From contig NZ_JAFIQT010000001.1 in the NCBI RefSeq assembly GCF_017355935.1, positions 1,736,001 through 1,800,000 on the forward strand: a stretch of 64,000 nt of DNA, in the 5' to 3' direction. How positions within the stretch are numbered: the stretch's first letter is position 1; every line of letters begins with the position of its first letter. Made by a program: the position numbers and the translations under genes. Below the pieces are notes generated by a model. It had not been told where the DNA came from. It did no database searches and saw nothing but the letters and a program-made list of their open reading frames with translations. The stretch comes from Telluribacter humicola. Its GTDB lineage: Bacteria > Bacteroidota > Bacteroidia > Cytophagales > Spirosomataceae. Positions 1-64,000 of this stretch are shown here, piece by piece.

Positions 1-1837
1 AGTAGTATACAGGACCCGCCATGGCATTACGGCCACCTTTACCTACGATAGGACCAAAATCAGGTGACTCAGCGTAAGGATAGTAGATAAATGCTTTCTG
101 CGCAGGAGGTAGCTCCTTCAGACCAGTGATGCGGGTTGAAGGGTTGATTGGCTTCTCAGGATCGAAGTAACGGCCGGCGGTACTATCGGAGAAGTCAAAG
201 TTGCGGTAAGGCTTATTGTCACCTACGAATAGAGGCCAACCAAAGTACCCGGCTTTACGAGCCTGGTTGATCTCATCATGTCCACGTGGGCCACGCTTCG
301 GGTTATCTTCGCCCGCATCAGGACCTACTTCACCCCAGTAGAGGAATCCAGTACGCTGATCCACCGAAATACGGTACGGGTTACGGTTACCCATTACGTA
401 AATTTCGGGGCGAGCACCCTGAGTACCCTTAGGGAACAGGTTGCCTTCGGGAATATCATAACCACCTTCGGCACGAGGCTTAATACGCAGGATCTTACCG
501 CGCAGGTCGTTGGTGTTACTTGATGAATTAAGGGCGCTGTACTTCTCGCGGCCCGGACGCTGGTCGATAGGAGCGAAGCCGTTTGAGAAGAATGGGTTGG
601 TATTATCACCAGTTGAGAGGTACAGGTTGCCCTGACGGTCCCAGGCGATAGAACCACCCGTATGGCAGCAGTCATTCTGACCACCGATGCGGTGCTCAGC
701 TACATTCAGGAGTAGCTGCTCGGTATCCATGAGCAGTTTGTTGTTGGTATCATCCCACTTCACACGTACCAGACGGTTGTTGGTATCGGGCTTAACAGCC
801 GAGTAGTACAGGTACACCCAGCTATTGTCCTTAAAGTTAGGGTCAATGTTGATACCCATCAGACCATACTCACGCTCGAAGTGAACCGGAATGTTGTTGA
901 TGGTCTGGGTACTGTTGGTCTTTGGGTTGTACATCTTCACGGCACCCTTACGCTCGGTAAAGAGTACTTTGCCGTTGTCAAGTACTACCAGCTCAGTAGG
1001 CTCGTCCAGTTTGTCTACCAGTACAGTCCTGGTGAAGCGGTTCTCCTCGGGACGGGAGTTGCTATAGTCAAGCTTACCGGCCATTACGTACTGCAGACCA
1101 CCCATCAGGTGCTTCTTGAATACAGGATCGCTGAACGTCTCATCGGCGTGGCCAAAGTTGGTATAGAAAGCTTTACCACCATCATACTCGTGGTACCAGG
1201 ACATGGGGTGGTCATCACCCATCTTACCTTCTTTGTACGTTTTCTCGTCGATCTTCACCAGTACCTTTACGTCCTTGTTGAAGCTCTTGAAATCGTAAAA
1301 TTCATCCTTGATCTTCCAGCGATCCGGGAAGCCCTTCATGGAAGGGTGATCGCGGTTAACCGGAAATGCTTCACCCATCTGTACATTGGGGTTGCCTGGA
1401 TGGCTGGCAAAGTAAGCTCCGGACAGTTTGTTGTACCAGGGCCATTCATATTCAGTATCAGTGGCGGCATGTATACCTACATAACCTCCACCAGCCTGGA
1501 TGTATCTTTCAAATGCAACTTGCTGTTCGTCATTGAGCACATCACCAGTTGTGCTTAGGAAAATTACGGCATTGTACTTTTTAAGATTCTGATCGGTAAA
1601 AAGGGCAGAATTCTCAGTAGTATCTACGGCAAATCCATTCTCTTTTCCCATCTGCATTATTGCCGCTTTTCCCGTAGGGATTGAAGCGTGGCGGAATCCC
1701 TGTGTTTTTGAAAACACAAGTACCCGCTTTCCGGGGGAGGTGTTCTGGGCGGCAGCCTGATATCCGCTAAAAGCAAGCAGACACATGCACATAGCCCACA
1801 AGGTCCCCTTTACATACATTTTAGAAAGGTCACACAT
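1..1837 (-). CDS. ThuA domain / glucose-sorbosone dehydrogenase-like secreted protein (partial, 3' end outside window)
   Basis: The N-terminus is a signal peptide ending near AAAQ. It is followed by a ThuA-like (trehalose-utilisation) domain with motifs such as KTQGFRH, GGGYVGIHAATD and a HPMSWYHEYDGG segment. From about position 1000 downward the frame reads as a glucose/sorbosone dehydrogenase beta-propeller, including GGSIAWDRQGNLYLSTGDN and GEVGPDAG. This two-domain layout is common in large Bacteroidota periplasmic oxidases that usually continue with PKD and cytochrome c domains, but that part lies beyond the window edge. The in-frame ATG at 1817-1819 is an alternative start and gives a tighter signal peptide. 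A sugar or sugar-alcohol substrate is likely but not shown. Confidence 0.85.
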   Translation of the reverse strand, partial: MCDLSKMYVKGTLWAMCMCLLAFSGYQAAAQNTSPGKRVLVFSKTQGFRHASIPTGKAAIMQMGKENGFAVDTTENSALFTDQNLKKYNAVIFLSTTGDVLNDEQQVAFERYIQAGGGYVGIHAATDTEYEWPWYNKLSGAYFASHPGNPNVQMGEAFPVNRDHPSMKGFPDRWKIKDEFYDFKSFNKDVKVLVKIDEKTYKEGKMGDDHPMSWYHEYDGGKAFYTNFGHADETFSDPVFKKHLMGGLQYVMAGKLDYSNSRPEENRFTRTVLVDKLDEPTELVVLDNGKVLFTERKGAVKMYNPKTNSTQTINNIPVHFEREYGLMGINIDPNFKDNSWVYLYYSAVKPDTNNRLVRVKWDDTNNKLLMDTEQLLLNVAEHRIGGQNDCCHTGGSIAWDRQGNLYLSTGDNTNPFFSNGFAPIDQRPGREKYSALNSSSNTNDLRGKILRIKPRAEGGYDIPEGNLFPKGTQGARPEIYVMGNRNPYRISVDQRTGFLYWGEVGPDAGEDNPKRGPRGHDEINQARKAGYFGWPLFVGDNKPYRNFDFSDSTAGRYFDPEKPINPSTRITGLKELPPAQKAFIYYPYAESPDFGPIVGKGGRNAMAGPVYY

Positions 1838-1874
1838 TGTTATTAGGACTGATTGGGTTGGTTTTAAAATCTTT

Positions 1875-1882
1875 CAAAGTTA
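1875..1882 (-). promoter_or_regulatory. Putative Bacteroidota -7 box (TAACTTTG)
   Basis: The minus strand reads TAACTTTG about 40 bases before the ThuA-like start, fitting the TAnnTTTG consensus. No clear TTG -33 element sits 19-20 bases upstream, so support is partial. Confidence 0.35.
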
Positions 1883-1940
1883 CTACTCAAAACGTTACGT
1901 TTTAGTGAAATCTTGTGATTTTTCGATGAGTATAAACAGA

Positions 1941-1971
1941 AAATCCTGCCATTATCAAAAGACTGGCAGGA
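1941..1971 (-). terminator. Hairpin terminator after the 2001-2420 gene
   Basis: Perfect 8-bp stem TCCTGCCA/TGGCAGGA. On the minus strand it is followed by TTTTCTGTTT, so it would end transcription from the two lipoprotein genes before the ThuA-like gene. Confidence 0.65.
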
Positions 1972-2000
1972 CCCTTTTATACTTAATGTATTTCTTACAG

Positions 2001-2420
2001 CTACTTGGTACGTTCCAGTCGTAGCTTCGGCGAAGAGGGGCTATCCGGTACTACTTCCAGAATAGTACCGTCCAGCCTCAGAATGTTCCATGCTGTAACG
2101 GGAGCACAATCCACATAGGGACAGCTAGCCCAGTCGGTAAAAGTCAGTTGTTCAGCCGTGTACGTATAGGCTATGGGGATGCAGGGAATCTTACACGGAT
2201 CGGTGGTCAGGGTATTGTTCAGGTAGTAGTCGATTTTTCCATCCGCCCTAAACTTTACCTCGACCTGTTCGTAATAAGTACCTGCCACCGAAGTCCAGGC
2301 AGAGTCCTGCTGCTGAATACCAATGTACTTCCACCTGCCGACCAGTGCCGGAGCAGGCGACTGCTCCCGGCAGTTTACCAGCATCAAAGCTATTCCGATA
2401 ATCAGGACGATACGGTGCAT
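2001..2420 (-). CDS. Small lipocalin-like lipoprotein
   Basis: This 139-residue protein starts with a lipoprotein signal (LMLVNC, lipid-modified Cys17 predicted). The mature part begins with LVGRWKYIGIQ, the usual opening of lipocalin-like domains, and is rich in alternating beta-strand residues. Five cysteines in the second half (DPCKIPC, SCPYVDC) could form disulfides in the periplasm. It lies 11 bases after the next lipoprotein gene on the same strand, so the two are probably co-transcribed. No specific function can be assigned. Confidence 0.7.
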   Translation of the reverse strand: MHRIVLIIGIALMLVNCREQSPAPALVGRWKYIGIQQQDSAWTSVAGTYYEQVEVKFRADGKIDYYLNNTLTTDPCKIPCIPIAYTYTAEQLTFTDWASCPYVDCAPVTAWNILRLDGTILEVVPDSPSSPKLRLERTK

Positions 2421-2431
2421 AGGTAGTTGCT

Positions 2432-2761
2432 TTAAAAACGGTATTCTCTGGTTTTTCCGCCCGTCACCTGAACGGTACGATTAATGCAATTAGCGCCGCA
2501 GTACTGGAAGATATAGTTACCATGGTTCAGATCCGAGAATGTAATCTGCTGGGGACCACTGGCTGTGTTTTTGATTTCACCTTCGTAAAGCGGCAGTACT
2601 GATCCCGCCAGGTAAGCCGACTCGGTATACAGCGCGTATCGTACATTGCTGGCATTCAGGCGGATGTCCACACTACCTTCCATAGGTTCGGGTTCTGTCT
2701 GCTGGCAGGCCATTACACTAGTTGCTACCAGCAGGATACTCAGATTCTTCTTAGAGTTCAT
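2432..2761 (-). CDS. Small lipoprotein of unknown function
   Basis: 109 residues with a clear lipoprotein signal peptide and lipobox VMAC (Cys19). The mature part is a single predicted beta-rich domain with a short CGANC motif near the end (residues about 90-94). I do not recognise the family. It is the first gene of a two-lipoprotein unit with the gene at 2001-2420. Export to the outer membrane or periplasm is the only supported statement. Confidence 0.65.
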   Translation of the reverse strand: MNSKKNLSILLVATSVMACQQTEPEPMEGSVDIRLNASNVRYALYTESAYLAGSVLPLYEGEIKNTASGPQQITFSDLNHGNYIFQYCGANCINRTVQVTGGKTREYRF

Positions 2762-2906
2762 GCTACTCTTATTCTAAATTCTTTCGGTGAACAATTTTAC
2801 TCTTCATGTAGAGCAGGTAAAGAGTGAATTGGTTGAAAGGTACATAAATTTTTATATTTAGCAGGGAGGGTACTTAGGGGGTAAGTTACGTATGACCGAA
2901 AACAAA

Positions 2907-2928
2907 GGCCAGCTACAGTGAGCTGGCC
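2907..2928 (-). terminator. Hairpin, probably a second (back-up) terminator
   Basis: Perfect 8-bp stem GGCCAGCT/AGCTGGCC with a 6-base loop. The minus strand continues TTTGTTTTC. It lies behind the stronger terminator at 2977-3018 and before the lipoprotein pair. Confidence 0.5.
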
Positions 2929-2976
2929 AGGTACTAAGACATGAGATAAAGAAACTGCCAAAGTAGGGTGCTATTA

Positions 2977-3018
2977 TATGAAAAAGCCCACCAGTGGTAT
3001 AGTCCACCGGCGGGCTTT
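2977..3018 (-). terminator. Rho-independent terminator of the isomerase gene
   Basis: Stem AAAGCCC/GGGCTTT extended by GTGG/CCAC with small mismatches. The minus strand ends in TTTTTC. It sits 22 bases after the isomerase stop codon. Confidence 0.8.
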
Positions 3019-3039
3019 GAATAAGTATAAAGCTGTATT

Positions 3040-4092
3040 TTACAGGCCTAGTACCTTACGGTTGAATGCTTCATCAGCACCTGTTCCGGCAAAGTCGTCG
3101 AATGCCTTCTCGGTAACCTGGATGATGTGGTCAGCGATGAACGGAGCGCCTTCGGCAGCCCCCTGCTCTGATGACTTGATGGCGCACTCCCATTCGAGTA
3201 CCGCCCATCCATCGTAGTTGTATTGTGACAGCTTGGAGAAGATGCTGGAGAAGTCAACCTGACCATCGCCCAGTGAACGGAAACGACCGGCACGATCCAC
3301 CCAGCCCTGGTAGCCGCTGTACACGCCCTGTCTGCCAGAAGGATTAAACTCAGCATCCTTAACGTGGAAAGCCTTAATACGCTCGTGGTAAATGTCGATG
3401 AACTGCAGGTAGTCGAGCTGCTGTAATACGAAGTGGCTGGGGTCGTAGTTGATGTTAGCCCGTGTATGATTGTCAACCGCCTCCAGGAACATCTCGAACG
3501 TAACACCATCATACAGGTCTTCGCCAGGGTGCAGTTCGTAACATACGTCAACACCTGCCTCGTCGAAAGCATCCAGGATAGGTCTCCAGCGCTGTCCGAG
3601 CTCTTTAAAGGCTGTCTCGACCAGACCTGCCGGACGCTGAGGCCAGGGGTACAGGAAGGGCCACAGTAAGGCGCCTGAGAAAGTAGGATGTGACTTAAGA
3701 CCCATGTTCTGGCTGGCCTTGGCAGCGAGCTTCAGCTGCTGTACGGCCCACTCCTGCTGCTCTTTGGGGCTATTGGCCAGCTCAGCAGGTCCAAAACCAG
3801 CAAACATGGATGAATAAGCCGGATGTACGGCTACCAGTTGACCATGTAGGTGAGATGCCAGTTCCGTTACTTCTACACCAATGTCTTTTAGCTTTCCTTT
3901 CAGATCATCGCAGTAGGTTTTGCTTTCGGCTGCCTGCTTCAGGTCAATGAGGCGGCTATCCCAGGTAGGGATCTGAATCCCCTTGTAGCCAAGGTCAGCC
4001 ATGTGCTGAGCAATCGTATCCAGGGAGTTGAAAGGAGCTTCTTCGCCCAGAAACTGAGCCAAAAATATAGCGGGTCCTTTTATTGTTTTCAT
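3040..4092 (-). CDS. Sugar phosphate isomerase/epimerase (AP-endonuclease-2-like TIM barrel)
   Basis: The 350-residue protein has the fold signature of xylose-isomerase-like TIM barrels. Candidate metal ligands are visible: Glu in CYELHPGED, Asp in NYDPSHF, His in FHVKDAEF and Glu in VLEWEC. The start is placed at the ATG at 4090-4092 (MKTIKGPAIF), because the longer in-frame version adds 13 residues from repeat-like DNA. It probably acts in the cytoplasm on a sugar or keto-sugar made by the two Gfo/Idh dehydrogenases upstream. In the 3-keto-glycan pathway described in Bacteroides, this superfamily supplies lyases and hydratases, so the isomerase name is provisional. Confidence 0.85.
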   Translation of the reverse strand: MKTIKGPAIFLAQFLGEEAPFNSLDTIAQHMADLGYKGIQIPTWDSRLIDLKQAAESKTYCDDLKGKLKDIGVEVTELASHLHGQLVAVHPAYSSMFAGFGPAELANSPKEQQEWAVQQLKLAAKASQNMGLKSHPTFSGALLWPFLYPWPQRPAGLVETAFKELGQRWRPILDAFDEAGVDVCYELHPGEDLYDGVTFEMFLEAVDNHTRANINYDPSHFVLQQLDYLQFIDIYHERIKAFHVKDAEFNPSGRQGVYSGYQGWVDRAGRFRSLGDGQVDFSSIFSKLSQYNYDGWAVLEWECAIKSSEQGAAEGAPFIADHIIQVTEKAFDDFAGTGADEAFNRKVLGL

Positions 4093-4108
4093 GGTAGTTA
4101 ATTTGGAA

Positions 4109-4133
4109 TTAGTGATTGAGTGAATTGTCAATT
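4109..4133. repeat. Repeat-like flank (TGA-rich) on the downstream side of the four-helix-bundle gene
   Basis: Reads TTAGTGATTGAGTGAATTG then TCAATT, a tetramer-like nTGA pattern. The opposite flank (4600-4636) carries the reverse pattern nTCA, so the two look like degenerate terminal inverted repeats. A related sequence without the gene occurs at 17084-17122. The end overlaps the stop codon of the four-helix-bundle gene. Confidence 0.45.
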
Positions 4134-4538
4134 ATGTCCTCGTACAGTATGTCGGGCTTTTGCAAGGATCTCTAGAATCTCGGTAGTTTCGGCTTTCAGA
4201 GAAGCTAATTTTGATTCTTCAACAATTCCAGCCTCTCCAAGGATTTCCAGCCAAAATAAGGATTCGTCGGCTTCCTCTATGGTAATCGATAGCTTAGCGA
4301 AGAATTCAGCCTTACTTCTGGCTCTACAGGCGGCACGGTAATTGGCACCGGTGGAGGAGGCTGAGCGTAAAAGCTGTTTACCAATGATCCGGGCTTCTTC
4401 GGTAACAGGTAATGACTGGAAGAGCTTTATGTGGCGCAGAACCAGTTTCTTAGTCCTTAGCTTCATAGTATCAGCAAATTCAGATTTTGCCTGATACTGA
4501 TATTCATTATTCTCCTCCACCCACCAGTCTTTATCCAT
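4128..4538 (-). CDS. Four-helix bundle protein (23S rRNA intervening-sequence protein family)
   Basis: 136 residues from the chosen start MDKDWWVEEN. The protein is all-helical, with the family hallmarks LRSASSTGANYRAACRARSKAEFFAKL and ITIEEADESLFWLEIL. These proteins are related to those encoded in rRNA intervening sequences and to the Avd accessory proteins of diversity-generating retroelements, but no reverse transcriptase or variable repeat is nearby. A longer start at 4610 would add 24 residues encoded by the inverted repeat at 4572-4627, so I prefer the shorter form. The gene separates two sugar-metabolism genes on the same strand and looks like an inserted cassette. Confidence 0.85.
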   Translation of the reverse strand: MDKDWWVEENNEYQYQAKSEFADTMKLRTKKLVLRHIKLFQSLPVTEEARIIGKQLLRSASSTGANYRAACRARSKAEFFAKLSITIEEADESLFWLEILGEAGIVEESKLASLKAETTEILEILAKARHTVRGHN

Positions 4539-4571
4539 AGCTGAAACAGCAAATACCCAGAACAAGAAAAT

Positions 4572-4627
4572 ATTGATTGAGAGAATGAGCGTAGAAAAAT
4601 CTTCATTCACTCATTCTCTCAATCAAT
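4572..4627. repeat. Perfect 18-bp inverted repeat upstream of the four-helix-bundle gene
   Basis: ATTGATTGAGAGAATGAG (4572-4589) is an exact inverted copy of CTCATTCTCTCAATCAAT (4610-4627), with a 20-base loop. The right arm and flanking bases continue as nTCA tetramers. It lies 34 bases ahead of the chosen start at its nearer arm and just after the Gfo/Idh stop codon, so it could act as a terminator, a leader hairpin or a mobile-element end. Confidence 0.75.
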
Positions 4628-4636
4628 CATTCACAA

Positions 4637-5782
4637 TTATATCTCCACCCACGCCTGCTTGCGGTTGCTTTCCAGGATTTTCTCGCAGATGAGAAGCTCG
4701 CGGTAGCCATCGGCAAAGGTTGGGAAGGTGGGGTTTTCAGGCTGCTTACCGGCTGCGATAGCGGCGTATACCTCCTTGAACATCTGCTTAGATGTATCAG
4801 GGAAACCTTCGTTATGACCACCGGGGAAGCTAATCACTGAGCGGGCCTCAGCGTGTACCAGAGACGGGTCACGCATAAGGGATTCGTTGTAGCCGTCGCG
4901 GTTACCGATCCACATTTCGTTAGGTGATTCTGAGTTCCAGGCGAATGTTTTCTTCGAACCGGCGATTTCCAGTTTCATCTGGTTCTTACGACCGGCAGAT
5001 ACCTGAGATACTGTAATCACACCGCGGTTGCCGTTGTCAAAGCGGAGCAGAACGTTGGCGTGGTCTTCGGTATTGATGGGTACATCAGCGTAGTCTTCGG
5101 GCTGAAGCATCTTGCCTGAGTACGTCTCAACCGGCTTCAGAGGCTTCTTACGGGTTTTGTGTATAGTATTGAAGTCGGCCATCACGGCTACGGTCTTCAG
5201 GCCGGTGATGTACTCGATGATATCCATCAGGTGAGAGCCGATATCGGCAATAGCCCGTGAGTCACCTGACTTGTCCGGCTCAAGGCGCCAGTTATAATCT
5301 GTTTCGTAGAACAGCCAGTCCTGCAGGTACGAGCCAATGATAGAGTATACATCACCCAGGTCACCCCGCTCGCGCATTACCTTCATCTGACGGGCCAGTG
5401 GGTAGTAGCGCAGGTTAAAGTGTACTGCATTGACCAGGCCGGTTTGAGCGGCCAGTTGTACCAGCTCTTCTGCTTCGGCCAGATCCTTAGCCAGAGGTTT
5501 TTCGCACACTACGTGCTTACCAGCCTCAAGGGCAGCCTTAGACTGTGAGTAGTGCAGAAAGTTAGGTGTACAAATATGGATACATTGAATGTCATCCTGC
5601 TTGAGCAGATCTTCAAAGGTGTAGTACCGTTCGATCCCCAATCCCTGTGCTTTTTCTTTGGCCAGCTCGGCGGTCACTTCGCAGAGAGCAGCTACTTCAA
5701 CATTGTGTAAACGGCGTAGTGCTTCAATGTGAGCGGGTCCGATAAAACCTGTACCTACCACACCTACTTTAATTTTGTCCAT
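4637..5782 (-). CDS. Gfo/Idh/MocA family NAD(P)-dependent oxidoreductase
   Basis: 381 residues. The N-terminal Rossmann fold shows VGVVGTGFIGPAHIEAL, and the catalytic-lysine motif CEKPLA has the EKP at residues 94-96. The C-terminal alpha/beta domain carries DIGSHLMDIIEYITG, typical of the substrate side. The family oxidises or reduces hydroxyl groups of sugars and inositols, often at C3. It is the second gene of a minus-strand group starting at 7020, 86 bases after its paralogue at 5869-7020, and precedes the four-helix-bundle gene and the isomerase. Substrate unknown. Confidence 0.9.
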   Translation of the reverse strand: MDKIKVGVVGTGFIGPAHIEALRRLHNVEVAALCEVTAELAKEKAQGLGIERYYTFEDLLKQDDIQCIHICTPNFLHYSQSKAALEAGKHVVCEKPLAKDLAEAEELVQLAAQTGLVNAVHFNLRYYPLARQMKVMRERGDLGDVYSIIGSYLQDWLFYETDYNWRLEPDKSGDSRAIADIGSHLMDIIEYITGLKTVAVMADFNTIHKTRKKPLKPVETYSGKMLQPEDYADVPINTEDHANVLLRFDNGNRGVITVSQVSAGRKNQMKLEIAGSKKTFAWNSESPNEMWIGNRDGYNESLMRDPSLVHAEARSVISFPGGHNEGFPDTSKQMFKEVYAAIAAGKQPENPTFPTFADGYRELLICEKILESNRKQAWVEI

Positions 5783-5868
5783 ACTGATTGGTTGATTAAA
5801 AAGATATTTAGTGAAACAAAAATTAATCTAGTTTATAAGTAGTTGGTTAGATGAAGTATAATCGGTTA

Positions 5869-7020
5869 TTAATCCTGAAATGGAGTCCACTTTTGGGTTG
5901 ATTCGCTGGAGGCAATGACGGTGTCGATAAACTTCATACCTCTAACTCCATCGTGAACGGTGGGAAAGTCGTACAAAGGATCGGGTTGTTCACCTCTCTG
6001 GTACGCCCGTACTGCCATGGCAAAGTTACGGTACAGGTTGGCAAATGCCTCAAGATATCCTTCGGGATGTCCGGCCGGAATACGGGTATGTACCATGGCT
6101 GATTCGGACAGGTGACCAATATTGGTCCGGATGATGCGTACACCCTCCTGAGTCTTATGAACTAGGGTATTGGGCTCCATCTGATGCCACTGCAGGCCAC
6201 CGTGCTCGCCATACACCCGGATATTGAGGTCATTTTCTTCACCGTTAGCGATCTGACTAACTTGCAGAATACCTTTGGCCCCGTTTTCGAAATGCAGCAG
6301 AACATTACCATCGTCGTCCAGTAGTCGGCCTTCTACAAAAATGGTCAGATCGGCGCACATCTCGGTTATTCTGAGTCCGGTAATATACTCCGCCAGATTT
6401 TCGGCGTGGGTTCCGATGTCACCCATTCCTCCCGCAGCTCCCGAACGAGCCGGGTCAGTACGCCAGGCAGCCTGCTTGTTTCCGGTGCTTTCCAGCAGCG
6501 TTGACAGCCAGCCCTGAGGGTACTCTACGATGATTTTACGGATTTTGCCCAGTGCTCCCGACTGGATCAGGTGGCGGGCCTCCTTTACCATAGGGTACCC
6601 GGTGTAGTTGTGGGTAAGGCAGAACAGCAGACCAGTCTGATCAACCAGTGCAGCCAGTTCTTCGGCTTCCCGGGTGTTAAGCGCCAGAGGCTTATCACAA
6701 ACTACATGGAAGCCATTTTCAAGAGCCATTTTGGCCGGACCGTAGTGAACGTGGTTAGGAGTTACAATACAGACAAAGTCCATCCGATCTCCTTCGGGTA
6801 GTTCTTTTTCTGCGAGGATCATCTCCTCGTAGTTGCCATATACACGGTTAGGGGGTAAGTAAAGGGCTTCTCCGGTAGATTTTGATTTTTCAGGACTGGA
6901 ACTGAACGCTCCGCAGACCAGCTCTATTTCGCCGTCCATAATGGCGGCCCGGCGGTGAACGCCCCCAATAAAGGCATCCATACTACCTCCCACCATACCC
7001 ATGCGAATTTTTCTTGGCAT
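5869..7020 (-). CDS. Gfo/Idh/MocA family NAD(P)-dependent oxidoreductase
   Basis: 383 residues from the ATG at 7018-7020 ([20 protein letters not shown]). The dinucleotide loop is GMVGGS and the catalytic motif is CDKPLA (Asp109-Lys110-Pro111) instead of the more usual [23 protein letters not shown] marks the C-terminal domain. It is not a recent duplicate of the neighbouring 4637-5782 protein, since the N-terminal regions differ clearly. It is first in the minus-strand sugar group and diverges from the MFS permease at 7245, which supports a joint catabolic role. Confidence 0.9.
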
Positions 7021-7090
7021 TACTGTTTGGTTTAGGTTTGTGAAAGAAATTACAGGGAAAAAGAGTAGCATTTTGCTCTCTTACTTCTTA

Positions 7091-7098
7091 CAAAGGTA
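7091..7098 (-). promoter_or_regulatory. Putative -7 box (TACCTTTG) for the Gfo/Idh group
   Basis: TACCTTTG on the minus strand, about 70 bases before the start at 7020, fits TAnnTTTG exactly. The -33 element is not evident. Confidence 0.4.
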
Positions 7099-7244
7099 GC
7101 AAGTTCAAAAAAATCGCATAATACCTTCGATTATTATTAGTAGAAATGACACGTATTTCTTTTTTTTACGAAAATATTGGACAAATACCCGACTGAATCA
7201 GCTTTCAAAATCCTATCCTACTAACAACTAACTCTACTACTCTT

Positions 7245-8504
7245 ATGAATCAAAATGTCAATGCAGATCGCCTCTTTCTAGGCAGTTGCTTTGCGCTCAT
7301 TACTACTGCCTTTTCGTTCGCCATTCGTGCGGGTATCCTGCCCCAGCTAGGTGAGGAATTCGGCCTTAGTGCTGAGGAGCTAGGCTTTATTAATTCCATG
7401 TGGTTTTATGGTTTTCCTATAGCCATGATCGTGGGTGGTATTGTTTACCATAGTGTAGGGCCGCGTATTATCATGATGGTTGCCTTCGTAATGCATACAC
7501 TGGGTATTATCATGACCATTTATTCTGGCGGATACAATGGCTTGTTGCTTTCTACGCTGTTCATAGGTATTGGTAACGGATGTACCGAGGCTGCCTGTAA
7601 CCCTATGATCGCCGACTCGTACGCAGGTCAGAAAATGAATAAAATGCTTAGCCGTTTCCACATGTGGTTCCCCGGTGGTATCGTACTAGGTAGCTTGATA
7701 TCGCTGGCTATGACCAAAATGGATATGGGCTGGCAGGCGCAGATCTGGATCATCATGATTCCTACGCTGATCTACGCATTCCTGTTCTGGGGACAGGCCT
7801 TCCCTAAAGCCAAGGTGGAAGGTGCTACCTCGCTATCTGAAAATTTCAGAGGAATGGTCAATCCGCTGTTTATTTTCATATTCCTTTTTATGGCGCTTAC
7901 AGCTATTTCAGAGTTTGGTCCTCAGCAGTGGACAGCTATTATTCTTAGCAAGAGTGGCGCCGAGCCTCTGCTGATTCTGGCTCTGGTAACGGGTCTGATG
8001 GCCGTTGGGCGCTTCTTTGGTGGTCCGGTAATCGGCCGCTTCGGACAGACTGGCGTATTACTGGGCTCAGCTATTTTTACCACAATTGGTATTTACCTGT
8101 TCAGTAGCGTTACGGGTCCTATGGCATATTTAGCCGCTATATTCTTCGCTTTGGGAGTATGCTACTTCTGGCCAACCATGCTGGGCTTCGTAGCCGAGAA
8201 GGTACCCCTAAGTGGTGCATTGGGACTGTCACTGGTTGGTGGTATGGGTATGTTCTCTACCGCTATTTTCCAACCTATTATTGGTGGCTGGATTGATGAA
8301 CACCGGGCTGAAATGGCCGCTCAGGGACTCTCAGGAGATGCTCTGGAACTGGCTGCCGGACAAGCTACGCTGTTGAATATGACTACTTTCCCGATTATCC
8401 TGATCGTAGCCTTTACAGTACTGTTTTTCTGGATGCGCAGTCGCAACGCAAAAGGCCGTCATGGCATGCCTGAATCAGAGGTACTGCAGCAGCCACAATT
8501 GTAA
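7245..8504 (+). CDS. MFS transporter, probably sugar permease
   Basis: 419 residues with about twelve hydrophobic segments. The N-terminal half includes the typical cytoplasmic loop after helix 2 (YHSVGPRIIM) and IGIGNGCTEAACNP in helix 4. The central loop lies near residues 185-200 (FPKAKVEG). MFS permeases of this type are frequent beside Gfo/Idh dehydrogenases in Bacteroidota. The gene diverges from such a group, with 224 bases between starts, so I infer uptake of the sugar or keto-sugar used by 3040-7020. It ends before a bidirectional terminator. Confidence 0.85.
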   Translation: MNQNVNADRLFLGSCFALITTAFSFAIRAGILPQLGEEFGLSAEELGFINSMWFYGFPIAMIVGGIVYHSVGPRIIMMVAFVMHTLGIIMTIYSGGYNGLLLSTLFIGIGNGCTEAACNPMIADSYAGQKMNKMLSRFHMWFPGGIVLGSLISLAMTKMDMGWQAQIWIIMIPTLIYAFLFWGQAFPKAKVEGATSLSENFRGMVNPLFIFIFLFMALTAISEFGPQQWTAIILSKSGAEPLLILALVTGLMAVGRFFGGPVIGRFGQTGVLLGSAIFTTIGIYLFSSVTGPMAYLAAIFFALGVCYFWPTMLGFVAEKVPLSGALGLSLVGGMGMFSTAIFQPIIGGWIDEHRAEMAAQGLSGDALELAAGQATLLNMTTFPIILIVAFTVLFFWMRSRNAKGRHGMPESEVLQQPQL

Positions 8505-8525
8505 AAAATAATGCTGTAAATAAAA

Positions 8526-8560
8526 GAAAGGGCCGCCTCCATGATGGAAGCGGCCCTTTC
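8526..8560. terminator. Bidirectional terminator between MFS gene and mutS2
   Basis: Stem GAAAGGGCCGC/GCGGCCCTTTC with inner TCCA/TGGA. T-rich tails occur on both strands (TTTAT on plus, TTTTATTT on minus). It lies between the two convergent genes. Confidence 0.85.
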
Positions 8561-8626
8561 TTTATGGCATTCAAATAAAATATATTATTAGCTAATCTCT
8601 AACCACCTAATGCCTATAAGCTCTCA

Positions 8627-11035
8627 CTACCGCATCTTCACTACCGTAACGCCTGCACCGCCACGGTCGGCATGCTCATCCTGCATGGAGGCCACGTGCG
8701 GGTAGGTACGCAGGTGCGTACGGACCAGATTGCGCAGGATACCGTCACCCTTGCCGTGCAAGACCCGGATCTCGCCGTAGCCCAGCATCACAGCATTATT
8801 CATAAACTGATCCAACTCCACAATGGCTTCTTCGCCGCGTTTGCCACGAATATCCAGGTTGAAGCTGAAATTCATCATGCGCTCGTTCAGGTCTACGCCG
8901 CCGGTAAAGCTCCGGGTTTTCTTTTCACCGGTAGCCTCTTTATAGGTTTTCTTTGATACCTTTTCGAGCCGGTTGAGCTTCACGTTCGACTTCAAATCTC
9001 CGATGCGTATTTCAGCGTCCTTGCCTTTTAGGGCCAGTACTTCCCCAATGGCTGTCTGGCCGTTGATCCGTACGTAGCTACCTACTGTGATAGCGCCGCT
9101 TTCAGGCTCGTAATCGACTTCGGTATCAACCACCTCGGCAACGGCCTCGGCCTGCAGGTTTTTCTTAGCAAAGCGCTCCAGGTCGGTACGTATTTCACGG
9201 GTAGCTTCCTTCTCAGCTTTATTTTCCTTGATCTCACGGATCGTATTCTCAATCCGCTGGTTAGTTTCGGCCAGGAGGGTACGTGCCTTTTGCTTCGCCT
9301 CGTTGACGATACGCTTCTCATTGTTTTCCAACGAGGTTTTGAGAGCGGTATATTCAGCTAGCTGCTGAGCCAGCTTTCGTTCTTTAATACCTATTTCCAG
9401 ATTCTTCTCCGCAAATACCCGGCGCTCGATATCCAGTTCTTTGAGCAGCTTTTCAAAATTCACCTGCTGGGTACCCAGTTTTTGCTGAGCCCGCTCAATG
9501 ACGCCCTTAGGCAGCCCTATCTTGAAAGCAATCTCGAAGGCAAACGAACTACCCGGCTTGCCAATCTCCAGCTGGTAGAGGGGCTCGAGGTGCTCGCCAT
9601 CAAAGCGCATGGCTCCGTTTACTAAGCCTTCGGTTTTGTCGGCCAGTACTTTCAGGTTAGTGTAGTGCGTATTGACCACACCGTAAGCGCCTGATTGAGT
9701 CAGGTCTTCCAGAATTGCTTCGGCAATGGCACCACCTAGTCCCGGCTCAGTACCCGTACCAAACTCATCGATCAGGAAGAGGGTACGTTTGGTAGCACGG
9801 GCCAGAAACTGACGCATATTGGTCAGATGAGAGCTGTAGGTACTCAGATCATTTTCCAGCGATTGCTCATCACCAATGTCGATGAAGATATTCTGGAAGA
9901 TACCCATAGTAGAACCTTCGGCCATAGGTACCAGCAACCCGCACTGGTACATGTACTGGATCAGCCCGATGGTCTTTAAGGAAACGGATTTACCACCGGC
10001 GTTCGGACCCGAAATGATCAGGATACGCTGCTTCTGGTGGAGTTCGACGCTCAGGGGTACTACCTTTTTGCCCTGCTTCTGGAAAGACAGGTGCAGCAGA
10101 GGGTGCCGCGCATCGCGCCAGGCCACAAACTGCTTGTTTTCAAAATACGGATTGATGGCATCCAACTGAACAGCCAGCTTCGCCTTAGCTCGCAGGAAGT
10201 CCATCAGGCCCAGAAACTGGTAGGCCTTGTTGAGCTCGGGCAGATAGGGGCGTAATTGATCAGTCAGTTGGATCAGGATACGGTTGATCTCGCGTCGCTC
10301 TTCGTATTCAAGCTCACGAATGGCATTGTTGGATTCAAATACTTCCGTGGGCTCTATAAATACCGTCTGACCAGTAGCTGATTCGTCATGGATAAAGCCT
10401 TTCAGCTTGCGCTTGTGCTCGGCGGCAATAGGTATTACCATACGGCCATTTCGGACGGTCAGTGATACATCATCGCCAATCCAGCCGCTGTTTTTGGCTG
10501 TACGCAGGATCGAGTCTAGTTTCTTGCGCATACCAGCCTGCTCGGCGATGAGCTGACGACGTATCCGGGCCAGTTCGGGAGAGGCATTGTCACGTACCTG
10601 GCCGCGATCATCTATTACACGGTCAATGGCTTCGGTCACGCTACGCTCCACCCGGATAGTCTGAGCGTACTCACTCAACAGCGGAAACTCCTCCGGTTCG
10701 TGTTTCTCAAAGAAGCGCAGACACTGACGTATGGTATTCAGCGAAACCTTGATATCATAAAATTCAGCCTGAGTGAGCAGCATACCTTCGATGGCAGCCC
10801 GCTTCAGGTAAGGGGTAGCGTCGAGGTAGTTTTGTGATGGGAACTCTTCGCCGTACTGCACGACCTGCTTCATCTCAGCAGTCTGTCGTACCAGTTTATC
10901 TACCAGTCCAAAATTGTCAGAAAAACGAATTTTTTCAACAAAAGAACGCCCCAATGGACTTACGCAAGCTTCAAGAAGCCATTCGCGGAGGCGATCAAAA
11001 CCTAATTTTTGTTCTATATTATTGGGGTATAGCAT
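8627..11035 (-). CDS. mutS2: Endonuclease MutS2
   Basis: 802 residues, a normal MutS2 length. The order is an N-terminal MutS core/clamp without a mismatch-recognition domain, then an ATPase with Walker A GPNAGGKS (343-350) and the Walker B region FLIDEFGTGTEP, then a coiled-coil (about 520-630), a KOW-like segment and a C-terminal Smr nuclease domain (LDIRGKRGEEA ... VLHGKGDGILR). MutS2 suppresses recombination, and in some bacteria it splits collided ribosomes. The presence of Smr suggests a functional protein. It starts 24 bases after the stop of the 11577 gene and may share its transcript. Confidence 0.95.
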   Translation of the reverse strand: MLYPNNIEQKLGFDRLREWLLEACVSPLGRSFVEKIRFSDNFGLVDKLVRQTAEMKQVVQYGEEFPSQNYLDATPYLKRAAIEGMLLTQAEFYDIKVSLNTIRQCLRFFEKHEPEEFPLLSEYAQTIRVERSVTEAIDRVIDDRGQVRDNASPELARIRRQLIAEQAGMRKKLDSILRTAKNSGWIGDDVSLTVRNGRMVIPIAAEHKRKLKGFIHDESATGQTVFIEPTEVFESNNAIRELEYEERREINRILIQLTDQLRPYLPELNKAYQFLGLMDFLRAKAKLAVQLDAINPYFENKQFVAWRDARHPLLHLSFQKQGKKVVPLSVELHQKQRILIISGPNAGGKSVSLKTIGLIQYMYQCGLLVPMAEGSTMGIFQNIFIDIGDEQSLENDLSTYSSHLTNMRQFLARATKRTLFLIDEFGTGTEPGLGGAIAEAILEDLTQSGAYGVVNTHYTNLKVLADKTEGLVNGAMRFDGEHLEPLYQLEIGKPGSSFAFEIAFKIGLPKGVIERAQQKLGTQQVNFEKLLKELDIERRVFAEKNLEIGIKERKLAQQLAEYTALKTSLENNEKRIVNEAKQKARTLLAETNQRIENTIREIKENKAEKEATREIRTDLERFAKKNLQAEAVAEVVDTEVDYEPESGAITVGSYVRINGQTAIGEVLALKGKDAEIRIGDLKSNVKLNRLEKVSKKTYKEATGEKKTRSFTGGVDLNERMMNFSFNLDIRGKRGEEAIVELDQFMNNAVMLGYGEIRVLHGKGDGILRNLVRTHLRTYPHVASMQDEHADRGGAGVTVVKMR

Positions 11036-11058
11036 TGTATCGTTAAAGTGCGCCTTCC

Positions 11059-11577
11059 TTAGAACACTGACTGAATCTCCTGCTTCAGGACTTTCAGCGC
11101 GTGAGTAGAAGGTTGTATGTCTTGTTGAATTACTTTTTCAAAAATTTTACGCGCCAGATCATTAGCCGGAGCATCGGCCTCTACTTCGCCAGCCGCCTGG
11201 TTAATCAGTGAAACTACTTCGTTCATGGCCTTTTTTATCTCCTCCCAGGCATCGTTACTCATATAGACCTGCTGAGCCAGGTTGTGGTTGAATTCTTCAC
11301 GGATCTCACTCAGAAGTACCTGCTGGAAGTCCAGGGAGCTGGTAGCGGAACCCGCCAGCCGGACTAACAGGTTATTAGGCGTGATGCGTTCCAGAAACAG
11401 GCACATTCGCTCGTAGGCCTGTAAACGAAGTGGGAGTACTGTTTCACTGTTTTTGCTCCGAATGTCCCATCTTTGTTTTTCAAATACACTGCGTGCTACC
11501 GTTGTGATTGTTAAATAAAGGCCGAACATAATAATGCCCGCAACCAGGGCAATCGTAAGCAGTGAATACAGTTCCAT
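11059..11577 (-). CDS. Conserved single-pass membrane protein of unknown function
   Basis: 172 residues from the ATG at 11575-11577 (MELYSLLTIAL). The longer in-frame version would begin with a second hydrophobic stretch that looks like non-coding DNA. One transmembrane helix (about residues 4-25) is followed by a soluble helical region with LQAYERMCLFLERITP and IREEFNHNLAQQVYMSNDAWEEIK. This resembles an uncharacterised family that is common in Bacteroidota. No enzyme motif is visible. It lies immediately upstream of mutS2 on the same strand. Confidence 0.75.
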   Translation of the reverse strand: MELYSLLTIALVAGIIMFGLYLTITTVARSVFEKQRWDIRSKNSETVLPLRLQAYERMCLFLERITPNNLLVRLAGSATSSLDFQQVLLSEIREEFNHNLAQQVYMSNDAWEEIKKAMNEVVSLINQAAGEVEADAPANDLARKIFEKVIQQDIQPSTHALKVLKQEIQSVF

Positions 11578-11742
11578 TATGTTGAGTTTAGTTTTATAGA
11601 ACAACCTTAGCAAAATGCAAAAGTACACTTTTACATAATACATAAAGGTTATTCCAGCCAGGCTGACTGCTTCACACTAGCGTACAGGATACGTACAGTG
11701 TAGATCAGCAAGTGGTCTGGTAGCTTATACTAGTTATTTACA

Positions 11743-12072
11743 ATGAGTATACAAGAGAAAAACAATGATTTGGCAGCTCCGGTTCGCATTACTGAGCGGG
11801 CGCAGCTTGAAATTACAGATACACTCACCGCCAATAAAATACCAGATAGTTATGGTCTGCGGATAGGCATGAAAGGAGGCGCATGCAGTGGTACCTTTTT
11901 GCTGGGTTTTGATACTGCAGGAGCTATGGATCAGGAGTATTTAGTGGATAATGTGAAAATAATTATTGACCGCCGTCACCTGATGTATGTGTTAGGAGTA
12001 ATAGTTGATTATGAGGAAGGTAGCTTTGGTAGAGGATTTACTGTATATTCGCCGGACAAGGTAGATTTGTAG
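11743..12072 (+). CDS. HesB/IscA-like protein lacking the C-terminal cysteine pair
   Basis: 109 residues matching the A-type Fe-S carrier fold: ITERAQLEI near the N-terminus and LRIGMKGGACSGTFLLGF with the first conserved cysteine (Cys48). The C-terminal CGCG motif, which supplies the other two cluster ligands, is replaced by SFGRGFTVYSP, and Cys48 is the only cysteine. It is therefore a degenerate or repurposed IscA-like protein and may not assemble clusters in the classical way. It is followed after 61 bases by the large histidine kinase on the same strand. Confidence 0.85.
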   Translation: MSIQEKNNDLAAPVRITERAQLEITDTLTANKIPDSYGLRIGMKGGACSGTFLLGFDTAGAMDQEYLVDNVKIIIDRRHLMYVLGVIVDYEEGSFGRGFTVYSPDKVDL

Positions 12073-12133
12073 TCAAAATAATTTTTGGCACGATTATCGA
12101 TAGGGACAGTGAGTTGTTATTCCACTACTAACG

Positions 12134-15100
12134 TTGAAGTACTTTAGAAAATATCCTTTCCTGGCAGCTACGCTGGCGTCCCTGGTGCTGGCAGTGGGCT
12201 TTTATTTACTGGAAAGCGGGACTAAACTACGGAAAGCGTACCTGGAGTCAGTGCAGAACCGGGTTGATGAGCAGGTAGAGATAGCTCAGCAGGATATGCA
12301 GCAGGTAGTAGAACAGCTCAAAGCTTCCAAGCCCGGATCCGAAAATATAAACTACCTGGCTAGTCAGCATCCTTACTATCTGTACCGCAACGGGCGGCTC
12401 GTTATGTGGTCAGACTACAAACTGGTACCTGCCTATCAGGATCTGGCCAGGCATCAGGCGCCGGGGTTGATCGATCTCCCGCAGGGACAGTATATACTCC
12501 TGCGCACCACTACTACACACGGGGGAAAGCGCTACGACCTTTTCTCTCTCATTAACCTATATCGTCGTTACAGGACGGATAATAGCTATCTTCAGTCAGG
12601 TTTTAACAAAAAAGTTTTTTCGGCATCACCGCGTTCAATCAGCGGTCCTCCCTTCTCCACTAGTGAGGTGATCGTAGGGCCGGGAGGCAAAGGCATGTTT
12701 ACAGTCGAAATACCCGAAACGGCTATCTATTACAGCCATTCAACTTCGCTGGCTACGATTTCGCTGCTGCTGCTTTCATCAGTATTCTTTGCTATCCACG
12801 TATTTTTTTCAGTACTGCGCTTACGGAGTCGCTATCGTTATGGGTTGGCCTTCTTTTTACTGGCTGGCTACCTGGTGGTGTTGCGGGCGCTGATGATTGC
12901 TTTTTCTATCCCCTATGTTTTCTACGGAGGAGAAGTATTTAGTCCGGAGTACTACAACGCTTCCCGGTTAGTACCGTCGTTGGGTGATATGCTCCTTAAT
13001 GCCATTGCTGCGATCCTGCTACTATTCTATGTTACCAGTATCTATTACCGCACCACATGCTATCAGTGGCTTATTCATCGGTCTGAATTTGGTAAGACTA
13101 TCTTTTCTTTCCTGATCCTGCTGCTAAGCTACGGGCTTTTTTATGGGTTCTACCGGGAGCTGAGCAACCTGTACGAGAAGTCAAACTTTACGCTGGATAT
13201 TACTCTAAGTATATCATTTGGCTCACTCAAGATTGTTTGCCTTCTGACATTCGTAGCCCTGTCTATCATTTATTTCCTGCTGATACACCTGCTCATGGGG
13301 ATATTTCTCCGTCTGAATAAGCAGGTCACGAAAGGGCTGATCATTATTGTTGTATCAACCCTGCTAACCTGGGTAATTGCCTGGGTACTGGATATCTGGC
13401 TTGAGTGGGTATTCCTGGCCCATACGATGTACCTGTTCCTACTGTATTTGATGCGTCTACCTAAGACTTTCTACGGTTTCAGGTATTCAACTACGATCTA
13501 CTATTTTCTCGGAGCTATTACCTGTGCTCTGGCAGGTACTTATGTGGTACATCAGGAAGAGGTTATAAAAGATATTCTGAATAAGAAGGAGTTTGGGGAA
13601 CAGCTATTGAACGAGAACGACCCTTACACAGAGTTTTTGCTCAAGAAGACCAACGAAGCAATTGCCGGTGATAGCACTATTCAGGTAATACTTAAAAACA
13701 AGGCATTGCTGTCGCGGGAGCTGATTCAGCAGAAAATTAAGAGTACTTACCTGGATCAGTACCTGTATAAGTATGATGTAGAGGTAGTATCATTTGATGC
13801 TGAGGGAAAGCCGCTGGATCACCAATCCAAAGCGCTCGACTTTGCGCATTATCAAAACCTGTTTCACAAATCGACCTATTCTACCGATTTTAACGGGATC
13901 TATTTTGTCAATCAACCGGACAAAGGATTTGCCAAACAGTACATAAGCTTTGTGAAGGTGCAGCAGGATTCCACTGACCTGGGGCATATTGTACTTGACC
14001 TTAAGCAAACGGTAGAGATGCCCAAGAACACTTATCCGGAGTTACTGCTGGATGAGCGTTTTGTGCAGGCGGTCGAAACCCGTCAGTACAGCTATGCTAT
14101 TTATGGTCCTAAGGCCCGCCGGGTGTACAGCAGTGGTACCTACAACTATGATGGCAAGTTCCCGCTCTATCTGTTGGGGGAGGGAGTGTTGTTTGAGAAA
14201 GGAGTATCATTGAATGGTTACCGCCACGTAGGTGTCGTCGGATCTAGTAACCGGAAGATTGTTGTGTCGTCCAAAGAGTGGGCCTGGAAGGGTGTTCTGG
14301 CTAATTTTTCCTTTCTGTATTTGATACTGGTGGTATTTGTCGCTATCGTGATAGCAATTCATACAGTCAGGCATAGCTTTTCGGCGATGAAGCTGACCTA
14401 TTCAACCAAGATTCAGGTACTGCTTAATACCGTATTTATCTTTCCCCTGCTGATCATCCTGTTCTTTATCCTGCGCATAGTGTATAGCAACTATGCAGAA
14501 AGTCAGGAGGGAATGTATCTCAATAAGACCTACAATATAGCTTCCAACATCTCAGAGTTTGTATCTGATTTCCAGCAGGGAAAAATGAGTAAGGCTTATC
14601 TGGAGCAGAAGGTACAACAGATTGCTCATGATGCTGACCTGGAGATTAACGTCTATACTACTAATGGTAACTTGCTGCTGGCAACCAATCCGCTGATGTA
14701 CCAGTCGGGGCTTTTAGCCAACTACATCAACCCGCAGGCTTTTCAGCGTATCATTAACGAAAAGGATAATCTGATGCTGCTGAAGGAATCATTAGGCTCA
14801 AAAGAGTACAACACAGCCTATGTAGGACTACAGTCAAATGAGCAGAATCTGATGGGAGTGGTAGGTATACCGTATTTTGACTCGAAACCGGATCTGGACC
14901 GTCAGATCATCGATATCGTAGCCTCTATCTTGATGGTGTTTACGGCTATGCTTCTTGTGTTCCTGGGGGTATCTTATTTTGCTTCTAATCTGTTGATAAA
15001 TCCGCTGCGGGTACTGACACGTAAAATCGGCCGTACTAATCTTAACCAGCTCAACGAGCCTATAGACTGGCGCTCCAAGGACGAGATAGGGTTGCTGATC

Positions 15101-15853
15101 AAGCAGTATAACCGGATGCTTGTCAACCTGGAAGAGAACAAGCAGGTACTGTCAGCCAACGAGAAGCAGTCGGCATGGCGGGAAATGGCCAAGCAGGTAG
15201 CGCATGAAATCAAGAATCCGCTGACCCCAATGAAGCTTACGCTGCAACAGCTCCAGCGTACTATACATCGTGATGATCCTCAGGCGCTCGAGAAAGTAAG
15301 CCGGGCTATGGAATCTATTATTGAGCAGATTGATAATATAGGCCATATAGCCCAGTCCTTTTCGGACATAGCCAAAATGCCTCTTCCACAAAAAGATGTG
15401 TTTGAAGTAACGTCGGTTATTACCAAGGCATCCGAACTGTACGCCAATGACCACAAGATTATCCTGTACCGCGATATTCAGAAGGGACCCATCTATATCA
15501 CCGGAGACCGGAAGCTACTAGGATCTACCATATCCAACCTGATCATCAATGCGAAGCAGTCTGTGCCGGAAAGCCGTAAAACCATTATCAGCATCAAGCT
15601 CTATACGCATAATGACGATTTGCTGATCGAGATCAAGGACAACGGCTCAGGAATACCCAAGAGCATTCATAACAGGGTATTCCTGCCGAACTTTACAACA
15701 CGCGCCGGGGGGTCCGGATTAGGTCTTGCCATGGCCAAGCGTATAGTTGAGCATGCCGGTGGCAATATCTGGTTTGAGACGGAAGAAAACTCGGGTACCA
15801 CCTTCCACCTGTCCATACCCCTCGCCGAGCAATATAGCCAGAGTTACCCCTGA
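12134..15853 (+). CDS. Large membrane sensor histidine kinase (NtrY-like kinase core)
   Basis: 1239 residues. The start is taken as TTG at 12134, because an in-frame stop lies at 12110-12112 and no ATG precedes the first membrane helix. One N-terminal helix and an extracytoplasmic region lead to about seven further helices (about 215-470). A second periplasmic region and a further helix pair follow, then a HAMP region (about 960-1010). The HisKA box has phospho-acceptor His1024 in HEIKNPLTPMKL, resembling NtrY. The HATPase motifs are NGSGIP and GGSGLGLAMA. No response regulator is adjacent, so the partner and signal are unknown. Confidence 0.88.
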   Translation: MKYFRKYPFLAATLASLVLAVGFYLLESGTKLRKAYLESVQNRVDEQVEIAQQDMQQVVEQLKASKPGSENINYLASQHPYYLYRNGRLVMWSDYKLVPAYQDLARHQAPGLIDLPQGQYILLRTTTTHGGKRYDLFSLINLYRRYRTDNSYLQSGFNKKVFSASPRSISGPPFSTSEVIVGPGGKGMFTVEIPETAIYYSHSTSLATISLLLLSSVFFAIHVFFSVLRLRSRYRYGLAFFLLAGYLVVLRALMIAFSIPYVFYGGEVFSPEYYNASRLVPSLGDMLLNAIAAILLLFYVTSIYYRTTCYQWLIHRSEFGKTIFSFLILLLSYGLFYGFYRELSNLYEKSNFTLDITLSISFGSLKIVCLLTFVALSIIYFLLIHLLMGIFLRLNKQVTKGLIIIVVSTLLTWVIAWVLDIWLEWVFLAHTMYLFLLYLMRLPKTFYGFRYSTTIYYFLGAITCALAGTYVVHQEEVIKDILNKKEFGEQLLNENDPYTEFLLKKTNEAIAGDSTIQVILKNKALLSRELIQQKIKSTYLDQYLYKYDVEVVSFDAEGKPLDHQSKALDFAHYQNLFHKSTYSTDFNGIYFVNQPDKGFAKQYISFVKVQQDSTDLGHIVLDLKQTVEMPKNTYPELLLDERFVQAVETRQYSYAIYGPKARRVYSSGTYNYDGKFPLYLLGEGVLFEKGVSLNGYRHVGVVGSSNRKIVVSSKEWAWKGVLANFSFLYLILVVFVAIVIAIHTVRHSFSAMKLTYSTKIQVLLNTVFIFPLLIILFFILRIVYSNYAESQEGMYLNKTYNIASNISEFVSDFQQGKMSKAYLEQKVQQIAHDADLEINVYTTNGNLLLATNPLMYQSGLLANYINPQAFQRIINEKDNLMLLKESLGSKEYNTAYVGLQSNEQNLMGVVGIPYFDSKPDLDRQIIDIVASILMVFTAMLLVFLGVSYFASNLLINPLRVLTRKIGRTNLNQLNEPIDWRSKDEIGLLIKQYNRMLVNLEENKQVLSANEKQSAWREMAKQVAHEIKNPLTPMKLTLQQLQRTIHRDDPQALEKVSRAMESIIEQIDNIGHIAQSFSDIAKMPLPQKDVFEVTSVITKASELYANDHKIILYRDIQKGPIYITGDRKLLGSTISNLIINAKQSVPESRKTIISIKLYTHNDDLLIEIKDNGSGIPKSIHNRVFLPNFTTRAGGSGLGLAMAKRIVEHAGGNIWFETEENSGTTFHLSIPLAEQYSQSYP

Positions 15854-15880
15854 CCGTACCGGAGATACAATAAGTTACTT

Positions 15881-16453
15881 TTAATCTTCTACGGTAACAT
15901 GTTTCCAGTTTTCACCGGAGCGTATTCTGTTCAGCTGTGTGTGTGTAATACCAAATTGCTTAGCGATCATCTTAAGACGGTTTTTCTCGTTCTTAAGTAG
16001 TTTTTTTATCATCTTCACCTTACTCTCAGTAAGCTTGTAGTTGCTGGTACGGCGGGGCATCACCCGGTTTTTCAGGGCAGGATTCTCCCGGTTATGGTCG
16101 GCCATTTCGTCCTTGGTAACCCATTTCAGATTTTCGTAGTAGTTATTCTGCTTGTTGTAATCAAGATGAATAACATACTTCTGAATCTCCTCCTGCCTGT
16201 CCAAAAAGTACTCTGCTACCAGCTTGTGTACGTAGCGGTTAAGCGTACGACCACCTGCCGCCCGTATGTTAAGGGAGCGATAGCCTTGTATCACTGAGCC
16301 CTTAATAATGCTACCGTCCTTAGGGTCATTCTGAAAACTTTTCAGGCGCCCATAGTTGGAAACTTCATAGTGGGGAGCATCCTCGATATCCTCAAATTTG
16401 ATTCTCTTCCACACCTCATTCCAGTAGTTACCGTTTTTCTTGATATCGCTCAT
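15881..16453 (-). CDS. Free-standing NUMOD4/HNH protein with C-terminal helix-turn-helix
   Basis: 190 residues. A NUMOD4 segment (WKRIKFEDIEDAPHYEVSNYGRLKSF) is followed by an HNH core: VHKLVAEYFL, then VIHLDYNKQNNYYENLKWVT. The last 60 residues form a helix-turn-helix-like module (KMIAKQFGITHTQLNRIRSG). The family resembles homing endonucleases of phage introns, but no intron or phage gene is nearby. The usual NH of NHxDxN is IH here, while the following His and Asn are kept. It could be a selfish endonuclease or a domesticated DNA-binding regulator. It converges on the histidine kinase gene with a 27-base gap. Confidence 0.8.
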   Translation of the reverse strand: MSDIKKNGNYWNEVWKRIKFEDIEDAPHYEVSNYGRLKSFQNDPKDGSIIKGSVIQGYRSLNIRAAGGRTLNRYVHKLVAEYFLDRQEEIQKYVIHLDYNKQNNYYENLKWVTKDEMADHNRENPALKNRVMPRRTSNYKLTESKVKMIKKLLKNEKNRLKMIAKQFGITHTQLNRIRSGENWKHVTVED

Positions 16454-16723
16454 AAGTTGATAAAAGTGGGGGTAAACCTGTTTAACATTTTCTTTAACAC
16501 GTTTAACAAAAATAATGTTTTTGAAATTGTGATAAAATAGAAATAAATTAATTCTTAGTGGTTTAGAGTAAAAGTAGTCCTTCGGTTACGTGCAACTTTT
16601 GTTGTACATAGCTGCCTCATTCAAAGCTATTCAACCGGGTGTGGTTGGGTAGCCAGTAGAAACTTTTCCGGTTTTGAACTGTTCTATACATACGTTACGT
16701 ACAGATCTTTAGATTACTAGTTT

Positions 16724-17083
16724 ATGAAGAAAACGCTCATTATTGGAGCCAGTACTAATCCGTCGCGTTACGCGTACATAGCGGCGCATCGCCTGAAGGG
16801 GTTTGGACACCAGATAGTACCCCTCGGAATGAGAGAAGGAGAGGTGGCCGGTGAAAAGATTTTGACTGAAAAGGTTTCCTTAGATGATATTGATACAGTG
16901 ACACTCTACGTAGGGCCACGTAATCAACCTGACTACTACGATTATATTGTGTCATTGAAGCCGAAGCGGGTTATTTTTAACCCCGGCACTGAAAATGATG
17001 AACTGGAAAACCTACTCAGAGAGGAAGGAATAGAACCCCTGGAAGCCTGCACGCTGGTGATGCTTTCGACAGGGCAGTACTAG
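16724..17083 (+). CDS. CoA-binding domain protein
   Basis: 119 residues forming a single Rossmann-like CoA_binding_2 domain: KTLIIGASTNPSRYAY at the start, VTLYVGPRNQPDYYDYI in the middle and VIFNPGTENDELENLL near the end. These small proteins bind CoA or related nucleotides, but their role is generally unknown. The gene is isolated on the plus strand after a 270-base AT-rich gap (16454-16723) in which I see no further gene. Confidence 0.85.
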   Translation: MKKTLIIGASTNPSRYAYIAAHRLKGFGHQIVPLGMREGEVAGEKILTEKVSLDDIDTVTLYVGPRNQPDYYDYIVSLKPKRVIFNPGTENDELENLLREEGIEPLEACTLVMLSTGQY

Positions 17084-17122
17084 TTAGTGATTATGTGAAT
17101 GAGTGAGTGTCGAATGTCAATT
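17084..17122. repeat. Solo copy of the TGA-rich repeat seen beside the four-helix-bundle gene
   Basis: Begins TTAGTGATTATGTGAATGAG and ends TGTCAATT, matching the start (TTAGTGATT) and end (TGTCAATT) of the 4109-4133 flank. It begins one base after the CoA-binding gene's stop codon. No gene accompanies it. The rest of the gap to 17298 shows no recognisable feature. Confidence 0.4.
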
Positions 17123-17298
17123 GCAGAGTGTTGATATTCTGAAGTACTAGGTAGAGCCGAATTATTGTAGGAGTTGTGTTGCAGTAAACTGCTTCGGCAC
17201 CTCCTTACCCACAGTCTTTTTCCTGGTACTTTCCTTTTTACACACTAAAATACAATCCACCACTGCGGTGGCCGCTCATTCACCATTGCTCCACCTAC

Positions 17299-18300
17299 CT
17301 ACCACCTGATCAGCGCTGAAGCCCAGGTGAATCCACTCCCAAAGGCGGCCAGACACAGCAGGTCACCTTCCTTAATACGTCCCTGCTCCCAGGCCTCAGC
17401 CAAAGCAATGGGTATGGAGGCCGCTGTCGTGTTGCCGTAGCGCTGAATATTATTGACTACCTGTTGTTCGGATAGCCCCATCTGCTGTCGTACGTATTCG
17501 CTGATGCGAATATTGGCCTGATGAGGTACCAGCAGGTCTATATCACCCGGTGTCAGACCATTGGCAGCCAGGGCTTCCTCAATTACTTCCGAAAATCGTA
17601 GCACGGCATGCTTGAATACCGCATTGCCATTCATAACTACATCAAAGCCTCCTTCGTCGACCATCTCTTTGGTAGCGGCCCGGTTAGGCCGGCTACTGCC
17701 GGGTTCACGTACATACAGGTCTTCGGCGTAGCGGCCGTCAGCGTGCAGATGGGTAGACAGGATGCGGTGATCGAGTGATGGTGTAGCCTGCAGTACGGCG
17801 GCTCCGGCCCCGTCGCCAAATATAACCGCCACGTTACGACCGGCGGTACTCTTATCAATCCAGGTAGATTGTATCTCTGAACCTACTACCAGGGCTGTAC
17901 GGTACATGCCTGACTTGATAAACTGATCGGCAATGGACAGGGCGTACACAAAGCCTGAGCACTGCTCCCGAATATCGATAACCGGCTTACCCTCCATGCC
18001 CAGCTCTCGCTGCATCAGGAAAGCTGATCCGGGAAAAAAGTAGTCAGGGGTAATAGTGGCATACACGATGACATCAACAACGCCGGGAGAGAGGCCGGCC
18101 CGATCCAGCGCCTGACGGGAAGCTGCCGCGGCCATACTGGCGTTGGTATCCTTGCCATAGGTAAAGTAACGGCGCTCCCGGATACCGGTTCGCTCCTGTA
18201 TCCACTCATCGGATGTTTCCATCCATTGGGTAAGATCCTGGTTCGTGACCACATTCTCCGGTACATAGTAGCCGAGTCCTGTGATACGTGAATAAGTCAT
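17299..18300 (-). CDS. fabH: 3-oxoacyl-[acyl-carrier-protein] synthase III
   Basis: 333 residues, normal FabH length. Catalytic residues are visible: Cys114 in REQCSGFVYA, His in LVPHQANIRI and Asn in RYGNTTAASIP. The substrate-loop arginine in EWIQERTGIRERR is also present. The enzyme condenses an acyl-CoA starter with malonyl-ACP to begin fatty-acid synthesis. It is preceded on the same strand by purS, 61 bases upstream. Bacteroidota often carry several FabH paralogues, so this could serve another acyl-chain product, but its signatures are standard. Confidence 0.93.
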   Translation of the reverse strand: MTYSRITGLGYYVPENVVTNQDLTQWMETSDEWIQERTGIRERRYFTYGKDTNASMAAAASRQALDRAGLSPGVVDVIVYATITPDYFFPGSAFLMQRELGMEGKPVIDIREQCSGFVYALSIADQFIKSGMYRTALVVGSEIQSTWIDKSTAGRNVAVIFGDGAGAAVLQATPSLDHRILSTHLHADGRYAEDLYVREPGSSRPNRAATKEMVDEGGFDVVMNGNAVFKHAVLRFSEVIEEALAANGLTPGDIDLLVPHQANIRISEYVRQQMGLSEQQVVNNIQRYGNTTAASIPIALAEAWEQGRIKEGDLLCLAAFGSGFTWASALIRW

Positions 18301-18361
18301 GGGCCTGTGCAGCGAGTGGGGAGAAAAAGAGTTTTAGCCGGTGACGCCGTTATATAATACC

Positions 18362-18613
18362 TTATGCAGGACGTACTTCAAATGTAAATTCTTCCATAAT
18401 CAGGTTAGCCAGCAGCTTCTCGCAGGCTGTCTTTACCTTGCCTTCGGCCTCCGCAGCATCAGCCGCTTCGAGTCGTAGTGTAATGTGTTTTCCGATGCGC
18501 ACATCTGCCACCTGATCAATGCCGAGGTTATGAAGTCCCAGCTTTACGGCCTTTCCCTGTGGGTCAAGGATTTCCTTCATCGGCATAATGTTGATATCAG
18601 CAATAAATTCCAT
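18362..18613 (-). CDS. purS: Phosphoribosylformylglycinamidine synthase subunit PurS
   Basis: 83 residues, the usual size of PurS, the small structural subunit of the PurSLQ complex in purine synthesis. The sequence fits the family: I-MPMKEILDPQGKAV near the start, LGIDQVADVRIGKHI in the middle, and a C-terminal ACEKLLANLIMEEF helix. purL and purQ are not in the window, so the subunit gene is separated from its partners. It lies between pssA and fabH on the same strand. Confidence 0.88.
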   Translation of the reverse strand: MEFIADINIMPMKEILDPQGKAVKLGLHNLGIDQVADVRIGKHITLRLEAADAAEAEGKVKTACEKLLANLIMEEFTFEVRPA

Positions 18614-18691
18614 GTGTAAATAGTACGTTATTGGTTAGTACCCGAAGGCAAAAGAAAGCGCAAAATTGCAACAAATTGTGCCTAATACCAA

Positions 18692-19396
18692 TTAGGATTT
18701 ACTATTATTCATGAGCATAAGTGCCAAGGATAGCAATACATAGATGGCGACGATCAGGGGGATGGCCAGGATGCCCAGCCCTAGCAGGAGCGCCAGGGAT
18801 AGAATCAGGAATGAAAACCTGACTTCATTCCCCTTCCACCCAAACGATTTGAACTTCAGAGCGAATAAAGGGATCTCTGCCACCAGCAGGTAAGACATAA
18901 CCGCTGTAAAGATTAGAAGCGTGGTGGTATTAACAATGATGGGGCGCCAGGTATCTTCGTGAAAGCGTACTATAAAAGGGAGTGACGCAACAAGCATGGC
19001 ATTGGCGGGCGTAGGTACTCCTATAAACTGGTCGCTCTGGCGGGGATCAATGTTGAACTTGGCAAGTCGAAGCGCCGAGAAGACGGCAATAAAAATAGCC
19101 AGGTAAGCCTTCCATATACCTGTCAGATCAGGTATGCTCTCCATAAGCAGCTGGTATATGATGATAGAGGGAAGTACCCCAAATGTAGTCATATCGGCCA
19201 GGGAGTCCAGTTCTTTGCCGATGGGTGAGCTAACGTTAAGAAGGCGCGCCACAAATCCATCAAAGAAATCAAAAATGGCCGCTACTCCGATAAGGGCGCA
19301 GGAAAGGAGCAGGTTATTATGAAATGCCTCAATGATACCTATGCATCCGCATATGAGGTTGCCACAAGTAAGGGCATTAGGGATGTGACGCTTCAT
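18692..19396 (-). CDS. pssA: CDP-diacylglycerol-serine O-phosphatidyltransferase
   Basis: 234 residues of a multi-pass membrane enzyme. The CDP-alcohol phosphotransferase signature DGxxARx8GxxxDxxxD is complete: Asp46, Gly47, Ala50, Arg51, Gly60, Asp64 and Asp68. It makes phosphatidylserine, the precursor of phosphatidylethanolamine. The N-terminus (MKRHIPNALTCGNLICG) matches short bacterial PssA proteins. It is followed by purS and fabH and preceded by the metallo-hydrolase at 19447, all on the minus strand with gaps of 50-80 bases, which suggests a loose housekeeping operon. Confidence 0.92.
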   Translation of the reverse strand: MKRHIPNALTCGNLICGCIGIIEAFHNNLLLSCALIGVAAIFDFFDGFVARLLNVSSPIGKELDSLADMTTFGVLPSIIIYQLLMESIPDLTGIWKAYLAIFIAVFSALRLAKFNIDPRQSDQFIGVPTPANAMLVASLPFIVRFHEDTWRPIIVNTTTLLIFTAVMSYLLVAEIPLFALKFKSFGWKGNEVRFSFLILSLALLLGLGILAIPLIVAIYVLLSLALMLMNNSKS

Positions 19397-19446
19397 GTAG
19401 AGCTGAGTAGGAAGGTGAAAATAAGGAGTGAACTGGTGTGCTGTGT

Positions 19447-20091
19447 TTATTTACTGTTTAGAAATGGGTTGTGCTTCTTCTCAAAACCAATGGTGGTCGG
19501 ATCCATATGGCCTGCATACACGGTGTAGTCGTCACCCAGCGGGAATAGCTTCTCCCTGATGCTGCGAAGCAGGGTATTGTAGTCACCACCAGGCAGATCG
19601 GTACGGCCGATACTTTCCCTGAACAGGACATCGCCACCAATCACAAAGCGCTGCTCATGGTTGACAAAGGCTACATGGCCGGGGGCGTGGCCCGGAACGT
19701 GCAGGATGTGCAGCGTCGAGCTCCCAAAGGTATAATTCTTTCCCTCCTCCAGATAGTGATCTATTTCAGGCTCATCAAATCCGGCAAATCCATAGTTAGG
19801 AGCGTAGGTTTTGACGGCTTTGAGGAGTGGCTCATCTATGGCATGGAGGCCAAAAAGAATGTCGTATTTCCTTTTCAGTAAGCCAATACCCAGTACATGA
19901 TCAATGTGTGCATGGGTATTAATGATCCCTACTGGCTTCAGACCATTAGCTTCTATATAGTTGATGAGCTCATCGTGCTCGTGCTTTTCGTAGTTGCCCG
20001 GATCTATAAATACGGCTTCTCCGGTTTCATCATGGAGTACATACGTATTCTCCCCAAAAGGGTTGAACGTAAAAGATTTTATCTGAATCAT
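19447..20091 (-). CDS. MBL-fold metallo-hydrolase (glyoxalase II-like)
   Basis: 214 residues. The binuclear metal motif reads THAHIDH (His60, His62, Asp64, His65). Further ligands appear in VPGHAPGHVAF, GGDVLF and YAGHMDPTT. The size and pattern match hydroxyacylglutathione-hydrolase-like enzymes of Bacteroidota, which are usually annotated only as MBL-fold hydrolases. The C-terminal glutathione-binding domain of true glyoxalase II is missing, so the substrate is open. It starts the minus-strand group that runs to fabH. Confidence 0.88.
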   Translation of the reverse strand: MIQIKSFTFNPFGENTYVLHDETGEAVFIDPGNYEKHEHDELINYIEANGLKPVGIINTHAHIDHVLGIGLLKRKYDILFGLHAIDEPLLKAVKTYAPNYGFAGFDEPEIDHYLEEGKNYTFGSSTLHILHVPGHAPGHVAFVNHEQRFVIGGDVLFRESIGRTDLPGGDYNTLLRSIREKLFPLGDDYTVYAGHMDPTTIGFEKKHNPFLNSK

Positions 20092-20187
20092 ACGGAGTCG
20101 GCTCTTTAGTGTCAGGGCGAAGTTAACAAACTGTTTTGAAACAGGCGTCTGGAAAGGGATGATTCATGTATAGCTAGGGACTAATAC

Positions 20188-20226
20188 TCAGAGCGCCACT
20201 CTAGTCTGGCTAAAGTGGCGCTCTGA
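20188..20226 (-). terminator. Strong hairpin after the 20258-21445 gene
   Basis: Perfect 13-bp stem TCAGAGCGCCACT/AGTGGCGCTCTGA with a 13-base loop. There is no T run on the minus strand, so termination may be weak or Rho-assisted. It is the only element seen between 20092 and 20257. Confidence 0.6.
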
Positions 20227-20257
20227 ATAAAACAATATTTCGGTATTCTTGCAGAAG

Positions 20258-21445
20258 CTACACCACCACCGGATTCCGGAATACGGCTGCTACTATGCTG
20301 TCCTTCTCAGGCATATCATTAGCATCATACAGGAATACTTTCCCTTTCATCAGGACCGTCTTTACGGCGGCTTCGGTCAGCAGGTCCGTATTTTCGGGAG
20401 TAGCCGCCCGCTGGATCTGTAACTCATAACGCTGCTCATCATAGTGCCCCCAGAGGAATGCATCCTTACGAATAAATAAGGTATCTACCTGGCCGGTAAG
20501 TGCGGCTAGTATGGTCTTCTCTGTATCAGACGCCGCAAAGTCTCCCGCTTTCAGATTGTGATACTGCTCGACAGCCTTTTCTTCCTGCTGCTTAAATTTG
20601 GGCTCCATGATAGCCATTGCCTGCTTGTAAAGGCCCTGTGCCTGGGGATCATTTCTGTTGTCAAAGTTTCCCGTTACATAGTCTTCTACGTACTTATTAT
20701 AATCGATAGTAGTCCGGTATAGCGGAACCAGATAATCTACTCCGGCTAATACTACGGGCAACTGATCCTCTTTGAACCTGTTTTCCAGCTCTCGGCTGAG
20801 ATTGTAGAACCACTGACGGATATGTTCTTTCTCCTGTTCATCAGCTGCCTGTCCATGGAATACTCCACCGCTGGCAGGTTGGCTGGTACCCAATCTGCGC
20901 TGTACAGTATCGTCCCTATCTATCTTGTTAAAATAACGCAGATAGTCCTCAACAGAGGTTTGTACATCTTCACCAAGTTCCACCTCATTAAAGGAGTAGG
21001 GAGTTGCTTCGTATAAGCGTACATTTTCCAGGTCCAGATTAAGTACATAGTATCGCCCGTTCCTGTTAAACAAAGGTAGTAAGGGGCGTAGCATGAGGCC
21101 CTTACCTACATGGAATGATGGCTCTTCAACCTTTAGCGGAAACTTGAATACATAGTTGTTCTGTGGAGTAAGGAAGAAGGCCAGCATATCAGATGAATAG
21201 TGCCAGAAGTTGTCATTATCCAGAAGATTAAATCCTGGTTGAAGGTATTGATTCACCTCATCTTGCTCCATTCCGTACAAGTTTACCAGCTGCTGACGAG
21301 CAGCCTGAAGCTGATTCTTAAAGTGAATCTTATCCTGCTGAAAGTTATCAGTAGACTGTTTTCTGGTGGGCGAGTATATTGTCACACTGTGCTGAACCTT
21401 ACTAGTCGCCAGTTCATTAAGTTGATCTATGGTGAATAATTCCAT
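20258..21445 (-). CDS. Putative archaeo-eukaryotic release-factor-like protein (baeRF family)
   Basis: 395 residues, soluble, no signal peptide. The arrangement resembles the bacterial eRF1-like (baeRF) families: an N-terminal region with VTIYSPTRKQ, a central YYVLNLDLENVRLYEATPYSF strand pair typical of the eRF1 middle-domain fold, and a C-terminal domain with DTLFIRKDAFLWGHYD and VKTVLMKGKVFLYD. Some baeRF proteins act as ribosome-hibernation or peptide-release factors. The divergent neighbour at 21723 is HPF-like, which fits a ribosome-linked role. The assignment is from remembered pattern only. Confidence 0.6.
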   Translation of the reverse strand: MELFTIDQLNELATSKVQHSVTIYSPTRKQSTDNFQQDKIHFKNQLQAARQQLVNLYGMEQDEVNQYLQPGFNLLDNDNFWHYSSDMLAFFLTPQNNYVFKFPLKVEEPSFHVGKGLMLRPLLPLFNRNGRYYVLNLDLENVRLYEATPYSFNEVELGEDVQTSVEDYLRYFNKIDRDDTVQRRLGTSQPASGGVFHGQAADEQEKEHIRQWFYNLSRELENRFKEDQLPVVLAGVDYLVPLYRTTIDYNKYVEDYVTGNFDNRNDPQAQGLYKQAMAIMEPKFKQQEEKAVEQYHNLKAGDFAASDTEKTILAALTGQVDTLFIRKDAFLWGHYDEQRYELQIQRAATPENTDLLTEAAVKTVLMKGKVFLYDANDMPEKDSIVAAVFRNPVVV

Positions 21446-21722
21446 GGTAGTTAGTTAAATAAGTTTAAGAAGTGTTGAACTCCGCAGCCGCGGCAAGCAA
21501 TTTGTACATATAAAGGTGATAAGATTGTTCCAACTGCCTGAGTTAGAGGTAAAATGTACGTAGTAGCCTGATTGTGCGTTAATTATAACCTGAAAGCGGA
21601 TGAGGAGTAGCATAGGGCGTGGGGACGAAAAGCCACGTTTGAGGAAAAATTTTCAATAAATAATAAAGGGTTGTGGAAGTGATTTGTGTGATTAAAACGA
21701 ATTGGAATCAAATAATTTAGCC

Positions 21723-22037
21723 ATGAATAGAGTAGAGCAGTTGGAGAATATCAAATTGGATATTCGTACGGTAGATGTGGAGCCAGACGCTGAGACTATT
21801 AGTAAAGTACGTAATGAATTAAAGAAACTGATGCGCTTATACGGCAGTATCGTTGGAGCGGATGTTTTCCTGAAGGAGTTAAGCGAAACCAGACAAAATA
21901 ATAAGCTGGCAAGAATGCGGGTAGGCATACCCGGTAGAGACCTCATTGCTGAGGCTTCCTCCTCTTCATGGGCAACAGCTCTATCGATGGTTAGTGACAT
22001 GCTGCGTAATCAGATCATGAATCGTTACCGGAAATAG
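21723..22037 (+). CDS. HPF/RaiA-like ribosome-associated protein
   Basis: 104 residues from the ATG at 21723 (MNRVEQLENIK); a TTG at 21702 would add seven residues. The pattern fits short Bacteroidota hibernation-promoting factors: a beta strand IKLDIRTVDVEPDAETI, a helix with KKLMRLYGSIVGADVFLKEL, strand ARMRVGIPGRDLIAEA, then the final helix ATALSMVSDMLRNQI. Such proteins bind the 30S decoding region and silence ribosomes under stress. It carries fewer basic residues than E. coli HPF, so binding may differ. It diverges from the putative baeRF gene, with 277 bases between starts. Confidence 0.7.
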   Translation: MNRVEQLENIKLDIRTVDVEPDAETISKVRNELKKLMRLYGSIVGADVFLKELSETRQNNKLARMRVGIPGRDLIAEASSSSWATALSMVSDMLRNQIMNRYRK

Positions 22038-22066
22038 ATAGATCCGGCATATATCCACACATATAC

Positions 22067-22100
22067 AAGAGCCCCGCTTCCAGGAAGTGGGGCTCTTTGG
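22067..22100 (+). terminator. Terminator of the HPF-like gene
   Basis: Stem AAGAGCCCC/GGGGCTCTT extended by CTTCC/GGAAG around one mismatch, followed by TTTGGTT. It lies 30 bases after the stop codon. Confidence 0.8.
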
Positions 22101-22179
22101 TTATAAAAGCGGGAGTCAGGTCTTTATAGTGATACCTTCGAGGTAATATCAATAAGTCCAGGACCTTTATCTTATCATC

Positions 22180-23640
22180 ATGCGCATATCTCTCCTGCTT
22201 ATATCACTGACCGGATGCATTCTTCTTAGCAGCCTGTTTCTAAGTTTTCGTTCCTCTACCAAGCCATCCCGACCCAATGTAGTTCTGATATTTGCTGATG
22301 ATCTTGGGTACGGCGACATAGGTAGTTATGGTGCAACCCAGTACCATACTCCCCACCTTGACAAGATGGCTACCGAAGGGATGCGCTTTACTAATTTTCT
22401 TGTAGCCCAGGCAGTATGTAGTGCTTCCCGCGCTGCCCTGCTTACCGGCTGTTATCCCAACCGTCTGGGTATATCGGGTGCATATGACCATACAGCCAAA
22501 GTCGGAATCAATCCCGATGAGGAGACCATGGCTGAACTTTTCAAGAAGACCGGCTATCGTACCGCAATTTTTGGTAAATGGCACCTGGGTCACCACCGGG
22601 AATTCCTGCCGCTGCAGCACGGCTTCGATGAGTACATGGGACTGCCGTACTCCAATGATATGTGGCCGATGAACTACGATGGCAAGCCCGCCCCAGCCGG
22701 ACACCACCGTCTGTACTATCCGGTATTACCCTTTATTGAAGGCAACGACAAGGTACGTGAAATTACAACTCCTCAGCATCAGGATGAACTGACGACGCTA
22801 TACACGGAGCGGGCAGTTCAGTTTATTAAGCAGAATAAAAATAAGCCTTTCTTCCTGTACCTGCCTCACGCCATGCCGCATGTACCGCTGGGAGTGTCGG
22901 ACAAGTTCAGAGGCAAGAGCGAGCAGGGGCTGTACGGCGATGTGATCCAGGAGATGGACTGGTCGGTGGGGCAGGTACTGAAGGCACTCAAGGATAATGG
23001 GCTTGACAAAAACACTATCGTGATATTCACGAGTGACAACGGTCCCTGGATCAACTACGGGAACCATGCCGGTAATACAGCCGGACTCCGGGAAGGAAAA
23101 GGTACCAGCTATGAGGGCGGGCACCGTGTACCCTGTATCATCCGCTGGCCCGGAGTAGTACCGGAGGGGGTAGTAACAGATCGCCTGTCTTCTACTATAG
23201 ACCTGTTACCGACGCTTGCAAGCCTGTGTGGGGCGCCTGTTCCCCACAAAAAAATCGACGGTGTAGATATTAGTGCTATCCTGAAAGGCGACCTGATGGC
23301 ATCACCACGGAAGCATTTTTACTACTACTACCGTAAAAATGCGCTGGAAGCCGTACGGCGAGAGAACTGGAAGCTGGTACTGGATCACCCGGGTCGGACG
23401 TACGAAGGTTTTGCTCCTGGAAATGATGGTTTTCCGGGTAAGATAAACGAACAAAGTCCTGCAAAAATGGCTCTGTACGACCTCAGGCGCGATCCGGGCG
23501 AACGTTATGATGTGCAGGAAACCTATCCGGAAATTGTAAAAGAGCTACTGCTATTGGCTGAAAACGCCCGTGCGGATTTAGGTGATGATCTGCAAAAAAG
23601 GGAGGGAGCTAACCGCCGTCCCATCGGCCAAATTCAATAA
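22180..23640 (+). CDS. Secreted arylsulfatase (type I sulfatase family)
   Basis: 486 residues. A hydrophobic N-terminus targets export. Metal ligands appear in FADDLGYGD (Asp40, Asp41), and the formylglycine site is Cys80 in CSASRAALLTG, a CxAxR variant of the CxPxR motif. Further family marks are GKWHLGHH, TSDNGPW and a C-terminal YDLRRDPGERYD. The enzyme would remove sulfate esters from glycans or aryl sulfates after maturation by a formylglycine-generating system, which is not in this window. No other carbohydrate gene is adjacent. Confidence 0.92.
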   Translation: MRISLLLISLTGCILLSSLFLSFRSSTKPSRPNVVLIFADDLGYGDIGSYGATQYHTPHLDKMATEGMRFTNFLVAQAVCSASRAALLTGCYPNRLGISGAYDHTAKVGINPDEETMAELFKKTGYRTAIFGKWHLGHHREFLPLQHGFDEYMGLPYSNDMWPMNYDGKPAPAGHHRLYYPVLPFIEGNDKVREITTPQHQDELTTLYTERAVQFIKQNKNKPFFLYLPHAMPHVPLGVSDKFRGKSEQGLYGDVIQEMDWSVGQVLKALKDNGLDKNTIVIFTSDNGPWINYGNHAGNTAGLREGKGTSYEGGHRVPCIIRWPGVVPEGVVTDRLSSTIDLLPTLASLCGAPVPHKKIDGVDISAILKGDLMASPRKHFYYYYRKNALEAVRRENWKLVLDHPGRTYEGFAPGNDGFPGKINEQSPAKMALYDLRRDPGERYDVQETYPEIVKELLLLAENARADLGDDLQKREGANRRPIGQIQ

Positions 23641-23781
23641 TGACATTATGACTGAGCTAATTAGGTGGACTATGAAATTTTGACACGTGCTTAGGGGGCT
23701 TTTGGGCTATGTCGGAAACTGGTATAGTGTTTTTATCCATAGGGATATAGATGTTTGATTACCCAGAAACGACGTACGACC

Positions 23782-24189
23782 ATGAAAGATAAACTGAAAA
23801 TACCTCAGGAAGTACTGATGAATATAGATTTCATAAATACTGTCAACGGAGGAATGAGCCAGGCAACTGTGCAGATTGAGAGTGGAGCTGACGGCTACCT
23901 CGTGATGGTAAAAGCCCCGGGAATTGAGGCTGAGGACCTACAGGTAGAGATCATTAAAAACAAGTTAATGGTATATCACCTGCTACCCATCTTTGCTCAG
24001 GATCCCGAGTCGAACAGCGAATATCGCTCCATCCGATTCATCAGCAATTTAACGATCCCAAACGATGTGGATCTGGAAAGCATAGCAGCTCACTATGATG
24101 AAACTCTGCATCATTTGGTAATACATTTACCTTATAACCAGCTGCACCAGGGTTTTCACCGCAAGGTGGATATCGAGCGCTGGAAATAA
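23782..24189 (+). CDS. Small heat-shock protein (Hsp20/alpha-crystallin family)
   Basis: 135 residues from the ATG at 23782 (MKDKLKIPQEV). The alpha-crystallin domain spans about residues 35-130: YLVMVKAPGIEAEDLQVEI opens it, and LTIPNDVDLESIAAHYDETLHHLVIHLP closes it, in place of the usual AxxxNGVLxVxxPK. The C-terminal IxI motif is absent and the ending is KVDIERWK. It would act as an ATP-independent holdase chaperone. It is unusually divergent for the family but the strand order is clear. Confidence 0.78.
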   Translation: MKDKLKIPQEVLMNIDFINTVNGGMSQATVQIESGADGYLVMVKAPGIEAEDLQVEIIKNKLMVYHLLPIFAQDPESNSEYRSIRFISNLTIPNDVDLESIAAHYDETLHHLVIHLPYNQLHQGFHRKVDIERWK

Positions 24190-24213
24190 TTAAATACATA
24201 GTTTAATACTCAC

Positions 24214-24249
24214 AAAAATCCCGAAGCAGGTTAGTGCTTCGGGATTTTT
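24214..24249. terminator. Bidirectional terminator between Hsp20 and the serine hydrolase gene
   Basis: Perfect 15-bp stem AAAAATCCCGAAGCA/TGCTTCGGGATTTTT with a 6-base loop and T-rich ends on both strands. The flanking genes converge on it. Confidence 0.9.
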
Positions 24250-24280
24250 GTTTTCATAGTTGCTGGATAAGCTCATGTAT

Positions 24281-25834
24281 TTAGTGAGGCTCGGGGTACT
24301 GCAGGTAGTCGTGGAAGTTGGTTTCGTAGTTCTCCCGCGCAAGAGGTGTGATGCGCTTCGCCTGGCTATGGGCCCAAAGTACAAATGAAGTGATGTCCAG
24401 ATAGCGGGAGGATTTGAGCGGGAACAGATTGTCGCCCTCGCGCAGACCATTAGTCAACAGCACTATCGTAATATCATTAGGCGCTTTCAACCAGACACTA
24501 CGAAATCCTTGGGCTTTACTGTTACCGGTTAATATATACCACCAGCCGTCATGGTAGCTGAACCGGCCATCTGGTGTTTGGGTACTATAGGCACCGTACC
24601 CCTTGGTGAGTAGAGCGTCTTTTAGGGCAGTAGTGAGAGCCGACTCATCAGGGGTAGAGAGGATTTTGGCATAAACCGTAGCGGCTTCCCGCGCTGACAG
24701 ATAGAAACCATAGGCCCCTGCCGTGGAAGCAAAATTACCGGGAATAAAGCCGCGGGAACCCGAGAAGGGATAGTCATAGCCATAGGTAGGATTCTGAGTA
24801 TAGGTATTGAGTAATAAAGTGGTAGTTACTCCGGCCTTTTCAATGATATTTTTGCGTAAGTAATCTTCGTAGAGCTGTTGGGTACGGGTATCGTCAGTCT
24901 GGTCGTTGCCGGTGAACTGATACCCCATCATAGCCGGAATAAGTACCCGATACAATCCGAAATTAACATTCTGGTAGCAATAGTTTCCAAGGTGCTGCGG
25001 CTGTACACCTTTGGCTATAAGCGCTTTCAGGCCGTACCAGTAGTTCTCAGTATAGGCACCATTCCGACAATTGTTCTGGAAACCAACAATACCGCTCCGA
25101 TGCGTCAGCAGATCATGAAATGTAATCTTATCTATATTGGTACCCCTATGCCAGGCCGATGGTAGGTAGTCTATGATATAGTCTGTCGGCTTGATTCCCT
25201 TTTCCGTAGCCAGTTTCAGGAAGGCCATGGCAGTAAGTGTCTTGGTCATACTGGCCACGTGCATTTTAGTATCTACGGTAAACGGAATAGCACCAGCCGA
25301 CTCAACCGAGCGTGATTGAAATCCGCCACCACCCGATGTTACCATTTCCCCTTTTTCAAAGATGGCATAGCTGTATCCAAAGTCACGGTCTTTAAGGGAA
25401 TCGTCCAGCGTAGCGGCCAGCCGTAAGGCCAGTCCGGGTTGTGTGGTGAAGGTACTTACAGGACCATAGGCTATGTTTTCTGCATTCTCTACATAGGCCC
25501 TGATGTAGTAGGTCTTGTTCGCAGTAAGGTTGGTGATGGGGCTGTTGAAGGTGAATGGCAACGCGGTTATTGCTTTACTGTATTCCGATCGGGCATCGTT
25601 GATCGTAGGCTCCGGATTCTGTTCCGACCATACGTGTCCATAACGCTTTATTTGCCATGGACCATCGTCGGTAAGAGTAGTTGAGGCAGTTGCTGAGATA
25701 TCAAGCCGCTGGCTGACCCTGGTAGAATCGGCAAGGGTCAGCTCTTCGACCGGTGTGGGCTCAACCACACAGCTGCCTACCAGGGTACCAAGAAACAGTA
25801 GTATAAGAAAGACTCGGGTTGATGTCGCATGCAT
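24281..25834 (-). CDS. Beta-lactamase-fold serine hydrolase lipoprotein
   Basis: 517 residues with a lipoprotein signal and lipobox LVGSC (Cys22). Residues about 40-132 form a fibronectin III-like domain (TYYIRAYVENAEN). A class C beta-lactamase/D-Ala-D-Ala carboxypeptidase-like domain follows, with nucleophile Ser195 in SMTK, YQN as the second motif and YHDGWW near the usual third motif. Its place at the cell surface suggests peptidase or esterase action on cell-wall or dietary substrates. The substrate cannot be told from sequence. Confidence 0.88.
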   Translation of the reverse strand: MHATSTRVFLILLFLGTLVGSCVVEPTPVEELTLADSTRVSQRLDISATASTTLTDDGPWQIKRYGHVWSEQNPEPTINDARSEYSKAITALPFTFNSPITNLTANKTYYIRAYVENAENIAYGPVSTFTTQPGLALRLAATLDDSLKDRDFGYSYAIFEKGEMVTSGGGGFQSRSVESAGAIPFTVDTKMHVASMTKTLTAMAFLKLATEKGIKPTDYIIDYLPSAWHRGTNIDKITFHDLLTHRSGIVGFQNNCRNGAYTENYWYGLKALIAKGVQPQHLGNYCYQNVNFGLYRVLIPAMMGYQFTGNDQTDDTRTQQLYEDYLRKNIIEKAGVTTTLLLNTYTQNPTYGYDYPFSGSRGFIPGNFASTAGAYGFYLSAREAATVYAKILSTPDESALTTALKDALLTKGYGAYSTQTPDGRFSYHDGWWYILTGNSKAQGFRSVWLKAPNDITIVLLTNGLREGDNLFPLKSSRYLDITSFVLWAHSQAKRITPLARENYETNFHDYLQYPEPH

Positions 25835-25881
25835 AATGGTAGTGGATAGATACTTACAAAGTAGTAAGGTACTTATCTACT

Positions 25882-25915
25882 AAAAAACCTTCAAGGATGT
25901 CCCTGAAGGTTTTTT
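25882..25915 (-). terminator. Terminator of metG
   Basis: Stem AAAAAACCTTCAGGG-like: AAAAAACCTTCA pairs with TGAAGGTTTTTT. The minus strand ends in a run of T. It lies 18 bases beyond the metG stop. Confidence 0.85.
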
Positions 25916-25932
25916 GCAAGTGTAGTGTTTTA

Positions 25933-28011
25933 TTAGCTAACGGTAGCTCCGTTCCAGACATCCTTGCCCGGCTGCACAAAAGCAAGACTACCATCTTTAT
26001 CTTCCGCCATCAGGATCATACCCTGCGACTCCATGCCCATCATCTTGCGGGGAGCGAGGTTGGCGAGGTACAGTACCTTCTTACCTACTATCTCTTCGGG
26101 CTTAAAGTGTTCGGAAATCCCGCTCAGTACCGTACGCTGCTCGCTACCTATATCCACTTTCAGCTTGAGTAGCTTCTTGCTCTTGGGAACGTTCTCTGCT
26201 TCGAGGATGGTAGCTACCCGGATATCAATCTTAGCAAAATCATCGTACTGTATTTCGGCTTTTACTTCGGGTACTTCTTTTCCTTCGGCAGCGGCGGCTA
26301 ATTCATTCATGCGTTTGTCGTCGTGTAGTTTTTGTACTTGTTTTTCTATGACGGAGTCTTCCAGTTTCTCAAATAGCAGGGTGGCCTCGGCAATGGGGTG
26401 GCCTTCGGCTAACACAGTCCTCTTGCCCGCATCTGCCCACTTTTTCAGCTGATCTCCCTCTATCCCCAACTGCTTCCGTAGCTTCTCGGAAGTGAACGGC
26501 ATGATAGGCTCGGAAACAATAGCCAATGAGGCCGTAATCTGCAGGGCTATGTTCAGGATGGTACCTACCCGTGCCGGATCCGTCTTGATCACGTGCCAGG
26601 GCTGCGTGTCGGCCAGGTACTTGTTGCCTAGGCGCGCCAGGTCCATGATCAGCGCTAGGGCCTCGCGGAAGCGGTAGTTTTCCATGGCTTCGCCAATGCG
26701 TGCGGGGAAGGCTGCCAGTTCAGCCAGTACCGCCTGGTCCTGTTCGGTCAGTTCACCCAGTGCAGGTACTTTGCCTTCGCAGAATTTGTGGGTCAATACC
26801 ACGGCCCGGTTCACGAAATTACCGTAGATACCCACCAGCTCGCTGTTGTTGCGGGTCTGGAAGTCCTTCCACGTAAACTCACTGTCCTTGGTCTCGGGAG
26901 CGTTGGCCGTAAGTACGTAGCGCAGTACGTCCTGCTTACCCGGAAACTCCTCCAGGTACTCGTGCAGCCATACGGCCCAGTTACGGGAAGTTGATATCTT
27001 GTCTCCCTCCAGGTTCATGAATTCGTTGGCGGGTACGTTGTCTGGCAGGATAAAGCTACCTTCGGCCATCAGTGTAGCCGGGAATATGATACAGTGGAAT
27101 ACAATATTATCCTTTCCGATAAAGTGTACCAGCTTGCTGTCATCCTGCTTCCACCACTGCTCCCAGCCCTCATCGGTACCGTTTTTCTGGATGAGCCAGT
27201 CCTTGGTAGCCGATATATACCCGATGGGAGCTTCAAACCATACATAAAGTACCTTACCCTCAGTATCGGGTAGGGGTACCTGTATTCCCCAATCCAGGTC
27301 GCGGGTCATAGCGCGGGGTTTCAGGCCCTCTTTCAGCCAAGACTGAACTTGTCCCGCCACGTTACTTTTCCACTCGGGGTGGCTATTGACATAGGCCTGT
27401 ACTTCTGCCTGCATTTTATCAAGGGGTAAAAACCAGTTCTTCGTAGACTTCATCACCGGTTTGGCACCCGACAGCATCGAGCGTGGTTCTTTTAGTTCCA
27501 GCGGACTGAGCGACGAGCCGCAACGTTCACACTGATCGCCGTAGGCATTCGGGTTGGCACATACCGGACAGGTACCTACTATATAGCGGTCGGCCAGGAA
27601 CTGCTGGGCAGTTTCGTCGTAGTACTGTTCGGTTACCTCTTCTACAAATACCCCCTTATCATACAGGTCCTTGAATATCTCCTGCGAGGTCTGGTGGTGT
27701 ATGGGCTTACTGGTACGTGAGTATACATCAAAGGATATACCCAGATCGGCAAATGACTTATTGATCTGGTCATAGTACTTGTCTACGACCTGTTGCGGAG
27801 TCATTCCTTCTTTCTTGGCCCGGATGGTGATGGGTACTCCGTGCTCATCGGTACCACTGATAAAAGCTACATCTTCACCTTTGGAACGCAGGTACCTGAC
27901 ATAGGTATCGGCCGGTATGTAGCATCCAGCCAGGTGACCTATATGGATAGGACCATTCGCGTAGATCAGAGCCGCCGTAACGGTATATCGTTTGGGGTTG
28001 GTAATGGGCAT
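25933..28011 (-). CDS. metG: Methionine-tRNA ligase
   Basis: 692 residues. The class I motifs are present: HIGH at residues 23-26 and KISTS for KMSKS. The zinc knuckle carries CPVC and CERC. The anticodon-binding helical domain follows, and residues about 590-692 form a C-terminal EMAP/tRNA-binding OB domain ([15 protein letters not shown]), so this is the dimeric E. coli-like type. It charges tRNA-Met. No gene shares its strand nearby except the downstream serine hydrolase behind a terminator. Confidence 0.97.
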
Positions 28012-28116
28012 TGTATAATATAAGAAATAGTGAAAACCAGATATTTAAAAGTACTGCCAGGTACTGGCTACTGTTACAGTGCCAGTCAGGTCAGGGAGAA
28101 TTTTCTTTTCTGGCTA

Positions 28117-28124
28117 CAAAATTA
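28117..28124 (-). promoter_or_regulatory. Putative -7 box (TAATTTTG) for metG
   Basis: TAATTTTG on the minus strand, about 105 bases before the metG start. No clear TTG -33 element. Confidence 0.3.
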
Positions 28125-28184
28125 GCAAAAAGGGCTCTGCATTGCTGCTTTACGACCAGTTACCTTACCATTGGTACATAATAT

Positions 28185-28220
28185 TTTACCTTTTGTAAAG
28201 TTTACTTGACATATTGTAAG
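28185..28220 (+). promoter_or_regulatory. Possible operator: two TTTAC...GTAA inverted repeats
   Basis: TTTAC-CTTTT-GTAAA (28185-28199) is followed immediately by TTTAC-N10-GTAAG (28201-28220), overlapping the predicted -33 region. The HTH regulator encoded at 28786-28989 is a natural candidate to bind here. Confidence 0.45.
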
Positions 28221-28236
28221 AGTTGCTTTACCTTTG
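28206..28236 (+). promoter_or_regulatory. Bacteroidota-type promoter of the DUF2975/HTH pair
   Basis: TTG at 28206-28208, a 20-base spacer and TACCTTTG at 28229-28236 match the -33/-7 consensus well. The predicted transcript would start about 35 bases before the ATG at 28277. Confidence 0.6.
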
Positions 28237-28276
28237 AATCGTTACTTTATTCGTATCACACTTTTATCTATTAGCC

Positions 28277-28789
28277 ATGAAAACAAAAAACCTGTTCCCC
28301 CACGCCTGGAAACCCTTTGGCTGGGTTTTGCTCTGTATCTCTATCCTGCCGGGATTATGGATGCTGATTGATGATTCCAGTTTTCCGCTGAGTCTGGCAG
28401 TACAGATACCCTGGCCTTTTGCTACGGAAAGTTCCGGACCTTTCGCAAACATTGACCTGCTGGTTCATAAAGACGGTACTGTTACGCTGCAACTGGTGGA
28501 TGAACTACTAGCCTTAGGGACTATTGCTGGTCTTATGCTCGTAGGGTTTTCGCGCCTGAAGGTAGAGGACGAGCGCATTGCCCAGTTGCGTCTGGAATCT
28601 CTTCAGTGGGCTATCTATGGCAACACCCTGGTACTGGTGCTGTGTATCCTGTTTGTGCACGGGCTGGCTTTTATCAATGTTATGGTTTACAACATGTTTA
28701 CGCCGTTGCTCATCTTTGTGCTACGTTTCCACTGGCTGCTGTATATAGCACCAGCCCTGGAAGACCGGCGGGAAAGGAGGCTGGCATGA
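28277..28789 (+). CDS. DUF2975-like membrane protein
   Basis: 170 residues with four hydrophobic segments (about residues 10-30, 75-95, 112-135, 138-160). The pattern LLALGTIAGLMLVGFSRLKVEDERIAQLR is typical of DUF2975. Genes of this family are usually paired with a small Cro/C1-type regulator, as here: the start of the HTH gene overlaps this stop codon (ATGA). The function is unknown. Pairing and overlap suggest the regulator controls or is controlled by this membrane protein. Confidence 0.78.
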   Translation: MKTKNLFPHAWKPFGWVLLCISILPGLWMLIDDSSFPLSLAVQIPWPFATESSGPFANIDLLVHKDGTVTLQLVDELLALGTIAGLMLVGFSRLKVEDERIAQLRLESLQWAIYGNTLVLVLCILFVHGLAFINVMVYNMFTPLLIFVLRFHWLLYIAPALEDRRERRLA

Positions 28790-28989
28790 GAAACCGCATC
28801 CGCATTGAAAGGGCCATTCTGAATATCACGCAGGCCGATCTGGCCGAGCGTGTGCAGGTGTCCCGGCAGACGATCAATGCCATCGAAGCTGAAAAGTATT
28901 CGCCCTCCCTGGCGCTGGGCATGAAGATAGCCCGGGTGTTCAGTAAGCCGGTAGAGGAGGTTTTTGAGCTGGAAGAGGGAGATTTGTAA
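28786..28989 (+). CDS. Cro/C1-type helix-turn-helix regulator
   Basis: 67 residues that make up a single HTH_3 domain: RIRIERAILNITQADLAERVQVSRQTINAIEAEKYSPSL with recognition helix SRQTINAIE. It belongs to the small YozG-like group that pairs with DUF2975 proteins. The start ATG overlaps the upstream stop by four bases, so the two are translationally coupled. It probably represses its own promoter at 28206-28236. Confidence 0.9.
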   Translation: MRNRIRIERAILNITQADLAERVQVSRQTINAIEAEKYSPSLALGMKIARVFSKPVEEVFELEEGDL

Positions 28990-28993
28990 ACGG

Positions 28994-29025
28994 ACCGGCC
29001 AGGTAGCTACTACCTGGCCGGTTTG
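28994..29025 (+). terminator. Terminator of the DUF2975/HTH operon
   Basis: Perfect 13-bp stem ACCGGCCAGGTAG/CTACCTGGCCGGT with a 3-base loop followed by TT. It begins five bases after the HTH stop codon. Confidence 0.8.
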
Positions 29026-29123
29026 CTATTCTGTATATTTATCCGAAGTTTTGTAGCGGGCTAAGTTTTGGTTTGCTAGGTACAATACCCGAACTTTGGC
29101 TACGTACAATTCGTTGTCTATAC

Positions 29124-30122
29124 ATGAATATCCTTATTACCGGAGCTACCGGACTAGTAGGCAGTGCCGTTGCCAGGCGTCTTATTCAGGAAGGGCATAC
29201 GGTGCGGGCCCTGCATCGGGCCGGATCGGATCGGAGTCTGCTACGGGAGGTAGAAGACCGGGTCCAGTGGGTCGAAGGGGATATTCTGGATATCTACTCC
29301 CTGGAACAAGCTATTCAAGATACTGACTATGTAGTACATTCCGCCGCGGTGGTCTCCTTTGTACCCCGTGACCAGGATGCTATGTACAAGGTTAATGTGG
29401 AAGGTACTGCCAATGTAGTGAACGCCTGTCTGAAACTGGGGACCCGGAAACTCTGCCAGATTAGCAGCGTAGCGGCGTTGGGTCGGCCAGATCTGCGCAA
29501 AATAGGAGGGGGGCATGATATTGTTATTACTGAAGATCAACGGTGGGAAGAGTCACCCACCAATACCCACTACGCCAAAACCAAGTATCTGTCTGAACTG
29601 GAAGTGTGGCGCGGTGTAGCGGAAGGTCTCAAAGCCGTGATCGTAAATCCGTCGCTGGTGTTAGGCGAGGGGGATTGGGACCGAAGTAGTACCAGGCTAT
29701 TCAGGTACGTGTACGAGGAGAAACCCTTTTATACCGAAGGCCTGATGAATTACGTTGATGTACTAGATGTGGCCGAGGCTGTATACAGGCTTCTGTTTTC
29801 GGATATTACCGCTGAGCGATATGTACTAAGTGCCGGCAGCATGACCTACCAGGAGCTATTCAATAAGGTAGCCGAAGCCTTCGGTAAGAAGAAACCTACC
29901 ATACGGGTAAGTTCAGCCATGACAGCCATTATCTGGCGTTTTGAAGCGCTACGCTCCTGGCTTACAGGCAGTAACCCGCTTATTACAAAAGAAAGTGCGA
30001 AGTCGGCTACTCACCGGTTTAAGTACAACAGTCAGAAGATACAAAATGCTATCGGACTGACTTTCAGAACCTCTGATGAGACCATACGGAGGGTCTGTGA
30101 AAGTTTTAGTAAAGGGATTTGA
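29124..30122 (+). CDS. NAD-dependent epimerase/dehydratase family protein
   Basis: 332 residues from the ATG at 29124 (MNILITGATGLVGSAVA). This is an extended short-chain dehydrogenase with nucleotide motif TGATGLVG and catalytic Tyr-Lys in HYAKTKYLSE. A VNPSLVLGEGD segment resembles dihydroflavonol-reductase-like members. These enzymes act on sugars, sterol-like or phenolic ketones, so the name does not fix a substrate. It stands alone between two terminators. The longer in-frame start at 29073 would add 17 residues before the Rossmann fold and is less likely. Confidence 0.85.
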   Translation: MNILITGATGLVGSAVARRLIQEGHTVRALHRAGSDRSLLREVEDRVQWVEGDILDIYSLEQAIQDTDYVVHSAAVVSFVPRDQDAMYKVNVEGTANVVNACLKLGTRKLCQISSVAALGRPDLRKIGGGHDIVITEDQRWEESPTNTHYAKTKYLSELEVWRGVAEGLKAVIVNPSLVLGEGDWDRSSTRLFRYVYEEKPFYTEGLMNYVDVLDVAEAVYRLLFSDITAERYVLSAGSMTYQELFNKVAEAFGKKKPTIRVSSAMTAIIWRFEALRSWLTGSNPLITKESAKSATHRFKYNSQKIQNAIGLTFRTSDETIRRVCESFSKGI

Positions 30123-30209
30123 TAATAGGATTATTATCATTATCTTTCTACAACAGTATATATGATTTAAGTACTCTTGTACTTACTACTCTAACCACAA
30201 TTAGTGTAC

Positions 30210-31619
30210 ATGGAGCAAGATTTTGAGGAAAGAAAAGATTTTATGAAAGAGACATTGCTTCGCTTCGAGCACATGCTGAAAACTGAGGCTAATGAGTTCT
30301 TCGACCTGGATACATACGAACAAGTTGCTGAACATTATTTAGACAAAGGTGATTGGGAGAAAGCGTTCAAAGCCTGTGAGTTAGGGTTAGAAAATTATCC
30401 GTATTCTCTGGATCTGATGCTCAATAAAGCCCAGCTGCTCTCCAACCGCGGGGAGTTTGAAGGGGCGCTGGAATTACTCGAACGAGCCCGACTCTTCCAT
30501 CCCGGTGACGTTGAGATTCCGTTCATGCAGGGTACTATCTACAACCTGATGGGTGAGTACGAAACGTCCATTACTATTCTGGAAGCCATGCTGGATACCG
30601 CCGATGAAAAGGACGATATCTACTTCCAGATTGGACAATCCTACCAGAACTGGGGTAAGTATACTGAGGCGATCGAAAACTACAAGCTTTCGATCCAGCT
30701 CAATCTGCAGAACGAGCACGCCCTCTACGAGCTGGCACACTGTCTGGACCTGATTGGCGAGCTCGAAAGTCATCTTGATTTCTATAACAAGCTTATTGAT
30801 ATAGATCCGTACTCGCACCACGCGTGGTACAACTTAGGTATAGCGTACAGCAAGCTGGAGCGCTACGAAGATGCCGTGGAGGCGTATGACTACGCGACCA
30901 TCATCAAAGAAGATTTTGCTTCGGCTTTCTTCAATCTGGGTAATTCGTATATGAACCTTGAGCAGTACGAAAGTGCCCGCGATGCTTACGAGAAAGCCAT
31001 TGAACTGGAAGGAGAGCAGCCCGAAACCTGCTGCTGTCTGGCAAATAGCCTGGAAAAGCTGGGAGAGTTTGAAAAAGCGATCCGACAGTACCGCAAGGCT
31101 GTAAAGATGGATAGTGACTGGGATGACGGCTGGTTTGGACTGGGCCTGTGTATGGCCGAGTTGGGCCGCTGGCACGAAGCTATTGGCTTCTTCCGCAAAG
31201 CCCTTCAGATCTCCGAGCTGAACCCTGACTACTGGATGGCTCTGGCCGAAACCGAGTACAAACTGGGCAATGTAGTATCGGCCTTTGAGGCCTTCGAGAA
31301 GTCAGCCGAAATAGAGCCGGCCAATCCGGAAGTATGGCTGAAATGGTCACTGGTACTATTTGACCAGGGTAATTACGGTCGGGCCTGTGACTTATTGGCG
31401 GCTGCCGTGGACGAGATGCCCGAAGAGCCGGACCTGTACTATCGCTCGGCGGTGTATCTGATCCATGCCGGAGAGTACCGCGAGGCACTACTGAATCTGG
31501 AAATAGGCCTCACGCTTGACTACGACCGGCACGTACAGCTGTTTGACTTCTTCCCCGAACTGGAAAAGCAAAAAGCGCTGTACCGGATCATAGAACAGTA
31601 TCGAACCAAGAATTTATAA
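30210..31619 (+). CDS. Tetratricopeptide repeat protein
   Basis: 469 residues from the ATG at 30210; a GTG at 30204 would add two residues. About eleven TPR units are visible from residue 35 on, for example AWYNLGIAYSKLERYEDAVEAY and AFFNLGNSYMNLEQYESARDAY. There is no signal peptide, membrane helix or enzyme domain, so it is a cytoplasmic scaffold. Orthologues seem widely conserved in Bacteroidota. The partners are unknown. Confidence 0.88.
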   Translation: MEQDFEERKDFMKETLLRFEHMLKTEANEFFDLDTYEQVAEHYLDKGDWEKAFKACELGLENYPYSLDLMLNKAQLLSNRGEFEGALELLERARLFHPGDVEIPFMQGTIYNLMGEYETSITILEAMLDTADEKDDIYFQIGQSYQNWGKYTEAIENYKLSIQLNLQNEHALYELAHCLDLIGELESHLDFYNKLIDIDPYSHHAWYNLGIAYSKLERYEDAVEAYDYATIIKEDFASAFFNLGNSYMNLEQYESARDAYEKAIELEGEQPETCCCLANSLEKLGEFEKAIRQYRKAVKMDSDWDDGWFGLGLCMAELGRWHEAIGFFRKALQISELNPDYWMALAETEYKLGNVVSAFEAFEKSAEIEPANPEVWLKWSLVLFDQGNYGRACDLLAAAVDEMPEEPDLYYRSAVYLIHAGEYREALLNLEIGLTLDYDRHVQLFDFFPELEKQKALYRIIEQYRTKNL

Positions 31620-31624
31620 ATAGC

Positions 31625-31656
31625 AAAGCCCGTCGATTCTCGACGGGCTTTTTTTA
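31625..31656 (+). terminator. Terminator of the TPR gene
   Basis: Perfect 12-bp stem AAAGCCCGTCGA/TCGACGGGCTTT with a 3-base loop and a run of seven T. It overlaps the 3' end of the convergent glycosyltransferase gene. Confidence 0.9.
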
Positions 31657-32655
31657 TGACTGGGGCAGCACGCTAAGAAGCTGTGAGAGCTCTATATCAA
31701 GGGCACAGCGAAAATGTCCTTCGGGGCAGGCTTTATGGCCGTGCAGGCCGCAGGGACGACAGTGGAGAGGCTCCTGCTTCTGGACAATATGTGACACATC
31801 CGAAAGTGGCCCAAAGCCAAACTCAGGTACCGTAGAGCAGTACACCGCACACACAGGAGCATTCATGGCCGAGCTGATGTGCATCGGAGCCGAATCATTC
31901 ACATAGTTCATAGCAGCCTTTTCCATCAGAGCAGCCGATGCCAGAAAAGATAGTTGCCCACACAAGTTGGTAGCTATATCTGTCCGCCCGCTATCCCTGA
32001 TAATCCCTTCGGCTAGTTGTTTATCATCAGGACTTCCCAGCAGGTACACCTTGTACTGCTTAGGCAGATTGCGGATAAGATCGGCCCAGCGTTCAGCCGG
32101 GTACTGCTTGGTATACCACACCGAAGCCGGAGCTACACATACATACGGCTGCTCCTGGTAAGGTTTCAACTTCTCATAATCACCGGGCGAGGGGTACAGG
32201 CGAGGCTTAGACACGGTACTATCAACATGCTTTTTAACCAGCTCCTGATTGCGATCTACCTCATGAAAACCATTGCTGATACGGTGGGGGAGGCTTTCGG
32301 TAAATAAAAATGAAAAAGGATTTTTTTCGAATCCTGTACTGACTTTGGCCCCCGAAAAGGCCGTAAGGAATCCGGTGGAGCCGAAGCGCTGTAAGTTGAT
32401 AAGCCAGTCGTACCGCTGCTGACGGATCTGCCCTAGTAGTTGCAGCAGGCTCTTGTACTTTCCCTCTTTCTTGTGCCAGATAAGGACCTGGTTGAGGTAG
32501 GGATGCTGGTGGAACAGCCCTTCGTTTCCTTTACGTACCAGCAGGTCTATATGCGCGCCGGGATAGGAACTATGCAGTTTTTCAAGTAAGGAGGTGGCCA
32601 GTATGACATCACCTATAAAGGCGGTCTGTATGACCAGAATTCGCTGTGGATTCAT
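31654..32655 (-). CDS. Glycosyltransferase family 9 (heptosyltransferase-like)
   Basis: 333 residues from the ATG at 32653-32655 (MNPQRILVIQTAFIGDVILAT). The N-terminal QTAFIGDVILATSLLEKL and the C-terminal MNYVNDSAPMHISSAMNAPVCAVY are family hallmarks of ADP-heptose:LPS transferases. A CRPCGLHGHKACPEGHFRCAL cysteine cluster near the C-terminus is usual for Bacteroidota members. It probably adds a sugar to the LPS core or another surface glycan at the inner membrane. No other LPS gene is in the window. Confidence 0.9.
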   Translation of the reverse strand: MNPQRILVIQTAFIGDVILATSLLEKLHSSYPGAHIDLLVRKGNEGLFHQHPYLNQVLIWHKKEGKYKSLLQLLGQIRQQRYDWLINLQRFGSTGFLTAFSGAKVSTGFEKNPFSFLFTESLPHRISNGFHEVDRNQELVKKHVDSTVSKPRLYPSPGDYEKLKPYQEQPYVCVAPASVWYTKQYPAERWADLIRNLPKQYKVYLLGSPDDKQLAEGIIRDSGRTDIATNLCGQLSFLASAALMEKAAMNYVNDSAPMHISSAMNAPVCAVYCSTVPEFGFGPLSDVSHIVQKQEPLHCRPCGLHGHKACPEGHFRCALDIELSQLLSVLPQS

Positions 32656-32738
32656 TAGGTAAATTAGTATCGGACAAAATTCCGTAATTTTGCCCTTACC
32701 ACCGAAAATTATCGGATGCGATTTTGTGTTATTAAAGA

Positions 32739-34031
32739 ATGAAGAGAAATATAAGCCGTAAAAAGGTAGGTAATTTACACTCCGAAACAACCCTCACGGA
32801 AGAGTATCAACTACATACGCTTCCCAACGGGATTCGCATTGCACACAAACAAGTACCCTATACACAGATTGCTCATTGCGGTATTATGCTCGACATAGGT
32901 AGCCGTGACGAACAGTCCCATCAGCAGGGGCTGGCGCATTTTTGGGAGCATATGGCTTTCAAAGGTACCGAAAAGCGCCGCTCTCATCATATCATCAACC
33001 GCCTCGAAACTGTAGGCGGTGAACTGAACGCCTACACCACTAAAGAGAAGATCTGCTTCCATGCCTCAGTACTGGACGAGCATTTTGATAAGGCACTGGA
33101 TCTGCTGGTCGATATCGCTTTTCATTCCGTATTTCCGGAGAAGCAGATTGAGCGGGAGCGGAACGTAATCCTGGAAGAGATGTCTATGTACTACGATTCA
33201 CCCGAGGATGCTATCCAGGACGACTTTGACCAGCTACTATTTCCGAACCATTCGCTGGGTAGTAATATACTAGGTACAGCCGAGACGGTTCGTTCTTTTG
33301 GAAGTAATGACCTGCGGCAGTTCATCAGTGATAATCTGGATACAGAGCGTATTGTTGTGACATCTGTAAGCCGCTTGCCTTTCTCGAAAGTAGTACGTAC
33401 GGCAGAAAAGTACTTGGCAGATATACCGTCCAAAAAGACAAACCGGGTACGCGTGGCACCCTATCTGTACACGCCCGAGCGGCAGGAGGTGGCAAGGTCC
33501 ATCACGCAGGCCCAGTGCGCCATGGGACGTCCCTCGTACGCCCTGACTGATGAGCGTCGGCTGCCCTTCTTTATGCTGGTCAATTTGCTGGGAGGCCCGG
33601 GTATGAACTCCCGCTTTAATATGGCCCTTCGTGAGCGCTACGGTTTTGTGTACTCCATCGAGGCCAACTATACCCCTTATCTGGATACGGGCTTCTTAGG
33701 GATCTATTTTGGTACCGAACAGAAGCAACTCAACCGGAGCATCTCGCTTATTCATAAAGAACTGCGCCGCCTGCGCGAGCAGCCACTGACCACTACGCAG
33801 CTCCACCACACCAAGGTACAGCTGATGGGGCAGCTGGCTATGTCCGAAGAAAGCAACATGAGCTTTATGCTGATGATGGCGAAGAGCCTGCTGGATACCG
33901 GTAAAGTAGATACGCTACCGGAAATATTCGAAGAGATCCGCCAGGTTACGGCCCAGCAGTTGCAGGAGCTGGCGCAGGATATGTTCGACGAAAGTCAGTT
34001 TAGCTACCTGACATTCCTGCCCGAAGAATAG
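32739..34031 (+). CDS. M16 (insulinase-like) zinc peptidase
   Basis: 430 residues. The inverted zinc motif HxxEH is present as HFWEH, with the third ligand glutamate expected in ERERNVILEEMSM about 75 residues later. The PF05193-like second half contains GGPGMNSRFNMALRERYGFVYSIEANY. The short one-chain type with an intact HxxEH suggests an active cytoplasmic peptidase similar to the processing-peptidase/PqqF group. No signal peptide is seen. It diverges from the glycosyltransferase gene, with 83 bases between starts. Confidence 0.92.
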   Translation: MKRNISRKKVGNLHSETTLTEEYQLHTLPNGIRIAHKQVPYTQIAHCGIMLDIGSRDEQSHQQGLAHFWEHMAFKGTEKRRSHHIINRLETVGGELNAYTTKEKICFHASVLDEHFDKALDLLVDIAFHSVFPEKQIERERNVILEEMSMYYDSPEDAIQDDFDQLLFPNHSLGSNILGTAETVRSFGSNDLRQFISDNLDTERIVVTSVSRLPFSKVVRTAEKYLADIPSKKTNRVRVAPYLYTPERQEVARSITQAQCAMGRPSYALTDERRLPFFMLVNLLGGPGMNSRFNMALRERYGFVYSIEANYTPYLDTGFLGIYFGTEQKQLNRSISLIHKELRRLREQPLTTTQLHHTKVQLMGQLAMSEESNMSFMLMMAKSLLDTGKVDTLPEIFEEIRQVTAQQLQELAQDMFDESQFSYLTFLPEE

Positions 34032-34145
34032 GAGTGGAAATTCTGACCGGGTCGCCGGTGCGATTATTTAATACTGAGTTCTGAATAGTTTCAACACAAC
34101 TAATCAGATATAAGATATTCAAGCGTGGTTGTTTATATAGCCACA

Positions 34146-34184
34146 AAAAACGGGAGCGCAGCTTATAGCCGCGCTCCCGTTTTT
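34146..34184. terminator. Bidirectional terminator between M16 peptidase and cytochrome c genes
   Basis: Stem AAAAACGGGAGCGC/GCGCTCCCGTTTTT with inner GC pairs and T runs on both strands. Confidence 0.88.
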
Positions 34185-34243
34185 ATTATATGTCGGTGAA
34201 TAGCTGATTACTACAAGCCAACACTTGATAGCTCTAAACTAAA

Positions 34244-34612
34244 TTAGCTTTTCTTCTTAGCAGGAGCTGCCTTAGCTGGCTTAGCAGCTAGTGAATTGAT
34301 CCAGGTAGCCAATTTAAGAGCATCTTCCTTAGGAACCTGAGTCATGGGAGCCATTGGAGGATAACCAGGCCAGTTAGCAGGCTCAGGCTTATAGATAAGC
34401 TCTACAATCCGCTCATTCTTGTATCCCTTCTTGGCAACATCTACATAAGCAGGACCTACCAGCTTAGTGTCGGCACGGTGACAGGCAAAACAAGTGTACT
34501 TAGTAAGCAACGCATTGATGTCATCAGGTACTTTAACTTGTGCATTTGCCGAGCTTGTGCTCATAAGAGTAGCAACAACGGCTGCCACCATAAATCCAAA
34601 GCTTTTTTTCAT
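34244..34612 (-). CDS. Small periplasmic c-type cytochrome (class I)
   Basis: 122 residues with a signal peptide ending at SANAQ. One heme site CFACH is present (CxxCH), and MAPMTQVP carries the likely distal Met ligand, as in c551/c552 proteins. The lysine/alanine-rich tail PAKAAPAKKKS is unusual. It could carry electrons from periplasmic dehydrogenases such as the GMC/subunit 3 pair at 50573-52969 or the GSDH-like protein at 1-1837, but this is inference since the genes are far apart. Confidence 0.92.
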   Translation of the reverse strand: MKKSFGFMVAAVVATLMSTSSANAQVKVPDDINALLTKYTCFACHRADTKLVGPAYVDVAKKGYKNERIVELIYKPEPANWPGYPPMAPMTQVPKEDALKLATWINSLAAKPAKAAPAKKKS

Positions 34613-34661
34613 GAGTTTGTTAAAAGGAAATAATTACAACTGTACTAACCAAAAGACGGAA

Positions 34662-34669
34662 CAAAAGTA
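34662..34669 (-). promoter_or_regulatory. Putative -7 box (TACTTTTG) for the cytochrome c gene
   Basis: TACTTTTG on the minus strand, 50 bases before the start codon, fits TAnnTTTG. A convincing -33 element is missing. Confidence 0.4.
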
Positions 34670-34839
34670 AACAAGTACTCGGATTAACGGAATTCTGTTT
34701 CAAAAAAAAGAGAACAGTACGTGTAATTATTTACATCATGCCTCCATAGACAGTGTCCCACGAAAAAACGAAATTGTAATAAATTTAGTGCCCGTTGTTT
34801 ACTTCTTAATTAGTACATGTATCCTAGTAAAGTCCTATA

Positions 34840-37314
34840 TTAGTTATAGGTAAGCCATGAACTGGCTTTGCAATCCATGTCGGTTGAGAATCGAATCCAA
34901 CGAGCCTGAAATGCGACTGGGAAATTATACTCAAATGTTTCTCCGGCTGGTACTGTTACTTCCCGATAGGTCATCCAGGGACCATGGCCGCTGGGCTCTA
35001 CTTCAATCCTGAACGTAACGGGTTGCTTCTGATCGTGTGATAATTTCAGATTCTTTTTATCATAGAAGCCGATCAGGTACGGGTCAGATGGTACATTTTG
35101 CTTCACCTGACTGTTTTTCCAGGGGCCTCCTTCACCTACCGGCTTTCCTAATTTCCAAAGATCGTCAATGGTACCTGCCCATACGCTGGCTTGTCCATCT
35201 TCAGAGCGGATGATGTGCTTACTGTTTGTCTTCGGGTTTGCTTCCAGACCCGTCATGACTAATAAACCACGATAGGAGGCATAATCATGAATAGCTAGCT
35301 GGTGGGATGCAACAGGTCTTATTTTGGCAAACCCGTCAGCGTTTTCGGCGGGTAGTTCATAAAAGGTACCATGGGCATTCAGAAGATCACGCTCCGTAGC
35401 AACTTCCCTGCATATTCTCAGAGCACCATTACTGGTAAGCTTGTTATAAGTAGCACTACCTAAAGGGAGTCTCCATCTTCTGCCGTTATCATCAACGACT
35501 AGTACGGAGGATTCTTCTACGGTGATGGCATCTTTGGGGATAGCAAATTTATCCCGGATAAACTGAGCCGTCCTGGGATCTTCCTTCTTTACAAGCTTCA
35601 TAGCTCCATCCAGTTCATAGTATCCGCTCTCGGTAAATTTTCCGTCCACCATCTTACCAGCTAGCAGGCCCAGTGCCCGACGGTTATCTCCTAAACCATA
35701 GAGAAGTCCACCGGTTGAGCTTTGATTATTTATGGTAGCTATCCCTTTGAAGAGTGGATCGGCTTTGGTGTTGAAACGACTGGCATCTGTATACGTAAAA
35801 TGTACTGTGGCCTGAGTAGGCTTGTTGCTGGTAACCCGTATCCACTCACCCTTTTCCTGAGGCGTAAACATCAGGTACTGAGCCTTACCGGGGGCGGCAT
35901 CAACTTTTTGTATCGAGGTCCACTGTCCGTTACCGTTCCGGTCTACTTCAAAGTTGAATGAAACTGTTTCCTTACCCTCATTGAGAATCCAGGCCATACG
36001 CTGGTCCCAACCGGCGAACAGGAATGGCTCGGAAGGCTTTCCTGCTTTGGTTTTTTCAGAAAGCCATACAGCACCCTCGGCGGTATTAGGGCCTAGTTTA
36101 TCAGGTTGGTCCAGGGAAGTAAACCAGAGGTTGGAGTTGGATTGGCCAGGGCCTTCGATACCTCCTTTGGCTTTCCGCTTGTTAAGAAACTCTTTCTGAG
36201 CCGAATCATCACAGCCAAAGACCAGTCTATCCTGCCAGCGGGTAAAGTCACCAATTACCTTCAGGTAAGATGATCTGGGGCGGATACCTGCTGTATTCGA
36301 GGAAGTGAACGATTCCGGAAACTTCCAGAACATTCCGTGCATGGTCATGAGGTAGTCAGGCTTTTCAGCTGTGCCTATGTCCCGGATCCGCGGCCATTCG
36401 GTATTCCAGCCGTGGGCTCCGTCGTAGCTATGGCTGGCTTTGGGAAGCCGGTAAAACGTCCATTGGTTATGATCACGTACACCCAGCAGAACAGACTTGT
36501 GGTCCCAGCCAGTGGCCCAGATTGGATCTGTTTCAGGATTCTTATTTCCGTAAATTCCGCCGGGGCCGGTTACTTCTACGAACTGGTTGCGGCGGACCAG
36601 CTTCCAGTCTTTTCCGTCCCACTCGGATAGCGATCCTGACTCAATGTCGAACTGCTTAAGCGCCTTCGGACCCGATTCCCCATTATTTGAATACACCATT
36701 ACTCCCTGACCGGAATAGAGTCCCTTACCGTGGGCGCCAAATAGTAAGTCCGAAGACTGATTGGCTGATTCATCATGCCCTTTTTTATTCTTTACGTTTC
36801 CATCCTCATACAGTAAAGTAGGCTTCAGTGAATTGACATCTACCTCATAGAAGCCTTCTTCCATGGTACCATAGAATATCTTACCGGCCGGGTCGGAGAA
36901 GTGGCGGGCGTTACCCGTATGACGTCCGGGCATGGCAGTATAGGGAATAGTACGTACCTGTCCCTGGTAATCAACCGCGTAAGGGCCAATGAAAAGTTGC
37001 TTGCTTTCCGGGTGAATCATCCGGTTGGCAGGGGTACCACCGATACTTTCTCCACGTACAGTCTGTTGCAGATCGGCCGTTATCTCGTATAGTTTATCTG
37101 ATGAACCGTAGGGTAGGTGTGGGCCATAGGTAACTACCCACAGCTTGTTGGCCCAGGGTACTACGGCTCCCGTACCACATTCACCCTCATTATTATAATA
37201 CGCCAGATGGGGATAGATGCCGCTGAACTCCGGTTTGTCAGAGACCTGGTCTGGTTTCTGGGAGCTACAGCCGTATAGTAAGCAAGCTGAAAGTAGAAGA
37301 GCACTTTTTCTCAT
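34840..37314 (-). CDS. Large lipoprotein of unknown function (PUL survivor)
   Basis: 824 residues from the ATG at 37312-37314, which gives a clean lipoprotein signal with lipobox LLYGC (Cys15-16 region). The mature protein is rich in Trp/Gly beta strands and repeats (TVHFTYTD, FNFEVDRNGNGQWTSIQ and a similar FRIEVEPSGHGPWMTYREV at the end), suggesting two homologous beta-sandwich modules behind a propeller-like N-terminal part. I do not recognise a catalytic motif. It lies directly downstream of a SusD remnant, where surface glycan-binding proteins or enzymes usually sit. The apparent loss of susC and most of susD leaves its role uncertain. Confidence 0.8.
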   Translation of the reverse strand: MRKSALLLSACLLYGCSSQKPDQVSDKPEFSGIYPHLAYYNNEGECGTGAVVPWANKLWVVTYGPHLPYGSSDKLYEITADLQQTVRGESIGGTPANRMIHPESKQLFIGPYAVDYQGQVRTIPYTAMPGRHTGNARHFSDPAGKIFYGTMEEGFYEVDVNSLKPTLLYEDGNVKNKKGHDESANQSSDLLFGAHGKGLYSGQGVMVYSNNGESGPKALKQFDIESGSLSEWDGKDWKLVRRNQFVEVTGPGGIYGNKNPETDPIWATGWDHKSVLLGVRDHNQWTFYRLPKASHSYDGAHGWNTEWPRIRDIGTAEKPDYLMTMHGMFWKFPESFTSSNTAGIRPRSSYLKVIGDFTRWQDRLVFGCDDSAQKEFLNKRKAKGGIEGPGQSNSNLWFTSLDQPDKLGPNTAEGAVWLSEKTKAGKPSEPFLFAGWDQRMAWILNEGKETVSFNFEVDRNGNGQWTSIQKVDAAPGKAQYLMFTPQEKGEWIRVTSNKPTQATVHFTYTDASRFNTKADPLFKGIATINNQSSTGGLLYGLGDNRRALGLLAGKMVDGKFTESGYYELDGAMKLVKKEDPRTAQFIRDKFAIPKDAITVEESSVLVVDDNGRRWRLPLGSATYNKLTSNGALRICREVATERDLLNAHGTFYELPAENADGFAKIRPVASHQLAIHDYASYRGLLVMTGLEANPKTNSKHIIRSEDGQASVWAGTIDDLWKLGKPVGEGGPWKNSQVKQNVPSDPYLIGFYDKKNLKLSHDQKQPVTFRIEVEPSGHGPWMTYREVTVPAGETFEYNFPVAFQARWIRFSTDMDCKASSWLTYN

Positions 37315-37453
37315 GAATGTTTTAGTATTTTTTGATTGTTCGTACATATAGAATGTAGTAGTCATTTTCTCTACTAACTTCTAATTGGTAGAGTATCCGG
37401 CTGTCATTATTATGAATGACTAAGTCTATTACATGACTATTGACCTGAGTAAA

Positions 37454-37630
37454 TTAGTAGTTAGGGTTCTGTTCCGACCCACTCGTAAGTACTTCCGCCG
37501 ACGGAATGGGCCACAGGTACTGACGGTTGGCGTCAAATTTCCGGGCTACTATCTGCTTGATCAAACCTGCATTGTACGCTGAGTGGGAATTGATGTACAT
37601 GATATCGGCAATATTATCATACTCAAGCTC
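37454..37630 (-). pseudogene. Chimeric remnant: end of sigma region 4 joined to the last 38 codons of a SusD gene
   Basis: The frame continues from the sigma gene past its stop codon. Codons 1-20 (ELEYDNIADIMYINSHSAYN) look like the sigma-4 DNA-binding helices. The reading then changes at about 37570 into AGLIKQIVARKFDANRQYLW, PIPSAEV and a C-terminal QNPNY, the characteristic end of SusD/RagB lipoproteins. The stop is at 37454-37456. This is best explained by a deletion that removed the intervening anti-sigma, susC and most of susD genes. Nothing suggests a functional product. Confidence 0.85.
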
Positions 37631-38122
37631 CTAGTAGAACCGCAGATAAATGGCTTCTCGTTGGCGTTTGGTCTTGTCGAGCTGTGTACGTAGCTTTTTC
37701 AGGTCTTCGTGTTGAATCTCATTATTGATCAGGTACGATTCGATGGCAAACTGTACTTCAAACGTATAATCATCTGTAACTTCCTTGGCTTCTCTGAACC
37801 AACGGAGCCGTTGGGACTCTCTCGTAAGCTTGCAACGCAGGGATTTTAAGAGATAGAATTTTACCTGTTGAACATCATCGAGTTGCTCCCTTTTGTTCCA
37901 GAGTTCTATAAAAAGGTCGTGCAGACAGTCCTTTACAAATTCCCGATCGTTCTGGAGCCGGGCGCCATAGTTGAGCAAGAGGGGGTAGTAATGATTCAAT
38001 AGCTCAGCGAAGGCATTTCTATCTCCCTGCTTGAAAGCTTGCCAAAGTGCATACTCCTGACCATTTTCAGATAGAGTAGCTAGATGTTTAGATTGCCAGG
38101 TTGCTGCCCTTGATTCTTGCAT
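37631..38122 (-). pseudogene. ECF sigma-70 factor interrupted by an in-frame stop in region 4
   Basis: 163 codons to the first stop. Region 2 is recognisable (AFAELLNHYYPLLLNYGARL, CLHDLFIELWNKREQ). Region 4 begins with KTKRQREAIYLRFY and then meets TAG at 37631-37633, where homologues read Gln or similar and continue as ELEYDNIADIM. A single CAG-to-TAG change would explain it. The following codons remain in frame up to the SusD fusion. The gene probably controlled a lost SusCD locus. Region 2 alone is unlikely to work as a sigma factor. Confidence 0.8.
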
Positions 38123-38246
38123 TGTAGAATTGCATCGACGAGAACCAGAAATGATAGTTCTTCGTGGTAAAACATAAAGATTCCATGCCTCTTATCTATA
38201 AGAGACGAAGAAGTAGGAGTTGTCCTGAAAAAAATTGAATTATTTT

Positions 38247-39935
38247 TTAGTCAGTGATCCATTCCACCCTGAGAATCTTGCTACTTACACCCAGATCGGC
38301 AAAGAAGTGCTGCCAGTGGAGTTGCCGGGCAGACAGGTGGTCGGTAGGAGACTTTACTTCTACGAAAGCATACCCCTCATCATCCCACACCAGCAGGTCA
38401 GGAAAGCCCCGTGTATTCTCCTGCAGGTTAGAGGCCATCTCCAGCAGGACAGCGTGTAGCTGGGTAGGTGTAATCAGCTCCACTACGGCCAGCGCAGCCT
38501 CGAGTAGCTCGGGGTACCAGCCTACGAGTACGTTAGTGGTGCCGAATTTGTCGGTGTAGGTCTGCCTGATCGTTTCTCTGATTGCTTCCTTACTGTCGAG
38601 CTCTATAATCCGAGCCTTGAGCATACTGTGCCGCTTGAAGTAAAAGTCAGGCAGAAAAAAATCAGACGGAACTCGCTGCAGGGGATGGTGAATGGCCTGT
38701 ACGTTGGTATCATAGATAATATCCCAGAACAGGAGACCAAATAAGGCCCGCCAGGGCTCATTCTCACTGAACAGTGCATTATGTCCCTGTTCGCGGTAGT
38801 ACTCTATGACTCCCCGCTCTACCTGATAGCGATAGCTTATAGGAATCTGTACTGACCCGGCCGCCTGCAGGGCCTGGGTAGTACGACGGGTAGAGCGCTT
38901 TTTCTTATTCAGAATCTTCTCCCGGAAGTCCAGTGCAAAGAAGCGCTCATCGGCGTTCTGCGGATGTGCCATCATGTCGTCGCACAGAGCCAGGGCTTCT
39001 TCCACATCACCCATGCGGTGTAGCAGCCGGGCCCGGCGCTCCCGCGAAGGGGCATGGTCAGTAAGCTGGTATACGGCCAGGGCTTGCTCCGGGAGTTTTT
39101 TCCGCTCCAGCCAGGCGCCAACCTTGAGTACCAGCTGACGGTAGGAGGGAAGGGCCACCAGGCTCAGGTCATCCGGCAGGCCTCCCTGCCAGTTCATAAA
39201 CCAGTCGTAAATTTCCTCGGGGGGCAGTTCATCTTTCAGCTCATAGAATGTCTCTTTCGTGAGCGATACCATCAGCTTGTCGTCGGCATCTTTACGCGTG
39301 GCAAAACGCACCGATAGCTGATCTTCATCAAACGACTGAAAGCGTACATGCCCCAGGTCCCGCACCACAAACTCGGTCATGTCAGCATGGCGATTGCCGA
39401 AGAAGAGAAACTTCATCATCATGACCTCTATCTCATAGCCTACCTTCACGATGGGCTCCAGAGCATCGACGGCTTCATAGAGTACTTTGAAAGAGTACTC
39501 ATGCAGGAGCCAGCGCATCAGGTCTGCCTTGAGGATAGCCTTGGGTGGCATAATCACCGGAGCCAGTGCCTGCGTAATGAGTAAGAGCTCGGGTTTACTG
39601 AGCAGGTTAAGTACCTCCGGGGCCCGGTGGGCGTGCTGTTCCGAAAGTACTTCGGCAAAACCATTTTCTATTAGTTCAGTAATAGCGTCGGGTATATCGC
39701 AGATCTCGGTATAAGCCAAAGCATTGACCCTGAAGAAGGCTCCTCGGCGGTTGCTGAACCGGATAAAAAGACAGCGGGCATCTTCGGATAAGGCATTGTA
39801 TGAACGCAGGAATTCCTTCTCAGGCTCATTCAGGATATGACCGTACATTTTTTGCACGAAATCCAGGACAAAGCCAAAGTATTCGAGGTAGTACTTGGGA
39901 GGTAATTCGGTACGCGCCTGCTCGCTGCTGCTCAC
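38247..39935 (-). CDS. VRR-NUC domain nuclease (Fan1-like)
   Basis: 562 residues. A long helical N-terminal part with TPR-like segments (about 280-350) is followed by a C-terminal VRR-NUC nuclease with GFPDLLVWD and EVKSPTDHLSARQ, which carry the catalytic Asp, Glu and Lys plus Gln. This architecture matches the bacterial relatives of eukaryotic FAN1, a structure-specific nuclease for cross-link repair. In bacteria they are scattered, and the biological role is poorly known. The gene stands alone, diverging from pgk across a 28-bp palindrome. Confidence 0.9.
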   Translation of the reverse strand: MSSSEQARTELPPKYYLEYFGFVLDFVQKMYGHILNEPEKEFLRSYNALSEDARCLFIRFSNRRGAFFRVNALAYTEICDIPDAITELIENGFAEVLSEQHAHRAPEVLNLLSKPELLLITQALAPVIMPPKAILKADLMRWLLHEYSFKVLYEAVDALEPIVKVGYEIEVMMMKFLFFGNRHADMTEFVVRDLGHVRFQSFDEDQLSVRFATRKDADDKLMVSLTKETFYELKDELPPEEIYDWFMNWQGGLPDDLSLVALPSYRQLVLKVGAWLERKKLPEQALAVYQLTDHAPSRERRARLLHRMGDVEEALALCDDMMAHPQNADERFFALDFREKILNKKKRSTRRTTQALQAAGSVQIPISYRYQVERGVIEYYREQGHNALFSENEPWRALFGLLFWDIIYDTNVQAIHHPLQRVPSDFFLPDFYFKRHSMLKARIIELDSKEAIRETIRQTYTDKFGTTNVLVGWYPELLEAALAVVELITPTQLHAVLLEMASNLQENTRGFPDLLVWDDEGYAFVEVKSPTDHLSARQLHWQHFFADLGVSSKILRVEWITD

Positions 39936-40067
39936 GGAGTAATGGTACTGTTAATGGGTGGATTTGGTGCTTGATTTATCTAAAGATAAAACGGTAAAGG
40001 ACGCGGTAGAGTTCATGATTAAATAATATCACGAAAATAGAACCATAAGCAGTAAAAATTGTAATAA

Positions 40068-40095
40068 ATATGGCTAATTAGCTAATTAGCCATAT
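40068..40095. repeat. Perfect 28-bp palindrome upstream of pgk
   Basis: ATATGGCTAATTAG followed by its exact reverse complement, with nested GCTAATTAGC units. It ends 28 bases before the putative pgk -7 box, where an activator or repressor dimer would sit. It lies in the 225-base gap 39936-40160, which holds no other gene. Confidence 0.85.
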
Positions 40096-40123
40096 CTTAT
40101 ATAGTGTTTTTAAAGAATTGGTT

Positions 40124-40131
40124 TACATTTG
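40124..40131 (+). promoter_or_regulatory. Putative -7 box (TACATTTG) of pgk
   Basis: TACATTTG fits TAnnTTTG and lies 29 bases before the ATG at 40161. The -33 region is TGTTTTTAAAG, without a clear TTG, which would fit an activator-dependent promoter. Confidence 0.45.
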
Positions 40132-40160
40132 TTTTCGTTCAAAAACAATTTACCTACCCT

Positions 40161-41351
40161 ATGAGAACACTTGACTCTTACGACTTTTCCGGAAAAAAGG
40201 CCCTCGTTCGGGTTGACTTCAACGTACCTCTCAATGACAAATATGAGATTACGGATGATACCCGTATCAAGGCTACTGTTCCAACCATAACGAAGATACT
40301 GAACGATGGTGGGGCTTGTATTCTGATGTCACACCTGGGACGTCCTAAGGACGGACCAACCGAAAAATACTCCCTGAAGCACCTGGTTACGCCCCTGTCT
40401 CTGATCTTTGGCCGTACGGTTAAGTTCGCGGATGACTGTATTGGTGAAAAAGCAACTGAGCTGGCGGCTGGTCTGCAGCCCGGCGAAATTCTGTTGCTGG
40501 AAAACCTGCGCTTCTACAAAGAAGAAGAAAAAGGCAACGAAGAGTTTGCTCAGAAACTGGCCAAACTGGGAGATGTATGGGTAATGGATGCCTTTGGTAC
40601 TGCGCACCGTGCTCACGCCTCTACGGCAGTAATCGGTCAGTACTTTGAAGATAAAGTATGTGGCTACGTAATGCAGGCCGAACTGGATAACGCCCAGCGT
40701 ATCCTCGAGCATGCCGAACGTCCATTTACAGCCATCATGGGTGGAGCCAAGATTTCGGATAAAATCCTGATCATTGAGCGCCTGCTTGACAACGTAGACA
40801 ACCTCATCATTGGTGGTGGTATGTCGTATACATTCTCCAAAGCAAAAGGAGGAAAGATTGGAAAGTCACTACTTGAAGCCGATAAGCAGGAACTGACCCT
40901 TGAGATTCTTGAGAAGGCAAAGGCCAAAGGTGTGAATATCATTCTGCCGGTTGATACCGTAATCGCTGATGGCTTCAGCAATGATGCCAACCGCCAGACC
41001 GTGAAAGCCGGTGAGATACCTAATGAGTGGGAAGGCCTGGACATTGGACCTGAATCAGTGAAGCTATTCAAAGATATCGTAGCTAACTCCAAGACTATCC
41101 TCTGGAACGGTCCTATGGGGGTATTTGAGTTCCCTAACTTTGCCGTAGGTACCAACGCCATTGCTGAGGCAGTAGTGAAGGCTACCGAGGAGAACGACGC
41201 ATTCTCCCTGATCGGTGGTGGAGACTCAGCATCGGCAGTAAATAACGCTGGCTACGGTGACCGCGTGAGCTACGTATCCACCGGTGGTGGTGCCCTTCTG
41301 GAATACATGGAAGGTAAAGAACTTCCCGGTGTAGCGGCCCTTAATGCATAA
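40161..41351 (+). CDS. pgk: Phosphoglycerate kinase
   Basis: 396 residues from the ATG at 40161 ([24 protein letters not shown]). Hallmarks include RVDFNVPL for the substrate side, LMSHLGRPK, and the nucleotide side [18 protein letters not shown] and GGGDSASAV. This glycolytic enzyme transfers phosphate between 1,3-bisphosphoglycerate and ADP. It is a single gene between a palindrome-containing promoter region and a terminator. An upstream in-frame ATG at 40104 would add 19 residues that overlap the promoter and is unlikely. Confidence 0.97.
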
Positions 41352-41385
41352 TCCTGCTAACTGGCTGTAGAAAATACAATAGGGT

Positions 41386-41424
41386 AAAAAGAGAGAGCAG
41401 GACCGTCCTGCTCTCTCTCTTTTT
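41386..41424 (+). terminator. Terminator of pgk
   Basis: Long stem AAAAAGAGAGAGCAGGAC/GTCCTGCTCTCTCTCTTTTT, with one extra dinucleotide on the right arm, ending in TTTTT. Confidence 0.85.
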
Positions 41425-41435
41425 GTAGACCAATA

Positions 41436-41470
41436 AAAAATCCACTCCTCAATATGGGAGTGGATTTTCA
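41436..41470 (-). terminator. Terminator of the TonB-receptor gene
   Basis: Stem AAAATCCACTCC/GGAGTGGATTTT. The minus strand ends in TTTTTTATTGG. It lies 65 bases after the receptor's stop codon and opposite the pgk terminator. Confidence 0.8.
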
Positions 41471-41536
41471 TTTTCTTAACCTAAACTAATCGTATGAATA
41501 AAGTCAACTTTCGCCAACTGATACTCCAAATTTTAA

Positions 41537-44002
41537 TTAATTATTTGTCTGAACGCGCTGTTGCAGTTCATCCGAGCCCGTTTTGCGCTGGCGGGCACCT
41601 TTCACATTCTGGTTACCAAAGCGGTAGGTAAATGTGGCGCGGATCTGACGGCTTGGCCATCTTGACTGTACTGTCAGATTGATATCTCTGAAATCAGCTA
41701 CTCCTTTGAACTTGTTGGTCCAGAAAACATCATTGACGTTCAGACGCAGTGTACCTTTCTTATCAAGTACTGTCTTTTGCAGACCCAGGTTGAGCATACC
41801 CTGTGGATTCGCTACAAAGAATCCGTAGACGCTTTTGCTGTTGTACCAGCCAGATACCTCGGCTGACCAACCCTTAGGCAGGCGGAACTGGTTGTTAGCG
41901 TAGGCATTCCAGCTAATCTGTTCTACGTCGAAGAGCTCACTCTGGTAGAAGGTCTGGTAGCGGTTGTACACTCCGGTAAAGTTGGTTTGCAGCGACCACC
42001 ATTTCGTAACAGGGATCGGCATCGAAATCGTCAGGCTCAGGTTATCCTGGTTGTCCAGGTTTTCGGTAGTGACGAATGTCTTGTTCTCTGCCGCAATCAA
42101 TCGAGGTACTTCCCGTACGATCACATCCTTGATACGGCTATACGCCAGGCTGGTATTCAGGAAGCTCTTGAAGGTATGAGTCAACTGGAATGAGTGCGTA
42201 TACTGGGGTTTCAGGTTGGGGTTACCACGCTGGAAGGTATAAGGGTCCAGGTAGAACTCGAATGGGTTGAGCGACTGATAATCGGGACGGTCGATGCGGC
42301 GGCTGTATGACAGGTTCAGGACGTTGCTGCTATCCAGCTGGCGTGATATAAATACGCTCGGGAACAGGTTGACGTAGTTGCGGTCACGGATATCATTTAG
42401 GGTAACCGAGTTACCGATCGAGTGCGTATGCTCAGCACGCAGACCTAACTGGTACTGTGTCTTGGCGTTGATCTTTCCGCTCAGGTTAGCGTAGGCCGCA
42501 TTGATATTCTCTGAGTACTTAAAGTGGTTGGTACGGGTAGGATCAAGCGTCCAGTCGTCCAGCTTCTGCTCAAATTTCATATTGTTATCCGAAGCCACAT
42601 AACTTGATTTCAGACCGGTTTCGAATTTGGCTTTGCCGATCGATTGAGTATAATCAAGCTTTGCTACACCGATATTGATATCAGAAGGCATGCCGTTACG
42701 TACCAGTTCAGGAGTACCTGATGGTTCGCCGGTAGGGGTAAAGTAGCGGGTGTCCAGCAGGTTGTTACTCTTACCGCTATAATTTACATAGTCAGCATCG
42801 AAAGTCAGTTCCTTACCTTTGTCATCAAACTGGTGTTTCAGGTTGACATTGGCGCTGATGTTGTTCATCTTCGAGCCGCTCTCTGTAATGGTCTGGTACG
42901 TCTGACGTAAGCTCTTGTCGCCATTCAGAATGCGGGTATTGGTTTCTCCACGGGGCGTATTCCAATCATTATGGAAACCGGATACCAGGGCACCTATGGT
43001 TGTCTTCTTGGTAACAAAGTAGTCTATACCGGCTCTGACACTGTAGTTCTGTGAGCTGTTGCGGCGGTAGGTTTTCTGATCAAATATCGTGATGTTGTCA
43101 TTATAGGGGATTTCACGGTAGATATCATTCGTATTAAACCCGTTTCCTTTGTAGCCGTTGAGCGTCGCAAAGGTACTGATCTTGCCCTCGCGGTGATTCA
43201 GTGAGAGCGAGCCATTACCACGACCGTACTTGTCGCCTACTACACCTCCGCCTACCGTAAAGGTACCGTTGGTACCGAAGTTCTTGTTACGCTTAAACTT
43301 GATGTTGATAATACCCGAGTTACCCACGGCATCGTACTTGGATGACGGGTTAGTGATCAGTTCTATCTTCTCAATATTATCGCTGGGCGTGTTGCGCAGC
43401 AGATTCATCAGTTCCTGTTGGGAGAGGAAGGTCTGCTTGCCGTCGATCTGGACAATTACCCCATCCTTGCCACGTAGCTGTACTCGTTCGTTCTGCTGGT
43501 CTACAGTGATACCGGGAGCGCGTTCCAGTACTTCCAGAGCGGTAGCACCGGCCGATACGATACTGTTTTCTACGTTCACCACCGTGCGGTCTATCTGCTG
43601 CTCTATGAAGGGCTTCTTAGCTACTACATTGACCTCTTTCAGATTCTGTACATCCGTAGACAGCGTAACGGTTGAAAGCTGAACGCCCTCGTGACCTACT
43701 ACAAACGGTTGGCTATATACTTTCTGGTACCCAACCATTGACACCAGCGTCAAGTAGCGACCCGCCTCAATCTGCTCTATGACGTATTTACCATCTACAT
43801 CGGTGGTGGTACCTTTGGCCAGCGTTGAGTCCTTTGCCTTAAGGAGCAATACGTTAACGAAGGGAAAGGCCTGCTGTTTTTCGTCAAGTACTGAGCCGGA
43901 TACCTGTCCTCTTACACCCGTCTGGGCTGATGCGGGTGTCCCGGGAAGTAAGACGGCAGCGACTGCCGCCGCGGCAAATAGTCTGGTAAAGAATGATTTC
44001 AT
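41537..44002 (-). CDS. TonB-dependent receptor / outer-membrane beta-barrel family protein
   Basis: 821 residues with a signal peptide ending at PASAQ. A CarboxypepD_reg-like beta-sandwich occupies about residues 30-120 (GSVLDEKQQAFPFVNVLLL, GRYLTLVSMVGYQKVY). A plug domain follows (VLERAPGITVDQQNERVQLRG, IELITNPSSKYDAVGNSGIINIK), and a C-terminal 14-20 strand barrel ends in FTYRFGNQNVKG plus a polar tail. It lacks a SusD partner, so it belongs to the non-SusC group (OMP_b-brl_3). It probably takes up a siderophore, peptide or small ligand by TonB energy. The substrate is unknown. Confidence 0.92.
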   Translation of the reverse strand: MKSFFTRLFAAAAVAAVLLPGTPASAQTGVRGQVSGSVLDEKQQAFPFVNVLLLKAKDSTLAKGTTTDVDGKYVIEQIEAGRYLTLVSMVGYQKVYSQPFVVGHEGVQLSTVTLSTDVQNLKEVNVVAKKPFIEQQIDRTVVNVENSIVSAGATALEVLERAPGITVDQQNERVQLRGKDGVIVQIDGKQTFLSQQELMNLLRNTPSDNIEKIELITNPSSKYDAVGNSGIINIKFKRNKNFGTNGTFTVGGGVVGDKYGRGNGSLSLNHREGKISTFATLNGYKGNGFNTNDIYREIPYNDNITIFDQKTYRRNSSQNYSVRAGIDYFVTKKTTIGALVSGFHNDWNTPRGETNTRILNGDKSLRQTYQTITESGSKMNNISANVNLKHQFDDKGKELTFDADYVNYSGKSNNLLDTRYFTPTGEPSGTPELVRNGMPSDINIGVAKLDYTQSIGKAKFETGLKSSYVASDNNMKFEQKLDDWTLDPTRTNHFKYSENINAAYANLSGKINAKTQYQLGLRAEHTHSIGNSVTLNDIRDRNYVNLFPSVFISRQLDSSNVLNLSYSRRIDRPDYQSLNPFEFYLDPYTFQRGNPNLKPQYTHSFQLTHTFKSFLNTSLAYSRIKDVIVREVPRLIAAENKTFVTTENLDNQDNLSLTISMPIPVTKWWSLQTNFTGVYNRYQTFYQSELFDVEQISWNAYANNQFRLPKGWSAEVSGWYNSKSVYGFFVANPQGMLNLGLQKTVLDKKGTLRLNVNDVFWTNKFKGVADFRDINLTVQSRWPSRQIRATFTYRFGNQNVKGARQRKTGSDELQQRVQTNN

Positions 44003-44055
44003 GGCTAACAGATGTTATACTAGGTTGCTTATCTTTTAAGTTATGATCTACATTG

Positions 44056-44063
44056 CAAAGATA
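44056..44063 (-). promoter_or_regulatory. Putative -7 box (TATCTTTG) of the TonB-receptor gene
   Basis: TATCTTTG on the minus strand, about 55 bases before the receptor start, fits TAnnTTTG. No clean TTG -33 element was found. Confidence 0.4.
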
Positions 44064-44244
44064 AGTACTTTGTATAGCATAGAACCTTTCATTACACGAA
44101 AGGCGGATTATTGGTATGAACGGAACAAGTTATCTATCGAGGTAATCTGTGCTCGTCGGTAGATAGATGTAAAGTGAATAAAGAATGTTGCACCGTGAAA
44201 GAAAAAAAATTTGAATGGTGGATAATACAGGTTGAATGGAACCT

Positions 44245-44297
44245 GCTGCCGCAGTGGAACTGCCCTAGTGGAGCTGCCTCATTTCCACTGGGGCAGC
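44245..44297. repeat. GC-rich hairpin/14-mer repeat element in the 408-base gap before pncB
   Basis: GCTGCCGCAGTGGAA (44245-44259) pairs with TTCCACTGGGGCAGC (44283-44297) with one mismatch. Between them lie two further CTGCCnnAGTGGA-like units with 14-base spacing. The remaining gap 44003-44410 is AT-rich and shows no gene. The element could be an RNA leader structure for pncB, a repetitive extragenic palindrome, or a chance duplication. Confidence 0.6.
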
Positions 44298-44410
44298 AAA
44301 CAAGACCATTATATTTTGGGTAGTACTATAAATTAAAGGGGGGAGGTATGGTAAATGGTGGTGCTGTTCTATCTTGCCTCTCCAATAGTAAGTAATGACA
44401 CCAGTACTGT

Positions 44411-45892
44411 ATGATCAACAAGCTTTACGATACATCACTTAGTCTGCTGACCGACCTGTACCAGCTTACCATGGCCTATGGCTACTTCAAATCCGGTAAA
44501 GCCGAGCAGGAAGCGGTATTTAATCTCTATTTCAGAAAGCACCCTTTTCAGGGAGGATTTACGGTAGCCTGTGGTTTGAGCAGTGTGATTGACTACCTCA
44601 ATGAGTACCGTATCTCCGACAGTGACCTTACGTATCTGGGCTCCCTGACGGGCAGTGATGGTAAGCCACTCTTTACACAGGATTTTCTAGAGTACCTGCG
44701 TACGATGGAGTTCCGGTGTGACGTCGAAGCGGTACCCGAGGGTACTGTAGTATTCCCGAACGAGCCCCTACTCCGGATCAAAGGCCCTATCCTGCAGTGC
44801 CAGCTACTGGAAACGCCCCTTCTCAACCTGATCAACTTCCAGACGCTGATCGCGACCAAAGCGGCCCGGATGCGCCTGGTAGCAGAGAAAGATCTGTTGT
44901 TAGAGTTTGGCTTACGACGTGCCCAGGGACCCGATGGTGGTATGACCGCCAGCCGGGCTGCCTATATAGGTGGTTTTGATGCTACCTCTAATGTGCTGGC
45001 TGGTAAGCTATATGGGATACCCGTGCGTGGTACGCACGCGCACAGCTGGGTGATGTCGTTCGATAGTGAGCTGGAGTCGTTTGAGACCTATGCCCAGATG
45101 ATGCCCAATAACGTTACCCTGCTTGTGGATACCTATGATACTATACAGGGGGTAAAGAATGCAATAAAAGTAGGTGAGCAGCTCCGAGCCAGAGGCTACG
45201 ACCTAGGTGGGATCAGACTCGACTCAGGTGACCTGGCGTACCTGAGTATTGAAGCGCGAAAGCTATTGGATGAAGCAGGATTCAAGAATACCAATATTGT
45301 AGCCAGCAATGATCTGGACGAGCACATCATGGCGAGCCTGAAAAACCAGGGAGCTAAGATTAACGTCTGGGGGGTAGGTACTAAGCTGGTGACTGCCTTT
45401 GACCAGCCTGCTCTGGGTGGAGTATACAAGCTGGCGGCAATTTGTACCCGGGAGAACCATTGGGAGTACAAGCTTAAGCTCTCGGAACAGGCGGTGAAGG
45501 TATCGACGCCCGGTATTCAGCAGGTGCGGCGCTACTGCGAAAACGGCAGCTACATAGCGGATATGATATTTAATGAAGAAACCCCACCACCCGCTGAGCC
45601 TACTATGGTAGATCCTTATGATTTTACCCGTCGTAGTACTTTTGCTTCTTCACTATCCTACGAGGATCTACTGGTACCTGTATTCCGGCAGGGGAAGCTG
45701 GTGTATGAACTACCCGGTGTAGAGGAGGCCCGCAAGCGGGTACAAAACCAACTGGCTTCCTTCCACGGAGGGATCAAGCGCTTTGTCAATCCACATACAT
45801 TTCCGGTTGGACTGGAACGGCAACTGTTTGATCTGAAGACAGACCTGATCTTCCAGCTACGCTCACCCAAAAAAGTAGCCGTCAATGAATAA
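44411..45892 (+). CDS. pncB: Nicotinate phosphoribosyltransferase
   Basis: 493 residues. It starts NKLYDTSLSLLTDLYQLTMAYGYF, the typical NAPRTase opening. The phosphoribosyl site is suggested by GLRRAQGPDGGMTASRAAYIGGFD, RGTHAHSWVMSF and GGIRLDSGDLAYLS. It forms nicotinate mononucleotide in the NAD salvage pathway. The length and DSGD motif fit the longer bacterial type. Its last eight bases overlap the start of the desaturase-like gene, so the two are co-transcribed, although they share no obvious pathway. Confidence 0.95.
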   Translation: MINKLYDTSLSLLTDLYQLTMAYGYFKSGKAEQEAVFNLYFRKHPFQGGFTVACGLSSVIDYLNEYRISDSDLTYLGSLTGSDGKPLFTQDFLEYLRTMEFRCDVEAVPEGTVVFPNEPLLRIKGPILQCQLLETPLLNLINFQTLIATKAARMRLVAEKDLLLEFGLRRAQGPDGGMTASRAAYIGGFDATSNVLAGKLYGIPVRGTHAHSWVMSFDSELESFETYAQMMPNNVTLLVDTYDTIQGVKNAIKVGEQLRARGYDLGGIRLDSGDLAYLSIEARKLLDEAGFKNTNIVASNDLDEHIMASLKNQGAKINVWGVGTKLVTAFDQPALGGVYKLAAICTRENHWEYKLKLSEQAVKVSTPGIQQVRRYCENGSYIADMIFNEETPPPAEPTMVDPYDFTRRSTFASSLSYEDLLVPVFRQGKLVYELPGVEEARKRVQNQLASFHGGIKRFVNPHTFPVGLERQLFDLKTDLIFQLRSPKKVAVNE

Positions 45893-47360
45893 GGTAGGCA
45901 CAGGTAAGGCTGCTGTAATCGGAGCGGGTATCGCCGGTATAGCCACTTCCATACGTCTGGCGGTACAAGGGTATGAGGTGGAGGTATATGAGGCCAATGG
46001 GTACCCCGGTGGTAAGCTGTCCAGTTTTGAGCTGGGAGGGTACCGCTTTGATGCCGGTCCTTCGCTGTTCACCATGCCGCATCTGGTGGATGAGTTATTT
46101 AAGGTAGCGGGCAAAGATCCTGAGGAGTACTTCCAATACATCCGACTGCCCGAAACCTGCCGGTACTTCTACGAAGATGGCACCCGGTTCACAGCCCACG
46201 CCGAACCCGAAAAGCTGGCTCAGGAGATTGAAACCCATCTGGGTGAGCCAGCAGACCATGTACTGGCACACCTGCGTGATAGTGCCGTTAAATTTGAAGT
46301 GACCGAAAAGCTCTTCCTGCACCGGTCACTGCACAAGGTCAGTACCTACTTTAATCAGGATGCGCTGAAAGGCTACCTCAACCTGCACCGGCTGGATGCC
46401 TTTCGTTCCATGAACAAGGCCAACAGCAGTCGTTTCAAGGACCCACGGGTAGTACAGCTCTTTAACCGTTATGCTACCTACAACGGCTCTGATCCCTACC
46501 AGACGCCCGCTACCATGAATATTATTCCGCACCTGGAGTACAACATCGGAGCCTACTTTCCAAGGGGGGGAATGGTAGCCATTACCAATAGTCTGGTCAA
46601 GCTGGCGAAGGATCTGGGCGTCCGTTTCTATTTTAATGCGCCGGTGCAGGAAGTGGTCACGCAGGAGAAGAAGGTCGTAGGTATACGGATCAACGACGCG
46701 TTGAAACCGTACGATGTGGTAGTAAGCAACATGGATGTGGTCAATACCTTCCGAAAGCTACTGCCTAAGGCCCAGCAGCCGGAGCGGATCCTGCGGCAAC
46801 CCAAGTCCAGTTCGGCCCTGATTTTCTACTGGGGAATCAAAAAGAGCTTTACGGAACTGGGGCTACACAACATCTTCTTCAGTAGCGACTACCCTACGGA
46901 GTTCAACCACCTCTTTCAGCAAAAGACCATTTACCAGGATCCCACGGTCTACATCAACATTACTTCCAAGTACGAACCAAGTGATGCCCCTGCCGGAGGT
47001 GAAAACTGGTTCGTCATGGTAAATGCCCCAGCCAATGACGGTCAGGACTGGGACGCCCTGATAGATCAGACGCGCCAGAATATCATCAAAAAGCTCAGCC
47101 GTCTGCTGGGGCAGGAAATTGGCAGCCTCATCGAATGTGAAGCCATCCTGGATCCGCGCCTGATCGAATCCCGGACGTCCAGCTCACAGGGAGCCTTGTA
47201 CGGCAATAGCTCCAACAACCGCTTTGCGGCATTCTTGCGCCATGCTAATTTCTCTACACAATTTAACAACCTCTACTTCGTAGGCGGAAGTGTACACCCG
47301 GGCGGAGGGATACCTCTTTGTTTGCTTTCGGCTAAGATCGTAGGGGATCTGGTGAAGTAG
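45885..47360 (+). CDS. Phytoene desaturase-family FAD oxidoreductase (carotenoid, CrtI/CrtD-like)
   Basis: 491 residues. The dinucleotide-binding motif is VIGAGIAGIATSIRLAVQGYEVEVYE, followed by NGYPGGKLSSFELGGYRFDAGPSLFTMP, typical of the carotenoid desaturase family. The C-terminus has the second FAD motif NLYFVGGSVHPGGGIPLCLLSAK. In flexirubin- or carotenoid-making Bacteroidota such genes act as CrtI or hydroxycarotenoid 3,4-desaturase (CrtD). Without crtB, crtZ or crtF neighbours the exact step is open. It overlaps pncB by eight bases. Confidence 0.88.
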   Translation: MNKVGTGKAAVIGAGIAGIATSIRLAVQGYEVEVYEANGYPGGKLSSFELGGYRFDAGPSLFTMPHLVDELFKVAGKDPEEYFQYIRLPETCRYFYEDGTRFTAHAEPEKLAQEIETHLGEPADHVLAHLRDSAVKFEVTEKLFLHRSLHKVSTYFNQDALKGYLNLHRLDAFRSMNKANSSRFKDPRVVQLFNRYATYNGSDPYQTPATMNIIPHLEYNIGAYFPRGGMVAITNSLVKLAKDLGVRFYFNAPVQEVVTQEKKVVGIRINDALKPYDVVVSNMDVVNTFRKLLPKAQQPERILRQPKSSSALIFYWGIKKSFTELGLHNIFFSSDYPTEFNHLFQQKTIYQDPTVYINITSKYEPSDAPAGGENWFVMVNAPANDGQDWDALIDQTRQNIIKKLSRLLGQEIGSLIECEAILDPRLIESRTSSSQGALYGNSSNNRFAAFLRHANFSTQFNNLYFVGGSVHPGGGIPLCLLSAKIVGDLVK

Positions 47361-47380
47361 GGAGCCTCTTAGGAGTGAAT

Positions 47381-47421
47381 CATAATGTAAGAGCCATACT
47401 ACCCATGGCTCTTACATTATG
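47381..47421. terminator. Long perfect hairpin between convergent genes
   Basis: 17-bp perfect stem CATAATGTAAGAGCCAT/ATGGCTCTTACATTATG with a 7-base loop. It begins 21 bases after the desaturase stop and ends two bases before the stop of the SBBP-repeat gene. T tracts are poor, so it may work on both strands with Rho or as mRNA-end protection. Confidence 0.75.
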
Positions 47422-47422
47422 T

Positions 47423-48964
47423 CTATCTCTGGACCAGTGCCAGCGAGTAGCCTTCCGCCATATGCAAGTCTCCCAGAAGCTGTACCGAATGAGCGTCTCC
47501 GTTGGATGTCAGAGTTATGGTATGTCCGGCGGTAATAGTCACAGAGTTGAGGCTGGTGGGGACTTTACCGCAGGACCATACGGTTGCATCATTCCAGTTT
47601 CCTGATTTGACAGTGTACATGTGTGTACAGTCAGGGCTCTGTAGCCTGCCCAGAATAGTACTTCCACCGGCGTCGGCCGTCTTGCTGTGGCTGTCAAAGT
47701 TGACAGTACCATTGAACCATCCGTTCACATACACATTCCCTGCTTTATCTACGCCCGGCTTATATCCAATATCAGTGCCACTACCGCCTGCCTGCTTCAC
47801 CCACACCAGTGTACCCTGCGGATCATAGTGGGCTATAAACATATCTTTGTCTCCATTACTTGTCAGTGACTGCTCCCCGAATTGGGTAGTTCCTTGAAAG
47901 TGCCCGGTCACATAGCTATTGCCTGCTTCATCCACGATGATTCCGCGGCCCTCTTCAACATTTGTTCCACCAGATTTTCTGGCCCAGACTGCAGTACCAT
48001 CAGCAGCATATTTCACTATACATGCATCATTCTCTCCGAATAGATATAGTTCACCGAATGTCATGTTGCCATAAATCTCTCCTGTAACAAAGCAGTTTCC
48101 CTGGTTGTCGGTAGCAATGCCGAAACCGGTTCCGTGTCCGTAGCGGGAGTTTTCTACTTTGCGCCAGAGCAGGTTGCCGTCCTTATCGTGTTTGGTTACC
48201 AGTATGCCATGGTGTCCATCTGTATAAGTAGTAACCAGAGAACCAGTAGCGTAGCTATTTCCAGCTTTATCGACAGCTACATCATAAAAGGTATTACGCG
48301 TTGTATAGTAGTCCAAAGTCATGTCACGGAAGGTACGGGACCAGAGTAACTGCCCGCCGGAGGAGTACTTCGCCAGATAGGCATAATCCTTTGGATGTTC
48401 ATTGACAATACTGATACGTCCCGCCAGGTAGCTGCTCCCTTCGGAGTCAACTCCAATACTGAATATCTCATCAGTGCTACTTTGTCCACCCGAGGTAGCC
48501 CATTGGATTTCCCGGTTAGCATTCATCTTCAGAACGAAATAATCAACACTGTTGCTGTTACTTGTAATCGTAGTACTCCCAAAAGCAGCTTCACCCTGGA
48601 AGGTACCAGTGAGGTACATATGACCTGATTCATCAAGAGTAATCCCATACCCCTTTTCCTCACCGGTACCGTTACTTACCTGGTGCGCCCACTGGACTCC
48701 ACCGGAGGCATCGTAACATACAAGCAGGATATCGGATGAAGCTCCCTGACTGCTAAATTGGGATGTACCTACCTGTATTGTTCCGGTAAAGGAGCCCAGC
48801 CAGTAAGTGATTCCATCAGAGTTAGTATAGATATGACGACCCGGAGTAGTTTCTGCCCCTGCTACCTTTTCTGCCCACATCCATTGAGGATTGGACTGAG
48901 CTACTGCCATAGAAGTTGTGAGAGCAAGCGAAACAATAAGACACAGTAGTAGAAGATTTTTCAT
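47423..48964 (-). CDS. Secreted SBBP beta-propeller repeat protein
   Basis: 513 residues with a signal peptide (ending at AVAQS). Eight or more blades follow, with repeated motifs such as GNSYVTGHFQGTTQFG and GNVYVNGWFNGTVNFD, which match SBBP repeats. The last 60 residues (YTVKSGNWNDATVWSCGKVP) form a small beta domain also seen at the C-termini of other Cytophagales surface proteins. There is no catalytic motif. It may be a cell-surface or secreted binding protein, and the lack of a classical type IX sorting domain is noted. Confidence 0.85.
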   Translation of the reverse strand: MKNLLLLCLIVSLALTTSMAVAQSNPQWMWAEKVAGAETTPGRHIYTNSDGITYWLGSFTGTIQVGTSQFSSQGASSDILLVCYDASGGVQWAHQVSNGTGEEKGYGITLDESGHMYLTGTFQGEAAFGSTTITSNSNSVDYFVLKMNANREIQWATSGGQSSTDEIFSIGVDSEGSSYLAGRISIVNEHPKDYAYLAKYSSGGQLLWSRTFRDMTLDYYTTRNTFYDVAVDKAGNSYATGSLVTTYTDGHHGILVTKHDKDGNLLWRKVENSRYGHGTGFGIATDNQGNCFVTGEIYGNMTFGELYLFGENDACIVKYAADGTAVWARKSGGTNVEEGRGIIVDEAGNSYVTGHFQGTTQFGEQSLTSNGDKDMFIAHYDPQGTLVWVKQAGGSGTDIGYKPGVDKAGNVYVNGWFNGTVNFDSHSKTADAGGSTILGRLQSPDCTHMYTVKSGNWNDATVWSCGKVPTSLNSVTITAGHTITLTSNGDAHSVQLLGDLHMAEGYSLALVQR

Positions 48965-49146
48965 TCAGAAGTTCATTATGGTGGATGATAGTATAAGTGT
49001 TATGAAAATACTATAATTTTTTAACTTTATAGTACTATCGGTCACATGTAAAAAGTTTCTGTCAGAGAACACCTTATAGTCTGCTTTCAGCTAAGAGGGG
49101 AGGCGCTCTGGTGAGGGAACGAAAATAGGAGAGAAAGGAAAAAAGA

Positions 49147-49182
49147 AAAGTGCGTAATCTATTTGAATAGACTACACACTTT
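49147..49182 (-). terminator. Terminator of lepB
   Basis: Imperfect stem AAAGTGcGTA...TACaCACTTT with inner CTATT/AATAG. The minus strand continues TTCTTTTTTCC. It lies 20 bases beyond the lepB stop. Confidence 0.7.
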
Positions 49183-49201
49183 CAAAGACTAGTTAATAAG
49201 C

Positions 49202-50371
49202 TTACTCAATCACCCGAAACAGGCGGTCCCAGCGTACTTTGTTCCAAACATGTGCCGGAACGGGATCAACGGACATCCATACAAATACCGCCTTGCCTAC
49301 AATGTGGTCTTCCGGTACAAAGCCCCAGTAGCGGGAGTCATCGGAATTGTGGCGGTTGTCGCCCATCATGAAGTAGTAGTCCTGCCTGAAGGTATAGCTG
49401 GTAATTGGCTGGCCATCAAGTTTGATAGTACTGGCAGTTATTTCCACGGCCTTATTCCCTTCGTAACGCTGAATGATGGGTCCATATAATGCAATAGTCT
49501 GAGCAGTTACCGGAATAGTCATTCCTTTTTGAGGAACCGTTAAGGGGCCAAAGTTATCCCTGTTCCAGCCTGAGGCGGCACCTCCGTAAATACCTTCGGC
49601 AGCTACACCGGGCTGTTCGGTCGTCAGTTCCACCCCCTTCACCCAATCCAGTTCTTTTAGTTGAGCAGCAACATCAGGGGTTGTGTTGACCCAGTATCCC
49701 TGCAGGGTAGTCGAGTTCTTGGCCTCATCGTACGCCTCAATCGGCTGCCAGTTTATGAAAGGACCTTCGGGTGATTCGTAGTCGTTGACTATGTTATATT
49801 TTCTGAAAAAACGATCATCAATTCTCTCCGTCGTTCTGACGAAGTAGGTAGTTTGTGAGCGGGGTGGAACAGAGAATGGGTTACCATTGATAAATACCTG
49901 CTCTTGTTTGATCTCAAGCTTATCACCAGGAATACCTATACACCGCTTGATAACATTAGTCCGTAGGTCAGTAGGGTAGTCGGGTTCACCTGGTTTGGGC
50001 GGCGGGAAGTTAAATACTACCACATCGCCATTTTTTACCTTGGAGAAGCCTGGCAGCCGAAAAGAGGGTAGTTGAATGGCTGAACTGTAGGAGGGAATAT
50101 TCGTCCCCCAGATTTTCTGATGCGTCAGAGGTACCTGTAGTGGGGTTTGGGGCGTGCGGATGCCGTAGTGCAATTTGCTGACAAACAAGTAGTCGCCCAC
50201 CATCAGGCTACCTTCCATGGAAGGCGTAGGAATGGCAAACGCTTCAAACGTCAGGAAGCGGATCAGGGTGGCGGCTATGACTGCGAATAGTATGGAGTCA
50301 GACCATTCGCGCAGCGGAGATTTTTTAGGGCGGGCGGCCGTTTCCTGAGTTTTGGTTTTCTTCTTAAACAT
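49202..50371 (-). CDS. lepB: Signal peptidase I
   Basis: 389 residues. A cytoplasmic basic tail and one membrane helix (about 25-46) precede the catalytic serine Ser51 in [15 protein letters not shown]. The catalytic lysine is Lys142 in [11 protein letters not shown], and the C-terminal [17 protein letters not shown] box is complete. The large insert of about 150 residues between the last two boxes is typical of Bacteroidota leader peptidases. It removes signal peptides from exported proteins at the periplasmic face. Confidence 0.96.
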
Positions 50372-50572
50372 GGCTTGGTGGTAAGGTTTATTACGGCTGG
50401 AAGAATGGAGTGCATAGATAAAGGGGCTGCTCCATCAATCCTAAGCATTCTTGATGAGGGCGATCTATTCCCCTTTTACCATAAAAAAATTGATGTTATA
50501 CGGTAAACTGCCGTCAAAGAGGCTTTTAAGTAATAGTCGTACTAAACATAGATACTCTATCCCCAAACTCGT

Positions 50573-51094
50573 ATGGAAAGACGCGCTGCGTTGAAAAGCA
50601 TGGCTATGTCAGCCGCTGGTCTGCTGGTACTACCGGCCTGGGCCAATGGCTGGAACAAAACGTCTGTGGAAGTTGGCCAGCCGGTACTTTCGGGACGACA
50701 GCAGGCTGTACTGGCCGAGGTAGTGGATACGCTGATACCGGCCTCGGATACACCGGGAGCCAAGGAGTTGCAGGTGCAGGACTTTATTCAGAAGATGATT
50801 GAAGACTGCTACGAGGAGGACGTCAAAAAGAAGGTTGCTCTGGGATTGGATGCGCTGGATAGTATGGCTCAGCAATCCTACGGTAAGGGCTATGTAGCCT
50901 GTGAACCTGCTCAGCGTCGCGAATTACTGCTCAAAGTACAGGCGCTTGAAGATAAAGAACAGAAGGAGTACTACAACCTGCTTAAGCAACTCACCATCCA
51001 GGGTTACACGACCTCGGAGTACGTTATGGTCAACCACTATAAGTACACCATGATGCCCGGCCACTACTACGGCTGTGTACCTGTAGCGCAATGA
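50573..51094 (+). CDS. Gluconate 2-dehydrogenase subunit 3-like protein
   Basis: 173 residues. The N-terminus MERRAALKSMAMSAAGLLVLP is a Tat-type signal with a twin-arginine motif. The rest matches the small subunit that pairs with GMC dehydrogenases: VLAEVVDTLIPASDTPGAKE early and SEYVMVNHYKYTMMPGHYYGC at the end. In sugar 3-dehydrogenases such as LacABC-type systems this subunit escorts the folded flavoprotein through the Tat pathway. The GMC gene follows at 51257 on the same strand. The stop codon lies within a heptamer array (51090-51131). Confidence 0.9.
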   Translation: MERRAALKSMAMSAAGLLVLPAWANGWNKTSVEVGQPVLSGRQQAVLAEVVDTLIPASDTPGAKELQVQDFIQKMIEDCYEEDVKKKVALGLDALDSMAQQSYGKGYVACEPAQRRELLLKVQALEDKEQKEYYNLLKQLTIQGYTTSEYVMVNHYKYTMMPGHYYGCVPVAQ

Positions 51095-51131
51095 CCAATT
51101 ATTAGTGACCAGTGACCATTGACCAATGTGA
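51090..51131. repeat. Degenerate heptamer array (nnTGACC-type, six units)
   Basis: In steps of seven the sequence reads AATGACC, AATTATT, AGTGACC, AGTGACC, ATTGACC, AATGTGA. It overlaps the stop codon of the subunit 3 gene. Similar dense 7-mers are known from cyanobacteria and some Bacteroidota; the role is unknown. Confidence 0.6.
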
Positions 51132-51211
51132 GGAGGAAAGGAGGAAAGCAGATAAGTAACTAAACTCTGCGTACCTCTGTATCTTAGTCCGTATTACCCT
51201 GCTATAGAAAA

Positions 51212-51253
51212 TTCAAAACTCAAAAATCAGAACTCAGCATTCAGAATTACAAA
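51212..51253. repeat. Second degenerate heptamer array (nTCAnnA-type, six units)
   Basis: In steps of seven: TTCAAAA, CTCAAAA, ATCAGAA, CTCAGCA, TTCAGAA, TTACAAA. It ends three bases before the ATG of the GMC gene, so it forms the immediate 5' leader. Confidence 0.6.
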
Positions 51254-51256
51254 GGC

Positions 51257-52969
51257 ATGTCATATTTCAACATAGATAGTCAGAAGGCCAATACCTACGA
51301 TGCCATAGTCATCGGATCGGGAATCAGTGGGGGCTGGGCGGCCAAGGAACTTTGCGAGAAGGGGCTCAAGACGCTGGTACTCGAGCGGGGGCGCGATGTA
51401 AAGCATGTCACTGATTACCCTACGGCCAATCTGAATCCATGGGAGTTTGGTCATCGTGGTCAGGTACCACTGGAAGTACGCAAGCAGAATCCAGTGAACA
51501 GTCGCAGTGGCCTGTACAGTGAGGCAACCCTGCACTTTGCCATCAAAGACGATGAGCAACCTTTTGTGGAGGACAAACCCTTCCGCTGGACCCGGGGCTA
51601 CCACGTAGGAGGCAAATCGCTGCTGTGGGCCCGTCAGACCCAGCGCTGGAGCCAGTACGACTTTGAGGGGCCGGCCCGCGATGGATTTGCGGTAGAGTGG
51701 CCCATTGGCTATGATGATGTTGCTCCCTGGTATAGCTACGTTGAGAAGTTTGCGGGAATATCAGGAAATAAAGATGGTCTGCCCAACCTGCCCGATGGTG
51801 AGTTTCTGCCGGCCTTTGAGATGAACTGCGTCGAGACGCACCTACAGAGCGTCATCGCCAAGAACTACAAAGACCGTCACCTGATACAGGGGCGCTGCGC
51901 ACATATCACCGATCCTAAGCCTATCCACCATGAGCAGGGGCGTGCTAAGTGCCAGCACCGGGCGCTGTGTGTACGCGGCTGTCCGCTGGGAGGGTACTTC
52001 AGTAGCAATGCGTCTACCTTGCCCTGGGCCCAGAAGACTGGCAACATGACTCTGCGTCCGCACTCGGTGGTTCATTCGATCATCTATGATGAGAAGAAAG
52101 GGAAGGCGACGGGAGTACGGGTGGTAGATGCCAACTCAAATCAGATGATGGAGTTCTACGCCAAGGTTATCTTTGTGAATGGCTCCGCCCTGAACAGCAA
52201 CCTCATCCTGCTCAACTCCATCTCTAATCGCTTCCCCAATGGACTGGGTAACGACAGCGGGGTTCTGGGCAAGTACATTGCCTGGCACAACTACCGCGCC
52301 CGTATATCAGCGGAGTACGATGGCCTGCAGGACAAAACCACCGACGGACGCACCCCCAATCACAGCTACTTCCCCCGCTTCCGCAACGTATATAAGCAGG
52401 AGACTGACTTCCTGCGTGGCTACGCGGCCGGTTTTGGCGGAGGCAGGTCTAGCATACAGGATCGGGATGGCGTGGGCCTGGACCTGAAAGAAAGCCTTCT
52501 GCACCCCCAACTAGGCAACTGGCGGGTAAGTTCGTGGATGATGGGTGAAACCATTCCCAAAGAATCTAACTTTGTACGCCTCGACCCGAACCTGAAGGAC
52601 AAGTACGGTATACCACAACTACGTGTATCGGCTGACTGGGACGACAATGACGAAAAGATGATCAGGGACTACCACGAGCAGTTTACGGAGATGTTTACCC
52701 TGGCAGGCTTTACCAACATCAAGGCAGCAGACTCTCACTCGGCTCCCGGCTCGGATATACATGAGATGGGTGGTGTACGTATGGGCAAAGACCCCCGGAC
52801 ATCCATGCTGAATAAGTGGAACCAGTTGCACGCGGTACCCAACGTGTTCGTTACGGATGGAGCCTGTATGACTTCCACCTCTACCCAGAATCCCTCACTG
52901 ACCTATATGGCACTGACGGCCCGTGCGGCTGACTATGCGGTAAGAGAGATGAAAAAGAAGAACTTATAA
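51257..52969 (+). CDS. GMC family FAD-dependent oxidoreductase
   Basis: 570 residues. The FAD-binding motif is DAIVIGSGISGGWAAKELCEKG near the start, with GGKSLLW as the second flavin motif. The C-terminus has IHEMGGVRMG with the catalytic-type histidine and the final FTDGACMTSTSTQNPSLTYMALTARAA-like block as VFVTDGACMTS. A cysteine-rich patch (AKCQHRALCVRGCPLGGY) is also seen in sugar 3-dehydrogenase-like members. It has no signal of its own and is presumably exported with the Tat-signal-bearing subunit at 50573. I infer oxidation of a sugar hydroxyl, passing electrons to a cytochrome c. Confidence 0.92.
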   Translation: MSYFNIDSQKANTYDAIVIGSGISGGWAAKELCEKGLKTLVLERGRDVKHVTDYPTANLNPWEFGHRGQVPLEVRKQNPVNSRSGLYSEATLHFAIKDDEQPFVEDKPFRWTRGYHVGGKSLLWARQTQRWSQYDFEGPARDGFAVEWPIGYDDVAPWYSYVEKFAGISGNKDGLPNLPDGEFLPAFEMNCVETHLQSVIAKNYKDRHLIQGRCAHITDPKPIHHEQGRAKCQHRALCVRGCPLGGYFSSNASTLPWAQKTGNMTLRPHSVVHSIIYDEKKGKATGVRVVDANSNQMMEFYAKVIFVNGSALNSNLILLNSISNRFPNGLGNDSGVLGKYIAWHNYRARISAEYDGLQDKTTDGRTPNHSYFPRFRNVYKQETDFLRGYAAGFGGGRSSIQDRDGVGLDLKESLLHPQLGNWRVSSWMMGETIPKESNFVRLDPNLKDKYGIPQLRVSADWDDNDEKMIRDYHEQFTEMFTLAGFTNIKAADSHSAPGSDIHEMGGVRMGKDPRTSMLNKWNQLHAVPNVFVTDGACMTSTSTQNPSLTYMALTARAADYAVREMKKKNL

Positions 52970-53006
52970 GAACAGTAACTATTTTAACCTTTTATAAAGT
53001 AAGTAT

Positions 53007-53873
53007 ATGAAAAAAATAACCATGGCGCTGGGTATGGCTCTGCTACTGGCAGGAGGCTTTAACCAGGCGCAGGCTCAGAAATCGAAGAAACCTCTTTATA
53101 CGGCCCCGTTTGCTGCTCAGGCCTATACCTACCGGTTTAGTTGGCCACACGGTGTAGAAGCTACCCTCGATAGCATCAAAGCCCTGGGTATTACCGAGCT
53201 GGAGGCTGGCGCGCCCAAGGGCTATACCGAAGAGCAGTTCAGGAAGCTGGCTAATGAGCGCGGTATAAGCATACCAGGTACCGGAGCCGGATACGAGCAG
53301 ATCGTAAAAGATCCCATGAGTGTGGTCCAGAAGGCCAAAGCTCTGGGAGCTAAGTACGTGATGGTAGCCTGGATTCCTCACGAAAAAAATAACTTCAACA
53401 TTGAGAATGCCAAGAAGGCTGTTGAGGATTTCAACCGCGTAGGTAAGATCCTGAAAGAAAATGGTCTGACCTTTGCGTTCCACAACCACGGTTATGAATT
53501 CAAACCCTATGGCAACGGTACCCTCTATGACTATATCGTAGAGAATACGAATCCTGAGTACGTATCCCTTGAGCTGGATGTGCTGTGGGCGGTACACCCT
53601 GGCGCCGATCCGGTAAAGCTGCTCAATAAGTACGGCAACCGCTACAAACTCATGCACCTCAAGGACCTGAAAAAAGGGGTGAAGGGCGACTTCTCAGGAG
53701 GCACGCCTATTACCAACGATGTAGCACTGGGTACTGGTCAGATTGATATTCCGGCCATCCTGAAAGCGGCCAAGAAAGCGGGTGTAGAGCACTACTTCAT
53801 CGAGGATGAAAGCCCTATCCAGACCCAGCAGGTACCTCAGACCATCGCTTATCTGAAGAGCCTGAAGGAGTAA
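53007..53873 (+). CDS. Secreted sugar phosphate isomerase/epimerase-like TIM barrel
   Basis: 288 residues with a signal peptide ending at QAQAQ, so the enzyme is periplasmic, not cytoplasmic. The TIM barrel has metal-ligand candidates in FHNHGYEF, LELDVLW, LMHLKDL and YFIEDES. Its place 37 bases after the GMC gene suggests it acts on the oxidised sugar. In 3-keto-glycan degradation, members of this superfamily serve as lyases or hydratases. The isomerase name is therefore only a family label. It is followed by a strong terminator. Confidence 0.87.
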   Translation: MKKITMALGMALLLAGGFNQAQAQKSKKPLYTAPFAAQAYTYRFSWPHGVEATLDSIKALGITELEAGAPKGYTEEQFRKLANERGISIPGTGAGYEQIVKDPMSVVQKAKALGAKYVMVAWIPHEKNNFNIENAKKAVEDFNRVGKILKENGLTFAFHNHGYEFKPYGNGTLYDYIVENTNPEYVSLELDVLWAVHPGADPVKLLNKYGNRYKLMHLKDLKKGVKGDFSGGTPITNDVALGTGQIDIPAILKAAKKAGVEHYFIEDESPIQTQQVPQTIAYLKSLKE

Positions 53874-53897
53874 TCAGATACATTACTACCTGGCACG

Positions 53898-53940
53898 AAG
53901 CGGCTACGTACGGGACTTCCGTACGTAGCCGCTTTTTTTA
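53898..53940 (+). terminator. Terminator of the GMC/isomerase operon
   Basis: Perfect 16-bp stem AAGCGGCTACGTACGG/CCGTACGTAGCCGCTT followed by TTTTT. It lies 25 bases after the stop codon. Confidence 0.92.
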
Positions 53941-54033
53941 TTTTAGATCGTTCCGTTACTAAAAGTGGATTTATCAGCTTAAAGATGGAGATGTTATAGT
54001 GCGCATAAAACCAGCATGGTATTTGCTTTAAGA

Positions 54034-54061
54034 TTGGGAGTCTATTAAGAATATAATTTTG
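54034..54061 (+). promoter_or_regulatory. Putative promoter of the hybrid sensor kinase
   Basis: TTG at 54034-54036, a 17-base spacer, and TAATTTTG at 54054-54061. The spacer is shorter than the usual 19-20 bases. The start codon is 47 bases further on. Confidence 0.4.
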
Positions 54062-54107
54062 TTGCGGTTTTTTTTGACTTTTCTTGAAGCCAATCTTACC
54101 TATCTGA

Positions 54108-57100
54108 ATGAGAGTCCACTACATCCTCTACCTAGTATTATATCTGAGCGTACACCTAGTCAAGGCTCAGAGCCAACAGGAACAGGTGCATTTCAGACAT
54201 CTAACTACCAATGAAGGTCTGTCTCAGAACAATGTAACTTGTATACTACAGGATAGCAAGGGATTTATGTGGTTTGGTACCCAGGATGGTCTGAACCGGT
54301 TTGATGGCTATGAGTTCAGAATTTATCGCAATGATCCCGGTCGCCCCGGCAGTTTGAGCCATAGTTACGTCTGGAAAATATTTGAAGATCGGGAAGGTCG
54401 TATATGGGTAGGTACGGATGACGGTGGACTGAATCTGTTTGACCGGGCTACGAACAGCTTCATCCATTACCGACACAAGCCCGGCGATAAGAATAGTCTT
54501 AGTCATAACAAAGTAGTGGCCATCACGCAGGATCGGCAGGGACGACTGTGGGTAGGTACCTCCGGAGGCGGACTTAATATGTTCAATCCGTCAACGGGTA
54601 CATTTACCCGCTTTCAGCATAGTGCAGCCAATCCCCGGAGCCTTAGCCATAACGTTGTCAGTGACATCAGGGTGGACACCGATGGCAGGGTGTGGGTATC
54701 TACCTTCGGCGGTGGGCTGAACCTGCTTGATCAGTCGGGGAAAGGATTTATCAGGTATAGACATGTACCCTCCGATCCGGCCTCTCTGAGCTACAACGAC
54801 ATTACTGCTCTTTTTGAAGATTCGAAGAGACGACTGTGGGTTGCCACTGAAGGAGGAGGGCTAAACCTGATGAACAGAGAAAAGGGAACATTCACCCGCT
54901 TCCAGCACAGTGCTTCTAACCCTCATAGTATCAGTCATAATGATGTCATTGCCCTGTCAGAGGATAATAACCATAACCTCTGGGTCGGGACTCGTAACGG
55001 TGGTATCAGCGTTATGCACCCTGATCTTAAAACCTACACGCACTACGCCAGTTCTGATAAGAATCCGGAAGGTCTTAATAATGGATCTATCTATTCGCTG
55101 TACCGGGACCGGAGGGGAAACATGTGGGTAGGTACCTACAGTGGAGGAATAAACTTCATGGATCGTGTGCCCCAAAAGTTCAGAAAGTGGGTACATGATA
55201 AGAATAACCCCAATAGCCTGAATAATAACAGTATCCTGGATATTATTGAAGACCACAGCGGTAAGCTATGGATAGGTACAGATGGAGGTGGATTAAATGT
55301 TTATGACAAGGCAACCCGGAACTTTACCCACTACATCAGTGGTAACCAACCCAACAGTATAGGTAGTAACTATGTACTGTGTGTCTACGAAGACAAGGAA
55401 AATAACATCTGGATTGGCAACTACAAGGGAGGTCTTGATAAGTTTCAGGATGGGAAGTTTCTGAAAACAGATCTGGGCGGTGGGCAGGATGCCAATAAAG
55501 CACTCAGCGTTTGTAGAATTATTGAAGATAATGAGGGAAATCTGTGGATGGGGACCTTTGGGGATGGGCTGGGGCGCTACAATAAAAAAACAAAGAGCTC
55601 TACTTTTTTTAAGCAGGATCCGGCGCGGCGCGGCAGTATCAGTCACAATATTGTTCATTCAGTATTCAACGACCGTAAAGGGCAGCTTTGGGTCGGTACC
55701 TATGGAGGAGGGCTAAACCTGTACCATCCCAAAACAGAAACGTTTACCCAGTTCCTACATAATGAAAGCCAGCCTAACAGCCTTAGCAATAACCTGGTTA
55801 ACTGCATATTTGAAGACTCAAAAGGCAGATTGTGGATTGGGACCAACGATGGATTAAATCTCTTTAATCCGAAGAGCCGCTCGTTTACGATCTATGAAGA
55901 AAATAGTGGTTTAGCCAATCATGTTATACAGGCCATACAGGAGGATTCTCACGGGATCCTGTGGTTGAGTACCAACAAAGGACTGTCACGCTTCGATCCT
56001 ACTACCAGAGCTTTTCGCAACTACGGGATCAGTGACGGATTGCAGGGAAATTCGTTTAACCGCAATTCAGCCTTCAGGAATAAGAATGGTGAACTATTTT
56101 TTGGAGGGCTCAATGGTCTTAATAGCTTTCATCCTGATAGCCTGAAAGACAATCAGTTTGAGCCTCCGGTTTATTTTACCAACTTTCAGATATTCAATAA
56201 GCCAGTCGCAATCGGAGACAAAGACGGAGTACTCAAAGAGCATATCACCGAAGCTAAAGAAATAACTCTTTCGTACCGTCAGTCGGTATTCTCCATTGAA
56301 TTCGCCGCACTTAATTATAGTCAGCCTGAAAAAAACCAGTATGCCTACCTACTCGAGAACTTCGACGAGCACTGGAATCACGTCGGGGGTAAGCGTACGG
56401 CTACCTATACCAATCTGGACCCCGGGGAGTACACCCTGAAGGTAAAGGCTTCCAACAACGATGGGATCTGGAATCCTACCGGTGCCTCGATCAGGATCAT
56501 CATTACTCCTCCTTTCTGGCATACCTGGTGGTTTAGGATATTGGTTGTTATCCTTGTGATAGGTAGTGCGGTAGCCTACTACCAACTCCGGATGAATGCC
56601 GTTAGAGCCCAGAAACTGCAACTGGAGCGCCAGGTGAGGGAGCGTACAACTGAGGTGATGCGGCAGAAAGAAGAGCTACAGGCACAGGCTACCCACCTGC
56701 GGATACTTAACAATGAATTAAACGTTCAGAAGAAATACGAGCAGGAAGCCCGGGAGGAAGCCGAACGCGCCAATAAGGCTAAGAGTGTGTTTCTGGCTAC
56801 GATGAGCCACGAGATCCGTACGCCTATGAATGGGGTGCTGGGTATGACCTCCTTATTACAGGAGACACCGCTAACCGCTGAGCAGCGGGAGTTTGCCGAT
56901 ACCATCAAGCAGTGTGGTGTGAACCTGATGGGGGTTATCAACGACATCCTTGACTTCTCCAAGATTGAGTCAGGTAATATGGAACTGGATGAGCAGGAAA
57001 TGGACTTGCGAACCTGTATAGAGGAGGTACTGGATCTTTTTTCTACCAAAGCCGCCCAACAGGGGCTGGACCTGGTCTATCAGATAGACTCCCGGGTACC

Positions 57101-58340
57101 GGTTCATATCGTTGGTGACAGCCTGCGTCTGCGTCAGATCCTGATCAACCTGGTAGGTAATGCCATCAAATTTACGACAAAGGGGGAGATATTCGTAGGG
57201 GTAGAGCTGCGCAACCTGACTAATACCAATGAACTGGATCTGGCGTTCCAGGTGCGCGATACGGGTATCGGTATACCTAAGGATAAGCTCCACCGGTTGT
57301 TCCGGGCCTTCTCACAGGTCGATTCCTCAACCACCCGCAAGTACGGAGGTACGGGTTTGGGACTGGCTATCAGCGAGCGCCTGGTGAATCTGATGGGGGG
57401 AGAAATAGCAGTAGAAAGTGAGGAGGGAAAAGGAACGACATTCTGCTTCAATATTCACTGCACCGCAACCAGCGAAACCAAACGCCAGTACATTGTATTC
57501 AATACCATCGGCAACGAAGGAAAGCGGGTACTGGTGGTGGATGATAACCAGACCAACCTTACCATCCTGAGGTCACAGCTGGAGCAGTGGAAGCTGGTAC
57601 CTGTGCTGGCCTCATCGGGTCAGGAAGCGCTGGAGATCCTGGCGGAGTCATTACCATTTCAACTGGTAATAAGTGATATGCAGATGCCCGGTATGGATGG
57701 TGTGGAGCTGGCGCGTGCCATCAAGGACCGGCAGCCGCAGCTCCCCATTATTCTGCTGAGCTCAATCGGTGACGAATCACGCAAAGCTTATCCGGATCTT
57801 TTTGCGGCCGTGATGACCAAGCCCGTCAAGCAGCAGCAACTCAGCAAGCTGGTACAGCTGGTACTAAGGGAGCAGGATGCCGAGCTGGTGCCAACTGTAT
57901 CACAGCCACCGGCACAGGTACTCTCGGATACATTTGCTGCCCATCATCCGCTCACGATCCTGATTGCGGAGGATAACCTTTTCAATCAGAAGCTGGCTGT
58001 TCATATCCTGAAAAAACTTGGGTACGATGTTGACCTGGCCCAAAACGGGCTGGAGGTACTGGAGCAATTAAAGAGCCGGTACTATGAGGTGATCCTGATG
58101 GATGTGCAGATGCCCGAAATGGATGGCCTCGAAGCTACCCAACTGATACGGCAGAACTTTGAAAGGCAGCCGGTGATCATAGCCATGACGGCCAATGCGC
58201 TACAGGGCGACCGCGAAATATGCCTCAAGGCTGGTATGGATATCTACGTCTCAAAACCTATTATGTTGGATGAGCTGAAAAATGCCCTTCAGCAAGCAGC
58301 AGCGAGTATCCGGCAAAAGTCAGCGTCATATACTACCTGA
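54108..58340 (+). CDS. Hybrid two-component sensor kinase with Reg_prop propeller (two receiver domains, no DNA-binding output)
   Basis: 1410 residues. After a signal peptide come about 14 two-component propeller repeats (WVGTxGGGLN-like), then a Y_Y_Y domain (about 720-790), one membrane helix (about 805-825), a coiled-coil, HisKA with His901 in MSHEIRTPMNG, and HATPase (GTGLGLAISERL). Two receiver domains have phospho-acceptors Asp1190 (ISDMQMPG) and Asp1332 (LMDVQMPEMDG). Most Bacteroidota proteins of this type end with an AraC HTH domain to control sugar genes, but this one ends after the second receiver. Its output must pass to another protein. No partner is nearby. Confidence 0.95.
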   Translation: MRVHYILYLVLYLSVHLVKAQSQQEQVHFRHLTTNEGLSQNNVTCILQDSKGFMWFGTQDGLNRFDGYEFRIYRNDPGRPGSLSHSYVWKIFEDREGRIWVGTDDGGLNLFDRATNSFIHYRHKPGDKNSLSHNKVVAITQDRQGRLWVGTSGGGLNMFNPSTGTFTRFQHSAANPRSLSHNVVSDIRVDTDGRVWVSTFGGGLNLLDQSGKGFIRYRHVPSDPASLSYNDITALFEDSKRRLWVATEGGGLNLMNREKGTFTRFQHSASNPHSISHNDVIALSEDNNHNLWVGTRNGGISVMHPDLKTYTHYASSDKNPEGLNNGSIYSLYRDRRGNMWVGTYSGGINFMDRVPQKFRKWVHDKNNPNSLNNNSILDIIEDHSGKLWIGTDGGGLNVYDKATRNFTHYISGNQPNSIGSNYVLCVYEDKENNIWIGNYKGGLDKFQDGKFLKTDLGGGQDANKALSVCRIIEDNEGNLWMGTFGDGLGRYNKKTKSSTFFKQDPARRGSISHNIVHSVFNDRKGQLWVGTYGGGLNLYHPKTETFTQFLHNESQPNSLSNNLVNCIFEDSKGRLWIGTNDGLNLFNPKSRSFTIYEENSGLANHVIQAIQEDSHGILWLSTNKGLSRFDPTTRAFRNYGISDGLQGNSFNRNSAFRNKNGELFFGGLNGLNSFHPDSLKDNQFEPPVYFTNFQIFNKPVAIGDKDGVLKEHITEAKEITLSYRQSVFSIEFAALNYSQPEKNQYAYLLENFDEHWNHVGGKRTATYTNLDPGEYTLKVKASNNDGIWNPTGASIRIIITPPFWHTWWFRILVVILVIGSAVAYYQLRMNAVRAQKLQLERQVRERTTEVMRQKEELQAQATHLRILNNELNVQKKYEQEAREEAERANKAKSVFLATMSHEIRTPMNGVLGMTSLLQETPLTAEQREFADTIKQCGVNLMGVINDILDFSKIESGNMELDEQEMDLRTCIEEVLDLFSTKAAQQGLDLVYQIDSRVPVHIVGDSLRLRQILINLVGNAIKFTTKGEIFVGVELRNLTNTNELDLAFQVRDTGIGIPKDKLHRLFRAFSQVDSSTTRKYGGTGLGLAISERLVNLMGGEIAVESEEGKGTTFCFNIHCTATSETKRQYIVFNTIGNEGKRVLVVDDNQTNLTILRSQLEQWKLVPVLASSGQEALEILAESLPFQLVISDMQMPGMDGVELARAIKDRQPQLPIILLSSIGDESRKAYPDLFAAVMTKPVKQQQLSKLVQLVLREQDAELVPTVSQPPAQVLSDTFAAHHPLTILIAEDNLFNQKLAVHILKKLGYDVDLAQNGLEVLEQLKSRYYEVILMDVQMPEMDGLEATQLIRQNFERQPVIIAMTANALQGDREICLKAGMDIYVSKPIMLDELKNALQQAAASIRQKSASYTT

Positions 58341-58422
58341 TGCCGGTAACCGCCAGTGCTGAATAGCTATTGTAGACATTCCTGTTTACATTGGGCCTTA
58401 CTTGTAGATTATGATATAACTC

Positions 58423-59151
58423 ATGAAAAGCGCCTTATTTAACTGGAGTGGAGGAAAAGATTCGGCTCTGGCCCTCAACCAGGTTCTGAACGGAAAGGAG
58501 TATTCAGTCGAATGTCTGCTTACTTCGGTTAATGAACACTACGATCGGGTAAGTATGCATGGAGTACGTATCGAACTACTCGAGGCTCAGGCCCGGAGTA
58601 TCGGTATACCCCTCAGAAAGTTGCTCCTGCCCGAAATGCCCACCATGGAAGTATACAACAAGGTGGTAGGAGAGACATTGAGTGAATTGAAATTCCGGGG
58701 GATTGACTATTCTATCTACGGAGATATTTTTCTGAAAGACTTGCGTAGCTACCGGGAGGAACAAATGGCGCAGGTACCTATGAAGGCAGTGTTCCCCATC
58801 TGGGTGCGCGACACCCGCGAACTCCTAGAGACCTTTATCAGCGAAGGCTTCCAGGCAGTAATCGTTTGTGTCAATGAGAAGTACCTTGATGCTTCGTTTG
58901 CCGGTCGATTACTGGATCAGTCGTTTCTTGATGACCTACCGGCCGGTGTAGATCCCTGTGGCGAGAACGGAGAGTATCACTCATTTGTATTTGATGGGCC
59001 TATCTTTAAGCAGCCGGTTCCGTTTCGATTGGGTGAAGTAGTGTACCGTAACTACCAGCCCGTTACCCCGGACGATGACGATAACTGTGGGGTAACCACT
59101 TCCGTCGGCTACGACACGGGTTTCTATTTCCAGGATTTGCTACCTGACTGA
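58423..59151 (+). CDS. Dph6-like ATP-pyrophosphatase family protein
   Basis: 242 residues. The PP-loop reads NWSGGKDSALAL near the N-terminus, and GVDPCGENGEYHSFVFDGP lies in the second half. It belongs to the family of diphthine-ammonia ligase, but bacteria lack diphthamide, so the true substrate is another amidation or nucleotide-activation target. It converges with the lipoprotein gene at 59154 with only two bases between stop codons. No terminator is visible between them. Confidence 0.9.
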   Translation: MKSALFNWSGGKDSALALNQVLNGKEYSVECLLTSVNEHYDRVSMHGVRIELLEAQARSIGIPLRKLLLPEMPTMEVYNKVVGETLSELKFRGIDYSIYGDIFLKDLRSYREEQMAQVPMKAVFPIWVRDTRELLETFISEGFQAVIVCVNEKYLDASFAGRLLDQSFLDDLPAGVDPCGENGEYHSFVFDGPIFKQPVPFRLGEVVYRNYQPVTPDDDDNCGVTTSVGYDTGFYFQDLLPD

Positions 59152-59153
59152 CA

Positions 59154-59594
59154 CTAAAACCTATCCTTCATCCCGGCCGGAACTAAGGCGTACAGGGCTT
59201 TGTGTAACTCAGCAAGTTCGGTCGGAGGTCGATTATGATCAAATGAAGGGGAGGATAAAGTATCACCTGCCGTTTCGACCACCAACTGGCTCTGCAGAGC
59301 AGCATCCACCTGATGTTTAGTACCCCCCGAGTTGAATTGGGGTAGTTTATCTACCGGTAAGGCCAGTATCTGCTTCGTCAGGGCTTGCCACGTTTGGGCA
59401 CTTGTAGTCGTCTTGCTTGAGTCCTCATTCACTACTACCAGCGTATACTCGGGAGTTAGTGTTATACTTCGGTACGTGCCGCGCGTTCTCTCTGTTAGTT
59501 GTATGCTTTTGATATCAGCGTCCTGTGTACAGGAGGCAGACGACAGCGTTATCAGGAGAACCAGGCTCGTAAGTAGGTGAAATATATATGTCAT
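59154..59594 (-). CDS. Small lipoprotein of unknown function
   Basis: 146 residues with a lipoprotein signal and lipobox SSASC (Cys22). The mature part is one beta-rich domain that includes TYRSITLTPEYTLVVVNED and a HQVDAALQSQLVVE segment. I do not recognise the family. The gene starts two bases after the terminator of the M43 protease, so it needs its own promoter or read-through. Confidence 0.65.
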   Translation of the reverse strand: MTYIFHLLTSLVLLITLSSASCTQDADIKSIQLTERTRGTYRSITLTPEYTLVVVNEDSSKTTTSAQTWQALTKQILALPVDKLPQFNSGGTKHQVDAALQSQLVVETAGDTLSSPSFDHNRPPTELAELHKALYALVPAGMKDRF

Positions 59595-59596
59595 AA

Positions 59597-59624
59597 TTAA
59601 AAAGCCCCTCCACAGGGAGGGGCC
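59597..59624 (-). terminator. Terminator of the M43 protease gene
   Basis: Stem GGCCCCTCCC/GGAGGGGC on the minus strand, followed by TTTTTAATT. It lies between the protease stop and the lipoprotein start. Confidence 0.82.
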
Positions 59625-59639
59625 GGTAAGTTATATATA

Positions 59640-60692
59640 TTATGGTGTAATTACAAAGTTGCTGCGGGCACCATCGGATGCAAACAAGGCCCGGGTTCTG
59701 GTTTTCTGACCGGTAGTGAACATGTACATACAGGCATCGTCCGTATAATCCATGTAGTTCATAGTCATATTGGTGTTGCCGCATTTGGTTACGGTGCCAG
59801 GGCAGCCGTAGTTGGGACTGTCAGACATTGGCGTATCGGCTACGTTGTCATCTACACCGCAACCACCGTCACCCCAGATGTGGCGCAGGTTCAGCCAGTG
59901 GCCTACTTCGTGGGTGGCAGTACGTCCTAAGTCGTAGGGAGCAGAAAGGTAGAAGCTTTTGTTAGCGGCACTGCTACCAAAGTAGTTAGGTCCTATTACT
60001 ACTCCATCCGTGCTGGCTGAGCCACCCGGAAACTGCGCATAGCCCAGTATACCCCCACCTATGTTGCACACCCAGATGTTCAGGAAGCCAGGTACGGCAT
60101 CTGAGCCTCCTTTGCGGGAGTACTTCATGTCGTCACGGGTACCCCATGAAGTTTTGGATGAAGCCTTCCGAATAAGGTTCGTAGTATTCCAGGTAAATCG
60201 GATGTCCAGATTGTCAGTAAAGCTACTAAACTCACTGGGTGTATTGCCGTTGTCGCTGTTGGTCTTGCTGAAATCGGCATTCAGTACATCAATTTGCGAC
60301 TGGATCTGAGCATCGCTGATATTCTGCTGAGTAGTATTGTAAATGACATGTACGTAGACTGGGATAGTCACGGTACCAGTATAGGGGGTAGAAGTACCAC
60401 CGCCGGTCCCGCCACCGGGTTTGCCGCTGCCGGTCCCGTTCTTCTGGCTGGATACAAAGCGTTGAGTCTGTGCCTCTATGGCTTCCAGCTTTTTGGCTAA
60501 TCCCGGATTTTCCTTGATTTTTTCCTCCAGTACTTTCATGGAGGCACATTTGTCGTCGTTGCCCTTCCCACTCAGGCGCGCTGAAACGGACTGTTCGGGC
60601 AGTGTCGCATCTTTTTCAAACTGATTTTCGGAGCAGGCCAGCACCATGGTCATGGAGACAGCCGCAAAGAGTGCATTGTAAATAGGTTTCAT
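59640..60692 (-). CDS. Pappalysin-like M43 zinc metalloprotease lipoprotein (cytophagalysin type)
   Basis: 350 residues with lipobox VLAC (Cys20). After a Gly-rich linker (KPGGGTGGGTS) the catalytic domain starts near residue 105. The metzincin site is HEVGHWLNLRH: His261, Glu262, His265, His271. The Met-turn is MTMNYMDY, and the calcium-type insert DGGCGVDDNVADTP is present. The family includes cytophagalysin and ulilysin, secreted endopeptidases of Cytophagales. Its membrane anchor suggests cell-surface action on proteins. It is a single gene with its own terminator. Confidence 0.94.
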   Translation of the reverse strand: MKPIYNALFAAVSMTMVLACSENQFEKDATLPEQSVSARLSGKGNDDKCASMKVLEEKIKENPGLAKKLEAIEAQTQRFVSSQKNGTGSGKPGGGTGGGTSTPYTGTVTIPVYVHVIYNTTQQNISDAQIQSQIDVLNADFSKTNSDNGNTPSEFSSFTDNLDIRFTWNTTNLIRKASSKTSWGTRDDMKYSRKGGSDAVPGFLNIWVCNIGGGILGYAQFPGGSASTDGVVIGPNYFGSSAANKSFYLSAPYDLGRTATHEVGHWLNLRHIWGDGGCGVDDNVADTPMSDSPNYGCPGTVTKCGNTNMTMNYMDYTDDACMYMFTTGQKTRTRALFASDGARSNFVITP

Positions 60693-60903
60693 TGGTTTTC
60701 GGGGTATGTTGTTAAAGCAATAAAAGGATTTAAAATCAGGATTACTACTCGAGGCTGTACCACTTAGTAAACGGTTTTATACCAACTGTCAATTAATGTA
60801 CCAGTCTGGAAGCGGTGGGCAACAATTGTATGTTCGGTGGAGCGGCAGAAGCCCTTAAATCCTGCTGAACTCTTTCTATATTGAGCCGTTATCACAAAAC
60901 CAG

Positions 60904-61491
60904 ATGTCTTCTATGAACGAGTCAGTACAACAAACCTTACCTCAGCACTACCACCGGATCGACCAGGCCACCCGGGAATCAGGCTTTACAATGGCTTCGG
61001 ATATCCAGACCTGTTCGCTGCTACGCACCCTCGCCAGCACCAAGCCCGGAGGTAGTTTTCTTGAACTAGGCACAGGTACCGGCTTATCTACCTCCTGGAT
61101 TCTTGACGGGATGGATCAGGAGTCGCATCTGGTGTCGGTGGATAATGATAAGGCAGTACTTGATATAGCTACCACGTATCTGGGTAACGACCCAAGGTTG
61201 GAGCTGGTGTGTGCGGACGGCGAAGCGTGGCTGAATGCTAATAAAGATATGAAGTATGACTATATTTTTGCGGATACCTGGCATGGCAAGTACCTGATGC
61301 TGGAAGAGGCTCTGTCGATGCTGAAAAAAGGAGGTTTGTACATTCTTGATGATATGCTGCCGCAGCCAAACTGGCCCGATGGGCACCAGGAAAAGGCCCA
61401 TAAACTGGTAGCTGCCCTGGACGCGCGCCCTGACCTGTGGGTAACCAAGCAACACTGGGCGACGGGTATTATTATAGCCACAAAAAAATAG
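60904..61491 (+). CDS. Class I SAM-dependent O-methyltransferase
   Basis: 195 residues. The SAM-binding motif I is FLELGTGTGLSTSWI, motif II reads LVSVDNDKAVLDIA, and the next acidic site is YDYIFADTWHGKY. The fold resembles the catechol/caffeoyl-CoA O-methyltransferase group. The C-terminal GLYILDDMLPQPNWPDGH segment is typical. Substrate unknown. The gene is alone between the M43 protease (divergent) and the bTHX gene. Confidence 0.85.
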   Translation: MSSMNESVQQTLPQHYHRIDQATRESGFTMASDIQTCSLLRTLASTKPGGSFLELGTGTGLSTSWILDGMDQESHLVSVDNDKAVLDIATTYLGNDPRLELVCADGEAWLNANKDMKYDYIFADTWHGKYLMLEEALSMLKKGGLYILDDMLPQPNWPDGHQEKAHKLVAALDARPDLWVTKQHWATGIIIATKK

Positions 61492-61585
61492 GGTTTTAAT
61501 CTTACCATCTCTGTTGACAACCTGCTGCTGGTAATTTATTTTTGTTTGGCAAACATATCTATAACCTAAAATCAAGTTTACGACT

Positions 61586-61696
61586 ATGGGAAAAGGGGAT
61601 AAGAAAAGCAGAAAAGGAAAGCTGTGGAGAGGTACGTATGGCAACAAGAGACGACGCAAAGACAACAAGCCAAAAGGTAAAAGAGAACCTAAATAA
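61586..61696 (+). CDS. Small basic 30S ribosomal protein bTHX
   Basis: 36 residues, extremely basic. The opening MGKGDKKSRKGKLWRGTYG matches Thx proteins, which begin MGKGDKKTRRGKI in Thermus and similarly in Bacteroidota. Thx sits in the head of the 30S subunit and stabilises 16S rRNA. It is easy to miss, because an out-of-frame longer reading frame covers the same bases. A terminator follows five bases after the stop codon. Confidence 0.88.
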   Translation: MGKGDKKSRKGKLWRGTYGNKRRRKDNKPKGKREPK

Positions 61697-61700
61697 GAGG

Positions 61701-61726
61701 AGGGACCCCACGGGGTCCCTTTTTTG
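61701..61726 (+). terminator. Terminator of the bTHX gene
   Basis: Stem AGGGACCCC/GGGGTCCCT with a 2-base loop followed by six T. It is a very strong intrinsic terminator. Confidence 0.92.
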
Positions 61727-61801
61727 TTGGCTGGTAATGTGTAAAAATGGCTTGATTATTGCTGGCGATGATTTATCTATGCAAAGAAAAATAGCTGTAT
61801 A

Positions 61802-62809
61802 ATGAAAATAGGACGCTTGTGGGTACTGTTGATGCTTCTTCTGGTGTATACAGGGGTACAGGCACAGCAGCTTCCACAGAGTAGTTTATTTTCATTAAAC
61901 CCTTATCTGGTCAATCCGGCTTTTTCCGGAATCAATGATTTTACTGATGTTCGCCTGAGCTACCGCCGACAGTGGCTTGGGCTGGATGATGCCCCTTCGA
62001 CGGCTTCTCTGACGGCACATCTGCCGGTAGGGTACAGCCAAAAAGCAATCCATGGAATACATTCGCCCCGCTATGCGCATAACCAGGCCAGCTACAATCT
62101 GACACCACCTGCCGGTACCTGGCGGTGGGGCGCCGGCGTACAGTTCCTGGGTGATCAGACGGGACCTACCACTCGCAACATAGCGCTGGCAACGGGCGCT
62201 GCTCATGTCAGCCTCCAGAACCAGTGGCAACTGTCAGCCGGAGTAGGGGTGGGAGCTCTACAGTATACCCTGCATTTTGATCGTATCCAGACCGCCAACC
62301 CTGATCCTCTGCTACCTACCGGGAATTTTACCCGGGTACGGCCGCTGCTAACGGCTGGTATGCTGATTCGCCGGCAAAACTTCATGGCTGGTGCTTCGGT
62401 ACTGGCACCTAATGTCCCAAAGCTTGATTTCGAAACTTCCTCCGGCTCCCTAAACAATCGTATTGTTCCCCATTACTACCTGACTGCCTCCTACCGTCTG
62501 GAGGTAGGGGACGAGGTGGCCCTACTGCCGCAGGTATGGATGAAAGCTACGGGCCATGCACCGGTGTCTTTTGATACCCAGCTCCGGCTTCAGTATACCG
62601 ATCGCCTGTGGGCGGGTGTGCAGTACCGCCAGGGCGAGAGCCTGGGTATGCAGCTAGGCCTGGCGCTATCCGATCTGCTCAGTGTTGGCTACGCTTATGA
62701 GTATCCTTTCTCGCTGGTACGACTTACTACTACGGGTAGCCATGAGCTGATGCTGGCTTTCCGATTCAACAATCGAGGGTATATTTATAGCCCTCCCATG
62801 GGTTGGTAA
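61802..62809 (+). CDS. PorP/SprF family outer-membrane protein (type IX secretion)
   Basis: 335 residues with a signal peptide ending at VQAQ. The mature start QLPQSSLFSLNPYLVNPAFSGINDF and RLSYRRQWLGLDDAP are family hallmarks. A 14-strand-like beta-barrel follows. PorP/SprF proteins anchor or help export specific adhesins and other cargo with the type IX system, usually next to the cargo gene, but no large adhesin lies here. The protein may serve distant cargo. Confidence 0.92.
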   Translation: MKIGRLWVLLMLLLVYTGVQAQQLPQSSLFSLNPYLVNPAFSGINDFTDVRLSYRRQWLGLDDAPSTASLTAHLPVGYSQKAIHGIHSPRYAHNQASYNLTPPAGTWRWGAGVQFLGDQTGPTTRNIALATGAAHVSLQNQWQLSAGVGVGALQYTLHFDRIQTANPDPLLPTGNFTRVRPLLTAGMLIRRQNFMAGASVLAPNVPKLDFETSSGSLNNRIVPHYYLTASYRLEVGDEVALLPQVWMKATGHAPVSFDTQLRLQYTDRLWAGVQYRQGESLGMQLGLALSDLLSVGYAYEYPFSLVRLTTTGSHELMLAFRFNNRGYIYSPPMGW

Positions 62810-62846
62810 GGCGGGGCTCTGATCGCTTCTTCGTAACAATCTGGTA

Positions 62847-62854
62847 TAATTTTG
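62847..62854 (+). promoter_or_regulatory. Putative -7 box (TAATTTTG) of the antiporter gene
   Basis: TAATTTTG lies 37 bases before the ATG at 62892. No TTG -33 element is clear. Confidence 0.35.
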
Positions 62855-62891
62855 TATTATTGCGGTAGATGGACAACCTCTACCCTTACGA

Positions 62892-64000
62892 ATGGATACT
62901 TCCTTACTAATTATAATGCTGAGCAGCTCTGTACTTATTTCGTACGGATTTGACTTAGTTAGCAGTCGTACCAAATTACCCTCCGTAGTACTTCTTCTGG
63001 CCACCGGTGTGGCTATCCGGCAGGTGACCGACTACTTTGGCGTCGCTATTCCCTATGTCAATGTGATACTTCCTACCCTGGGTACCCTGGGTCTGATCCT
63101 CATTGTACTTGAGGGGGGGCTTGACCTGGAGCTGAGCGGCGGCAAGCACAAGTTTATACTTCGTACCCTGGCGGCTGCGCTGTTGGGGATACTGCTCTGT
63201 ATGTTTGTGATAGCGGGTATATTCTATATACTACTAGGCGAGAACTTTTATAATGCCATGGTGACGGCGACTCCCTTCGCGGTAATCAGTAGTGCGGTAG
63301 CAATCCCGAGCGTGAGAGGGCTGGATGCTATGCGGCGTGAATTTGTAGTGTATGAGTCGTCGCTGTCGGATATACTTGGGCTTATGCTGTTTAATATCCT
63401 GGTTATTCCAGCCGGATCGGGCTGGGAGACGGCGGTGCAGTTTTTCAAGAGTACCATCCTGGTTGTTATTATCTCGGTAATCTGCTGCTTCGTACTGCTG
63501 TACCTGATTAGCCGCATTACTCACCACGTCAAGTACCTGCCTATCATTTCCTCCCTGTTTATCGTGTATGCAGTCGGGAAGATGTACCATCTGTCGTCGC
63601 TATTGGCGATTCTGGTATTCGGACTTTTTATTAATAACACCGAACTGTTTGTACGGGGGAAGCTGAAAGATTACTTTAAAAATGACCTTTTTGAGCACGA
63701 ACTTCAGCAGTTTAAGAATCTAACAGCCGAGAGCGCTTTCATCATCCGGACTTTCTTCTTCCTTATTTTCGGGTATTCAACCAATATTTCGGAGCTGGCT
63801 GACATCGACGCCTGGATCGTCAGTATCTTACTATTACTGGCGATAGTGGGTACCCGTTATCTATCTCTCAAAGCTACGCTGAAAGGAGATCTGAAACCTA
63901 TCCTGTACGTGGCTCCCCGGGGGCTGGTGACTGTACTGCTATTTCTGAGCATTCCCCCCCAGTACCTGGTTGTTGGATTCAGGGATGGTATACTGATGCT
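62892..64000 (+). CDS. Cation:proton antiporter, CPA1-like (partial, 3' end outside window)
   Basis: At least 369 residues from the ATG at 62892 (MDTSLLIIMLSSSVLISYGF). About ten membrane segments are visible in the window. The loop TATPFAVISSAVAIPSV fits the ion-binding helix break of the NhaP/CPA1 family. The C-terminal LYVAPRGLVTVLLFLSIP is also family-typical. It would exchange Na+ or K+ for H+ across the inner membrane. The C-terminal cytoplasmic part is cut off. Confidence 0.85.
   Translation, partial: MDTSLLIIMLSSSVLISYGFDLVSSRTKLPSVVLLLATGVAIRQVTDYFGVAIPYVNVILPTLGTLGLILIVLEGGLDLELSGGKHKFILRTLAAALLGILLCMFVIAGIFYILLGENFYNAMVTATPFAVISSAVAIPSVRGLDAMRREFVVYESSLSDILGLMLFNILVIPAGSGWETAVQFFKSTILVVIISVICCFVLLYLISRITHHVKYLPIISSLFIVYAVGKMYHLSSLLAILVFGLFINNTELFVRGKLKDYFKNDLFEHELQQFKNLTAESAFIIRTFFFLIFGYSTNISELADIDAWIVSILLLLAIVGTRYLSLKATLKGDLKPILYVAPRGLVTVLLFLSIPPQYLVVGFRDGILM

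Follow-up and report, generated by a model that had tools for sequence, protein, structure and literature searches.

The window, a stretch of 64,000 nucleotides from Telluribacter humicola, contains on its minus strand a reading frame that begins as an ECF sigma factor gene, is interrupted by a TAG codon and ends as a SusD gene. The frame lies between a lipoprotein gene and a VRR-NUC gene, and the features of the locus are as follows:

34244..34612, minus strand: cytochrome c gene, the conserved downstream neighbour (Pfam Cytochrom_C; collinear in Rhabdobacter roseus)
34840..37314, minus strand: orphan lipoprotein gene of 824 amino acids, with which the operon formerly ended (80% identity with its R. 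roseus counterpart; frame free of stops)
37454..37577, minus strand: 38 terminal SusD codons and the stop, fused in frame (tblastn with R. roseus SusD, E 1.6e-15; 87-bp DNA match)
37577..37630, minus strand: sigma region-4 codons between the TAG and the junction (split scan against R. roseus)
37631..37633, minus strand: premature TAG (the codon is Gln in 9/10 and Glu in 1/10 sigma orthologues)
37634..38122, minus strand: 5' part of the ECF sigma gene, 163 codons covering region 2 and the start of region 4 (Sigma70_r2 above the Pfam cut-off; 131 of 163 residues as in the R. roseus sigma factor)
38200..38231, minus strand: motif TTTTCAGGA-N17-YCTCTT, the likely promoter through which the sigma factor drove the lost operon (preceding 7 of 11 sigma genes without mismatch; no second exact match in this genome)
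38247..39935, minus strand: VRR-NUC (FAN1-HTH) gene, the conserved upstream neighbour (Pfam; collinear in R. roseus)

The chimeric reading frame

The sigma open reading frame runs on the minus strand from 38122 to 37631, where the TAG terminates it after 163 codons. Past the TAG the same frame reads ELEYDNIADIMYINSHSA(YN), then AGLIKQIVARKFDANRQYLWPIPSAEVLTSGSEQNPNY, and then a stop. The original prediction had described a TAG followed by 20 region-4 codons without naming the strand; the TAG is confirmed, the stretch comprises 18-20 codons, a range set by the ambiguous YN, and the strand is minus. Its count of 38 terminal SusD codons was right.

Separate profile searches of the two parts, which had been proposed together with that prediction, support both assignments, the second one weakly. 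The part before the TAG matches Pfam Sigma70_r2 with 26.4 bits (cut-off 24), and the Pfam search of the 163-residue product gave no region-4 match, so that a complete region 4 is not found in the open frame; the R. roseus sigma protein matches Sigma70_r4_2 at residues 143-194. The 58-residue tail, searched alone, matches positions 263-297 of the 297 positions of SusD_RagB (14.1 bits against a cut-off of 23.1; E 0.037), and a whole SusD_RagB domain was not found, the match being limited to these terminal positions. Against the host genome at E <= 10, the tail matches 8 places, namely the scar itself, one end of a SusD-type frame of 531 residues (E 0.004), and six places at E 0.155 to 1.85. The R. 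roseus sigma factor aligns with window positions 38122 to 37571 at 80% amino-acid identity, and the C-terminus of R. roseus SusD with 37627 to 37457 (E 1.6e-15); this orthology is the strong evidence that the fused parts are what they appear to be. The sigma gene carries three kinds of disabling lesion: the TAG, the fusion, and the loss of one codon, for a Leu that is present in 10/10 orthologues.

The intact operon and the missing DNA

A scan of genome contigs returned 5 loci, the best of which belongs to Rhabdobacter roseus (L064), with these genes:

8189-9877: VRR-NUC gene
10001-10633: sigma gene
10694-11770: FecR gene (Pfam FecR)
11991-15404: SusC gene (Pfam Plug; STN below cut-off)
15382-17109: SusD gene (Pfam SusD)
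end at 19773: lipoprotein gene
20010-20372: cytochrome c gene

The order of ECF sigma, anti-sigma, susC and susD genes on which the original prediction relied is therefore the one found in R. roseus, where sigma, FecR, SusC, SusD and lipoprotein genes follow each other between the same outer neighbours as in the window. Collinear DNA blocks shared by the two genomes extend from VRR-NUC to sigma and cover the lipoprotein gene, the cytochrome c gene, and the 87-bp susD tail. Sigma and FecR genes of related type are also present at the Larkinella locus and at two Dyadobacter loci, with SusC at most 42% and SusD at most 39% identical to those of R. roseus. Regulators and transporters seem to be exchanged. 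Two other stretches (L123 of G012 and L124 of G017) encode SusC and SusD proteins 83-91% identical to those of R. roseus, next to sigma and FecR proteins at just 34-40%, and sigma genes of related type accompany other SusC and SusD genes in L065-L067.

Relative to R. roseus, 6,437 bp are absent from the window, from within sigma to within susD. The split scan places the best boundary between sigma-like and SusD-like sequence at 37578|37577, corresponding to L064 10548|16986; the junction had been put near 37570, and split scores are nearly flat across about 10 bases. When the R. roseus proteins were compared with all contigs of the host genome, no orthologue-level matches of FecR, SusC or SusD were found outside the scar. 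The best matches by E-value have 34% (SusD), 38% (FecR) and 38% (SusC) identity, short stretches reach 48%, 42% and 52%, respectively, and the exception among the SusD matches is the tail inside the scar, with 76%. Of these three genes, the susD tail alone remains at the locus, and the sole SusC match in the window lies in a separate outer membrane protein gene at 41537-44002. The predicted loss of the anti-sigma gene, susC and most of susD is thus borne out as about 6.4 kb relative to the R. roseus operon, with no displaced orthologue found in the host genome, and the description of the frame as a chimeric pseudogene stands on the intact collinear counterpart, on the missing genes not being found elsewhere in the genome, and on the disabling lesions. 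The simplest history has a single deletion; an identical scar would result from several that overlapped. No clear repeat marks the breakpoints; the longest word shared by the R. roseus breakpoint regions has 7 bases and lies away from the junction, and the relatives are too diverged for microhomology to be settled.

The comparison within the genus covers two genomes, the window's own and G001. G001 gives no match to the scar, so that an intact fused frame in relatives, which had been named as evidence against a deletion, is not found in the one other genome of the genus. It aligns with the window at 28448-34696 and 38278-45816, and between these blocks it has the following region:

L142 (G001:C1:71000-85000), 6248-6450: 203-bp gap region, from which the whole remnant is gone

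Flanks aside, nothing in this stretch matches the window region better than E 0.4 or R. roseus better than E 2.2, except for one match (E 0.0003) beside cytochrome c. The lipoprotein has no match in G001, and the best matches there by E-value are 35% identical for sigma and 32% for SusD. The VRR-NUC frame of G001 has a different end and is 17 residues longer, as if the deletion had ended inside the VRR-NUC gene. The loss of everything from sigma through lipoprotein in G001 was probably a separate, larger deletion, because the window scar looks younger than the split between the two genomes.

The surviving lipoprotein gene and candidate promoter

The lipoprotein gene was predicted to be an orphan, and its frame is open throughout. 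The frame listed by the program spans 34840-37365, and in our reading translation more likely begins with the Met at 37314, since a lipoprotein signal follows it. The protein was found in 112 of the 222 family genomes searched, the window's own counted. Its neighbourhood was surveyed in 20 hand-picked stretches, 19 of which include upstream sequence, R. roseus among them. In all 19, SusC and SusD homologues lie upstream on the same strand (45-91% identical to those of R. roseus, or R. roseus itself). The next recognised gene upstream is SusD in 16/19; a second lipoprotein copy (2/19) or about 2 kb of unidentified sequence (1/19) intervenes in the rest. Preceding regulators on the same strand are sigma and FecR in nine stretches, FecR alone in five, and neither in five. 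In some genomes, a second, diverged lipoprotein copy adjoins the first (L140, L141). No NCBIfam family matches the lipoprotein, nor does any Pfam family above cut-off, and the four PDB sequence matches of the protein have E values of 0.34-0.61. Its AlphaFold model has a mean pLDDT of 64.5, and no fold is claimed because none of the 50 Foldseek matches listed of 1,751 exceeds a TM-score, by query length, of 0.21.

Within the 124 bases upstream of the sigma gene, the window and R. roseus agree fully over blocks of 24 and 18 bases. The motif TTTTCAGGA-N17-YCTCTT was looked for upstream of 11 sigma orthologues, those of the window and R. roseus among them and some start positions approximate. It is exact in 7 of them, and the others depart from it at one position (one orthologue), at three (one) or at five (two). 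When the 300 upstream bases of the window were shuffled 2,000 times, no shuffle held the motif with 0 or 1 mismatch, although the pattern was drawn from the sequences in which it was counted and the shuffles are therefore no independent test. Genome-wide, the window's genome and that of R. roseus each have a single exact match, at this locus, and G001 has two, at other places; with at most one mismatch there are 4, 4 and 4 in G000, G001 and G024, against 2, 1 and 0 for a reversed control pattern. We infer that 38200-38231 is a candidate promoter that would be sigma-dependent and would now be without its sigma factor. The surviving motif offers a concrete candidate promoter for this sigma subfamily. 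The vegetative -7 motif of Bacteroidota is TANNTTTG; with at most one mismatch, it is absent upstream of the window lipoprotein gene, occurs twice upstream of that of R. roseus, and occurs once upstream of each sigma gene (window and R. roseus).

Age of the lesion, alternative explanations and known systems

The window sigma piece was aligned with ten sigma orthologues. Among gap-free sites invariant in these ten, 0/40 are changed in the window, and a relative-rate comparison with R. roseus using 8 outgroups found no excess (lowest p 0.267), which points to a recent death of the sigma gene. Changes at codon positions 1+2 were set against those at position 3 between the window and R. roseus, in place of dN/dS, since dS is saturated in places. 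The resulting ratio is 0.195 for the sigma piece, 0.218 for the lipoprotein, 0.221 for cytochrome c, 0.218 for the 44411 gene, 0.306 for the 41537 gene, and 0.270 for VRR-NUC. When equal rates are simulated in a simple model, the probability of 0/40 changes is 0.06 for 0.03 substitutions per site and 0.02 for 0.04. Between the window and G001, dS is 0.48 (3,536 codons, 8 genes), about 0.24 per lineage; by these values, the death of the sigma gene most likely postdates the window/G001 split by a wide margin. In the SusD tail, 1/29 residues identical in six relatives is changed, in a by-eye count for which the search pattern favoured similar tails. This residue was counted against the deletion and tells little about cause.

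Almost certainly, the locus is what a recent deletion left of an ECF sigma / FecR / SusC / SusD / lipoprotein operon. The same conservation would be seen if the truncated sigma piece were a functional gene under selection, for example a region-2-only regulator, and the intact upstream motif would fit as well. Nevertheless, a recent death gives an identical pattern, the anti-sigma gene, SusC and SusD are gone together with the conserved Leu, and G001 has kept no trace of the piece, which makes such a function very improbable. Equally improbable is the broader proposal that a region-2-only piece acts as a small regulator of other sigma/FecR pairs, with the lipoprotein recruited to another SusCD pair.

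An operon still whole in the genome, with the contig misjoined across it, deserves consideration since SusC-type genes are abundant (102 matches in the host genome) and can mislead assemblers, and the host assembly consists of 24 contigs. However, the missing FecR, SusC and SusD genes were found on no contig, no long repeat is shared by the two R. roseus breakpoints, and the gene has two further lesions of its own, the TAG and the lost codon; an assembly error is accordingly even less probable. The direction of change might also be reversed, with the short state ancestral and the anti-sigma, SusC and SusD genes acquired by R. roseus through insertion. The R. roseus SusC and SusD resemble their G012 and G017 counterparts more closely than the host neighbour genes of these genera resemble each other, and the pair may thus have moved between lineages. 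On the other hand, a broken sigma gene with an in-frame SusD tail would not result from insertion into a whole gene, and ten sigma orthologues continue through region 4, which leaves insertion the least credible account of all.

Under the deletion reading, the intact system would, by its families, import a nutrient through SusC-SusD, with FecR signalling nutrient binding and thereby freeing the sigma factor, which, given the motif, would transcribe its own operon from that site. In this genome, the remnant sigma factor is without the promoter-recognition helix and so would regulate nothing. The lipoprotein is probably not expressed from that promoter any more, and the remaining operon parts would be decaying.

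In bacterial deletion pseudogenes and chimeric gene remnants, a deletion has brought the ends of two genes together, and a premature stop is present. The present scar is ordinary, well documented genome decay that leaves the general understanding unchanged, and it differs from the usual cases only in allowing the intact locus, the scarred one and the empty one to be compared. It provides a clear snapshot of the loss of nutrient-uptake operons in Bacteroidota, the locus being intact in a relative, freshly scarred in the window, and wholly gone from the other genome of the genus. A literature search returned no paper on ECF sigma/SusD deletion pseudogenes in Bacteroidetes, and such scars are not claimed as unreported.

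According to one study (PMC11501099), ECF sigma/anti-sigma pairs are common regulators of SusCD loci in Bacteroides, and SusC transport is coupled to the anti-sigma factor. The R. roseus order, with FecR, SusC (Plug) and SusD domains, resembles such loci of Bacteroidota, whereas the window is without the anti-sigma gene, SusC and most of SusD, and its sigma factor is truncated. The same study describes PUL24 of B. thetaiotaomicron, in which the anti-sigma factor BT1876 is lost by nonsense mutation or deletion and transcription of BT1871 rises (PMC11501099). The window resembles PUL24 in that the anti-sigma gene of a sigma/anti-sigma-controlled locus is lost; since its sigma factor is truncated too and SusC-SusD are lost, a rise like that of BT1871 would not be expected.
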